44,910 nucleotides of DNA from the NCBI GenBank assembly GCA_023247915.1, contig JAHFFN010000008.1, forward strand, positions 1 to 44,910, given 5' to 3'. Origin of the DNA: Candidatus Omnitrophota bacterium. Its GTDB lineage: Bacteria; Omnitrophota; Gorgyraeia; 2-02-FULL-51-18. The notes beneath the pieces are model-generated. The model was given only the letters and a program-made list of their open reading frames with translations, was not told the DNA's origin and searched no databases. Shown here piece after piece: positions 1 to 44,910 of the stretch; the stretch's first letter is position 1, and every line of letters begins with the position of its first letter. The translations under genes and the position numbers were made by a program.

Positions 1-477
1 ATTAATATTCCCTGCCTTGAGCGACGCCACTTCCGAAGCGCGTAAGCCCGTCGCGTACATGAGTTCCAGGCAGGCTTGATCACGCACCCCAGCCGGCTTG
101 CGCGTATTGGGCGTTTTAATCAACTGTTCCACTTCCTGGATACTCAGCACTTCCGGCAAATGCTTCCAGAGCTTCGGCGCCTCCAAAACATCCGTCACAT
201 CCTGCTTGAGACGGCCTTCCTGGGACAAGAAACGATGAAGCATGCGTATCGCCACCTGCTCGCGGGAAACCGAACTAGGACTGAGCCCCCGATCCCGCTC
301 TTTCAACAAAAAATCCATGATATCATTTCGTTGAACCGCGTCGAGGCTTTTTAGTTTTTTCTTTTCGAGAAAATTCAGGTATCGCTCGAGATCACGCCGG
401 TAAGCGGACAGGGTGTTTTTGGAAAGCCCTTTTTCAATGGAAATAAAATCAAGAAATAGCCCGAGATTTTCTTTCAT
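1..477 (-). CDS. xerD: Tyrosine recombinase XerD/XerC, N-terminal part (runs off left edge)
   Basis: Only the first 159 codons are in the window; the reading frame is open to base 1. The protein starts MKENLGLFLDFISIEKGLSK and has the SAM-like DNA-binding domain of Xer recombinases (residues about 1-100: LSKNTLSAYRRDLERYLNFL, then SSVSREQVAIRMLHRFL). The catalytic domain begins with the box YATGLRASEVASLK, where R146 would be the first catalytic arginine; the rest of the active site lies outside. Xer proteins resolve chromosome dimers at dif. The ATG-type wording of the box (ATGLR) fits XerD better than XerC, but the missing C-terminus prevents certainty. It starts 6 nt after the lipoprotein gene stop and is probably the last visible gene of the Nudix-yvcK-acyP-ligA unit. 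Confidence 0.88.
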   Translation of the reverse strand, partial: MKENLGLFLDFISIEKGLSKNTLSAYRRDLERYLNFLEKKKLKSLDAVQRNDIMDFLLKERDRGLSPSSVSREQVAIRMLHRFLSQEGRLKQDVTDVLEAPKLWKHLPEVLSIQEVEQLIKTPNTRKPAGVRDQACLELMYATGLRASEVASLKAGNIN

Positions 478-483
478 CGATGC

Positions 484-987
484 TTAGATCGCGACGGTAT
501 CGGGAACCAAATCCTCTTTGACTTTATTGAAATAAAAATTATTATTCACGATGCGTTGAATTTTCTCAAGCTCCGAACGCACGGATCCTTCCGAAGATTT
601 AGAATAATAACCTGAGTCCAATTTTTTGGCGATATCCGAGAGCGACTGAATCTGCTCTTCCAGAGGCGCCTGCTTCTCAGGTTTCAGATAGCGCTTCATC
701 TCAACCAGGTTGCTAAGCGCTTCCTGAACGCAGCGGGACACTTTTTTGGAATTGCCCCCAAGCTGGTTTAAAAGGTCGCTGTGCCATGTCTGCCAATAAG
801 TAAAATGAGTTTTGTAATAATACTCATTGGAATATTTTTTCTGATAATTCTCTTCCTGCAAATAAATCGCCGTCGCCACATGCTTGGGCTCTTTTTTCTT
901 ACGCGTGAATTTTTTTTGGAAGGACGCGCAGCCAGCTGTGCTGAGCACCAACACTGCGATCAAAGTAATTCCGATAAATTTCCTCAT
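484..987 (-). CDS. Hypothetical lipoprotein
   Basis: I do not recognise this 167-aa protein. Its N-terminus is a lipoprotein signal: charged MRK, a hydrophobic stretch, then the lipobox LSTAGC with the lipidated Cys at about residue 20, followed by a very basic stretch (FQKKFTRKKKEPK). The rest is polar and helix-rich with no obvious catalytic motif, and about 30 residues from the C-terminus there is NNNFYFNK. It probably sits on the inner face of the outer membrane or in the periplasm. A good ribosome site (GGGAGAGG, 3 nt before the ATG) supports the start. It lies between ligA (18 nt upstream) and xerD (6 nt downstream), so it is probably co-transcribed with both. Confidence 0.75.
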   Translation of the reverse strand: MRKFIGITLIAVLVLSTAGCASFQKKFTRKKKEPKHVATAIYLQEENYQKKYSNEYYYKTHFTYWQTWHSDLLNQLGGNSKKVSRCVQEALSNLVEMKRYLKPEKQAPLEEQIQSLSDIAKKLDSGYYSKSSEGSVRSELEKIQRIVNNNFYFNKVKEDLVPDTVAI

Positions 988-1005
988 AGCCTCTCCCTTT
1001 ATTTT

Positions 1006-3325
<2,320 letters not shown>

Positions 3326-3329
<4 letters not shown>

Positions 3330-4645
3330 CGGAGACGCCCCATTAATTTTTCAATCTCGTTACGAAGCTTCATGCTGTCGTGACGCACGAGCTCTGTTTC
3401 ATTCCCAATGTCCGCATAGACGATTTTAGCCTTTGTCGCCTTTTGGAGTTTCAATTTATTTTTGATCGTCACTGGTATCTGATTTTTCTTGGAATATTCA
3501 TGAATAGACTCACTGGACAATTTTGAATTAGAAATAAGAATCGTGTGTAAAATATCCTTGCCGAGCGACCGGACAATCTCGCGCACATGATCCGCCGCGT
3601 CAAAGGCCGCTGTTTCGCCGGGTTTAGTCATAAGATTACAGACATAAATAATTTTGGCTTTTGTGGTCAGGAGCGCGTGACGCAGATCATTGACGCCCAG
3701 ATTTGAAATAATGCTTGTGTAAAGATCCCCCGGCCCGATAATCACCACATCCGCGTGCAAAATGGAGGCATAAGCGTCCGGATGCACGTCCGGCTCCGGA
3801 TCTCTCCAGAGCTTGGTAATTTTTAAATCCACCCGGCGGCCTTCGCAAAGATCGATTTTACTTTCCCCGCGCTCCACGTGGCCGTTTTCAAATTTAGCCA
3901 CCAGAGTCGTGAGCGTCGTGGTGGCCGGTAGCACAATGCCTTGAATATTCAGGATGTCGCTTAAAGCTCTCACCGCTTCCGGCATCGAGCCTTTCACCTG
4001 CGCGAGCACTGTCAGAAAAATATTCCCGAAGCTATGTCCCCGAAGCTCTCCGCCGCGATCAAAACGGTATTGCATGATTTGATTCATGACTTCCGGGGCA
4101 TTGGAGAGAGCCACCAAGCTGCGGCGAATATCTCCCGGCGGCAAAATACCAAAAGATTGACTGAGCTTCCCGGAAGAGCCGCCATCATCGCTCATATTCA
4201 CAATCGATGTGAGTAGCGCGTTTGGGAGAGTTTTAAGTCCTAAGAGCAACGTGAATAGTCCTGTGCCGCCACCGATGCAAGCGATGTGTTTTTTGCGCTC
4301 AGCAACCGCAATCACACGCATCACCAGCTCACGCGTGCTAAAGGGTTTGACGATCGTGTCGGCCGCTCCGGCAGCGTAAATAGACGCAATGTGCCGCGTG
4401 TCTTTGGAGGGAGACAAAACGATAAACGGATGCTTCGAGCGCTTGAGAACCGCCAAGAGTGAGCTCTTTCTAAAAATATTCACGCCCGCGAAGTCCTCGT
4501 CCACAATCACCGTTTTGGGAGATTTGGACAGCTTGCGCAAGAAACTTTTTTCGTCTTCAACGCCTTCGACGCGAACCTTCAGCCGCGAAAGCGCGTCCGT
4601 CAAAAAGCGTGTCAGATTTTGATCACCAAGCACCAATAGATTCAT
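3326..4645 (-). CDS. yvcK: Receiver domain fused to YvcK/CofD-like gluconeogenesis factor
   Basis: 439 aa in two parts. Residues 1-115 look like a response-regulator receiver: TVIVDED with D49 in the phospho-acceptor position, S78 in the switch-residue position and IVKPF with K100. Of the usual N-terminal acid pair only D8 is clear (VLGDQN). Residues 119-439 are a YvcK/UPF0052 protein: the nucleotide-sugar binding loop [42 protein letters not shown] and [11 protein letters not shown]. YvcK proteins bind UDP-sugars and affect cell-wall and central carbon metabolism. Typical YvcK proteins are about 310-330 aa and lack the receiver. The start overlaps the Nudix stop (ATGA), and acyP overlaps its end, so the three genes are tightly coupled. 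Confidence 0.9.
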
Positions 4646-5061
4646 AGTTTCTTTATTTTATCAAGAACTCCCAGAAAAAACTCCTTATCTTTCGAATGAG
4701 TTAAAAGTCCCGCAACCGCTTCCGGTTTGACCCAGCGCGCTTCCGGATTTTGGGGGTCTTGCGGAGCTAACTCGGTTTGATGGGCACGAAACAGAAAAAA
4801 AGTAAGGTGTTTGATCTCCGAGCGATCATCGCCGCCAGCCAAAGCGATCTTGGGGCGCTCATAACTGCCCAGCGCTTCGATAAGCGCCAACTCCTTCACG
4901 CCGGATTCTTCATAGATTTCACGGGTAGCTGCCTCCAAAGCGCTTTCGCCGGGATCTAGATGCCCCTTCGGAAGCGACCAGGAATTGTGATTTTGATTCA
5001 CCACCAACACTTCCCCGCTCACATTCACCACAATTCCGCCGGCGCTGTAGGTAATTTTCAT
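4642..5061 (-). CDS. Nudix hydrolase (MutT / Ap4A hydrolase type)
   Basis: A 139-aa Nudix protein that would hydrolyse a nucleoside diphosphate linked to another group. The Nudix box GHLDPGESALEAATREIYEESGV matches G-x5-E-x7-R-E-U-x-E-E-x-G-U exactly (given here as positions 33-55). The N-terminus SAGGIVV and SWSLPKGHLD resemble diadenosine tetraphosphate hydrolases, but the substrate cannot be read from sequence. It is the first gene of the unit that continues through yvcK, acyP, ligA, the lipoprotein gene and xerD. No Shine-Dalgarno is visible; a perfect -10 box ends 6 nt before the ATG, suggesting a leaderless transcript. Confidence 0.92.
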   Translation of the reverse strand: MKITYSAGGIVVNVSGEVLVVNQNHNSWSLPKGHLDPGESALEAATREIYEESGVKELALIEALGSYERPKIALAGGDDRSEIKHLTFFLFRAHQTELAPQDPQNPEARWVKPEAVAGLLTHSKDKEFFLGVLDKIKKL

Positions 5062-5067
5062 GGAAAG

Positions 5068-5076
5068 ATTATAGCA
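5068..5076 (-). promoter_or_regulatory. Extended -10 promoter of the Nudix-yvcK-acyP-ligA unit
   Basis: On the minus strand the sequence is TGCTATAAT, then CTTTCC, then the ATG at 5061. The hexamer is the sigma-70 consensus and carries the TGn extension. The start point expected 6-7 nt after the box falls on or beside the start codon. There is no good -35 box at 16-18 nt and no Shine-Dalgarno. Confidence 0.65.
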
Positions 5077-5092
5077 TCAATTAATGCGGTTG

Positions 5093-6262
5093 CTAGGGTT
5101 GGGAGACAACTCGTTTGATGGAGTACCACAAAAATGGCAGGGCGGAGGCTTGGGATAAAATGGAAAAGAAAACCATGGCGGTGATCGACCGGTCGTACAA
5201 CATTCCCATGGCAGCGCTTCCCAAAAACCATGCGACACCATACACGGTATTAAAAACACCGAAAGCCGTACCGCGCCGTTGACTGGAGACGATGTTGGAG
5301 ACAGCCGCGCGCATGACTGACTCATGAGCCCCCATTCCAATTCCCCAGAGTGCCATACCAAAAAGCGCTCCTTTGAAGCCGCCCCAAAAAACAAACGGTG
5401 CGAAAGCCATCGATAAAACACCGGAGAAAATCAAAATCCCCATCCCCCGGCGGTCAAACCAACGACCAAAAATAAGTGCGGCGATCGCATCCACCCCCAT
5501 CGCGACCGAATAAAAAACAGGGATCCAGATTTTAGAAATTTCACCGGATTTTTCAAAATGGAAAGCAATCAGTGGAAAATCCGCATAGCCCGCCGCGATC
5601 AACCCGGCGGCCACACAATAGAGCCAAAAAACCTTTGAAAAGCCCTTAGGTTCAATCTTTGGAACAGCAATCTCAAGATCATGCGGTCGCGGATAAAGAA
5701 AGCGCGCCAAACAAAGAACCGAGAGCGCTAAAATTGCAGGAATTAGTAACACCGCGAAAGCCGGGCGATAATCTTGCTTGAAATAAAGAACCAGCGCGAC
5801 AACCAGCGGCCCCAACATCGCGCCAATCTGATCCATTGCCTCATGCAGTCCAAATCCCCATCCTCGCCCTATTTCATGCGAAGCGTGAGCTAGCATGGCA
5901 TCTCGAGCCGGCGTTCGAATCGCCTTGCCCATTCGCTCCGCCATCATGAGCATCGCCGCTATTTTCCAATTTCCCGCGAGCGCCAACACCGGCACCGCGA
6001 TCAGATTGACGCTATAGCCAAACATTGTGATGAGCCAGTACCGGCGCGTCTTGTCGCTAATATAGCCGGAGACAAGTCTCAGCGCGTAACCCACCAGTTC
6101 GCCGAAACCTGCGACAAATCCCACCACTGTCGCGCTCGCCCCCATCGTCGCGAGATACGGCCCCGCAATACTGCGAGCACCTTCATAAGTCACGTCGGAA
6201 AATAAACTGACAAATCCCAGCAGAATAATAAATTGATAGATTTGTTTTTTAGAGAAAGCCAT
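5093..6262 (-). CDS. Major facilitator superfamily transporter
   Basis: An integral membrane protein of 389 aa with about 12 hydrophobic segments, the usual size for MFS permeases. The MFS loop-2/3-like signature is visible as GYISDKTRRYWLITMFGYS (GxxxDxxxRR) near residue 70, and a second copy, GRWFDRRGMGIL, in the second half, as expected from the internal duplication. The first helix reads QFIILLGFVSLFSDVTYEGARSI. The substrate is unknown. I chose the ATG at 6262 because a perfect -10 box lies 7 nt upstream of it; in-frame ATG 6271 overlaps that box and TTG 6283 lies upstream of it. It is preceded by the terminator of the exported-protein unit, so it is probably transcribed separately. Confidence 0.9.
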   Translation of the reverse strand: MAFSKKQIYQFIILLGFVSLFSDVTYEGARSIAGPYLATMGASATVVGFVAGFGELVGYALRLVSGYISDKTRRYWLITMFGYSVNLIAVPVLALAGNWKIAAMLMMAERMGKAIRTPARDAMLAHASHEIGRGWGFGLHEAMDQIGAMLGPLVVALVLYFKQDYRPAFAVLLIPAILALSVLCLARFLYPRPHDLEIAVPKIEPKGFSKVFWLYCVAAGLIAAGYADFPLIAFHFEKSGEISKIWIPVFYSVAMGVDAIAALIFGRWFDRRGMGILIFSGVLSMAFAPFVFWGGFKGALFGMALWGIGMGAHESVMRAAVSNIVSSQRRGTAFGVFNTVYGVAWFLGSAAMGMLYDRSITAMVFFSILSQASALPFLWYSIKRVVSQP

Positions 6263-6269
6263 GGAAGGC

Positions 6270-6278
6270 ATTATAGCA
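6270..6278 (-). promoter_or_regulatory. Extended -10 promoter of the MFS gene
   Basis: Minus strand reads TGCTATAAT followed by GCCTTCC and ATG (6262). This is the same arrangement as at the Nudix gene: consensus extended -10, a short pyrimidine-rich spacer, and a start codon with no Shine-Dalgarno. The upstream side overlaps the T-tract of the preceding terminator. Confidence 0.6.
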
Positions 6279-6307
6279 AACAAAAACCCCGCCGGGTGAG
6301 GGCGGAG
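6276..6307 (-). terminator. Rho-independent terminator of the exported-protein unit
   Basis: On the minus strand CTCCGCC and GGCGGGG form a 7-bp stem (one G-T pair) with the loop CTCACCC, followed by TTTTTGTTTG. It lies 22 nt after the stop of the 193-aa exported protein and fits as the end of that unit. Confidence 0.75.
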
Positions 6308-6328
6308 ATGGGCACATGCAATGCGTGT

Positions 6329-6910
6329 TTATTTTTTATTCGTATCGACCGGTAAAAAATTCTCGTCGTAGACTGTCTGTCCGTGCACGAAATTGCCGTC
6401 ACTGGGGGCTGGGCTGGGAATGGATGCAATAATTCCCTGGCCAGCCGTTACCGGCTTTACTGCTGGCGGCGGTAATGGTTTTACAGGCTTTATCCCAGGA
6501 AGAGCTACCCCAGCGATCCCCGCTCCCGCTCCAACCGCAGCGGCTCCTCCAACGGCCTGTCCAACAGCTGCTCCGAGATCGCCCGCCGTTGTGGGGTTTT
6601 CATATCTTTCTGGAATCTGCGATGGTTTAGGGGTGGAGGTTGGTGCTGGCTTAGGAGAAGCTATTGGGGCTGAACTTGGTTTTGAGGTAGGCGTAGGCGC
6701 TGGTGAAACGTTTGCTTTTACCAGAGCCGCCACATCATTGGCATGCGAGACGGTAGCGGCAGTATTAGCGCCGGTCGCAACAGCCATGAGTTTTTTATCT
6801 TTTGATTGGGCAACTTCGGCCGCGCATAAACTTGTCATTTCGAAAGGCTGGAGAGCCATAAGCGCAGCAAGCGTAACTGCACTTAGTCTATCAAGATTTA
6901 GGCCTTTCAT
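6329..6910 (-). CDS. Exported proline-rich protein, N-terminus related to upstream neighbour
   Basis: No known family recognised (193 aa). The N-terminus is a Sec-type signal (MKGLNLDRLSAVTLAALMAL, then QPFEMTSLCAAEVAQS). Residues 65-105 are a low-complexity SP/TP/KP linker (SPAPTPTSKPSSAP), residues 108-140 a glycine/alanine-rich hydrophobic stretch (GAAVGQAVGGAAAVGAGAGIAG) that may insert in a membrane, and the C-terminus is again proline-rich. The first 60 residues align with those of the 552-aa protein 33 nt upstream (RLS, LA, QPF, a TG-T-A pattern), so the two look like diverged copies that kept the export region. Probably co-transcribed with it and ended by the terminator at 6276-6307. 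Confidence 0.65.
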   Translation of the reverse strand: MKGLNLDRLSAVTLAALMALQPFEMTSLCAAEVAQSKDKKLMAVATGANTAATVSHANDVAALVKANVSPAPTPTSKPSSAPIASPKPAPTSTPKPSQIPERYENPTTAGDLGAAVGQAVGGAAAVGAGAGIAGVALPGIKPVKPLPPPAVKPVTAGQGIIASIPSPAPSDGNFVHGQTVYDENFLPVDTNKK

Positions 6911-6943
6911 GACCCACCCCTTCCCTTTCTTTTGAATTAAATA

Positions 6944-8602
6944 TTACATCCGAAGAAACGTGCCTCGGTTGAAGTCTCCCTCGGAAACATTTGCAAACTG
7001 TCTCACCGGCCCGCTCCTGGGTTTGTAAGTAGCTGTTGGAGGATTTTTTGACCAATCAACGGTCAGAGTGCCGGCCAAAGTCTTTGAAATTACCAACCGA
7101 CCCAGCGTATCGTAGGTCTTAATAACCGTTGCCCGTGATAAACTTTCCCGGCTAATGACTCCCCAGATCCCAGGCATAATCTCCTGTTTGCCAGGAACAG
7201 TAACTTGAGATGCAGAGACATTAGAATAGTTTCGCATGTCTCCATTAGGGCTAGTCACTTGTGCAGAATTGCTTCCCCAAGTGATTTTAGTCGTGTCTCC
7301 TCCGCGCGTTTGTAGCTGTAGAATTCTGCCCTGCGAATCATACAAAGTTCTCGCAGAGATAGTTTCCTCAACCTGAACTTTTCCTTTGGAGTAGGTAATC
7401 GTTTTTACACCGCCTGTGGCGTCAGTCACTTGGATGACTCCGCTTCCAAGCCACGCTTCTGTTTGTTGCTTCATCACATCGTAAGCAGCATTTATTTGCG
7501 CGAACACAGCCTTTGTATTTGTATCTCCATGCGAAGCGGCGTAACTATCCAACAGTGCCTTAAGCTCCATCAATGCAGGAAGAGCGCCTGTTGATTGGGT
7601 TTGTAAATTATAGGTGCCTTTCCCATAGGCCGTTGAAAAACCGCTAGTCTCATCGGCGGACTGTTTCACGATAGTGGATCCGCTTGCACTGATGCTAAGC
7701 GCAATGCTGTCAATAACGCGGACTCCATTTTTAGTCGACATTTTATGGACTACTACCATCGATGAACCTGGGAAGTACGCAGTTCCAAAAGTACCGCCAG
7801 GCGATGTAAAGGATGCGACAAAAATTCCGTCCGCATTAAGAGCATCCATCACTACCGCTGACGATTGAAAAGATGGCAATGCAATGTCATTTATCGATGT
7901 GTTGAGGTTTGTCGTGGTGGCTGAGCCTGTGAGGCTAGCTTTTGTTAACTGAGCTGCCGCAATCGCCTTTGAAGTAATTTGCGCGGTATCGGCCGCCGCT
8001 TTTTGAAGCGTCACAATGCCCATCATCGCCTTAAATCTTGGATTTTTCTGGCGAGTTTGATCCAGTTTTTGCGACAACTCACTCAAGAGAGCCATAGACG
8101 CTTGGAGATTTTGCTCCAAACTAGCCGATGTCGCTACCCCATCAACCGTCTTGGTGATGGTCTTTTTCTTCAGATCCAACTGGATAATTGTCATGTGCTC
8201 ACCCGTCGCGTCTTTAGACTTCGAGTAACTGACGATAGACTTATCGGTTGCATCATTCTTGGCTAAAACCGAATAGCCATACTGAGTGAGATCATTGCTA
8301 AAGTCTGACAAACTGAAAACGGATGTGTCAAATTTTACATCATTCAGAGTTGCCGGCGCCGATGAAGTTCCCGATCCACTTTCGGGAGCAGTCGTATTTT
8401 GAGCTACCTGTATCGTCATATTCTTTTGATCCACAACGGCTTGAGTGTCCGTTCCGGTGGATGCCGGCATCGCCTTGGTCTGATCGGAGGTAGGAAGCGG
8501 CGCCGCCTGGGCGATCCGAAGTCCACCTAAATCAAAGGGCTGGACTGTAAGGATGATCGCCAGCACTATCGAACTCAATCTGTTCACAGTTAATGTCTTC
8601 AT
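6944..8602 (-). CDS. Large exported protein with YD-repeat-like C-terminal motifs
   Basis: A 552-aa exported protein not assigned to a family. The signal peptide spans about residues 1-34 (NRLSSIVLAIILTVQPFDLGG ending AQAA). A Ser/Thr/Asn/Gln-rich mature region follows. The C-terminal third has pieces that resemble Rhs/YD repeats: LYDSQGRILQLQTRGGDTTKITW (414-436 region) and TYDTLGRLVISKTLAGTLTVDW, separated by about 60 residues. The full multi-repeat array of a true Rhs protein is absent, so it may be a relic or a short relative of large surface proteins. A strong ribosome site (GGAGGT, 6 nt before ATG) fixes the start. A promoter with an AT-rich upstream region lies at 8671-8735. Confidence 0.7.
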   Translation of the reverse strand: MKTLTVNRLSSIVLAIILTVQPFDLGGLRIAQAAPLPTSDQTKAMPASTGTDTQAVVDQKNMTIQVAQNTTAPESGSGTSSAPATLNDVKFDTSVFSLSDFSNDLTQYGYSVLAKNDATDKSIVSYSKSKDATGEHMTIIQLDLKKKTITKTVDGVATSASLEQNLQASMALLSELSQKLDQTRQKNPRFKAMMGIVTLQKAAADTAQITSKAIAAAQLTKASLTGSATTTNLNTSINDIALPSFQSSAVVMDALNADGIFVASFTSPGGTFGTAYFPGSSMVVVHKMSTKNGVRVIDSIALSISASGSTIVKQSADETSGFSTAYGKGTYNLQTQSTGALPALMELKALLDSYAASHGDTNTKAVFAQINAAYDVMKQQTEAWLGSGVIQVTDATGGVKTITYSKGKVQVEETISARTLYDSQGRILQLQTRGGDTTKITWGSNSAQVTSPNGDMRNYSNVSASQVTVPGKQEIMPGIWGVISRESLSRATVIKTYDTLGRLVISKTLAGTLTVDWSKNPPTATYKPRSGPVRQFANVSEGDFNRGTFLRM

Positions 8603-8626
8603 GTCCTACCTCCACTTTTAATATCT

Positions 8627-8645
8627 TTCTACCAACCGGGTAGAA
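8627..8645 (-). promoter_or_regulatory. Inverted repeat in the leader of the 552-aa exported protein
   Basis: TTCTACC and GGTAGAA form a perfect 7-bp stem with a 5-nt loop. It lies 24 nt before the start codon and downstream of the proposed promoter, so it would fold in the mRNA leader or could be an operator. There is no T-tract, so it is not a terminator. Confidence 0.4.
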
Positions 8646-8670
8646 TTTGACTTCTTAAATTTCTGTTGGA

Positions 8671-8699
8671 AGTATGCATGATAAATCAATACTTTTCAA
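8671..8699 (-). promoter_or_regulatory. Sigma-70-like promoter with AT-rich upstream region
   Basis: Minus strand has TTGAAA, a 17-nt spacer, and CATACT, about 70 nt before the start of the 552-aa exported protein. Just upstream of the -35 box (8700-8735) is an AT-only tract with repeated ATTAATTA, which resembles an UP element. The match is good at -35 (5 of 6) and moderate at -10 (4 of 6). Confidence 0.5.
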
Positions 8700-8712
8700 G
8701 TCTATCTAAATT
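8693..8712. repeat. 20-nt direct repeat, copy 1
   Basis: Plus-strand TTTTCAAGTCTATCTAAATT. It matches the segment at 8864-8883 in 18 of 20 positions, with the last 12 bases identical. Copy 1 overlaps the proposed -35 box of the exported-protein promoter. Confidence 0.6.
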
Positions 8713-8786
8713 TAATTAATTTTAATTAATTATAAGTGATTGTAATGGATAGGGTTACAGGAGAAGTAGGGGCTCGATCAAAGGTT

Positions 8787-8828
8787 AGAAAACAGTAGGT
8801 CAGGTTGAAACCTGACCTACTGTTTTCT
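8787..8828. repeat. Perfect 42-nt palindrome (20-bp arms)
   Basis: The arms are exact reverse complements over 20 bp with only GA at the centre; the core reads GGTCAGGTTGAAACCTGACC. It lies alone in the spacer between the exported-protein promoter and the tRNA gene. As RNA or single-stranded DNA it would form a very stable hairpin. It has no adjacent T-tract. It resembles dispersed REP-like or other palindromic repeats rather than a terminator. Confidence 0.8.
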
Positions 8829-8863
8829 GGTCGAACCATTAATTCAAGAGGTGTTTTTGGGTA

Positions 8864-8883
8864 TTTTGAATTCTATCTAAATT
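8864..8883. repeat. 20-nt direct repeat, copy 2
   Basis: Plus-strand TTTTGAATTCTATCTAAATT, the partner of 8693-8712, 171 bp away. The 42-nt palindrome lies between the two copies. Confidence 0.6.
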
Positions 8884-8884
8884 A

Positions 8885-8902
8885 CGCAAACTGAAGTTTG
8901 CG
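8885..8902. repeat. Second palindrome, 18 nt
   Basis: CGCAAACT and AGTTTGCG are exact 8-bp arms around a GA centre. It has the same design as the 42-nt palindrome (T-GA-A at the axis) and lies 57 bp from it, between that element and the tRNA. The rest of the spacer 8713-8954 holds no gene that I can support. Confidence 0.6.
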
Positions 8903-8954
8903 CTACCCTTTACCGTGGGATTTGTTAGCAATGAAAGGGCACAATTAAAAAATG

Positions 8955-9029
8955 TCGGGATGCAGGGATTTGAACCCTGGACCTCCTAGTCCCGAACCAG
9001 GCGCGCTAGCCAAGCTGCGCTACATCCCG
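8955..9029 (-). tRNA. tRNA-Pro (anticodon CGG)
   Basis: A full cloverleaf folds on the minus strand. The acceptor stem pairs CGGGATG with CATCCCG, the D-arm is GCGC-AGCTTGGCTA-GCGC, the anticodon stem CCTGG/CTAGG holds the loop TTCGGGA with anticodon CGG, the variable loop is AGGTC, and the T-arm CAGGG-TTCAAAT-CCCTG is canonical. The anticodon reads CCG, proline. The discriminator base is A and the genome does not encode CCA here (ACA follows), so CCA must be added enzymatically. A TTTTTT tract follows the 3' end. Confidence 0.95.
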
Positions 9030-9056
9030 TAAAATTGAACTCTATAGAAAAAGGTG

Positions 9057-9085
9057 ATTATAGATGAGGCTCGTGCTGATGTAAA
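9057..9085 (-). promoter_or_regulatory. Promoter of tRNA-Pro
   Basis: Minus strand TTTACA, a 17-nt spacer, TATAAT; the expected start point is near 9050, about 20 nt before the mature tRNA. The promoter lies inside the last codons of the membrane protein gene, and the -10 box includes its stop codon. Confidence 0.7.
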
Positions 9086-9645
9086 CGATTAATTGACCCG
9101 GAGGTGCTTTCATCTTCGTGCAGAGCCTTGTAGATCAAAATCTGCGTTTTGGCTGAACGATGATCGACAATCGCCTTCACGCCAAAAAGAACGGTCAGTG
9201 CTACGAATTGAAAAAAATAACGGGGCACTAAAAAGGAGACGGTAAAGCTCAAGGCGGCTCCAAGCGTCCATAAAATTACCCAAAGCTTCTGCGTAGAAAT
9301 TGGCTTCTTGAACGGTGTGATCGCTTGACGGCAATGCGGACAACGAGCGCTGTTAGCCGCAGGGCTACTGTCTTTTACCTTCCTTAGTAAGGATGCAGGA
9401 ACTTCGACTTGCTCCGACTGGTCACTAGATTCGATCAATCCCCTGGCCTTCACTGCCCACTCCTGCCATTCTGGATTATTTTTTAAAAATGCCAATACCC
9501 GCTCCAGGCGAGAGCCCTCAAGCTTATCATTTAAAAATAAATAGAGTTCTTCGGCGTCAGGAGCAGTCCCGGAACGCAATCCCAGGCCGCGATCCCGCTC
9601 CTTTTCCGTTAAAAATTTATGTATTGTTTCGTCTAACTTATCCAT
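9058..9645 (-). CDS. Putative membrane anti-sigma factor
   Basis: 195 aa, no named family seen with certainty. Residues 28-72 (PDAEELYLFLNDKLEGSRLERVLAFL, then NNPEWQEW) look like the helical anti-sigma domain of ECF partners but lack the zinc-binding His and Cys residues. A single CPHC pair at 102-105 is half of a zinc ribbon. Two transmembrane segments follow (about 121-141 and 143-162), and the C-terminus is hydrophilic. It begins 55 nt after the stop of an ECF sigma gene, the usual place for a cognate anti-sigma factor. The role as anti-sigma factor is inferred from context and overall shape. The ribosome site GAGGGG is about 9 nt from the ATG. Confidence 0.6.
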   Translation of the reverse strand: MDKLDETIHKFLTEKERDRGLGLRSGTAPDAEELYLFLNDKLEGSRLERVLAFLKNNPEWQEWAVKARGLIESSDQSEQVEVPASLLRKVKDSSPAANSARCPHCRQAITPFKKPISTQKLWVILWTLGAALSFTVSFLVPRYFFQFVALTVLFGVKAIVDHRSAKTQILIYKALHEDESTSGSINRLHQHEPHL

Positions 9646-9700
9646 AGATGATTCCCCTCTATACTAGACGTCAGACCCCCGATTTTCCTTTCAACTATTT

Positions 9701-10306
9701 TCATAAATCCTCGGCTAGGCCTTTGCGGGTAAAGCGAGCTCTCAGCTTTTCACGGGTACGCCGGATAATGCTGGTAACCGTGTCCTCCGGAATTCCCAAA
9801 ATCTCGCCAATCTGTCGATGAGACTTCCCATCCATATAATGCCACTCCACACACAGCCGCTCCCGCGGTGGCAAAGCTTCCAAAATCTCGCTGACTGCAA
9901 CACTGATTTCTCGGGAAGAAGCCGGAGCCTCCATGGAGTTGGAGGTAATGTTTGCAAGTTCCTCATCGCCTTCGGCAATCTCCAATTTTCTTTCCAAGCG
10001 CGAAAGGCTTCGAACCTTGTCCATCGCCACATGAGAAGCGATAACGCTTAAAAATTTGCGGAGACTGTCTGCGTCTCTCAGCTTGGCCAATTCCTTTTTG
10101 TCCAAAAGTCGCTGAAAAACTTCCTGAAAAACCTCATCCACCGCATCCGACCGCGCGGCAAATTCCGTTCCGACAAAAGTCTTGTGAATGCTCCAGTAAA
10201 TCAATTTAGAAAAACGATCGACAAAAATATTCCAGCATTTCCGGCTTCCTTCAATACAGCCTTGAAGAATTTCCCGGTCGCTGGAGGCGCTGGTAATGCT
10301 AAAAAT
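9701..10306 (-). CDS. ECF RNA polymerase sigma factor, non-standard start
   Basis: Region 2 (REILQGCIEGSRKCWNIFVD, then RFSKLIYWSIHKTF and VDEVFQEVFQRLL) and region 4 (EALPPRERLCVEWHYMDGKS, then HRQIGEILGIPEDTVTSIIR) are both clear, so this is a group-4 sigma factor that would direct RNA polymerase to a stress or envelope regulon. The first conventional start is a TTG at 10204, which would remove half of region 2. The open frame extends 34 codons upstream to an in-frame TAA that is itself the nadX stop (10310-10312). Within that stretch only ATT codons at 10306 or 10297 are plausible starts; AGGA lies 9 nt before the ATT at 10306. With that start the protein is 201 aa, normal for the family. 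A rare ATT start or a sequence error are both possible. Confidence 0.82.
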   Translation of the reverse strand: MFSITSASSDREILQGCIEGSRKCWNIFVDRFSKLIYWSIHKTFVGTEFAARSDAVDEVFQEVFQRLLDKKELAKLRDADSLRKFLSVIASHVAMDKVRSLSRLERKLEIAEGDEELANITSNSMEAPASSREISVAVSEILEALPPRERLCVEWHYMDGKSHRQIGEILGIPEDTVTSIIRRTREKLRARFTRKGLAEDL

Positions 10307-10309
10307 AAA

Positions 10310-11122
10310 TTAAGTTCCTATTTTAACGTTTCGTAAAATACGTTCAAGCGTCGCTTCGGCCGAAAGAATCGCCAAGCGGCTCGTTTTAGGATTTTGCTCG
10401 GAAGGAAAATTTTCTGTGCGTGTATAAAAAGAACCAAAATCGCCCTGCACATACACCTCGTGCACATTGACCAGCATGTGCGGGCTGGCGATGATGCGCA
10501 CCTTGGTTTTTTTAGCACCGATAGCGGCCAGGCTCAGCGTGGCCGACACATTAATATTTTTTGGGAAACCTTTGCAGGCTTCGGCGGCATTACCCTCAAA
10601 CAAAACTTTTTCCTGTTTTAGCCCTTTGAGTTTAATGCCGTGTTTGATCACATAAGGCGCGTCTTCAAAACCCTGCGGCGGCTTGCGTGTCGTCAGGAGC
10701 ACCCGATGAATCTTTCCGACATTGGCCGCTTTCAGTCCATCGATGCCCACCACGCCACCGCTGGGCAAATACAAACAACAGCGATGCGTGCGAGCCAATT
10801 CAAAAATCTCTTTTTCACGGCCAAGAATACCACCAACACTCATCACCATCACGTCTTTTCCGGCGGACAACGCTTTTTTGGTGACCTCATACACCGCTTC
10901 TTTAGAGGCGGCTTCGATGACGAGATCACAGCGCTTGATCAATTCTTCGTAAGAATAAACTTTGGGTTTTGGTTTTTTTAATTCTTTTTGGAGTTTACGC
11001 GCATGCGAGGGTTCAGCATCCGAGATGGCCTCAAGAGTCACTTCGTCTGAAAATTTTCTTTGGCAGGCCTTGGCGAGTTCCCGACCGATAGTCCCGCAAC
11101 CAATAATGCCGACCTTAATCAT
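10310..11122 (-). CDS. nadX: L-aspartate dehydrogenase NadX
   Basis: A 270-aa NAD(P)-dependent dehydrogenase that oxidises L-aspartate to iminoaspartate, the first step of de novo NAD synthesis in organisms that use NadX in place of L-aspartate oxidase (NadB). The Rossmann loop GIIGCGTIGREL is at the N-terminus, VMSVGGI follows the nucleotide domain, and the family motif FPKNINVSATLSLA is at about residues 186-199. HEVYV and the C-terminal region are also typical. It follows panD after an AT-rich repeat. Its TAA stop is immediately followed, in the same frame, by the ECF sigma reading frame. Confidence 0.92.
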   Translation of the reverse strand: MIKVGIIGCGTIGRELAKACQRKFSDEVTLEAISDAEPSHARKLQKELKKPKPKVYSYEELIKRCDLVIEAASKEAVYEVTKKALSAGKDVMVMSVGGILGREKEIFELARTHRCCLYLPSGGVVGIDGLKAANVGKIHRVLLTTRKPPQGFEDAPYVIKHGIKLKGLKQEKVLFEGNAAEACKGFPKNINVSATLSLAAIGAKKTKVRIIASPHMLVNVHEVYVQGDFGSFYTRTENFPSEQNPKTSRLAILSAEATLERILRNVKIGT

Positions 11123-11137
11123 AAAAAACTCTTATCA

Positions 11138-11210
11138 ATGACAAATGACAAAATTCAAATGACAAATATTTTCTTTTGTCATTTGTGCTTTGAAATTTTT
11201 CATTTTATTT
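11138..11210 (-). repeat. AT-rich intergenic repeat, copy A (panD-nadX)
   Basis: Plus strand starts AATGACAAATGACAAAATTC and ends with TTTGTCATTTGTGCTTTGAA then TTTTTCATTTTATTT. Copy B (14072-14170) has the same two ends in the same orientation. The ends are partly complementary (ATGACAAAT against ATTTGTCAT), so the element can fold. Its distal end supplies the last codons and stop of panD. Confidence 0.75.
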
Positions 11211-11553
11211 TCTTACGGTTTTTATCGTCGACGAATACGACTTTGGGTTGATGCTTTTTGATTTCTTTGGGAGTCATGAGCGAGTAAGAAATAATAATCA
11301 CTTTGTCCCCCACCTCCGCCCAGCGCGCGGCGGCGCCGTTCATGCAAATCGTTCCGGTGCCGGCAGGGCCTTCCAGCACATAAGTTTCCACGCGGGTGCC
11401 ATTATTTAAATTAACGATTTGGACGCGCTCAAATACGCACATGTCGGCGGCCTTCAAAAGGTTTTTGTCGATGGTGATCGAGCCGGTATAGCGGAGATTA
11501 GCCTCCGTGACGGTCGCGCCATGAATTTTGGACTTCATCAAGACTCTAAGCAT
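11200..11553 (-). CDS. panD: Aspartate 1-decarboxylase PanD (proenzyme)
   Basis: 117 aa. Makes beta-alanine from L-aspartate for pantothenate and CoA. The proenzyme self-cleaves between Gly24 and Ser25 (RYTGSITID) to form the pyruvoyl group. K9 and the following H11-G12 are in place, and the C-terminal NGAAARWAEVGDKVIIISY is typical. The C-terminus ends in a basic stretch (DDKNRKKIK), part of which is encoded by the end of the AT-rich repeat. It starts 13 nt after panC. Confidence 0.95.
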   Translation of the reverse strand: MLRVLMKSKIHGATVTEANLRYTGSITIDKNLLKAADMCVFERVQIVNLNNGTRVETYVLEGPAGTGTICMNGAAARWAEVGDKVIIISYSLMTPKEIKKHQPKVVFVDDKNRKKIK

Positions 11554-11566
11554 TGTGTGTCAGCCT

Positions 11567-12418
11567 TTAAACTTTCACCAAAATATTGTCAATTAGTCTC
11601 GTTTTTCCGAAGAAAACGGCCAGTGCCAAAAGCGCTGTTTGACCAGTTTTTAAGTTTACCACAGGGGCCAGGGTTGCGGCATTGACTATTTCGATGTAGT
11701 CCACCCGAGCCTGGGATAGCCCCCGGATACGGCTTTGCAGTGTTTTTTTGATTATCGCAGCCTTTCGAGCGCCGGAGCGGATCGACTGCGCGGCCTGACA
11801 GAGCGATTGATGCAAAACGGGTGCTTCCCGGCGCTGTTCCGGCGACAAATAAACGTTTCTGGAACTCATCGCAAGACCGTCCTTCTCACGCACAATCGGC
11901 GCCATCTTCACCTGGACAGGAAAATCCATGTCTTGAGCCATACGCTCGAGCACTTTGAACTGCTGATAATCCTTTTGCCCCAAATAAAGCCGCGTCGGAG
12001 ATGTCTGGTGAAGCAATTTGGCCACCACGGTTGCGACGCCGCGAAAATGAATCGGGCGCGAAACGCCGCACAAGGGCTTGGCCAACTCATTCACTGTCAC
12101 ATAAGTCTGGTAGCCATTCGGATAGAAATTTTTGGCGTTGGGGGTATACAAAATATCCGTTTTGACTTTTTTGAGCATCGCGCAGTCACGCGCCATGTCT
12201 CGTGGGTATTTTTTAAAATCTTCGCCCGGACCGAATTGAGTCGGATTTACAAAGATGCTCACAATGACAACGTCATTTTCTTTTTTAGCGTGGCGCACCA
12301 AGGACAAATGTCCTTCGTGAAGAAAGCCCATCGTGGGCACAAAACCAATTGTTTTTTGTTTGTTTTGAAGAACGGTAACGGCGCTTTTAAGCGCCTTGGA
12401 GCTCTGAATGATTTTCAT
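11567..12418 (-). CDS. panC: Pantothenate synthetase PanC
   Basis: 283 aa, normal length. ATP-dependent condensation of pantoate with beta-alanine in the cytoplasm. Motifs in order: PTMGFLHEGHLSLV (HxGH-type nucleotide-binding motif), IFVNPTQFGPGEDFKKYPRD, GVSRPIHFRGVATVVAKL, LGQKDYQQ, and MSSRNVYLS (the KMSKS-equivalent). It overlaps the end of folK by 32 nt, an unusually long overlap that implies coupling. panD follows directly, so substrate supply and use are paired; panB is not in the window. Confidence 0.97.
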   Translation of the reverse strand: MKIIQSSKALKSAVTVLQNKQKTIGFVPTMGFLHEGHLSLVRHAKKENDVVIVSIFVNPTQFGPGEDFKKYPRDMARDCAMLKKVKTDILYTPNAKNFYPNGYQTYVTVNELAKPLCGVSRPIHFRGVATVVAKLLHQTSPTRLYLGQKDYQQFKVLERMAQDMDFPVQVKMAPIVREKDGLAMSSRNVYLSPEQRREAPVLHQSLCQAAQSIRSGARKAAIIKKTLQSRIRGLSQARVDYIEIVNAATLAPVVNLKTGQTALLALAVFFGKTRLIDNILVKV

Positions 12419-12890
12419 TGGGAAGCGCGTTCACGGCGTCGAGTAATTCACGCACTGATTTTTGAAGCCGCGGATGCACAAGATCGGGGGCGATTTCAGA
12501 AAGAGGTTTCAATACAAAAGAACGCTGAGCGATCTTGGCGTGAGGAATGCAAAGATTTTTTCCATCCACAATCACCACATCGTCATAAAATAAAATATCC
12601 AAATCCATCGGCCTCGGCGAATCGGTTTCATGGACTTTTGGACGGCCCAGGCGGCGCTCGATGATTTTGAGCTGTGTCAAAAGATCCAGCGGCATGAGAT
12701 CGGTTTTTATTTTGATGGCGGCGTTCAGAAAAGATTCTTGGGCAGGGCCACCCACCGGCTCGGTTTCAATCACCGAAGACATCGCCAAAAAATCAATTTC
12801 CGGATGCTCTTTGAGAAGCCCGAGCGCTTTGTCAATGTTGGCCTGGCGATCTCCAATATTGGAGCCAATGCCCAAATAGACGATGGCCAC
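12387..12890 (-). CDS. folK: 6-hydroxymethyl-7,8-dihydropterin pyrophosphokinase FolK
   Basis: 167 aa. Transfers pyrophosphate from ATP to 6-hydroxymethyl-dihydropterin in folate synthesis. Motifs: YLGIGSNIGDRQ at the N-terminus, ETEPVGGPAQESFLNAA, and the metal-binding signature PRPMDLDILFYDD (residues about 91-103). The start is GTG, which overlaps the dapL TAG stop by one base (TAGTG). It is followed by panC with a 32-nt overlap. Confidence 0.96.
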   Translation of the reverse strand: MAIVYLGIGSNIGDRQANIDKALGLLKEHPEIDFLAMSSVIETEPVGGPAQESFLNAAIKIKTDLMPLDLLTQLKIIERRLGRPKVHETDSPRPMDLDILFYDDVVIVDGKNLCIPHAKIAQRSFVLKPLSEIAPDLVHPRLQKSVRELLDAVNALPNENHSELQGA

Positions 12891-14062
12891 TACAGTACTT
12901 TTCTCATCCGCACAATGGCCTCACGAATCTCCGGTTCATTGACGGTCAGCGTAAAACGCACATAGCCTTCCCCCGGCCCACCAAAACCCACACCAGGAGT
13001 TGCCACAATTCCACAAGACTCTAAAAGATTTTTACAAAACACCGTGGAATCTTTTTGTCCGCCCGGCAAACGCGTAAACACATAAAAAGTCGCTTGATTA
13101 GGCTTCACGGGAAACCCTAGTTCTTTGAGACCGGCCACCAAAAGATCGCGGCGACGGCGATACATGATGTTTGTCTTCTTTGAAAAACCAAAACTATTTT
13201 TAAGCGCTTCTGAGGCGGTTACCTGCACCGCCGTAAAAACTCCGGAGTCGATGTTGGACTTCACCCGCAAAAGCGCGTTGATCGCCTCTTCGCGGCCGAC
13301 GGCAAATCCCACGCGCCACCCCGTCATGTTGCAGGTTTTAGAAAGCGAATGAAATTCGATCGCCACTTCTCTGGCGCCCGGAACTTCAAAAATACTGAGC
13401 GGCTTCTCTTTTCCGAAATACACCTCGGAATAAGCCAGATCCGACGCAACTAAAATTTTATGCTGTGTCGCCCATTTGATTAATTTTTCATAAAAAGAAC
13501 GAGTGGCAACCGCGCCCGTTGGATTATTGGGATAATTCACAAAAATAATTTTTGCTTTTTTCAAAATATCGGCCGGGACGGCTTCAAAGTCGGGCAAAAA
13601 CCCATTTTCTTCCTTGAGCGGCATCAGATACGGTTGACCGCCGGCAAACAAGGTTCCGCTTTTATAGGGCGGATAGCAAGGATCTGGAACCAACACCACG
13701 TCTCCCGGATTAATAAATGCCAGCGGCAGATGCGCGATCCCTTCTTTGGAGCCAATGAGCGGCAAGATCTCCGTATCTGGATTAAATGACACGCCAAATC
13801 TTTTTTTGACCCACAATGAAACATTCTGACGAAAGGCCGCGTTGCCGCGATCCAGTGGGTAATGATGTGTTTTGGAGTCCTTGATCGCCTTAGCCATCGC
13901 TTTCAAAATAAAATTTGGTGTGGCCTGATCCGGATCACCGACTCCAAAATCAATAACCTTCACCCCTTTGTCAATCGCCCGGCGCTTGGCACGGTCAATC
14001 TCGACAAAAAGATACGGTGGCAAAGCCTTCAAACGATCCGATTCATTTAAAAAGAAGCTCAT
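12890..14062 (-). CDS. dapL: LL-diaminopimelate aminotransferase (DapL-type)
   Basis: 390 aa from the ATG at 14062, which has AAAGGG 3 nt upstream; a longer frame to 14086 enters the AT-rich repeat and is less likely. It is a fold-type I PLP aminotransferase: DFGVGDPDQATP near the N-terminus, YPNNPTGA, the PLP lysine in HSLSKTCNMTGWRVGF and YVRFTLT near the C-terminus. DapL converts tetrahydrodipicolinate to LL-diaminopimelate in one step with glutamate. The lysine genes around it include dapA, dapB, dapF and lysA but none of dapD, dapC or dapE, which supports DapL over a general aminotransferase; that part is inference. Confidence 0.88.
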   Translation of the reverse strand: MSFFLNESDRLKALPPYLFVEIDRAKRRAIDKGVKVIDFGVGDPDQATPNFILKAMAKAIKDSKTHHYPLDRGNAAFRQNVSLWVKKRFGVSFNPDTEILPLIGSKEGIAHLPLAFINPGDVVLVPDPCYPPYKSGTLFAGGQPYLMPLKEENGFLPDFEAVPADILKKAKIIFVNYPNNPTGAVATRSFYEKLIKWATQHKILVASDLAYSEVYFGKEKPLSIFEVPGAREVAIEFHSLSKTCNMTGWRVGFAVGREEAINALLRVKSNIDSGVFTAVQVTASEALKNSFGFSKKTNIMYRRRRDLLVAGLKELGFPVKPNQATFYVFTRLPGGQKDSTVFCKNLLESCGIVATPGVGFGGPGEGYVRFTLTVNEPEIREAIVRMRKVL

Positions 14063-14071
14063 AATCCCTTT

Positions 14072-14170
14072 AATGACAAATAACAAAATTCAAATGACAA
14101 TTAAATTTCAAATTTTCAAATACCAAAACTTCTTCATTTGTAATTTGTGCTTTGACATTTGTCATTTTAT
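14072..14170 (-). repeat. AT-rich intergenic repeat, copy B (dapB-dapL)
   Basis: Plus strand starts AATGACAAATAACAAAATTC then AAATGACAA, and ends ATTTGTGCTTTGACATTTG then TCATTTTAT. It shares both ends with copy A (11138-11210), same orientation, with a longer and more diverged middle. Its distal end overlaps the dapB stop codon, just as copy A overlaps the panD stop. Confidence 0.75.
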
Positions 14171-14967
14171 TTCAACACATCCGCCATCGTGTACAGACCG
14201 TTTTTCTTTTTAGATAAAAATGCCGCCGCGACCAAGGCGCCCTTCGCAAACGCGTCGCGTGAAAGCGCGGTGTGTTTTAGCTCAATCGTTTCTCCAGGAC
14301 CGTGAAATAAAATCGTATGTTCGCCCACGATATCGCCGCCGCGCACCACATGAATGCCCAGCTCGTGACGACTCCGTTCCCCCGTCAGGCCTTGACGGCC
14401 ATAACGCGCCGCTTTTTTAAGATCCCAACCCTTAGCCTTTGCGATGACTTCGGCGATTTTTTTGGCCGTGCCGCTGGGCGCGTCCTTCTTTAAACGGTGA
14501 TGCGTTTCAATGATTTCAATGTCGTAGTCGCCGCCCAATCTGGAGGCCGCTAGCTCCGCCAACTCAAATAAAAAATTAGCGCCCAAGCTCATATTGGGAG
14601 AAAAAATGACGGGAATATTTTTAGACGCGGCGCGAATACGCAATGACAAGGGCTCCTCGATGCCGGTGGTGCCCACGACAAGCGCTGTTTTTGTCGCCAA
14701 GGCGGCATCCAAACACTTCGCTGTGCCCTCCGGCGATGAAAAATCGATCAACGTCTCGGCACCCTTTAGCGAAGCCGCCGATACCTCAGCGACTTTGACG
14801 CCGGCCTGCTTGCCAAAAGCCAAAGCCTCTCCGATGTCTTTGCCCAAACCTTTATTTTTGGCGCCTTCAAAAGCTCCGACGATTTTATAATTGGGTGATT
14901 CGTTGGCAAAATGTAAAATCCTAGCGCCCATCCGTCCCAGAGCGCCATTCATCGCGATTTTTGTCAT
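14167..14967 (-). CDS. dapB: 4-hydroxy-tetrahydrodipicolinate reductase DapB
   Basis: 266 aa. NAD(P)H-dependent reduction of the DapA product to tetrahydrodipicolinate. The N-terminal Rossmann loop is MNGALGRMG, followed by VVGTTG and FSPNMSLGANFLF. The catalytic histidine/lysine region ETHHRLKKDAPSGTA is complete, and HTILFHGPGETIELKHTALSRD is near the C-terminus. The ribosome site AAAGGA is 7 nt before the ATG. It starts 4 nt after dapA. Confidence 0.97.
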   Translation of the reverse strand: MTKIAMNGALGRMGARILHFANESPNYKIVGAFEGAKNKGLGKDIGEALAFGKQAGVKVAEVSAASLKGAETLIDFSSPEGTAKCLDAALATKTALVVGTTGIEEPLSLRIRAASKNIPVIFSPNMSLGANFLFELAELAASRLGGDYDIEIIETHHRLKKDAPSGTAKKIAEVIAKAKGWDLKKAARYGRQGLTGERSRHELGIHVVRGGDIVGEHTILFHGPGETIELKHTALSRDAFAKGALVAAAFLSKKKNGLYTMADVLK

Positions 14968-14971
14968 CGAC

Positions 14972-15850
14972 TTATCCTTTAATTGTCAGGCCGTAATCTT
15001 TCATAGCCTTCACTAATGTTTTTTCCGCGGCTTCGCTCAAAGAACAAAGCGGCAAACGCACCTCATCGCTACAAAGCCCCAAAAGCTTCATCGCACGTTT
15101 GACCGGGATAGGGTTAGTCTCAGTAAAAAGCGCTCGGCAAAGCGGAAATGTTTTGTAATGCGCTTCAGCGGCACCCGCGTGATCGCCTTTCAAATAAGCG
15201 TCTACCAGCTTGGCGATGTCTTCAGGGATAATATTGGCTGCGACGGAAATAACCCCTTTGGCACCCAGCGCCATCAGCGGCAATGTCAGCGAATCATCCC
15301 CTGAAAGAACGGTCAGATCGCACAAAGACATAATATGCGACGCCAAATCCATGTTACCCGTGGATTCTTTGACCGCCACAATGTTCTCAATCTTTGAAAG
15401 ACGTGCGATAGTCCCCGCCTCCAACGTCACGCTGGTGCGACCAGGAACATTGTAAAGAACGATGGAAATATCGACTGCTTCCGCGATAGCCTTGTAATGT
15501 TGATACAAACCTTCTTGTGTCGGCTTGTTATAGTAAGGCGTCACAATGAGCGCCCCATCCGCGCCGGCTTTTTTCGCAAATTTTGTGATCATGATCGCTT
15601 CGTCAGTGCTGTTGGAGCCTGTCCCCGCAATCACCGGCACTTCGCCGTTGGCTGCTTCCACCACCACTTGAATCACGCGCTCATGTTCTTCGTAGGACAG
15701 CGTCGGCGATTCCCCCGTCGTGCCCACCGGCACAATTCCGTCCGTACCCGCTTTGATTTGATATCGAACTAATTTTGCGAGTGCTTTTTCATCCAGCTGA
15801 CCGTTTTTAAACGGTGTTGCCAACGCGACCATGGATCCTTGAAATTTCAT
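14972..15850 (-). CDS. dapA: 4-hydroxy-tetrahydrodipicolinate synthase DapA
   Basis: 292 aa, normal length. Condenses pyruvate with aspartate semialdehyde, the committed step to lysine and diaminopimelate. Class I aldolase TIM barrel: [41 protein letters not shown], the tyrosine of [10 protein letters not shown] and the Schiff-base lysine in [20 protein letters not shown] is in the usual place. Its start overlaps the dapF stop (ATGA). Confidence 0.98.
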
Positions 15851-16653
15851 ACGGTGACTCTCCCTTCAAAACTGGTGCTGACCGGCCCCTTTAAATAGAC
15901 ATCATGAAAATTCATGCCGTCTCTTGAAAAAAATATTTCCAAAACCTCGCCGCCATGCGTATGCACCTTGACCGGGGAGGTGAAACTCTTAAGCGCCGCC
16001 GCGACCAACGCGCCCGCGGTGGAACCGGTGCCGCAAGCCAGCGTTTCATCCTCCACCCCACGCTCATAAGTGCGGATGGAAATAGAATTATCAAATCGTA
16101 TGGAAATAAAATTAGCATTTGCTCCGCGCGGCGCAAACTGAGAGTGCCGGCGAATCGCGCGACCCTGCGTGAACACATCAACTTCTTCTAATTTATCCGT
16201 GACCACCACCGCATGCGGCACGCCCGTATTAATAAAATGCATGTCCTGACGCTTTCCGTTCAAATCAATTGTCAGCCCCAGTTTCAAATCTTTCGGATCC
16301 GCCATTTTGACAGTCACAACGTCACCGCGCACTTCCGCGCCAATAAGTCCCGCGAGCGTATCAATGGTGAGCTTATCCTTGGCAATTTTTTTATCCACCG
16401 CAAATTTGGCCAAACAGCGCACGCCATTGCCGCACATCTCAGCTTCCGACCCATCCGGGTTAAAAATCCGCATTCCCACATCCGCCTTGGCTGATTTTTC
16501 CATCACAATAAGCCCGTCGGAGCCGATAGAGAGTTTGCGATTGGATAAACGCCGGGCAAGCTCGGGAAATCCGCTCTTGAGAGAGCCCGCGAGATTATCA
16601 ATCATAATAAAATCGTTGCCAGCACCGGCCATTTTTGAAAATTCAAGCGTCAT
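15847..16653 (-). CDS. dapF: Diaminopimelate epimerase DapF
   Basis: 268 aa from the ATG at 16653 ([15 protein letters not shown]); a 7-codon longer frame would overlap lysA and lacks support. Interconverts LL- and meso-diaminopimelate. Both catalytic cysteines are present in their motifs: [13 protein letters not shown] and [11 protein letters not shown]. The N-terminal [14 protein letters not shown] is diagnostic. It begins 1 nt after the lysA stop and ends overlapping dapA. Confidence 0.97.
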
Positions 16654-16654
16654 T

Positions 16655-17920
16655 TTATAGAACTTCCGTGACAATGCGTTCGTTTTTGATCAGGTCTTCG
16701 CGAGTTTCCCTTTTTCTGGCGACAAAAAATTTCTTTCCGCGAACCACGACTTCCGGCACACGCGGCCGTGAATTATAATTGCTCGACATCACAAAGCCGT
16801 AAGCGCCGCAGGACAACACTGCCAAGAGATCCCCCACCTTCACGGTCGCGAGCTTCCGATTCTTGGCCAAAAAGTCTCCGCTCTCGCAAATCGGTCCCAC
16901 AATGTCCGCCGTCTCGTAGCGCGGCTTGGCAGACTTCACAACCGGCAAAATTTCGTGATACGCGCCGTAAAACGCGGGACGAATCAAATCATTCATACCG
17001 CCATCCACAATCAAAAATGATTTTGTTTTGGCTCTTTTTTCATACAGGACTTTTGTGACCAAAATGCCGCTGTTGCCGGAGATAAAGCGCCCGGGCTCGA
17101 GCACGATTTTTAAGCGATCCTTGCGCGACAAAAACAGCGGCAAAATCACATTGGCAAATTCCTGCGCGGTTTGCGGTTTTTCTTTGGAATAAACAATGCC
17201 GAGTCCACCGCCGATATTCAAATATTCAATCGGATTACCTTTATACCCAACGCTGTCAATAAATTCCAAAACGCGCTTAATCGCCTTCACAAACGGTTTG
17301 GCGTCCGTGATCTGAGAGCCGATGTGAATATGCACGCCGGCCAGCTTCAAATGCGGGTAGCGATAGGCCTGCATAAAAAGTTTGTACGCTTCATCCATAC
17401 CAATACCAAATTTATTTTCTTTGCTGCCGGTGGTGATGTAGTGATGCGTGTCCGGCGCGACATCGGGATTTAAACGAATCGCTACTTTTTGAGTGGTCTT
17501 GAGCTTTCCAGCGATCTGATTGATCACCTCGAGCTCCTGCTCCGATTCCACATTAAACATCAAAATCTTGGAACGAATCGCCTCTTCGATTTCTTCGACT
17601 CGTTTTCCGACAGACGCGAAAACAATTTTCTGAGGATCCACACCGACTTTTTTAGCGCGAAACAATTCACCGCCTGACACAATGTCGAGACCCGAACCAT
17701 TTTTAACCAGCGCGTTTAAAACCGTCAGATTGGAATTAGCCTTCATCGAAAAACAAATCAGAGCGTTGACAGGCTTAAACGCTTCTTTAAGTTTCAAATA
17801 ATGATCCAAAAACGTGCCGATGCTGTAGAGATAAAACGGCGTCCCCACCTCTTTAGCAATCTTGGTGATTGGGGTTTCTTCGCAGTAAAATTCTTTGCCT
17901 TTGTATCCGAAACGATGCAT
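16655..17920 (-). CDS. lysA: Diaminopimelate decarboxylase LysA
   Basis: 421 aa, normal length. PLP-dependent last step of lysine synthesis. The PLP lysine lies in CFSMKANSNLTVL; GSGLDIVSGGEL, the HIHIGSQI motif, LNIGGGLGI, EPGRFI, the GPICESGDFLA active-site region and YGFVMSSNYNSRPR are all present. The ATG starts 1 nt after the argH stop, with AAAAGG inside the argH end acting as ribosome site. It links the arginine and lysine gene blocks. Confidence 0.98.
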   Translation of the reverse strand: MHRFGYKGKEFYCEETPITKIAKEVGTPFYLYSIGTFLDHYLKLKEAFKPVNALICFSMKANSNLTVLNALVKNGSGLDIVSGGELFRAKKVGVDPQKIVFASVGKRVEEIEEAIRSKILMFNVESEQELEVINQIAGKLKTTQKVAIRLNPDVAPDTHHYITTGSKENKFGIGMDEAYKLFMQAYRYPHLKLAGVHIHIGSQITDAKPFVKAIKRVLEFIDSVGYKGNPIEYLNIGGGLGIVYSKEKPQTAQEFANVILPLFLSRKDRLKIVLEPGRFISGNSGILVTKVLYEKRAKTKSFLIVDGGMNDLIRPAFYGAYHEILPVVKSAKPRYETADIVGPICESGDFLAKNRKLATVKVGDLLAVLSCGAYGFVMSSNYNSRPRVPEVVVRGKKFFVARKRETREDLIKNERIVTEVL

Positions 17921-17921
17921 G

Positions 17922-19304
17922 TTATGCCTTTTTTAGTTTATTTTTCCAAAAACCAATTTGTTTTTTAATTTCAGCTGGATGTGTGCTCCCCTGAGTCCGT
18001 TTGAGTCGCACGGAGTGCTCTGGATTAAAAAGATCGTACACATCCCCCTCGATCTTGGATTCAAATTGACGCAAAAGATCCAACCCCATTTTTGAAATGG
18101 CGACTTTCTTCTCTTCAGCAAAACTTACAATCTGCCCAACCACTTCATGCGCCTTTTTAAACGCCAACCCCTTACCCACCAAATAATCCGCCAAATCCGT
18201 GGCATAAAGCGACTCGTCTTTTAAAAGTTCCTTGGCTCGATCCGTACGAATCGACAATGTCTTCACAAGTCTTGAAAAAATGGGCAAAATGGTTTCGAGC
18301 CGCTCAACCGAATCAAACAAAAATCGCTTGTCCCACTGAAGATCACGGTTATACGACGTGGGAAGTGCTTTTAGAAGCGATAAAATCCCCACAAAATTAG
18401 CCGCGAAAGTGCTTGAGGCGCCGCGCACCAGCTCTACGAAGTCCGCATTTTTCTTTTGTGGCATCATGGAACTGCCGGTACAAAACGCTTCGTCGATATC
18501 AAACAGAGAGTTTCCTTTGGTCTGCCCAATCATCAAGTCTTCGGAGATTCTGGACAACTGCAGCCCCGTAAAGACCACGCAGGAAAGAATATTTAAAACA
18601 AAGTCCCGATCGCCGGAAACATCGTAGCTATTGCGTGTGACCTGAGAAAGCCCAAGTTCTTTGGCTATCTTTTTTTGATCCAATGGGAAGGTCGTGCCCG
18701 CAAGCGCTCCCGAACCCAGGACGCAGACATCAAAAAAGATTTGCGACCCCTGAAGCCTGAGAACCGCACGCTCCAACATTTCCGCCCACGCTAAAAATAA
18801 ATGCGCCGCAGAAATTACCTGCGCGTTTTGCAAATGCGTCATGCCTGGGATCAAAACCGCTTGGTTTTTCTCCGCCAAAACAACCAATTCTTTTTGAAGC
18901 GCCTGAATCTGCTGTATTAAAACTTCGGCGTGATTTTTGCAGTAGAGCCGCGTGCTTTGACTCACCAGATCATTCCGCGAACGCGCCGTATGGAGCTTTT
19001 TGGCCGTTTCGCCGGCTATTTTCTCAAGCTCCGCCTGCACCCAGGAATGCACGTCCTCATGCGCTTCGGAGGCCTTTAATTGCCCTGCTTGATATTTTTT
19101 TTCAAGTGCCGCGATGGCCTTGAGTAGCTTCGACGCTTCAACAGCGTTCAAAACACCGCATCCACGAAGTGCATTCACATGCGCGCGGTCAATTTTCAAA
19201 TCATAAGGCAAAAGACGATGATCCAACCACAGAGAATTCGAAAAAGTCTCAAATTCGCTGTCGATTTTCTTTTTAAATCGTCCGCCCCACAATTTTTTTG
19301 CCAT
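17922..19304 (-). CDS. argH: Argininosuccinate lyase ArgH
   Basis: 460 aa, normal length. Splits argininosuccinate into arginine and fumarate. Fumarase/aspartase superfamily: EDVHSWVQAEL, HTARSRNDLVSQSTRL, PGMTHLQNAQ (catalytic histidine region), and the signature GSSMMPQKKNADFVELVRG with the catalytic serine loop. The N-terminus WGGRFKKKIDSEFETFSNS is typical. AAGGAT stands 5 nt before the ATG. It follows argG after 9 nt. Confidence 0.98.
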   Translation of the reverse strand: MAKKLWGGRFKKKIDSEFETFSNSLWLDHRLLPYDLKIDRAHVNALRGCGVLNAVEASKLLKAIAALEKKYQAGQLKASEAHEDVHSWVQAELEKIAGETAKKLHTARSRNDLVSQSTRLYCKNHAEVLIQQIQALQKELVVLAEKNQAVLIPGMTHLQNAQVISAAHLFLAWAEMLERAVLRLQGSQIFFDVCVLGSGALAGTTFPLDQKKIAKELGLSQVTRNSYDVSGDRDFVLNILSCVVFTGLQLSRISEDLMIGQTKGNSLFDIDEAFCTGSSMMPQKKNADFVELVRGASSTFAANFVGILSLLKALPTSYNRDLQWDKRFLFDSVERLETILPIFSRLVKTLSIRTDRAKELLKDESLYATDLADYLVGKGLAFKKAHEVVGQIVSFAEEKKVAISKMGLDLLRQFESKIEGDVYDLFNPEHSVRLKRTQGSTHPAEIKKQIGFWKNKLKKA

Positions 19305-19313
19305 GGAATATCC

Positions 19314-20492
19314 TTATTTGGCTCTATTTCTGTAAGGAAGTGCCCACAGATCAATAAAACCTTTGGCTAATTTCTGGTCAAACTTGTCTTTAGCGCTATA
19401 GGTCGCCAAACTCTCATTGTATAAAGAGTAAGGTGATTTGCGCCCCACGACATGCGAAGAGTACTTACGCAATTTCACACGAACAGAACCTGTCACCGTT
19501 TTCTGTGTTGTCTCCACAAAAGCATCCAGCGATGTTCTGAGCGGTGTGAACCAAAGTCCGTAATACACAAGCTCCGCGTATTTCTGCGAAATCCCTTCCT
19601 TATAGTGAAGCAGTTCGCGATCCAGCACCAAACTCTCTAAATCTTTGTGAGCCTGGAGTAATATCGTCGCTGCCGGCGCTTCATACGTCTCGCGGGACTT
19701 GATACCCACCAAACGGTTTTCGATCATGTCCATGCGGCCAATTCCGTATTCGGCGCCTAAATCATTCAAATAAGCGATCAGTTTAAGCGCGTCCATTTTC
19801 TTTCCATCGACAGAGACGGGAATTCCTTTTTCAAATCCGATTTCAATCACGCGTTCTTTGGGATTTCTTTTCTCAGCGCCCTGCGTCCATTGAAAAGACT
19901 CCGTGGGAGGTTCGGTGTTGGGATCTTCTAACACACCCGCCTCCACACTCACGCCCCAAATATTTTTATCAATGGAAAACGGGCTCTTTTTAGAGACGTC
20001 GATAGGAATATGGTGCTTTTCCGCGTAACGAATCTCGTCTTCACGAGACTTGAATTCCCATTCGCGAACCGGGGCAAAAATCTCAAGAGACGCATCCAGC
20101 GCCTGCACCGTGACTTCAAAACGCACCTGATCATTTCCTTTTCCGGTGCAACCATGAGCTACTGCGGTCGCCTTTTCTTCATGAGCCACCGCCACTTGTT
20201 CCGCAGCAATAATGGGTCGTGATAAAGCGGTCGCCATCGTATAGCGTCCCTCATAAATCGCGCCGGCCTTGAGCGCTGGCCAAATATAATCCGTCGCGAA
20301 TTTCTTTTTCAGATCCCTCACAACGACTTTGGCGGCACCCGCTTTTTTAGCGCGTTCAATGGCCGCGGTCGTGGTTTTTTCTTGTCCCACATCCGCCATA
20401 TAAGCCACCACCTCATACCCTTTGTCTTTCAGCCACTTGATGGCGACCGAAGTATCGAGACCCCCTGAATACGCTAAGACGACTTTTCTCAT
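19314..20492 (-). CDS. argG: Argininosuccinate synthase ArgG
   Basis: 392 aa. ATP-dependent joining of citrulline and aspartate. N-terminal PP-loop AYSGGLDTSVAIKWL, then HGCTGKGNDQVRFEV (citrulline/aspartate site), SIDKNIWGVSVEAG, and GRMDMIENRLVGIKSRETYEAP. All expected motifs are present and length is normal. The start overlaps the argF stop (ATGA), so translation is coupled. Confidence 0.98.
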   Translation of the reverse strand: MRKVVLAYSGGLDTSVAIKWLKDKGYEVVAYMADVGQEKTTTAAIERAKKAGAAKVVVRDLKKKFATDYIWPALKAGAIYEGRYTMATALSRPIIAAEQVAVAHEEKATAVAHGCTGKGNDQVRFEVTVQALDASLEIFAPVREWEFKSREDEIRYAEKHHIPIDVSKKSPFSIDKNIWGVSVEAGVLEDPNTEPPTESFQWTQGAEKRNPKERVIEIGFEKGIPVSVDGKKMDALKLIAYLNDLGAEYGIGRMDMIENRLVGIKSRETYEAPAATILLQAHKDLESLVLDRELLHYKEGISQKYAELVYYGLWFTPLRTSLDAFVETTQKTVTGSVRVKLRKYSSHVVGRKSPYSLYNESLATYSAKDKFDQKLAKGFIDLWALPYRNRAK

Positions 20493-21526
20493 TTTCTTTT
20501 TTTCCTGGTCAGCAAAAGATACAAAAGTGCCTTCTGCGTGTGTAGACGATTTTCCGCCTGATCAAAAATCACCGAACGAGAGCTTTCGATCGCCTCATCG
20601 GTAATTTCCTCGCCGCGATGCGCGGGCAAGCAATGCATCAGCACCGTGTCCTTCGGCGCTTTGCTCATGATGGCGCTATTGATCTGGAACGGTTGGAAAT
20701 CGCGCAATCTCTGCTCGCGCTGTTTTTCCTGACCCATACTCACCCACACGTCGGTGTAAATGGCGTGCGCGTTTTTAATCGCGGTAAACGGATTGTTCGA
20801 CATCGTGACCTTAGAGCCGGTTTCCTTGCAAATGAGCTTGATATCTTTCAAGATCTCTTCGCTCGGTTCATAGCCGCGAGGGGTCGCGATTGCCAAATTG
20901 GCACCGACTTTGCACGCGCCATACAGCATGGAGTTCAGCACATTGTTGCCGTCTCCGATGTACGCGATGTTGAGCTTGGCCAGTGTCTTATTGAACTTTT
21001 CACGGATTGTAAAAAGATCAGCCAAAATCTGGCACGGATGATAATGATCGCTCAAACCGTTGATCACGGGCACGCCGGCATGCTGGGCAAATTCTTCCAC
21101 ATCCGAATGACGATGCGTGCGAACCACCACCGCGCTGCAGTAGCGCGACAACACGCGCGCCACGTCGCGAATCGATTCGCGCTCTCCGAGCGGCAATTCC
21201 TGGGGATCCATGTACACAGAGTTTCCGCCAAGCTCGGCCATGCCCACTTGAAATGAGACTCGCGTACGAATCGACGGCTTTTGAAACAAAAGTGCCAGCG
21301 ACTTGCCTTTTAATTTATTGGCGAAAGCCAAGGGATTTTTTTTCATCTTCTCGGCCAATTTAAAAATGGCATCGAGTTCCCCCGCGCCGGCTTCGCGCAA
21401 ACTTAAAAAATCTTTCGCGGCGAAAAGAGCGCCGGAAGGCTTCTTGGGCGCCGCCGCGGATTTGCCGGCGGATTTTGATTTCGCGCGGCTGGGTTTACTT
21501 TTCTTTTTAGACTTTGATTTACTCAT
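20489..21526 (-). CDS. argF: Ornithine carbamoyltransferase ArgF with basic N-terminal extension
   Basis: 345 aa. Makes citrulline from ornithine and carbamoyl phosphate. The carbamoyl-phosphate motif is QKPSIRTRVSF, followed by DPQELPLGERESIRD, HPCQILADL, YIGDGNNVLNS and the ornithine motif MHCLPAHRGEE. The core begins near residue 38 (DFLSLREA). The first 33 residues are almost only Lys, Ser, Ala and Pro (MSKSKSKKKSKPSRAKSKSA and on), unlike the usual protein of about 305 aa. No other ATG lies close to the core start, and GGGAG upstream of this ATG supports the long form. The argF identity rather than a transcarbamylase for another substrate rests on the HCLP motif and arg neighbours. Confidence 0.95.
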   Translation of the reverse strand: MSKSKSKKKSKPSRAKSKSAGKSAAAPKKPSGALFAAKDFLSLREAGAGELDAIFKLAEKMKKNPLAFANKLKGKSLALLFQKPSIRTRVSFQVGMAELGGNSVYMDPQELPLGERESIRDVARVLSRYCSAVVVRTHRHSDVEEFAQHAGVPVINGLSDHYHPCQILADLFTIREKFNKTLAKLNIAYIGDGNNVLNSMLYGACKVGANLAIATPRGYEPSEEILKDIKLICKETGSKVTMSNNPFTAIKNAHAIYTDVWVSMGQEKQREQRLRDFQPFQINSAIMSKAPKDTVLMHCLPAHRGEEITDEAIESSRSVIFDQAENRLHTQKALLYLLLTRKKRK

Positions 21527-21540
21527 ACCGATTTAACTCC

Positions 21541-22743
21541 CTATTTAATATTCAGACCACTCTCAGACTGCGCGGCCAAAACCTCATCCAAAATTTGAAT
21601 CGCGCGGTCTATTTCTTTTTCTTTCACGACCAGGGGAGGCATCAACCTCAACACATTGCCCTGCGTGCAATTAATCAGAAGTTTGCGTTTCAAGCATTCT
21701 TCGTAAATATTTTTTCCTTCCACTTCGAGCTCAACACCCGCCATGAGAGCCATGCCTCTCACCTCTTTGATCACGCGGTGTTTCTTTTTAAGCTCGTTTA
21801 ATTTTTTAAACAAATACGAACCGGTGATCACCGTGTTGTTTAAAAGTTTTTCCTTCTCAATCGCCTCAAAAACAGCCAGCGCGGCCGCACAAGCCAACGG
21901 ACTCCCGCCAAACGTAGTCGCATGCGTGCCAGGCTGCAGTGTATCGGCGATTTCCTTGCGAGCGACCATCGCTCCGATCGGAAAGCCTCCGCCTAAAGAC
22001 TTAGCCAACGTCATGATATCCGGCTCAATGCCATAATTTTTATAGCAAAACATGCGGCCGGTACGTCCCATGCCGGTCTGCACTTCATCCAAAATCAAAT
22101 AAATTTTTTTGTCATTGCAGAGCCGGCGTACCGAAGAAAGATACTGCGCATCGGCAACGCGGATCCCGCCCTCCCCCTGAATCGGCTCCAGCATGATCGC
22201 GACAGTTCGCGGTGTGATCGCGCGCTCCAACGCCGCAAAATCATTAAACGGGATATTCACAAACCCCGGCATCAAAGGCTCAAAACCTTCCTGGTATTTT
22301 TTCTGCCCTGTCGCGGCGATCGCGGACAATGTTCTTCCGTGAAACGAACGCTCTATGGTGATGATTTCATGGCGCGAGGGATTTCCGAGCTTCCGTACAA
22401 GTTTAAACGCGGCTTCATTGGCCTCCGCGCCGGAGTTACAAAAAAAGACTTTGCCTGGAAATGAATGGCGAATCACCTGCTCCGCCAACACCCCCTGAAG
22501 CTCATGATAATAATTATTGGAAACGTGTATCAGTTGCTCAGACTGGCGTTTGATCGCCTCGGTCACGCGCTTGTGACAATGTCCAAGCCCGCTGACGGCC
22601 CACCCCGGAAAGAAATCCAAGTATTCATCGCCATGGGAGTCCCACACGCGCGTGCCACGACCGCGCTCCAACACCAAAGGCGTTTTGGTGTAACAAGGCA
22701 CGACATAGTCGTAATACAACCTGATAATTTTTCTAAAATCCAT
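21541..22743 (-). CDS. argD: Acetylornithine aminotransferase ArgD
   Basis: 400 aa, class III PLP aminotransferase. Transfers the amino group to N-acetylglutamate semialdehyde. Motifs: RGRGTRVWDSHGDEYLDF, FCNSGAEANEAAFKL, FHGRTLSAIAATGQ, LDEVQTGMGRTG and the PLP lysine in TLAKSLGGGFPIGAM; the C-terminal NVLRLMPPLVV is typical. Such enzymes often also act on succinyl-LL-diaminopimelate, but with dapL present that role is not needed. The ATG starts 1 nt after argB. Confidence 0.96.
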   Translation of the reverse strand: MDFRKIIRLYYDYVVPCYTKTPLVLERGRGTRVWDSHGDEYLDFFPGWAVSGLGHCHKRVTEAIKRQSEQLIHVSNNYYHELQGVLAEQVIRHSFPGKVFFCNSGAEANEAAFKLVRKLGNPSRHEIITIERSFHGRTLSAIAATGQKKYQEGFEPLMPGFVNIPFNDFAALERAITPRTVAIMLEPIQGEGGIRVADAQYLSSVRRLCNDKKIYLILDEVQTGMGRTGRMFCYKNYGIEPDIMTLAKSLGGGFPIGAMVARKEIADTLQPGTHATTFGGSPLACAAALAVFEAIEKEKLLNNTVITGSYLFKKLNELKKKHRVIKEVRGMALMAGVELEVEGKNIYEECLKRKLLINCTQGNVLRLMPPLVVKEKEIDRAIQILDEVLAAQSESGLNIK

Positions 22744-22744
22744 G

Positions 22745-23614
22745 TTATCGCTTTACGATTTCGGTTCCGATACCCTTATCGGTAAAAATTTCCAAAAGGA
22801 TTCCGTGAGGAATGCGCCCGTCAATAATATGGGTTTTCTTGACGCCGCGGTCTAAGGCGCGGATACAGGCTTTGACCTTGGGAATCATGCCGCCGCTGAT
22901 CACGCCGGAATCAATCAAACCGTCCACTTCGGCAATGCTCAAATGCGAAAGCACCGACTCCGGATCTTTCTGGTCTTTCATGATGCCACGCACATTGGTC
23001 AGCAAAACAAGCTTGAGCGCGTTGAGTCCCCGCGCGATTTCGGCGGCGGATTGATCCGCGTTGATATTATAGGTAAAGCTGTCTTTCCCGATGCCGATCG
23101 GCGAAATCACGGGAATAATGTCACTAGTGATCATTTTTTGAATCACGTCGCCGTTAATTTTTGTGATCTCTCCCACAAAGCCAATATCGGTTCCGTCGAT
23201 TTCGGCGTGTTTACGAACCTCGATCAAATGATCTTCTTTGCCGGAAAGCGAAATAGCGCTTCCGCCCAACGAAATGATTTCTCGGACAATCTCGCGATTG
23301 ACCTTGGAAAGCTCTTCTTCCACCACTTCCATTGTCTCTTCATCGGTGACGCGAAAACCGCGGACAAACTTTACTTCTTTGCCAAGCTCTTCAATGCGCT
23401 TGGAAATGTACGGTCCGCCGCCGTGAACCAAAATCGGCCTCATACCCACATAACTCATAAACACAATGTCTTCCAAAACATTCCGGCGAATATCAATGTC
23501 CGTCATCGCCGCGCCGCCGTATTTGATGACAATGGTTTTGTCATAGAAGCTTTGGATGTACGGAAGCGCCTCGATCAGCACGTCCGCTTTTTTAATCATT
23601 TCTTTCATGGGCAT
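22745..23614 (-). CDS. argB: Acetylglutamate kinase ArgB
   Basis: 289 aa. Phosphorylates N-acetylglutamate, usually the regulated step. Amino-acid kinase fold: TIVIKYGGAAM, PILVHGGGPYISKRI, FVRGFRVTDEETMEVVE, the NINADQSAAEIARGL substrate region and GGMIPKVKACI. An N-terminal helix of about 20 residues (KEMIKKADVLIEALPYIQSF) is present as in arginine-sensitive hexameric ArgB, which fits feedback control by arginine; that is inference. AGGAGA lies 8 nt before the ATG. Confidence 0.97.
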   Translation of the reverse strand: MPMKEMIKKADVLIEALPYIQSFYDKTIVIKYGGAAMTDIDIRRNVLEDIVFMSYVGMRPILVHGGGPYISKRIEELGKEVKFVRGFRVTDEETMEVVEEELSKVNREIVREIISLGGSAISLSGKEDHLIEVRKHAEIDGTDIGFVGEITKINGDVIQKMITSDIIPVISPIGIGKDSFTYNINADQSAAEIARGLNALKLVLLTNVRGIMKDQKDPESVLSHLSIAEVDGLIDSGVISGGMIPKVKACIRALDRGVKKTHIIDGRIPHGILLEIFTDKGIGTEIVKR

Positions 23615-23625
23615 TCTAGCTTCTC

Positions 23626-24852
23626 CTAAGTCCGGTAAGCAGAGTTTATTCTTACGTAATTGGTTGAAAAATCGCAGGTGTACGCGGTCGCCGCGTATTT
23701 TCCCAAACCTAAATCAACGGTGATTTTAATATTTTTCTGCGCGAATACACGGTTGAGCACCGCCGCCTGCTTTTTGACCCGGCCGCCATTTCTCAGCACT
23801 AATTCTTTGCCTAGATAAATCTGCATTTTCCACGGATCCACATGCGCGCCGGAATAACCAACCGCCGCTGCGATGCGTCCCCAGTTAGGATCGCAACCGA
23901 ACAACGCGCATTTAAAAAGATTGGAGCTGGCCACCGCACGCGATACAAGTGTCGCGTCTTCATGCGTTTGTGCGCCCTTGACAGAAATTTCCACAAATTT
24001 GGTTGCGCCTTCGGCATCCCGGATCATGAGCTTGGCGATATGCAAAAAAATCATCTCCAGTGCTTTTGAAAAATCCCGGAACTCTTTGGTTTTTTCGACG
24101 ATTTTCTTATTTTGCGCCATGCCATTGGCCAAAATCACCACCATGTCATTGGTGGACATGTCGCCATCAATCGTAATAGTGTTAAATGTTTTCTGCATCG
24201 CCTGATCCAACGCGTCACGAAGCGCGTTGTGCGCGATCACGGCGTCCGTCGTCACAAAGCAAAGCATGGTCGCGTGCTTGGGCGGATGAAGCGCCATTTG
24301 CGGGTGAATCATCCCTGCGCCTTTAGCGATCGCGCCGATTTTAATTTTTCTTTTCCCGACATAAAGCTCGACGGCGATTTCTTTATTCATGCGATCCGTC
24401 GTCAAAATACTGGCAGCCGCAAGCTCCCCGCCTTGGCGGCTAGCTCCATGCACCAGCTCCGGAATCGCGTTTAAAATTTTTTTAATCGGCAGAGGCTTTC
24501 CAATCACACCGGTAGAAGCCACGAGCACGTCTTTTTTATTGAATTTGAGCGCCCGCGCAACCGCCAAACCCATGGCTCGCGAGTTTTCAAAGCCGCTTTC
24601 GCCGGTCATGCAATTAGCATTGCCGGAATTCGCCACAATCGCCTGTGCCCGGGCGTCTTTCAAATATTCTTTGTTGATCACCACGCAAGAGGCTTGAATT
24701 TTATTGGTCGTAAAAACGCCGGCGGCCAGACACGGCTTCTCGGAATAAATTAGCGCCAAATCTTTCTTTTTAGATTTTTTGATGCCGCAATAGAGCCCGT
24801 TGGCTTTAAAACCAATGGGAGCTGTGACGCCATGTTGAACCACTTTAATCAC
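23626..24852 (-). CDS. argJ: Glutamate N-acetyltransferase / ornithine acetyltransferase ArgJ
   Basis: 408 aa. Moves acetyl from N-acetylornithine to glutamate, recycling the acetyl group; many ArgJ also use acetyl-CoA. The self-cleavage site is at Ala194-Thr195 (KHATMLCF), with T195 as the nucleophile. KGAGMIHPQMA, TTDAVI, FNTITIDGDMSTND and the C-terminus ending TNYVRINSAYRT are canonical. No argA-type synthase is in the window, so a bifunctional ArgJ is plausible. The start is GTG, overlapping the argC stop (GTGA). Confidence 0.97.
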   Translation of the reverse strand: MIKVVQHGVTAPIGFKANGLYCGIKKSKKKDLALIYSEKPCLAAGVFTTNKIQASCVVINKEYLKDARAQAIVANSGNANCMTGESGFENSRAMGLAVARALKFNKKDVLVASTGVIGKPLPIKKILNAIPELVHGASRQGGELAAASILTTDRMNKEIAVELYVGKRKIKIGAIAKGAGMIHPQMALHPPKHATMLCFVTTDAVIAHNALRDALDQAMQKTFNTITIDGDMSTNDMVVILANGMAQNKKIVEKTKEFRDFSKALEMIFLHIAKLMIRDAEGATKFVEISVKGAQTHEDATLVSRAVASSNLFKCALFGCDPNWGRIAAAVGYSGAHVDPWKMQIYLGKELVLRNGGRVKKQAAVLNRVFAQKNIKITVDLGLGKYAATAYTCDFSTNYVRINSAYRT

Positions 24853-25874
24853 AGGCCTGCCCTTTCATCAAAACCCGACATGATATTCATATTTTGCACC
24901 GCTTGACCGGCCGCGCCCTTGCCCAGATTATCAATCGCCGTCACAATCACGGCGAGATTCTTGGATTCATTGACACGAAGCCCGATATCGCAAAAATTGG
25001 TATGCGCCACGTGCTTAATTTCCGGTAGCGCACCGCCTTCATACACCTTCACAAAGGGTTCGTTTTGATAAAATTTCTTGTAAAGCGCGATAAGCTCAGC
25101 TGTGTTTGTTTTTTTCTTGAGCTTCACGTAAATAGTGCTCAAAATCCCTCGATTGATCGGCAAAAGATGCGGCACAAACACCACGCTCACTTCTTTGCGC
25201 GTGGCACGCTCGAGCTCTTGATTGATCTCGGGCACATGCTGATGCTCAAAAAGCTTGTAGGCCTTGAAAGATTCGTTGACCTCGGAAAAATTAAGCGCTT
25301 TCTCGGCTTTCCGTCCCGCGCCAGTCACGCCGCTTTTGGCGTCAATGATGATAGAATCCAGATCCAACACACCTTTTTTAGCGCCGGCCAATATTCCTAA
25401 AATAGAGCCTGTCGGGTAACAGCCTGGATTCGCAATGAGCGTCGCCGATTTGATCTTGTCCCGATTGGCTTCCGGAAGACCGTACACCGCCTGGCGCAAA
25501 CTCACCAAGTCCTTGTGCTTGACCTTATAAAACTTTTCATAGATCGCTTCGTCTTTCAGACGATAATCCGCGCTGACATCAATGACTTTAATTTTGGCTT
25601 TCAAAAATCGCGGCGCAAATTCCTGGGAGACGGTATGCGGCAGAGATAAAAAAACCAGATCACATTTTTCCGCCGCTTCCTCAAATGAAAAAGCACGGCA
25701 TTCCAAATCCAGCGAATTTTTTAGATAAGGAAAAATATCCTGAATCTTAACGTCCCGGTCTTCTTTTCCGGAGACATACGTCAGCTCGGCCTGAGGATGC
25801 TTGGCGAGAATTTTTACAATTTCTTCGCCGGTATATCCGGTGGCTCCGACAACACCTACTCTAATTTTTTTCAC
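24849..25874 (-). CDS. argC: N-acetyl-gamma-glutamyl-phosphate reductase ArgC
   Basis: 341 aa. NADPH-dependent reduction of acetylglutamyl phosphate. Rossmann loop VVGATGYTGEEIVKIL, then LSLPHTVSQEFAP, the catalytic cysteine in IANPGCYPTGSILG, SGVTGAGRKAE and HQHVPEINQEL. The start is GTG with AAGGAA about 10 nt upstream. First gene of the long arg-lys-pan run; the promoter at 25923-25951 would leave a leader of about 40 nt with no visible attenuator. Confidence 0.98.
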   Translation of the reverse strand: MKKIRVGVVGATGYTGEEIVKILAKHPQAELTYVSGKEDRDVKIQDIFPYLKNSLDLECRAFSFEEAAEKCDLVFLSLPHTVSQEFAPRFLKAKIKVIDVSADYRLKDEAIYEKFYKVKHKDLVSLRQAVYGLPEANRDKIKSATLIANPGCYPTGSILGILAGAKKGVLDLDSIIIDAKSGVTGAGRKAEKALNFSEVNESFKAYKLFEHQHVPEINQELERATRKEVSVVFVPHLLPINRGILSTIYVKLKKKTNTAELIALYKKFYQNEPFVKVYEGGALPEIKHVAHTNFCDIGLRVNESKNLAVIVTAIDNLGKGAAGQAVQNMNIMSGFDERAGL

Positions 25875-25922
25875 AAGACTGATTCCTTATCCTAAGTTCA
25901 ATAAATTCAAACAGAAGCCCAC

Positions 25923-25951
25923 ATTATAGAGAGCTTTTGCCATTCTGTCAA
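25923..25951 (-). promoter_or_regulatory. Consensus sigma-70 promoter of the arg-lys-pan run
   Basis: On the minus strand TTGACA (25951-25946), 17 nt, TATAAT (25928-25923): both hexamers and the spacing match consensus exactly. The start point would be near 25916, about 42 nt before the argC GTG. The -35 box lies in the tail of the rpsI terminator. Confidence 0.9.
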
Positions 25952-25986
25952 AAAATAAAAAAGAAAGCCGAGCGTAAAGCTCGGCT
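25950..25986 (-). terminator. Rho-independent terminator after rpsI
   Basis: AGCCGAGC and GCTCGGCT form a perfect 8-bp stem with loop TTTAC, followed on the minus strand by TTCTTTTTTATTTTTT. It is 54 nt after the rpsI stop. Its T-tract touches the -35 box of the argC promoter. Confidence 0.92.
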
Positions 25987-26040
25987 ATTCTTAGAGTTAT
26001 GGAAATTATGCTTTGTTGCTTAATGCGTCTAAAATCGTCC

Positions 26041-26484
26041 TTATCTCTTCGAAAACTGGAATCGCCGTCTCGCGCCCTTGCGTCCGTATTTCTTACGTTC
26101 TTTCATACGGGGATCGCGAGTCAAGAAATCGCCGCGGCGTAAAAGTGTTTTCAATGTTTCATCAAAGCTGACAAGCGCTCTGGAAATAGCGTGACGAACC
26201 GCTCCGGCCTGTCCGGCTAAACCGCCGCCACGGGCATTGGCGATCACATCAATCTTGGCGTTGAGCTGCATGGCTTCCAAAGGCTGGCGAACCAACATCT
26301 GAAGCGTCGGCCGACCAAAGTAGGTGGCGATGTCTTTGCCGTTGACTTGAATTTTTCCGGATCCTTTAAAAAGCTGAACACGCGCGGTCGCTTCTTTGCG
26401 GCGGCCGGTGGCGATCTGTTTGTCCTTTGGAGCCTTCATCAATTCAACTTTTTTTGTTTCTGTGGGCTTCACATCAGTTTTCAT
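26041..26484 (-). CDS. rpsI: 30S ribosomal protein S9 (uS9)
   Basis: 147 aa. Small-subunit protein whose C-terminal tail contacts P-site t[23 protein letters not shown], the [20 protein letters not shown] signature and the basic tail ending [13 protein letters not shown] are typical. The first 20 residues ([20 protein letters not shown]) are an extension beyond the usual start, but AAAACT spacing gives no better start, and the ATGA overlap with the rplM stop supports this one. Confidence 0.98.
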
Positions 26485-26948
26485 TTAGTGGTAGTCGCTT
26501 TCGCTTTTTCTTTGGAAGCTTTAGGCTTCCCATTTGAAATTTGAGCCGCGTGAGGATGCTCACTGCCCGTATAAAGTAAAAGTCTGGTGATCATTCGCTT
26601 GCCGAGCGTGTTCTTGGGAAGCATTCCCTTGACGGCATGCTTCAACGCATACAAAGGATCACGCTGCATCACCTCGTCAAAAGTGCGGCGGATGATACCA
26701 CTCGGATAGCCGGTAAAACGAGTGTAAATCTTTCCTCTGCCCTTGTTGCCAGTCACAACCACTTGGCCGGCATTCAGAACGATCACGCCGTCACCTGTTT
26801 CCACATGCGGCGTATAATCCGTTTTGTTTTTGCCCATCAAAATACGGGCAATGCGTGTCGCCAGACGACCCAGGGTCTCCCCTTTAGCATCGATGACATG
26901 CCATTTCTTATCTAAATAATCTTTTTTATTCGCCATAAAAGTTGACAT
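26481..26948 (-). CDS. rplM: 50S ribosomal protein L13 (uL13)
   Basis: 155 aa from the ATG at 26948 ([11 protein letters not shown]), chosen because AAGGAG lies 4 nt upstream; the frame is open further but that extension overlaps the promoter. [53 protein letters not shown] and YTGSEHPH identify it. The tail after HPHAAQ is a basic, low-complexity extension ([15 protein letters not shown]) of about 15 residues. rpsI follows with a 4-nt overlap, the standard rplM-rpsI pair. Confidence 0.98.
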
Positions 26949-26972
26949 AAATCTCCTTGAGAGAAAGGTGAA

Positions 26973-27001
26973 AGGATAGCACTCGGGTTCTAGGTTGTCA
27001 A
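26973..27001 (-). promoter_or_regulatory. Promoter of rplM-rpsI
   Basis: TTGACA (27001-26996), 17 nt, TATCCT (26978-26973) on the minus strand. The -35 box overlaps the stop codon of the upstream secreted protein gene. The leader to the rplM ATG is about 20 nt and contains AAGGAG. Confidence 0.75.
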
Positions 27002-27474
27002 GTGGAAATGCGGGTGTTAAAGGGCTGTCCGATTTTGGTCTTGGCGGCGTCTTTATTGCCCTTTTCCGTGTAGGCGTCAATCTTCCCGTCGTAGTTGGAG
27101 TCCTCTTCCGTCTGGAGCGGCACGTAGCTAGGGATCTCGGACTGCCCCGGAACCAGACGACGGGAACCCCATTCCATTAGCTTGCGTTTGTCGATTTTTC
27201 CGTCCCCGTTGGCGTCAAATTCACGCAAAATTAAATTTCTTCCCTTTAAAAATTTAGTGAATTGATCCGGCTTGCCGTCGCCATTGGTGTCTTTGGCGGT
27301 GCGCACCAACGTGTCTTTATCGTTATAAAATTTCTGCGTTTCTTTTTTGCCATCCCCGTCCTGATCCACCGACTCCACGCGCGAAGCGGCCAACGCAAAT
27401 GGCGTCATCCACAAAATCACCGCGAAGCTTAGGAGAGTGAAAACAATCCCTTGGGAGCATTTTTTTAAAAACAT
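26998..27474 (-). CDS. Secreted protein with DxDxDG calcium-binding-type repeats
   Basis: 158 aa with a signal peptide (hydrophobic FTLLSFAVILWM, cleavage likely after ALA). The mature part holds four EF-hand-like loops: DQDGDGKKE, DTNGDGKPD, DANGDGKID and DSNYDGKID, spaced 20-50 residues, as in thrombospondin type-3-like or dockerin-like calcium-binding proteins. No enzyme domain is seen. It probably binds calcium outside the cytoplasm. The start overlaps the stop of the 84-aa gene (TAATG) and lacks its own ribosome site, so it is translationally coupled to that gene. Confidence 0.72.
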   Translation of the reverse strand: MFLKKCSQGIVFTLLSFAVILWMTPFALAASRVESVDQDGDGKKETQKFYNDKDTLVRTAKDTNGDGKPDQFTKFLKGRNLILREFDANGDGKIDKRKLMEWGSRRLVPGQSEIPSYVPLQTEEDSNYDGKIDAYTEKGNKDAAKTKIGQPFNTRIST

Positions 27475-27728
27475 TATTTTTGAAGAATGCTCTGAGGGTT
27501 AATTTTAGACATCAGCGCCGCGACTTCGGGATCCCGCATCACTCCCGCAAATTTTGGATGACGCATAATCTTCGAAAAATCCTGACTCTTGGCGATTGCC
27601 TTAAATTCCGGATCCTTGAACACCTCTTGCACCTTCGGATGCGAAATAAACGCCCTAAAATTCTCATCCGCCATCAGCGTCTTCATCATATTGAGCTGAT
27701 CCATCATCCCCTTCATTTTTCCGAACAT
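27474..27728 (-). CDS. Small STI1-like helical-repeat protein
   Basis: 84 aa, hydrophilic, no signal peptide. It has a repeated pattern with HP/DP dipeptides: FISHPKVQEVFKDPEFKAIA, FSKIMRHPKFAGVMRDPEVA and ending NPQSIL. This resembles STI1/HOP-type DP domains, short helices that bind hydrophobic peptides; the match is by pattern only. The N-terminus is Met-rich (MFGKMKGMMDQLNMMKTLM). AAAGGA is 7 nt before the ATG and an extended -10 promoter precedes it. The coupled secreted protein gene downstream suggests a shared process, but none is known to me. Confidence 0.65.
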   Translation of the reverse strand: MFGKMKGMMDQLNMMKTLMADENFRAFISHPKVQEVFKDPEFKAIAKSQDFSKIMRHPKFAGVMRDPEVAALMSKINPQSILQK

Positions 27729-27755
27729 GAAATATCCTTTCGATTAATTTTTTAA

Positions 27756-27764
27756 ATTATACCA
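27756..27764 (-). promoter_or_regulatory. Extended -10 promoter of the 84-aa gene
   Basis: Minus strand TGGTATAAT, a consensus -10 box with TGn extension, 27 nt before the ATG. No good -35 box at 17 nt. It lies just after the acsA stop. Confidence 0.5.
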
Positions 27765-27769
27765 GAATT

Positions 27770-29575
27770 TTATTCTTCCATGGTGCTAATGTCGCCGACG
27801 GGGATACCTTGATCCCAGGCGCGGAGGACGCGGCGCATAATCTTTCCGGAGCGGGTTTTGGGGACTTTTTCGCAGAATTCGATTTCGCGGGGGGCGGCGT
27901 GAGCGGCCATGTTTTTGCGGACAAACTCGCTGATTTCTTTTTTGAGAATATCGGATGGCGTAAACCCACTGCGCAGGCTGATAAAAGCTTTGATAATATG
28001 CCCGCGAAGCTCGTCAGGCTTTCCAATCACTCCCGCCTCCGCCACCGCCGGGTGCTGAACCAAAGCGCTTTCAACCTCAAAAGGCCCCACTCGCTCCCCG
28101 GCTGTTTTGATCACATCATCCGCGCGACCTGCAAACCACAAAAATCCTTCTTTATCCCGATACGCCGTGTCCCCGCTCAAATACCAGCCTTTGATCCGAA
28201 AATATTCCTTATACTTGGCGGGATTTCCCCAAATTTCTTTCATCATCCCCGGCCATGGTGTTTTTACGACAAGATTACCCAGCGTGTTGGGCGGCAACTC
28301 TTTTCCTTTGTCATCCACCACAGTCGCGTATGTTCCCGGAAACGGCCGACCCATCGCGCCGATTTTAAAATCCAGGCTCCGGTAATTACAAATAATGTGC
28401 ATCCCGGTTTCCGTCATCCACCAAGTCTCATGAGGCGCGAGCCCCGTGATCTCGCGTATCCAGCGCAAGGCTTCGGGATTAAGCGGTTCTCCCACCGAAC
28501 AAATGTGCCGCAAGCTTTTTAAATGGTGGCGCGCGGGAATTTCTTTTCCATGCGCCATCAGCATTCGAAACGCCGTGGGCGCGCTGTACCAAACCGACAC
28601 CTGATATTTTTCAATGGCCTCGTACCAACGTTCCACGGCAAAGCGCCCGCCGAGCACAACACTCGAGATTCCCATTGTCCACGGCCCATAAATCCCATAA
28701 GAAGTTCCCGTCACCCATCCGGGATCCGCCGTGCACCAATAAACATCTTCTTCTTTTAGATCCAGCGCCCATTTGGAGGTTTGAAAATGCCCGACCATCG
28801 CGTATTGGCGATGCAAAACACCCTTGGAGCGCCCGGTCGAGCCGGAAGTGTAATGAATCACAAGCCCGTCATCCACGCCGAGCCATGCCGGCTCCAGATA
28901 ATTGGACGCGGATTTCATTTCTTCATAATAATGATGGATGCGTACCGTCGGTGGTAGGCCATAACTTGTATTGGTGCCCGATGTCTGCCCCACAAACACC
29001 AGATGTTTCAAATGCGGCAATTTACTAAAAGGGATGCGGCTCAGAAGTTCCGGTGTTGTCACAATCGTATTGGCTTCGCTATTGGATAAACGATCTTCGA
29101 TCGCCGCTTCCATGAAGGCCTCAAACAGCGGCACCGGGATCGCGCCAATGCGATGAATTCCCAGGATGGAAATATAAAGCTCCGGTGTGCGCGGCAGAAA
29201 AACGGCGATGCGGTCTTTTTTCTTGATCTGATTTTTCTTTAAAACATTGCCAAAGCGGCTGGAAAGATTTTTTAAATCAAGAAAGGTGTATTTTTCGTCC
29301 CGTCCCTGAGGATGAAAAGAAGTCGAGGTGGGATCCCAAAAATAAAGCGCGACTTTATTTTTCCGGACACCCGCCGCGTGCCGGTCAATCATCTCATGGA
29401 CGATATTGACCTTTTTGGTCTTGTGCCAGTCAAACTCCTTCTCGACATTCTTCCACGAAAAATTTTTATAAGCTTTGAAATAATCCTGCAGATTGGCGTC
29501 CATCTTCTTGGGTTTTCTCACCCATTCGGAGGACTCTTGAACAAAACTTGCATTCTTGGCGGGCTTGGCTTTCAT
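27770..29575 (-). CDS. acsA: Acetyl-CoA synthetase (AMP-forming)
   Basis: 601 aa. Activates acetate (or a similar short acid) to the acyl-CoA through an adenylate. ANL-superfamily motifs: IHYTSGSTGRSKGVLHRQ (P-loop), WWMTETGMHI, GWYLSGDTAYRDKEGFLWFAGRADDVIKTAGERVGPFEVE, and the C-terminal lysine in PKTRSGKIMRR. The ending VGDISTMEE is typical of AcsA. The reaction core is complete; exact acid specificity is not certain. The ATG has no ribosome site; a -10 box stands 6 nt before it, suggesting a leaderless mRNA. Confidence 0.92.
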   Translation of the reverse strand: MKAKPAKNASFVQESSEWVRKPKKMDANLQDYFKAYKNFSWKNVEKEFDWHKTKKVNIVHEMIDRHAAGVRKNKVALYFWDPTSTSFHPQGRDEKYTFLDLKNLSSRFGNVLKKNQIKKKDRIAVFLPRTPELYISILGIHRIGAIPVPLFEAFMEAAIEDRLSNSEANTIVTTPELLSRIPFSKLPHLKHLVFVGQTSGTNTSYGLPPTVRIHHYYEEMKSASNYLEPAWLGVDDGLVIHYTSGSTGRSKGVLHRQYAMVGHFQTSKWALDLKEEDVYWCTADPGWVTGTSYGIYGPWTMGISSVVLGGRFAVERWYEAIEKYQVSVWYSAPTAFRMLMAHGKEIPARHHLKSLRHICSVGEPLNPEALRWIREITGLAPHETWWMTETGMHIICNYRSLDFKIGAMGRPFPGTYATVVDDKGKELPPNTLGNLVVKTPWPGMMKEIWGNPAKYKEYFRIKGWYLSGDTAYRDKEGFLWFAGRADDVIKTAGERVGPFEVESALVQHPAVAEAGVIGKPDELRGHIIKAFISLRSGFTPSDILKKEISEFVRKNMAAHAAPREIEFCEKVPKTRSGKIMRRVLRAWDQGIPVGDISTMEE

Positions 29576-29581
29576 GGAAAA

Positions 29582-29590
29582 ACTATATCA
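29582..29590 (-). promoter_or_regulatory. Extended -10 promoter of acsA
   Basis: Minus strand TGATATAGT followed by TTTTCC and ATG (29575). The hexamer is 5 of 6 to consensus with a TGn extension; the predicted start point is at the start codon. A weak -35 (TTTTCA) lies 17 nt upstream. Confidence 0.5.
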
Positions 29591-29621
29591 CAAATGAGGC
29601 CATGTGAAAACTGGTGGAAAC

Positions 29622-29984
29622 TTACGCAGCTTTTAGGTAAGGCTGAATTATTCTTTTTAGATTGTCGTACTCCACAGGTTTGTAGAGCACGTCATTGGCG
29701 CCGAAAGATTTGAAGAAAGGCGCTGTCAGATGATCATAGCCGGTCACGATGATGATGGGTAGGGTTTTTAGAGCGGCGTCCTGACGGATGTAGCGGCAAA
29801 CCACGTCACCTTGGAGTTCGCGCATCCCGTAGTCCAGAAATAACAAGTCGTAAGGCTCCGCATGGAGACGTTTCAGCACGTTTGACGCGCTGACGGCTTC
29901 AATCTTTTGATGCCCCATCTGCTCCAGCATCCTCCGAAGCAGTTCGGTGCAACCCTTTTCGTCATCCACAACCATGATTTTCAA
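29622..29984 (-). CDS. Single-domain response regulator (receiver protein)
   Basis: 120 aa, only a CheY-like receiver. Acid pair VVDDE, phospho-acceptor in LLFLDYGM (about residue 51), Thr in IIIVTGYD and lysine in LYKPVE, so all phosphotransfer residues are present. No output domain. No histidine kinase is in the window, so the partner is unknown. The start is a TTG: AAGGAG lies 8 nt upstream of it and the result (MKIMVVDDE) is the usual receiver N-terminus, while the later ATG would be too close to that site. Confidence 0.9.
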   Translation of the reverse strand: MKIMVVDDEKGCTELLRRMLEQMGHQKIEAVSASNVLKRLHAEPYDLLFLDYGMRELQGDVVCRYIRQDAALKTLPIIIVTGYDHLTAPFFKSFGANDVLYKPVEYDNLKRIIQPYLKAA

Positions 29985-30032
29985 AGCAAACTCTCCTTGA
30001 GGAGCCTATCCTGCCCCTACAAGAAGTATGCC

Positions 30033-30881
30033 CTATTTCATATCGACAAATTCGATTTTCTTTTCTTTGGGGATGAGGCCACGCTCGAAGGCGGCTCTTT
30101 GGAGAAGCATCAGGCCTTCTTTGCCCTTCTTGCCCATATTGACGGTGAAATCATTGACGTACATGCCGACAAATTCATCGGCCGTTTTGGTGGGAATGCC
30201 ACGACCAAATTTCATGGCGTATTCGAGAGCCTCTTCACGATGCTTTAAGCCGTATTCAATGCTATCTTTTAAAATACGAGTCGTTTTACGCATCACGTCG
30301 CGACCCAGATTTTTACGGATCACATCAACGCCGAGCGGCAAAGGAAGCTTGGTCATTTCATAGAACCATTCACCCAAATCCACAACCTTTTTAAAACCCA
30401 GCGTTTCGTAAGTCAACTGGCCTTCGTGAATGATGAGCCCCGCATCCACTTCCCCGGCTTTTACCGCGTCGAGGATCTTATCGAAGGGAATTACCACTTC
30501 TTGAAACTTGGGCATAAAAATCCGGAGCGCCAGATAAGCGGTCGTGTTGAGCCCTGGCACCGCGATTTTTTTTCCTTCAAGCTCTTTAGGGTAAACGGAT
30601 TTGTTAGAAACCACGATTGGCCCATAATTTTCCCCGATACTCGCGCCGCAAGGCATGAGCGCGTATTTATCCGCGACCTGAAAAAAAGCGAACGCGGACA
30701 CGGCCGTCACTTCCAGATCGCCTTTAAACGCGCGTTTATTCAAACTCTCAATGTCTTCGATCACATGAGAAAATGTCATGCCATCAGTTTTGATTTTGTC
30801 ATGTGCGATCGCGTAAAACATAAACGCGTCATCGGGATCGGGACTATGCCCCACCCGTATTTTTGCTTTCACTAGAGCCAT
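30033..30881 (-). CDS. mqnD: 1,4-dihydroxy-6-naphthoate synthase MqnD
   Basis: 282 aa. Converts cyclic dehypoxanthine futalosine to 1,4-dihydroxy-6-naphthoate in the futalosine pathway of menaquinone synthesis. The motif VGHSPDPDDAFMFY near residue 10 is diagnostic of MqnD; the periplasmic-binding-like fold has VTAVSAFAFFQVADKY, GPIVVSNK, AVPGLNTTAYLALR and LIIHEGQLTYE. MqnA is related but lacks SPDPDD. It begins 5 nt after the small membrane protein gene and so belongs to the sdh unit. Confidence 0.93.
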   Translation of the reverse strand: MALVKAKIRVGHSPDPDDAFMFYAIAHDKIKTDGMTFSHVIEDIESLNKRAFKGDLEVTAVSAFAFFQVADKYALMPCGASIGENYGPIVVSNKSVYPKELEGKKIAVPGLNTTAYLALRIFMPKFQEVVIPFDKILDAVKAGEVDAGLIIHEGQLTYETLGFKKVVDLGEWFYEMTKLPLPLGVDVIRKNLGRDVMRKTTRILKDSIEYGLKHREEALEYAMKFGRGIPTKTADEFVGMYVNDFTVNMGKKGKEGLMLLQRAAFERGLIPKEKKIEFVDMK

Positions 30882-30886
30882 GGGAT

Positions 30887-31345
30887 TTATACCTTAAAAT
30901 AATTTCGTGTGGGTTGTTGAAAAAAACAAAATAAGATAACGCCGTTGACGATAGTCCAAAAAGGAAAACCGAGCAAACTTAGAACGCTGGTGGCGACTTG
31001 AAAATACCACGCCCATTTTTTACCGCGAAGAAGACCTAGCCCCATTACCACTGAAGAAATCGTGATGAGAAGCCCAATCGCCAAAATCGCGATCAGAATA
31101 ATATTCATCACATTAGCCGTGTTGATGGCGGAAAGATCCACATCGCCCATACTCGTCGTTTTGGAATATTGTGTGACCTGTGTTTGAAAAAAATGAGACA
31201 GACCTCTCATCACTGAGCCAAAAAGAAGGCCGAGTCCACCGATAAATATCATGACTGCTCCGAGGCCGGCCGTAATGAAATTAAGCACCGCCGTAAACAT
31301 CACAATGCCCGGCGCTTTCGGGGTCTCTGGGGAACTATTTTCCAT
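30887..31345 (-). CDS. Small membrane protein of the sdh-mqn unit
   Basis: 152 aa, family not recognised. A short polar N-terminus ([13 protein letters not shown]) is followed by about four hydrophobic segments (near 15-45, 75-100, 110-130, 132-146). RGKKWAWYFQVATSVLSLLG resembles small membrane proteins of unknown function with an RG-W-W motif. No catalytic residues seen. The ATG overlaps the sdhB stop (TAATG) with AAAGGAGAAG upstream, so it is clearly in the operon. It may assist the complex, but nothing in sequence proves it. Confidence 0.7.
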   Translation of the reverse strand: MENSSPETPKAPGIVMFTAVLNFITAGLGAVMIFIGGLGLLFGSVMRGLSHFFQTQVTQYSKTTSMGDVDLSAINTANVMNIILIAILAIGLLITISSVVMGLGLLRGKKWAWYFQVATSVLSLLGFPFWTIVNGVILFCFFQQPTRNYFKV

Positions 31346-32112
31346 TAATCTTCTCCTTTGATTTCGCTTTTGGGACTCAGCGAAGCTTTAAAATATTCGC
31401 GATTCATTCTGGCGATGAATTCCACGCTAATTTCTTTGGGACAAACAGCCTGACATTCCGACTGATTGGTGCAATTGCCAAACTTTTCGGCGTCCATACG
31501 CGCCACCATGTTTTCGACACGCGCTTTTTTCTCAACCTCACCCTGAGGCAACAGCGCCAAATGAGACACCTTGGCCGCCACAAAAAGCATCGCGGACGCG
31601 TTTTTACAAGCGGCCACGCAAGCGCCGCAACCAATGCAAGCCGCCGCGTCCATCACGGTCTCGGCAATGTTTTTGCCAATCAAGGTCGCGTTGGCGTCCG
31701 GTGCGCTTCCGGTGTTCACCGAGACAAATCCGCCTGCTTGAATAATCCGGTCAAACGCGCTCCGATCCACGGTTAAATCTTTGACCGGTGGAAACGCCTT
31801 TGCACGCCACGGCTCAATCGTGATGGTTTCGCCGTCTTTAAATTTTCTCATGTGTAGCTGACAAGTCGCTGTGCCGCGTTCGGGACCGTGAGGAATTCCG
31901 TTGATCACCAGCGAACACATCCCGCAAATCCCTTCGCGGCAATCGCTGTCAAACGCAATTGGTTCAATTCCTTGCCCGGCCAAACTCTCGTTCACCACAT
32001 CGAGCATTTCCAGAAAAGACATATGCTCGCTGATATTGTCGACATTGTATTCCGCCAGGCGACCCCGGTCGGTTGAATTTTTTTGACGCCACACACGCAA
32101 CTTCAGCTTCAT
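31345..32112 (-). CDS. sdhB: Succinate dehydrogenase / fumarate reductase iron-sulfur subunit
   Basis: 255 aa. Carries electrons between FAD in SdhA and the quinone site. [2Fe-2S] ligands C58, C63, C66 and C84 ([14 protein letters not shown]); [4Fe-4S] and [3Fe-4S] ligands in [11 protein letters not shown] (159-169) and C214, C220, C224 ([12 protein letters not shown]). The insert and spacing match the type-B enzymes of Bacteroidetes, Chlamydiae and related groups. The start overlaps sdhA (ATGA). Confidence 0.96.
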
Positions 32113-34022
32113 TTATAATTCCTCTCCGCCAAATGAATGCTTTCGAAGGTCAAAGGTTCTTTATGAAGCTCGGGCTTGGCGCCGACGCCTTTAAATTCCC
32201 ACGCGGCCGCATAGCAAAAATTGGCATCATCGCGCTTGGCTTCGCCTTCGGCGGTCTGGTACTCCGAACGAAAATGTCCGCCGCAGGATTCTTTGCGCTC
32301 CAAAGCATCCAGGCACATCAGCTCGGCAAATTCCATAAAATCCGCCACACGTCCCGCGCGCTCGAGTGACTGGTTAAAATCCTCGCCCTCGCCCATCACG
32401 TTGACATTTTTCCAAAATTCTTCACGAAGCACCGGGATTTTGGCCAGCGCAGTTTTGAGCCCCGCTTCCGTTCGCGCCATGCCGCAATATTCCCAAAGCA
32501 AATGTCCAAGCTCGCGATGAAATGAGGCCGGTGTGCGTTTGCCCTTCACGGATAAAAGTTTTTGAATCTTTGCGGTTGCCTCCGCTTCGGTTTTTTTAAA
32601 TTCCGCGTGATCAGTCGAAACTTTTGGTTTTTTATGCGTCGCGAAATAATCCCCGATGGTGTACGGCAAAATAAAATAACCGTCCGCCAGTCCCTGCATC
32701 AACGCGCTCGCGCCCAAGCGATTGGCGCCATGATCCGAAAAATTGGCTTCTCCCAACACAAATAGACCGGGAAGATTGCTCATCAAGTGATAATCCACCC
32801 ACAGACCGCCCATCGTATAATGAAGCGCTGGATAGATCCGCATCGGCACCTTATAAGGATTTTCGCCGGTGATGCGCTCGTACATATCTATCAGATTGCC
32901 GTAACGCTCGCGAATCGTATTTTCGCCAAGCCGCTTGATGGCGTCCGCAAAATCCAAGTACACCCCGCGGCCATGCTCGCCCACCCCGCGACCCTCATCA
33001 CAAACTTCCTTGGCACTGCGAGACGCGATATCCCTTGGCGCGAGATTGCCGTAGCTCGGATATTTTCTTTCCAGATAATAATCCCGTTCCGCTTCCGGAA
33101 TATCCCCCGGCGCGCGCTTGTCCCCTTTTTGCTTGGGCACCCAGATGCGCCCGTCATTGCGAAGCGATTCGGACATGAGCGTCAACTTTGATTGATAATC
33201 ACCGCTGACGGGGATGCAAGTCGGATGAATCTGTGTGTAGCAAGGGTTGGCAAAGAAAGCGCCTTTGCGATGCGCGCGCCAAATGGCGGTGACATTGCAA
33301 CCCACGGCATTGGTAGACAAATAAAAAGCGTTGGAATAACCGCCGGTCGCCAGCACCACCGCGTCCGCGGCATGAGACTCGATTTTTCCGGTGACAAGAT
33401 TGCGCGTCACAATGCCTTTGGCGTGACCGTCGACGACGACAAGCTCCAACATCTCGTGACGCGAATGCATCTTCACTTTGCCTAAAGAAATCTGGCGTTC
33501 TAGCGCTTGATAAGCACCCAAAAGAAGCTGTTGCCCCGTCTGTCCCCGCGCATAAAAAGTGCGCGAGACTTGAGCGCCACCAAAAGAACGATTGGCTAGC
33601 GTTCCGCCGTACTCCCGCGCAAAAGGCACGCCCTGCGCCACGCATTGATCGATAATCGCGGTGCTAATTTCCGCTAAACGATACACATTGGCTTCGCGCG
33701 CACGAAAATCTCCGCCTTTAATCGTGTCATAAAAAAGGCGCTGAACGCTGTCGCCGTCATTCTGATAATTTTTAGCGGCGTTGATGCCTCCCTGCGCGGC
33801 TATCGAATGCGCGCGGCGCGGACTGTCCTGGAAACAAAAGCAACTGACATTGTAACCAAGCTCAGACAAAGTTGCGGACGCAGACGCGCCGGCCAAACCC
33901 GATCCGACCACAATCACCTTGTATTTTCTTTTATTGGCGGGATTGACGAGTTTTAATTCAAATTTGCGGCTTTGCCATTTTTTTTCTAGCGGCCCTTGAG
34001 GAATTTTAGAGTCGAGTGCCAT
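32109..34022 (-). CDS. sdhA: Succinate dehydrogenase / fumarate reductase flavoprotein subunit
   Basis: 637 aa, the longer type-B form. Catalyses succinate-fumarate interconversion. The FAD-binding [17 protein letters not shown], the covalent-FAD histidine in [17 protein letters not shown], substrate-site motifs [18 protein letters not shown] and [11 protein letters not shown], and [22 protein letters not shown] are all present. Direction (succinate oxidation or fumarate reduction) cannot be decided from this subunit. Confidence 0.97.
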
Positions 34023-34025
34023 CTT

Positions 34026-34712
34026 CTAAAATCCTCCCGCGGGCTTTAACACGCCAAAAAGCGAGGCCATGGGAATGGAGCAATTGCCGATAAAAATTAA
34101 AAGTGCGATGAGTTTGGCGGCCGTTTTAAATACGGGCTGGGTTTTAACGTTATTGAGCCCCAACGATTGAAATAAGCTTGAGATCCCGTGACTCAAATGC
34201 AAACACAAGAAAAACATCGCCAGCACATACGTTCCCGCGACACGATAATCTTGAAAACCAAGAATCACCACCGAGTACAGATCGTGCCGGCCTTTGGCAT
34301 CCATCAGGCTATAAACCTCCGGATGAATTTTTCCAAATGTCAGATGTGCCAAATGAAAAATAACAAAAGCAAAAATAATAAGACCCGTCATCACCATGGT
34401 GCGTGACGCGAAGCTCGCCTGCACGGTATCTTGTACGGCGTAAGGAATCGGCCGGGCATTTTTATTTTCAATAGCCAACGATAAAGCGGAAATCATATGC
34501 GCGACAAGCGCTGTCAGAAGAATGCCCCGCGCGATCCAGAGCAATGCCCCAAAATCCTCCAGGTGCTCGGCGTAAGCGTTTAACGCTTCTTGCCCTAAAA
34601 ATATCTGAAGATTGCCAAGCATGTGAACAATCACAAACCCAAAAAGAATAAGACCGGTGACGGCCATGACGTATTTACGTCCAATAGAAGAGGTTATGAA
34701 AGGTTTGGGCAT
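34026..34712 (-). CDS. sdhC: Succinate dehydrogenase / fumarate reductase cytochrome b subunit
   Basis: 228 aa with five transmembrane segments, the single-subunit type-B anchor that normally binds two hemes b and reacts with menaquinone. Histidines that could bind heme occur in the membrane part: FVIVHMLGNLQIF, ALVAHMISAL, FAFVIFHLAHL and FLCLHLSHGISS. First gene of sdhC-sdhA-sdhB. No Shine-Dalgarno; a strong promoter has its -10 box only 6 nt before the ATG, so the mRNA may be leaderless. Confidence 0.93.
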   Translation of the reverse strand: MPKPFITSSIGRKYVMAVTGLILFGFVIVHMLGNLQIFLGQEALNAYAEHLEDFGALLWIARGILLTALVAHMISALSLAIENKNARPIPYAVQDTVQASFASRTMVMTGLIIFAFVIFHLAHLTFGKIHPEVYSLMDAKGRHDLYSVVILGFQDYRVAGTYVLAMFFLCLHLSHGISSLFQSLGLNNVKTQPVFKTAAKLIALLIFIGNCSIPMASLFGVLKPAGGF

Positions 34713-34718
34713 AAAAAT

Positions 34719-34747
34719 GTTATATAGAAAAATGATGAGTCCGTCAA
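34719..34747 (-). promoter_or_regulatory. Promoter of the sdhCAB-mqnD unit
   Basis: Minus strand TTGACG (34747-34742), 17 nt, TATAAC (34724-34719), then ATTTTT and the sdhC ATG (34712). Five of six matches in each hexamer and ideal spacing. The start point would be at the ATG. Confidence 0.72.
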
Positions 34748-34757
34748 CTAATCCTCT

Positions 34758-35369
34758 TTAATCCGCCGTGGATTTTTCAGCTTTAGAACCGCTCAAAAGC
34801 TTGGAAAGCTCCGCGCTATCGGTTTGCGCCTTTTTAAGACGAGCCGCCAACGACGCGCGTTCACTGTCACAGGATAAACTTTGAGCCTCCAACGCTTGAG
34901 TTTTCTTTAAAAGAGCGGAAATTTTAGCGGAGCTTTCTTCCTCGCGCTGGCTCAGATCGGCGATTTCCGTGTTTTTATCTTTTAAAAGCGCGGAGAGCTT
35001 GTCTTGATCGGCCTTGGCTTTCGCGGTCAACTCGGATAATTCGGCGTCTTTGGCTTTTAACGCTTCCGCATGCGCCGCCTCGGCCTCTTTTATTTGCGTA
35101 TCCAGTTCTTCAAGTTGAGTTTCTTTGGCAGCCAAAATACTTTCATGTTCCTGGCGGGAATCTTCAAGCTTTACTTCTAAATCATGAATCTGTCCCTGAA
35201 GCTCCGTGATCGCGGAATCTTTCTCGGTGTTGACGGTATTTATTTTGTAATTCAAATCACGCAGTTTTTCTTCTGCGGCGGTACGTCCCTCATTCTCATG
35301 CACCAAGAACAAAAGAAGGCCGACGCTGACCAGAAGATTGAGAATAAAAAATAGACGGTTTTTGTTCAT
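34758..35369 (-). CDS. Membrane-anchored coiled-coil protein
   Basis: 203 aa. One N-terminal transmembrane segment (LFFILNLLVSVGLLLFLV) and then a long, highly charged coiled coil from about residue 26 to 195 (heptads such as LQGQIHDLEVKLEDSRQEHE). Only one cysteine (LSCDSE) and no enzymatic motif. Likely a structural or scaffolding protein facing the periplasm or cytoplasm. Family not recognised. A 10-bp inverted repeat brackets its start codon, and no ribosome site is visible. Confidence 0.75.
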   Translation of the reverse strand: MNKNRLFFILNLLVSVGLLLFLVHENEGRTAAEEKLRDLNYKINTVNTEKDSAITELQGQIHDLEVKLEDSRQEHESILAAKETQLEELDTQIKEAEAAHAEALKAKDAELSELTAKAKADQDKLSALLKDKNTEIADLSQREEESSAKISALLKKTQALEAQSLSCDSERASLAARLKKAQTDSAELSKLLSGSKAEKSTAD

Positions 35370-35382
35370 AAGCGTCTATTTT
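35348..35382 (-). promoter_or_regulatory. Inverted repeat around the start of the coiled-coil gene
   Basis: AAAATAGACG and CGTCTATTTT are perfect 10-bp arms with a 15-nt loop that contains the ATG (35369-35367). A TAAAAT -10-like box (35383-35378) overlaps the upstream arm. It could be an operator or an mRNA hairpin that controls the start. Confidence 0.5.
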
Positions 35383-35403
35383 AGCTCTGTTTAAGAAAAA
35401 AAG

Positions 35404-36006
35404 CTAATTCAGATAGGATTGGAGAAATTTTTGGGCAGCGCGTAACGCGCGGCCGCGATGGCTGACGGTATTTTTTTGCTTGGCGGAGATTTCCGCGTAG
35501 GTTTTGTTGAAGCCTTTGGGGATAAAAACAGGGTCATAGCCAAACCCGTTAGCGCCGCGAATCTCAGTAGCTATTTTTCCGACACATTCTCCGCGAACCG
35601 TGCCGATGAGTTTTCCATTATCATAAATGGCGATCACACACACAAATTTTGCGCCGCGTTTGGCTTCGGGAGTCTTGACGAGCATCTTGAGAAGCTTGCG
35701 ATTATTGTCCAAATACGTGCATCCCGCTCCCGCAAAACGCGCGGAGTAAACCCCCGGCCTTCCGTTGATCGCGTTGACCATCAATCCCGAATCATCCGCA
35801 AACGCCAAGGACTTTGTATGCTTCGAATAAAACCGCGCCTTAAGCTTCGCGTTGGCGACAAATGTCTTCCCTGTCTCCTCCACATCCTCACACTCCGGAA
35901 AATCCGCCAAAGACTTCACCCGAAGTTTCATCCCCCGCAAAAGCCTCTTCAGCTCGCGCAACTTATCCCTATTTTTAGTCCCAATCACAATAATTTTATT
36001 TTTCAT
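35404..36006 (-). CDS. rdgB: XTP/dITP pyrophosphatase (RdgB/HAM1 family)
   Basis: 200 aa, normal length. Removes non-canonical purine nucleoside triphosphates (ITP, XTP) to protect DNA and RNA. GTKNRDKLRELKRLL at the N-terminus, the FADDSGLMVNAINGRPGVYSARFAG signature, GECVGKI, GANGFGYDPVFIPKG and KNTVSHRGRAL are all present. GAGGA lies just before the ATG. It begins 13 nt after the GT2 gene. Confidence 0.97.
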   Translation of the reverse strand: MKNKIIVIGTKNRDKLRELKRLLRGMKLRVKSLADFPECEDVEETGKTFVANAKLKARFYSKHTKSLAFADDSGLMVNAINGRPGVYSARFAGAGCTYLDNNRKLLKMLVKTPEAKRGAKFVCVIAIYDNGKLIGTVRGECVGKIATEIRGANGFGYDPVFIPKGFNKTYAEISAKQKNTVSHRGRALRAAQKFLQSYLN

Positions 36007-36019
36007 ACTTCCTCAAATT

Positions 36020-37171
36020 TTAGTTCTCCAGCGGCAACCCTTTTCTTACGACCCGGATCATCATCGCCGAGATAAACAAAGAAGAGAATATGATTTGAAA
36101 TCCATAAATCATCACCGTGGCCGCAAAGCTTGCCAATGCCGGGTGCGGAAGCGGCATGAATTGAAGCTCCACCCATTGAACCAGCAATCCCCCAATCATG
36201 ATGCCGCCAAAAACAAGAAGCAGAAAGCCCAACAACAATCCTTTTTCCAGGCTTAGATAGCGGTAGAAACGAAGCAGTCCTAAATTTCTTCTATCAAAAC
36301 GGGAGCTCCACGAATAGGTTTTGGCGTAGAGACCAAAAACAAAGATCTGAAGTCCCACCACACTGAAAATCATGGCAAAAATACTGGTCACCGTTTCCAG
36401 CGCGCGTCCTTGAAACCGGATCAACCCTAAAAGAGACGCCAAGTGAAAAAACAGGCCTGAAGCGATCAAGAAAACGCCCGGCCAAACAAAAACTTTGCTC
36501 GGACAATAAAGCAACATCATCCTTAAACTTCTCCACCCGTCTTGCATCGTGCGCAACTTCGACTTCCCTTTGCGCGGCGCCAGCTGGATCGGAATTTCCG
36601 CGACACGGCATCCGGCAAGACCCGCGTTAATCGCCAATTCCAAATTAAATTCCATACCAGGACTAACGGGCTGTATTTTCTTATAAACCTCCTGTGTAAA
36701 AGCTCGGTATCCTGAATAGACGTCCGTATAACGGGTTCCAAACAGAAAATTAAGTATCCCTGTCAAAGCCGGGTTTCCCAAATAACGATGCAACAGCGTA
36801 ATGTTCTTGTCTCCGCCTTTCAAATAGCGGCTTCCCGTGACAAAATCACAGTTTCTGTTTTGCAAATAATCCAAGAAAACCGGAATCAAATTAAAATCAT
36901 AGGTGTCATCCGCGTCAATCATGACGATGTATTTTCCATTGGCGGCTGAGAAACCCTTAAGATAGGCATTTCCATATCCACGGATGGGCTGATGCACCAC
37001 GACAGCCCCTTTTTCTTTGGCGATCTGAGCGGATCGATCCGTGGATCCGTTGTCACAAACAACAACCTCCCCCTCGATTCCGTTCATCTGCAACACCTTT
37101 TGAGCCTTCTCGATGCACAACCCAATCGCCTCTTCTTCGTTAAGGCATGGCATGACCACAGAAACTAGCAT
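36020..37171 (-). CDS. GT2 glycosyltransferase, polyprenyl-phosphate type, with C-terminal membrane domain
   Basis: 383 aa. Residues 1-215 are a GT-A fold family 2 transferase: VVMPCLNEEEAIGLCIEKA, VVCDNGSTDRSA, HQPIRGYGNAYLKGF, the metal-binding IDADDTYD, and GSRYLKGGD. This resembles DPM1/ArnC-like enzymes that transfer a sugar from a nucleotide to polyprenyl phosphate. The C-terminal 160 residues have about four transmembrane segments. Next to a GT-C-like protein, it may supply the lipid-linked sugar that the other uses; that link is inference. It overlaps the GT-C gene by one base. Confidence 0.9.
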   Translation of the reverse strand: MLVSVVMPCLNEEEAIGLCIEKAQKVLQMNGIEGEVVVCDNGSTDRSAQIAKEKGAVVVHQPIRGYGNAYLKGFSAANGKYIVMIDADDTYDFNLIPVFLDYLQNRNCDFVTGSRYLKGGDKNITLLHRYLGNPALTGILNFLFGTRYTDVYSGYRAFTQEVYKKIQPVSPGMEFNLELAINAGLAGCRVAEIPIQLAPRKGKSKLRTMQDGWRSLRMMLLYCPSKVFVWPGVFLIASGLFFHLASLLGLIRFQGRALETVTSIFAMIFSVVGLQIFVFGLYAKTYSWSSRFDRRNLGLLRFYRYLSLEKGLLLGFLLLVFGGIMIGGLLVQWVELQFMPLPHPALASFAATVMIYGFQIIFSSLFISAMMIRVVRKGLPLEN

Positions 37172-39039
37172 TAACCCTCCCCCTTTACCGGCTCCGCTTC
37201 CAGATCAATTAAACAAATATCTCCATCGTCGTATAAACTTTTTCTGATTTTCTTTAAATCCATCAATTGATGTGTCGTGTCCGTAAATAGAATGAATTGC
37301 GTGTCAATCCAGTTCCGGGGATGTCTTGTCACCGGATTCCTTGCGCGCTTTGGAATCTCCCATGACTGGTTGAATGCCACATAGCGTATCGATTGCCCTC
37401 GAAGATACTTCGCGAACTCTTCTGCCCCCTCCAAAAACGGCCACCCCGGAGGCGGGGACACCTCTCCCGGAAAATCGGCGGTAAAAACTTGATTGCGTGA
37501 AAAATCCAAAAGATAGCAGTTTTTTAAAACCGCGAGCACCGTTTGTCCTTTAGGCACGCATTCTTGCATCAAGCGATAGCGCGAGCCCTCCTCCGCGGAA
37601 ATAATTCGCTCGCCAGAAAAAGCTTTTCGCATGCCGTCAAACTCATGCCGAAATGCCTGAGGAATCTCGTAACAATTAGAACTTATCATGAAAGTAACGA
37701 CAAACCAAAAAAGAAAACTAGGCTGATAGGCAAAGTAATTCTGAGGAATAGCCAGGATTTCTATCAATACTACTAACAAACAACCTAGGAATGCCGGCTG
37801 GCCATAAGCAATGCCCATTGCGTTAGGAAACGCGATTAAAAAAATAAAGGCTGTGGGAACGAGAAAATAAGAAATTGAGACAGCGAGCGTGGTTTTAAAC
37901 GAGTCTCCTATTTTCTTATTTAAAGCGGCGTGCCCACAAAAAATAAGAAGAGACATCCAGCAGGCGACAAAATAAAAATTTCCTGCAAGATCGCCCCCTA
38001 TTTTCCGGTAGATTGTGCTGCTATTTTTTGAAAACTCCACTCCATACGAAGTAGCGTGAAAACCCTTCCCTAAAAAAGGAAAGAGCATCGTTCCCGAGGA
38101 TTGATAAAGAGAGGCCATGTAAGGCAAAAGAAACAGAAAAATCATCACGAGAATGCCTGCAAACTCTTTCAACAATCCATTCTTTTTTCTTTCATTTAAA
38201 GAAGCGGTATAAAAAACAAACAGCAATGACAATGTGGGCAAAATCCAGTTGGACTTGAGCCCGCAGGCGGCGGCCGCCAACAGCGACACAAAAATAAGTT
38301 TCTGCTTATTTGAAATAGAGTTTCGCAGATCCAAAAAGCCGAGCATGCTTAAATTCAGCGCTAAAGGCAGAAATTGCGCGCTCGCATTTTTGATAAGAAC
38401 AGGCAAAATAAAAGGGATGATTCCGACACTAAAAGACGCCCAAGCCGATAGACCTTTATTTCGAGCCCTGTCGTAAATTAAAAAAGCGAGCAGCGCGATG
38501 GCAAGACCAGGATCTAAAATATGCAGATTTTCTATCGATAAATAAGTAAGAAGAAAAGATTGAAGGACGAAGTGGGCACCCAACCCAGGCACCAACCTTC
38601 GCTCCGAAAAGGGATCCAAACCTAAAGAGCCGGTTTCAACTATTTTCTTTGGAAATACAAAATAAGCCGTAGGGTCATCCCACAAATTAACCCGGTATTC
38701 AAAGACAAATCCCATAAAGAAAACAATGGCGGCGGCTAAAAGAATAAAAACCGGCACACTAAAAGAGCTTTCCCCTTCCCCGACCGCAGTCTTTTCATTT
38801 CTCAGCAAATGAAACAAAACACCGGATAATACCATTAAAAGGAGAGCGTTTTTTGTAAGAAATCCAACCGAGTTTAAAATTCCTCCAAACAAAATGATGG
38901 CGCTTATCCCGAGGGCGGTTTGATTGGCGGAGGACAATGTATTTTTATGGCACACAAAAAACTCGGCGGCCTTTCCCCAACCCCAAAATGCCGCCGAAAC
39001 CGTGACCCCCCACGCCAACGCTAAAAAATAATGGCTCAA
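37171..39039 (-). CDS. Polytopic membrane protein, probable GT-C glycosyltransferase
   Basis: 622 aa with about 11-13 hydrophobic segments in the first 470 residues and a soluble C-terminal domain of about 150 residues. The first large loop, EYRVNLWDDPTAYFVFPKKI, has an acidic pair placed as in GT-C enzymes (ArnT/PMT type), which use lipid-linked sugars. I cannot place it in a named family. The start is a TTG with GGGGAG about 11 nt upstream; the next gene upstream ends 4 nt before it, so no longer ATG start fits. Confidence 0.68.
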   Translation of the reverse strand: MSHYFLALAWGVTVSAAFWGWGKAAEFFVCHKNTLSSANQTALGISAIILFGGILNSVGFLTKNALLLMVLSGVLFHLLRNEKTAVGEGESSFSVPVFILLAAAIVFFMGFVFEYRVNLWDDPTAYFVFPKKIVETGSLGLDPFSERRLVPGLGAHFVLQSFLLTYLSIENLHILDPGLAIALLAFLIYDRARNKGLSAWASFSVGIIPFILPVLIKNASAQFLPLALNLSMLGFLDLRNSISNKQKLIFVSLLAAAACGLKSNWILPTLSLLFVFYTASLNERKKNGLLKEFAGILVMIFLFLLPYMASLYQSSGTMLFPFLGKGFHATSYGVEFSKNSSTIYRKIGGDLAGNFYFVACWMSLLIFCGHAALNKKIGDSFKTTLAVSISYFLVPTAFIFLIAFPNAMGIAYGQPAFLGCLLVVLIEILAIPQNYFAYQPSFLFWFVVTFMISSNCYEIPQAFRHEFDGMRKAFSGERIISAEEGSRYRLMQECVPKGQTVLAVLKNCYLLDFSRNQVFTADFPGEVSPPPGWPFLEGAEEFAKYLRGQSIRYVAFNQSWEIPKRARNPVTRHPRNWIDTQFILFTDTTHQLMDLKKIRKSLYDDGDICLIDLEAEPVKGEG

Positions 39040-39043
39040 AGGA

Positions 39044-40216
39044 CTAAGCTCTCCCCTTCAGAATAAATTCCGTCATCGCGTCGGCAACGATCTTATTGGC
39101 TTTCGCCGAATAGTGCTGTGGGATGAGAGTTCGCGCGCCGGACTTACCTGCCTCCTCCAAAAAACGGCTCCGCGGGCTGATGACCGTTTCCGTCTTCTGG
39201 AGGTTTTCAAGGAAAGGAATGCTTGGGGAATTTAGATTTTCCTTGCTAGGAAGGAAAAGAACATCAAAGATTTTCCCTTGGGATCTCAATTCGTTTCCAA
39301 ACGCTGAAATGATCGCCAAACTCAGAAGCTCCAAGTCTTCTTTGGGATGGAGTTGTTTTTTAAAAAAAGTTTCCTGAAATAACGAGTAACAAAAAGAGAT
39401 TAACCTGCTATTCAAAAAAAGGCGGTCTTGGTATTTATTTCTGTCATACCAATATTCATACTTTGAATATTCCCAGGTATCGAATTTCTCGACGATGCTC
39501 ATTATTTTATCCGGCGTGGGGGTCGGGGTATCTACAAGCTTCAATACGCCCTTCTCCAAAATAAAGCGCGGTTTAAAAAAAGGAAACATCGGGCTTGGAG
39601 CGTAAAACGGTCTTACTAAATTGCCATTTCTTAAAATATTTTCTAATGGGAGTCCAAGAATAATAATTTGAGGATCATACAAAGAACCTGTCTTTTTCCA
39701 TCGAAGAAGAGCCTGATCCACCCCATAACCACCCACGCCAAAGTTAAGCACTTCCGCGTTGATTCCCGCTTTCTTAAGATTTTTTTCCAACAGATATCCC
39801 CAGGTGTCTTCAAACGAAACATCATCCCCGCGGGTAAAAGAATCCCCCACAATGACAATTCTTAGCACTCCCGGAGCGGGGGTTTTCGAAACAACAAAAT
39901 CACAACGATCGGCTCGTATCCCATCCTCATTGTATAAATAATACCCGTCTTGAGATTGACTCCCCGGTCTGGGAGCCCAACCCAACAACGGGTCATACAG
40001 AATGCTGGTATTTTTTGATTGTTGATACTGATTGATTTTTTCATGCCACGTTTTGAGAGGAATCCGGTAAGGATAGCATTGGAAAGAACGCGCCCAGAAA
40101 TTTCCATCCTGATCCAAATGCCCGAACGACCGGATGAGCGTCTCTCCGGACAATAAAATGCCCAGTAACGCGCAAAAAAACATCGCGATTAAAAATTTTG
40201 ATTTTTTATTTTGCAC
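39044..40216 (-). CDS. SGNH-hydrolase-like membrane protein with degenerate active site
   Basis: 390 aa from the GTG at 40216; a longer TTG frame to 40252 overlaps the upstream gene by 47 nt and would put polar residues before the membrane helix. The N-terminal helix (FLIAMFFCALLGILLSG) anchors it. The SGNH block I is present (VIVGDSFTRGDD) and so is the glycine of block II (LNFGVGGYG), but block III reads LGLPLENILR in place of GxND, and the final histidine (IPQHYSAK) lacks the Asp three residues before it. So nucleophile and histidine remain while two supporting residues differ. Role in surface-glycan acyl transfer or binding is an inference from neighbours. Confidence 0.72.
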   Translation of the reverse strand: MQNKKSKFLIAMFFCALLGILLSGETLIRSFGHLDQDGNFWARSFQCYPYRIPLKTWHEKINQYQQSKNTSILYDPLLGWAPRPGSQSQDGYYLYNEDGIRADRCDFVVSKTPAPGVLRIVIVGDSFTRGDDVSFEDTWGYLLEKNLKKAGINAEVLNFGVGGYGVDQALLRWKKTGSLYDPQIIILGLPLENILRNGNLVRPFYAPSPMFPFFKPRFILEKGVLKLVDTPTPTPDKIMSIVEKFDTWEYSKYEYWYDRNKYQDRLFLNSRLISFCYSLFQETFFKKQLHPKEDLELLSLAIISAFGNELRSQGKIFDVLFLPSKENLNSPSIPFLENLQKTETVISPRSRFLEEAGKSGARTLIPQHYSAKANKIVADAMTEFILKGRA

Positions 40217-41330
40217 GGTTTGATTCTGTTTCGGGATAGATATGGAAAACAAAGTCGGCTATTTTTCGGGCAATTTTCATATTGCCGGAAATAAGCGTGT
40301 GGCAATGATCTCTAAAGTCGGCGCTCTCCAAAACATCTGCGGTCGGAATGACAGAAACCCCTTCTTCCTCAGCGACACGCGCGGCTTCGGATTCAAATCT
40401 TTTTATCAAGGTGCGGTATTTTTGCGATTTGAAAAGATTGTTGCCCGCATAATGCTTGGGATTGGGCGAAGTGGGCAGATCCAGCAAATAGATCCGGATC
40501 CCTCGGGCTTTGCATAAAACGATCATCGATCGAATATTTTCGGCATAAATGTAGAACTTATCTTCATTCGACGAATAATCCATCGCCTCCAACTTTTCTT
40601 TCGAAACATACCCTGAAAAATCCTGATACGGAACATTCACTTCGTCGTTGAACAGCAAGATCCCCATGGCCTTCAAGAGATAGCTGTGCCTGGCCAAAGA
40701 CCAATAAGGATTCCGAGAGATGTAGCGCATGTAGGGCGCCGGAAAAGCGTGCGTGTAATCGTATCGCATGCCAGGAAGAATGTACGGAATGTAGTCATTA
40801 TAGCCAACCTTCAGCACGACAACATCGGGCTGGTAATGGATCAACCGAAGCGCGAGATGACAAAGAGCGAAGGCGGAGTTATGCGATCCGATCCCCGCGT
40901 TCAAGACGCTGACACTTTTATAATTCGTCGATCTCGAGACAATGCGTTTCAGCAGTTGTTGCAGATAATAAGGAAAGGTCTCATCCACAAGCAGGCCGTG
41001 GCCTTCGACGGTACTGTCGCCGACGCAGATGACGCGAAGTTCGTTTGCGGGCTTGGGCATTTTAAAATCAAAGCTTTTGTAGCCCTCAGAATTGGTTTGA
41101 CCCCGGTAGACATCATGCCGGGGGTTCAATTCGTGATGCCAGAAAGCATTGGGATTCATGATCGGCTCCGCGGAGCTTGGGACGCAAAGGCTTTGGACGC
41201 TTACCTTGATAGAAGGAGGAAGAAGAAACTTCCAAGAAAGAAACGAAAGAGTCTCCAATGTCGCCAAAACCAAGACAAAAGAGAAGATTAAGAATAACTT
41301 CGCTTGAAAATTATTTTCGAGCGATCTCAT
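40206..41330 (-). CDS. SGNH/GDSL hydrolase family membrane-anchored protein
   Basis: 374 aa. N-terminal membrane helix (LFLIFSFVLVLATLETLSFL), then an SGNH domain from about residue 98. All four blocks are intact: VICVGDSTVEGHG (Ser106), VLNAGIGSH (Gly), VLKVGYNDY (Asn178) and DHCH (Asp341, His344). Such proteins are esterases or O-acyltransferases acting on cell-surface sugars. The pair with the downstream degenerate SGNH protein, with two glycosyltransferase-type genes next, points to modification of a surface glycan. GGAG is 6 nt before the ATG. Confidence 0.83.
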   Translation of the reverse strand: MRSLENNFQAKLFLIFSFVLVLATLETLSFLSWKFLLPPSIKVSVQSLCVPSSAEPIMNPNAFWHHELNPRHDVYRGQTNSEGYKSFDFKMPKPANELRVICVGDSTVEGHGLLVDETFPYYLQQLLKRIVSRSTNYKSVSVLNAGIGSHNSAFALCHLALRLIHYQPDVVVLKVGYNDYIPYILPGMRYDYTHAFPAPYMRYISRNPYWSLARHSYLLKAMGILLFNDEVNVPYQDFSGYVSKEKLEAMDYSSNEDKFYIYAENIRSMIVLCKARGIRIYLLDLPTSPNPKHYAGNNLFKSQKYRTLIKRFESEAARVAEEEGVSVIPTADVLESADFRDHCHTLISGNMKIARKIADFVFHIYPETESNRAK

Positions 41331-41366
41331 CTACTTCTCCCCGCGGGATGGCGGCCGGTCAATTTT

Positions 41367-41894
41367 TTAAGTTTTCTTGAGAGTGAAAACCATTGGTTTG
41401 CCGGCAGAGCCGTCGGCGTTGGTGCCGCCCCAGGTTTCGATCAGGGTGTTGGCGTCGGGCTGCTCGATGATGACCGAGCTCATGCGCAATTGGCCGTTCA
41501 ACAGCGATTGGCTGGCAACCGATTCTTGCAGATCCATTTTATTGGCCGTAGAAGACTTGAGTTCCATTTCGGGCTGATTGCCGAGCATGCAGTAGTGATT
41601 CATCGCCAGCTTCCCCGCCTTGTCATGATAAACCGTGATCATCTCGTGCGTTGTGCCCGGATCGATCGTTTCGGTGACCGCTGTGCCACCGGAAGTTACT
41701 TTGTATTGGATGGTGGTGGTCTTGGAGCCCCCTTCCGAGGTTTTTTCCGTGACAGTCCAGAGTCCCTCAAGCGCTTTCATGCGCTGAAGCTCCGCCGACG
41801 GCTTTGGTGGCGTCCAACCTTCAGGCATTTCGGCATAAGTCGCGGTTGACACCAAGATCGCTGAAATTAAAATAAAGATTTTTTTCATAAGCAC
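41367..41894 (-). CDS. Exported DUF1579-like protein
   Basis: 175 aa with a signal peptide (MKKIFILISAILVSTATYA, cleavage before EMPEG). The mature part begins PPKPSAELQRMKALEGLWTV and continues as alternating beta-strand-like segments with GTTHEMITVYHDKAGKLAMNHYCMLGNQPEM, similar to DUF1579-type lipocalin-like proteins. Function unknown. AGGAG stands 6 nt before the ATG. It lies 19 nt after the RibD-C-like gene, so these two probably form an operon. Confidence 0.75.
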   Translation of the reverse strand: MLMKKIFILISAILVSTATYAEMPEGWTPPKPSAELQRMKALEGLWTVTEKTSEGGSKTTTIQYKVTSGGTAVTETIDPGTTHEMITVYHDKAGKLAMNHYCMLGNQPEMELKSSTANKMDLQESVASQSLLNGQLRMSSVIIEQPDANTLIETWGGTNADGSAGKPMVFTLKKT

Positions 41895-41913
41895 TCCTAT
41901 TAGGTGAGAGAGT

Positions 41914-42558
41914 TTATTGCTTTTTCAAAACAATGTGAGTCGCTTCTTCAGTCGCGACCCGCTCAGCCAACTTGAAGCCCAACGCCGGAAAATCGATGCC
42001 ATTCAGCAGATTTTCTCCGTGTCCTAAAAAAACGGCCGAATAAGCCAAGTGAAGCTCGTCAATCAGACCCGCTTTTAGATATTGGCGAACCGTGGAGACG
42101 CCGCCACCGATACGCACATCCTTGTCTTTCGCGGCCTCTTTGGCTTTTTTTAAAGCGGACTCAATCCCATCGGTAACGAAATAAAAAGTTGTGCCACCTT
42201 GCATCACGATCGGCTTCCGCGCATGGTGGGTCAAAACAAATACCGGCACGTGATACGGCGGATTGTCTCCCCACCATCCTTTCCAACTCTCGTCGAGCCA
42301 AGGACCGCGCACCGGTCCGAACATGTTGCGCCCGAGTATCCAGGCGCCGAGGTTCTCTTGAGACTTCACGGCGAACTCGTTATCAACTCCGATCGTCCCG
42401 TCATCCTGCCCGAACATTTTTCGAAAAAAGTTGGTTTTTAGCAACCACTGATGAAGAGGCATGGCACCCTTACCCATCGGATCTTTTAAACTCTGCTCAA
42501 GACCCGCGCCGAAGCCGTCCATCGATACCGAAAAACCCGCGACTCTAACTTTGCTCAT
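41914..42558 (-). CDS. Dihydrofolate reductase-like (RibD C-terminal family) protein
   Basis: 214 aa. The fold is recognisable as the DHFR-like reductase of the RibD C-terminal family: RVAGFSVSMDGFGAGLEQSL at the N-terminus, WILGRNMFGPVRGPW, PVFVLTHHARKPIVMQGGTTFYFV, then the NADPH-binding IGGGVSTVRQYLKAGLIDELHLAYSAVFLGHGENL. Family members reduce pyrimidine or folate-like substrates, but this group is mostly uncharacterised. It sits apart from any riboflavin gene. A GGAGAG site lies 4 nt before the ATG. Confidence 0.85.
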   Translation of the reverse strand: MSKVRVAGFSVSMDGFGAGLEQSLKDPMGKGAMPLHQWLLKTNFFRKMFGQDDGTIGVDNEFAVKSQENLGAWILGRNMFGPVRGPWLDESWKGWWGDNPPYHVPVFVLTHHARKPIVMQGGTTFYFVTDGIESALKKAKEAAKDKDVRIGGGVSTVRQYLKAGLIDELHLAYSAVFLGHGENLLNGIDFPALGFKLAERVATEEATHIVLKKQ

Positions 42559-42604
42559 TCATCTCTCCACTCCTGTCTTGCAGGACATCGTCCGGTTGCT
42601 GCGC

Positions 42605-43546
42605 TTATAACTGCTTCTGAATTTGTCCTAACAAAAGCTCGATGGAGTGTCCCACAAGGTCATTCGTAGAATAGGCCTTACTTGCTCCATGCCGCCACAA
42701 ACCCCTCCTCACAGGAGCTAAATCAAACTGAAATGATTCTTCTCTGAGGCGCGTGGGTTTTTCTATATAAATTCCTGATCCTAAACCAATATGACCTTTG
42801 AACAATCTAAGAGTTAAGGCTGAGTGTTGTAAGGTGTTTGCATAGTTGGTTTGCCAATTTAAGATCAGGCTATGACAACTGCCACGAATTACAAAAATAT
42901 TGGCGTTCCTCTCACAATTCATTTGTAAATCAGGGTTACTTTTCGACGTCGTCACCGCAATATGTTCGAGTTGCTTAAATAGCTCGTCGACATTCTTTTT
43001 TGCAAGCGCGACGCCCTCTCCCGATGCTAGAATTCGTTTCTTTTCTTGCGTATCAGCAATCTCACGGCTCATGCGCATGGCTTTTTGTTCGGCGCTATCC
43101 TCCGCAACATCGCCACCTGCCTCTTGAACCCTTACCTCAATCGCACCTGCTAATCCCTCAATTCCAAATCTCTCATAACCCCACCATAGACGGCTTACAG
43201 GCAACCATACAGGCGGCTCACATTTTTCGAGCATAACTAAAAGCACAAAATCATACCCTTTTTTAAGACCACGATTTTGGATGGCCGTTTCCTCTACGCG
43301 CGTCCATTCGGTTGACCCCCACTTTGGCCTATAGAACACAACAACAACTTTTGCCTCTTCGCCGAAAATTTTATTAAATTTTTTCTGCCCATCAGCACCA
43401 GCTAATTGTGCTTGCTCATACAGATAGGCAAACGCTCTTAAGCGTGGGTTTATTAAATCGTAAACCTTTTTAACCAATTCTTCGTCGGTTTCTAAAAATG
43501 AAAGTGCAACATCATATGGCTTGCTCGATGATACTGACTCGGTCAC
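42605..43546 (-). CDS. TIR-domain protein, candidate NAD-cleaving effector
   Basis: 313 aa. Residues 9-145 match a TIR domain: YDVALSFLETDEELVKKVYD, the alpha-A to beta-B region FAYLYEQAQLAG, KVVVVFYRPKWGSTEWTRVEE, and LPV in the late strand. S78-x2-W81-x3-E85 aligns with the SxxWxxxE motif, so E85 is the predicted catalytic glutamate of TIR NADases. A helical linker (150-200) leads to a C-terminal domain (200-313: FVIRGSCHSLILNWQTNY and on) that I cannot assign; it could sense a signal. The start is GTG, with AAAGGAG 7 nt upstream. It follows a DUF4258-like gene by 19 nt. Defence function is inferred. Confidence 0.78.
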   Translation of the reverse strand: MTESVSSSKPYDVALSFLETDEELVKKVYDLINPRLRAFAYLYEQAQLAGADGQKKFNKIFGEEAKVVVVFYRPKWGSTEWTRVEETAIQNRGLKKGYDFVLLVMLEKCEPPVWLPVSRLWWGYERFGIEGLAGAIEVRVQEAGGDVAEDSAEQKAMRMSREIADTQEKKRILASGEGVALAKKNVDELFKQLEHIAVTTSKSNPDLQMNCERNANIFVIRGSCHSLILNWQTNYANTLQHSALTLRLFKGHIGLGSGIYIEKPTRLREESFQFDLAPVRRGLWRHGASKAYSTNDLVGHSIELLLGQIQKQL

Positions 43547-43565
43547 TACACGACTCCTTTAGGAA

Positions 43566-43895
43566 TTAATCTTTTCTAACGTCCCCAAATACTTCGAATC
43601 CAGAGCCAGAAGTGTAAAATGGATTCTGCCCACCGGCGCTGGAAGCAATCTTCCACAACTGTATCGCATCCGTGTAATTGGAAATGTCTCCGGCCATATC
43701 GGTGTAGTCGGCCGTGATAACAAGATCACCTTTGCAGCTACAAATAAGTATTTTGCCGTTGATCTTTCTAGCATAAATATCAACACCCGATTCACTTCCT
43801 TTGAGCGTAGGCTTCGACACACAGTCCAGTATTTGGCTTTCTGAAATGCCAAGCTGCTTCATTCGAACCATTTTGAGGAAATCTGAGATTATCAT
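43566..43895 (-). CDS. Small DUF4258-like protein upstream of the TIR gene
   Basis: 109 aa. MKQLGISESQILDCVSKPTL (12-31) then DIYARKINGKILICSCKGDL and VITADYTD follow the pattern of DUF4258 proteins: an R/M-x-GIS helix, a P, then two beta-strands with a late V-I-T. Some members of that group resemble RelE-type toxins; the relation is by pattern only. A strong site (AAGGAG, 5 nt before ATG) supports the start. It is the first gene of the TIR pair. Nothing in sequence tells whether it regulates, activates or is unrelated to the TIR protein. Spacer 43896-44020 upstream holds no gene. Confidence 0.6.
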   Translation of the reverse strand: MIISDFLKMVRMKQLGISESQILDCVSKPTLKGSESGVDIYARKINGKILICSCKGDLVITADYTDMAGDISNYTDAIQLWKIASSAGGQNPFYTSGSGFEVFGDVRKD

Positions 43896-44020
43896 TTACA
43901 CTCCTTGGTTTATCCCCAAATCTAACAAATCTGGGAAAACGCCCCAAATTTTTGGTAGATGAAATGGTGGATGGCTATTTATTAACAGTCGCGAGCTATT
44001 TGTTTTCAAGGATTGGCTGC

Positions 44021-44755
44021 TCATCGCACACCCCAGATTTTGTGCATCTGCGGGATCACACGAACATCGACGAGGCGTTGGCTGGCGATGGGGAATAATT
44101 GTTGCTCGATGTAGTGCAGGGCTTTTTGGCTGATTCCAATATTTTCACTTAAGGGCTGGAAAATAAATGGGATTTTGGGGTTGATATTGGCCACCACTTC
44201 CACGCATTGCTCGATTTCATTTTTTGATGTCTCGGGCGTGACGACGATTTTCACGAATACTTCCTTTTGAATGGCGATTTTCAAAAACTCGCTGTGGCTG
44301 GCCATAAAATCTCTGTCTCCGCTGGAGGAGGCTGGCTTCATATCCATGGCAATGATATCGCACCACTTAATAACCGACGCCAATTCCCTCGGCAGTGTCC
44401 CGTTGGTCTCAAGATAAGTGGTCAACCCCTGCTCTTTGAGCTTCGGTAAAAAATTAAGAAGAAAGGGTGTGTAAAACAAAGGCTCCCCGCCGGTCAGAGA
44501 CACCGAGTGGTGCTGTCCCTTTTCTTTTTCAAAGACATTGATTTCACTCAAGAGCGCTTCTACGGAATAAATCTTAAACTTATCCACCGCGGCCATCTTC
44601 TCTAGTTCGTCGCAGTAATGGCAATGCATGTTGCAACGCCCAAAACGTACAAAAATCTGCTTTTGGCCTAAATGCGGCCCTTCCCCTTGTAGCGAAGAAA
44701 AAATCTCAATGATTTCAGTTGTCGTCGCGCGATCGTTAATTTTTGATTTGTTCAT
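44021..44755 (-). CDS. queE: 7-carboxy-7-deazaguanine synthase QueE
   Basis: 244 aa radical-SAM enzyme. Converts 6-carboxy-tetrahydropterin to 7-carboxy-7-deazaguanine on the way to queuosine. The N-terminus EIFSSLQGEGPHLGQKQIFVRFGRCNMHCHYCDE holds the 4Fe-4S ligands C41, C45 and C48 in the radical-SAM CxxxCxxC order. SLTGGEPLFY and LETNGTLP follow. The ATG is 1 nt after the queD stop, so the two are coupled. Confidence 0.94.
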   Translation of the reverse strand: MNKSKINDRATTTEIIEIFSSLQGEGPHLGQKQIFVRFGRCNMHCHYCDELEKMAAVDKFKIYSVEALLSEINVFEKEKGQHHSVSLTGGEPLFYTPFLLNFLPKLKEQGLTTYLETNGTLPRELASVIKWCDIIAMDMKPASSSGDRDFMASHSEFLKIAIQKEVFVKIVVTPETSKNEIEQCVEVVANINPKIPFIFQPLSENIGISQKALHYIEQQLFPIASQRLVDVRVIPQMHKIWGVR

Positions 44756-44756
44756 T

Positions 44757-44910
44757 TTATTTATCCGCCAAATAGCTCGCGCACGCGTCCGATGTCTCGC
44801 AAACGGTGATTTTGGCGATGCGGGCGGTTTTGGAATTAAAATTTTGGTTCAGTTTTTCGTAAATCACTTTGGCGATATTTTCCGTTGAGGGATTCAATTT
44901 TTCATTTTTA
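44757..44910 (-). CDS. queD: 6-carboxy-tetrahydropterin synthase QueD, C-terminal end (runs off right edge)
   Basis: Only the last 50 codons are present; the frame is open to the window edge and the stop is at 44757-44759. The piece reads NPSTENIAKVIYEKLNQNF, then ARIAKITVCETSDACASYL, which matches the C-terminus of QueD (N-P-T-x-E-N-I-A and V-x-V-x-E-T-x-x-x-x-A-x-Y). QueD supplies the substrate of QueE. Start and N-terminus are outside. Confidence 0.87.
   Translation of the reverse strand, partial: KNEKLNPSTENIAKVIYEKLNQNFNSKTARIAKITVCETSDACASYLADK

Follow-up and report, generated by a model that had tools for sequence, protein, structure and literature searches.

Of 953 bacterial genomes in one survey, 207 had a TANNNT motif located about 12 bp upstream of the start (PMC3160421). 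According to the same survey, the share of leaderless genes is about 20% for Actinobacteria and about 40% for Deinococcus-Thermus, the motif takes the TATAAT form at medium GC content, and a TG peak is present in Lactococcus. In Deinococcus, -10-like boxes in front of ORFs act as promoters (PMC12340547). The list of groups with leaderless genes in PMC3160421 does not include Omnitrophota, the phylum is not mentioned in PMC5397173, and no paper on leaderless genes in Omnitrophota was found in the literature searched.

The locus described here lies in a stretch of 44,910 nucleotides (the window), which is one whole contig of a Candidatus Omnitrophota genome of 1.65 Mb in 81 contigs; 1.48 Mb of this genome was analysed. 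The operon sdhCAB is read from the minus strand. Its first gene, sdhC (34026..34712), for which a leaderless start is proposed, codes for the cytochrome b subunit of succinate dehydrogenase/fumarate reductase (228 aa). The match of its product to Pfam Sdh_cyt was just below the cut-off, and orthologues within the same family and order are 50–63% identical. The gene is followed by sdhA (32109..34022, minus strand), coding for the flavoprotein (Pfam FAD_binding_2 and Succ_DH_flav_C), and sdhB (31345..32112, minus strand), coding for the iron-sulfur subunit (Pfam Fer2_3). Because sdhA and sdhB carry clear Shine-Dalgarno (SD) sites inside the operon (GGGAGG before the ATG of sdhA, GGAGAGG for sdhB), both modes of translation start appear to be combined in sdhCAB.

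The sdhCAB genes and that of a DUF2127 membrane protein are followed immediately by a menaquinone biosynthesis gene (30033-30881; VitK2_biosynth, MqnA/MqnD type). The region just upstream of sdhC (34758-35369) codes for a 203-aa protein with no Pfam match, the translation of which is coiled-coil-like in appearance. In relatives, sdhC and acsA are found on the same contig at a distance of about 4.6 kb, and the sdhCAB-to-acsA cluster seems to be conserved. Elsewhere in the window, genes for arginine and lysine biosynthesis lie in a row on one strand (14167-25874), with matches to N-acetyl-gamma-glutamyl-phosphate reductase, ArgJ, amino acid kinase, class III aminotransferase, OTCase, argininosuccinate synthase and lyase, a PLP decarboxylase (lysA-like) and DapB. 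The row looks like one ordinary operon.

Upstream of sdhC, the minus strand (34747-34710) reads TTGACG-N17-TATAAC-N6-ATG, exactly as given in the preliminary description. That description had also reported the lack of an SD site, and no SD-like stretch was found ahead of the ATG in the upstream sequence; the sole purine-rich stretch there, AGAGGA, lies about 40 nt before the ATG. The site resembles a sigma70 promoter in part: the -35 element TTGACG (34742..34747, minus strand) agrees with TTGACA at five of six positions, the -10 element TATAAC (34719..34724, minus strand) agrees with TATAAT at five of six, and the two are separated by a 17-nt spacer. The -10 element is joined to the ATG (34712-34710, minus strand) by a 6-nt discriminator, ATTTTT (34713..34718, minus strand). 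The position at which the -10 box deviates is its highly conserved final T, which is replaced by C, and a consensus promoter scanner did not list the site. The promoter had been called strong; since the -10 box is without its last T, that label seems overstated, and the strength of the promoter is doubtful.

The ATG at 34712 appears to be a sound choice for the start of sdhC, because the starts of the orthologues agree with it and Met16 is not conserved. In relatives, too, sdhC starts a few residues ahead of a conserved SSxGRK, at almost the same position. An internal start at the next Met, M16 (34667), was ruled out, as this Met is a Val in several orthologues.

These features suggest that sdhC is transcribed without a leader from a sigma70-type promoter, and that it is a member of a genome-wide class of genes with promoters close to the start codon. 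We give this reading a probability of roughly 0.8, and infer both the mRNA 5' end and the translation mechanism from the DNA. With the -10 box 6 nt before the ATG, RNA polymerase would start at or within about 1 nt of the A of the AUG, and from standard sigma70 geometry the A of the ATG is the expected +1. The sdhCAB mRNA would be leaderless at sdhC, where initiation would occur on a 5'-terminal AUG, and the SD sites would be used at sdhA and sdhB inside the operon. Across the genome, the near layout would apply to about a fifth (5-8 nt between -10 box and start codon, a distance denoted k) to about a third (k 5-12, leaders of a few nt included) of those first-in-operon genes whose promoter can be recognised. 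In the remaining ones, SD sites would lie in leaders of at least about 10 nt, often of about 20–35 nt.

Gene starts were called with a simple home-made codon-based caller, which yielded 435 first genes and 710 operon-internal genes. Promoters were scored with a fixed sigma70 matrix, and 149 first genes had a clear promoter. The distance from promoter to start in these 149 genes was bimodal (49 at k 5-12, three at k 13-16 and 97 at k≥17), and SD stretches of at least 4 nt were present in 70 of the 97 genes with far promoters (72%) vs 5 of the 49 with near promoters (about 10%; 3 of 32 at k 5-8). Two classes separated by a gap, and differing in this way in SD use, support the earlier suggestion of a lineage in which leadered and leaderless starts are mixed. 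As would be expected if the system is mixed, leaders too short for an SD site yet too long for leaderless initiation are avoided. The use of SD sites at the other starts is real, since SD stretches of at least 5 nt occurred at 21% of starts vs 5.6% of in-frame internal ATGs. The 16S rRNA gene, in which the anti-SD was sought, was not found in this MAG. The 5' ends of the mRNAs were not found to be less structured (mean -2.6 vs -3.0 kcal/mol, p = 0.24).

Genes of the near class start with ATG in 43 of 46 cases. Their promoters have an extended -10, mostly TGnTATAAT (T 53% and G 74% at the TG before the -10 box), and a weak -35. Unlike these usual near-class promoters, that of sdhC leans on its -35.

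A smaller second promoter group was seen at k = 9-12 before ATG (17 of the 149 first genes), as if leaders of 2–5 nt were also allowed. This group, together with sdhC orthologues at k 8-10, gives some weight to the alternative that transcription of sdhC starts 2–5 nt before the AUG or a few nt after it, so that the mRNA would have a very short leader or a different start. The overlapping TATATAAC also favours it, making the exact register of the -10 box ambiguous. The genome-wide peak is nevertheless at k = 6-7, the standard distance for a +1 at the A of ATG, and we regard such a shifted transcription start as possible but rather unlikely.

The full promoter was also searched for as a composite, defined as a TTGACA-like -35 (at least 5/6), a 16–18 nt spacer and a -10 box (at least 5/6) located 5–8 nt before the start. 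It was present in front of 8 of the 427–435 first-in-operon genes, none of the 710 operon-internal genes and 10 of 39,756 other ATG triplets. Dinucleotide shuffles of the same upstream regions gave a mean of 0.26 and a maximum of 2, vs the 8 observed. Such numbers do not favour the view that TTGACG/TATAAC is a chance resemblance in AT-rich DNA, with sdhC being transcribed mainly by read-through or from a farther promoter and translated by a non-SD mechanism on a long leader. Read-through would be possible, which counts against a leaderless sdhC, as only 45 nt separate sdhC from the end of the preceding gene on its strand. The missing last T of the -10 box speaks for read-through or chance as well. 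However, a TTGAC-N17-TATAGT-like promoter is retained immediately ahead of sdhC in relatives, and a read-through mRNA would likewise be without an SD site near the sdhC ATG. Transcription by these other routes is considered improbable, more so than a slightly shifted start, and a leaderless sdhC mRNA made from its own promoter is still preferred.

An excess of -10 boxes 6–8 nt before start codons, which had been set as a test by the preliminary description, was present. In the 1.48 Mb analysed, -10 boxes (at least 5/6) at k = 6-7 were found before 44 of the 435 first genes, vs a background of 11.2 (sd 3.8). The near -10 excess was confined to the first genes of operons, and the 710 operon-internal genes showed none at k = 6-7 (8 vs a background of 7.3). 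The same pipeline detected no excess in E. coli, a small control (3 vs 2.1 of 109). In the same k = 6-7 test, a genome of the same family (G006) gave 14 vs a background of 2.0, and one of another Omnitrophota family (G031) gave 15 vs 3.0. Plasmid DNA of D. deserti served poorly as a positive control, because its TAnnnT motif is below the TATAAT threshold used. Raw motif counts made without gene calls showed peaks of TATAAT-Nk-ATG at k = 6 (12 occurrences) and k = 7 (16), vs a mean of 4.4 elsewhere, and in such counts neither GTG nor TTG nor the scrambled triplets AGT, GTA and TAG peaked at k = 6-7. An artefactual origin of the excess, in AT-rich upstream DNA, ATG composition or the start caller, is very hard to credit, and as a full explanation it was refuted: the upstream regions are indeed AT-rich and the start calls home-made, but the peak appears in the raw counts and for ATG only, does not occur at other spacings and is missing both from operon-internal genes and from E. 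coli, and dinucleotide-keeping shuffles gave 4.6 vs 28 observed.

Three other genes in the window, Nudix, MFS and acsA, had been described as sharing the design of sdhC. This holds for the placement of the -10 box (N6, N7 and N6, respectively) and not for the promoter as a whole. The Nudix gene has the extended -10 TGCTATAAT (5068..5076, minus strand) in the arrangement TATAAT-N6-ATG (ATG at 5061), and the MFS gene has TGCTATAAT (6270..6278, minus strand) in the arrangement TATAAT-N7-ATG (ATG at 6262), each with TGC before the -10. In acsA, the -10 TATAGT (29582..29587, minus strand) is preceded by TGA and lies 6 nt before the ATG (29575). Because these three promoters bear an upstream TG and have little -35, they share with sdhC the spacing, not the full promoter type. 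As a conserved leaderless case acsA was ruled out, the near -10 being found only in this genome; in relatives acsA appears to follow another reading frame immediately and to lack a separate promoter.

Among the relatives of sdhC, seven orthologues (G001, G003, G006, G033, L103, L099 and L167; the last two with GTG starts) have a near-consensus -10 at k 6-10. The -10 boxes of sdhC relatives are TATAGT, TATATT or TAAAAT, and in several of them the -35 is TTGACT, TTGACC or TTGACG at 17-nt spacing. Several other relatives have k of about 24-30, mostly with an SD-like stretch. On the sdhC tree the short-leader state needs six changes, of which at least four are forced by supported branches; the orthologues appear to have switched between short-leader and SD-led states at least four times. 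The sdhC of a member of the Elusimicrobia (L148:2900-3010) has TGTGCA-N17-TAGAAT 9 nt before the ATG, and the layout may reach beyond Omnitrophota.

Motif counts across 117 Omnitrophota genomes gave 537 occurrences of TGNTATAAT-N6-7-ATG vs 304 with N13-14 (379 vs 237 in the same class, 158 vs 67 in other classes). The N6-7 excess was strong in some families (f1 19:0, f18 12:1, f39 28:5, f46 77:18 and f4 89:40) and absent in others (f30 39:36, f19 22:18 and f50 12:9), i.e. the excess recurs across the phylum, patchily. Gene-by-gene conservation of the near -10 among orthologues was weak (p = 0.067 and 0.016). We would give even odds to the view that leaderless initiation is a standing alternative across Omnitrophota which promoters enter and leave repeatedly, that at sdhC the leader and SD site have several times been lost or regained between related genera, and that the leaderless class has largely gone from some families.

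In the annotation of Omnitrophota genomes, start models based on SD sites would misplace many starts of first genes, and for heterologous expression such genes would need an added leader. With related genera that have an apparently leaderless sdhC and others that have an SD-led one, the cause and the cost of leader loss could be compared directly.

The closest described counterparts are the TA-led genes of Deinococcus-Thermus, in which, as here, a -10 box lies about 6–7 nt before the ORF and a second, SD-led class of genes exists (PMC12340547; PMC3160421). There the motif is TAnnnT and about a third of the genes are concerned (about 40% in PMC3160421), whereas the motif found here is TATAAT-like with an upstream TG and the share is smaller. 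Actinobacteria such as Mycobacterium likewise have mixed genomes with leaderless and SD-led genes (PMC3898074; PMC4633059; survey in PMC3160421). In Mycobacterium the transcripts have been mapped, whereas the layout described here is predicted from sequence and belongs to another phylum, with medium GC content and a TATAAT-type motif. The TA-led genes of Lactococcus also have an extended -10, seen as a peak of TG ahead of the Pribnow box (PMC3160421); Lactococcus is a low-GC member of the Firmicutes, unlike the Omnitrophota studied here. The mixture of leaderless and SD-led genes thus appears to be of a kind already known from Actinobacteria and Deinococcus-Thermus, and the new part, within the papers searched, appears to be its presence in the phylum Omnitrophota.
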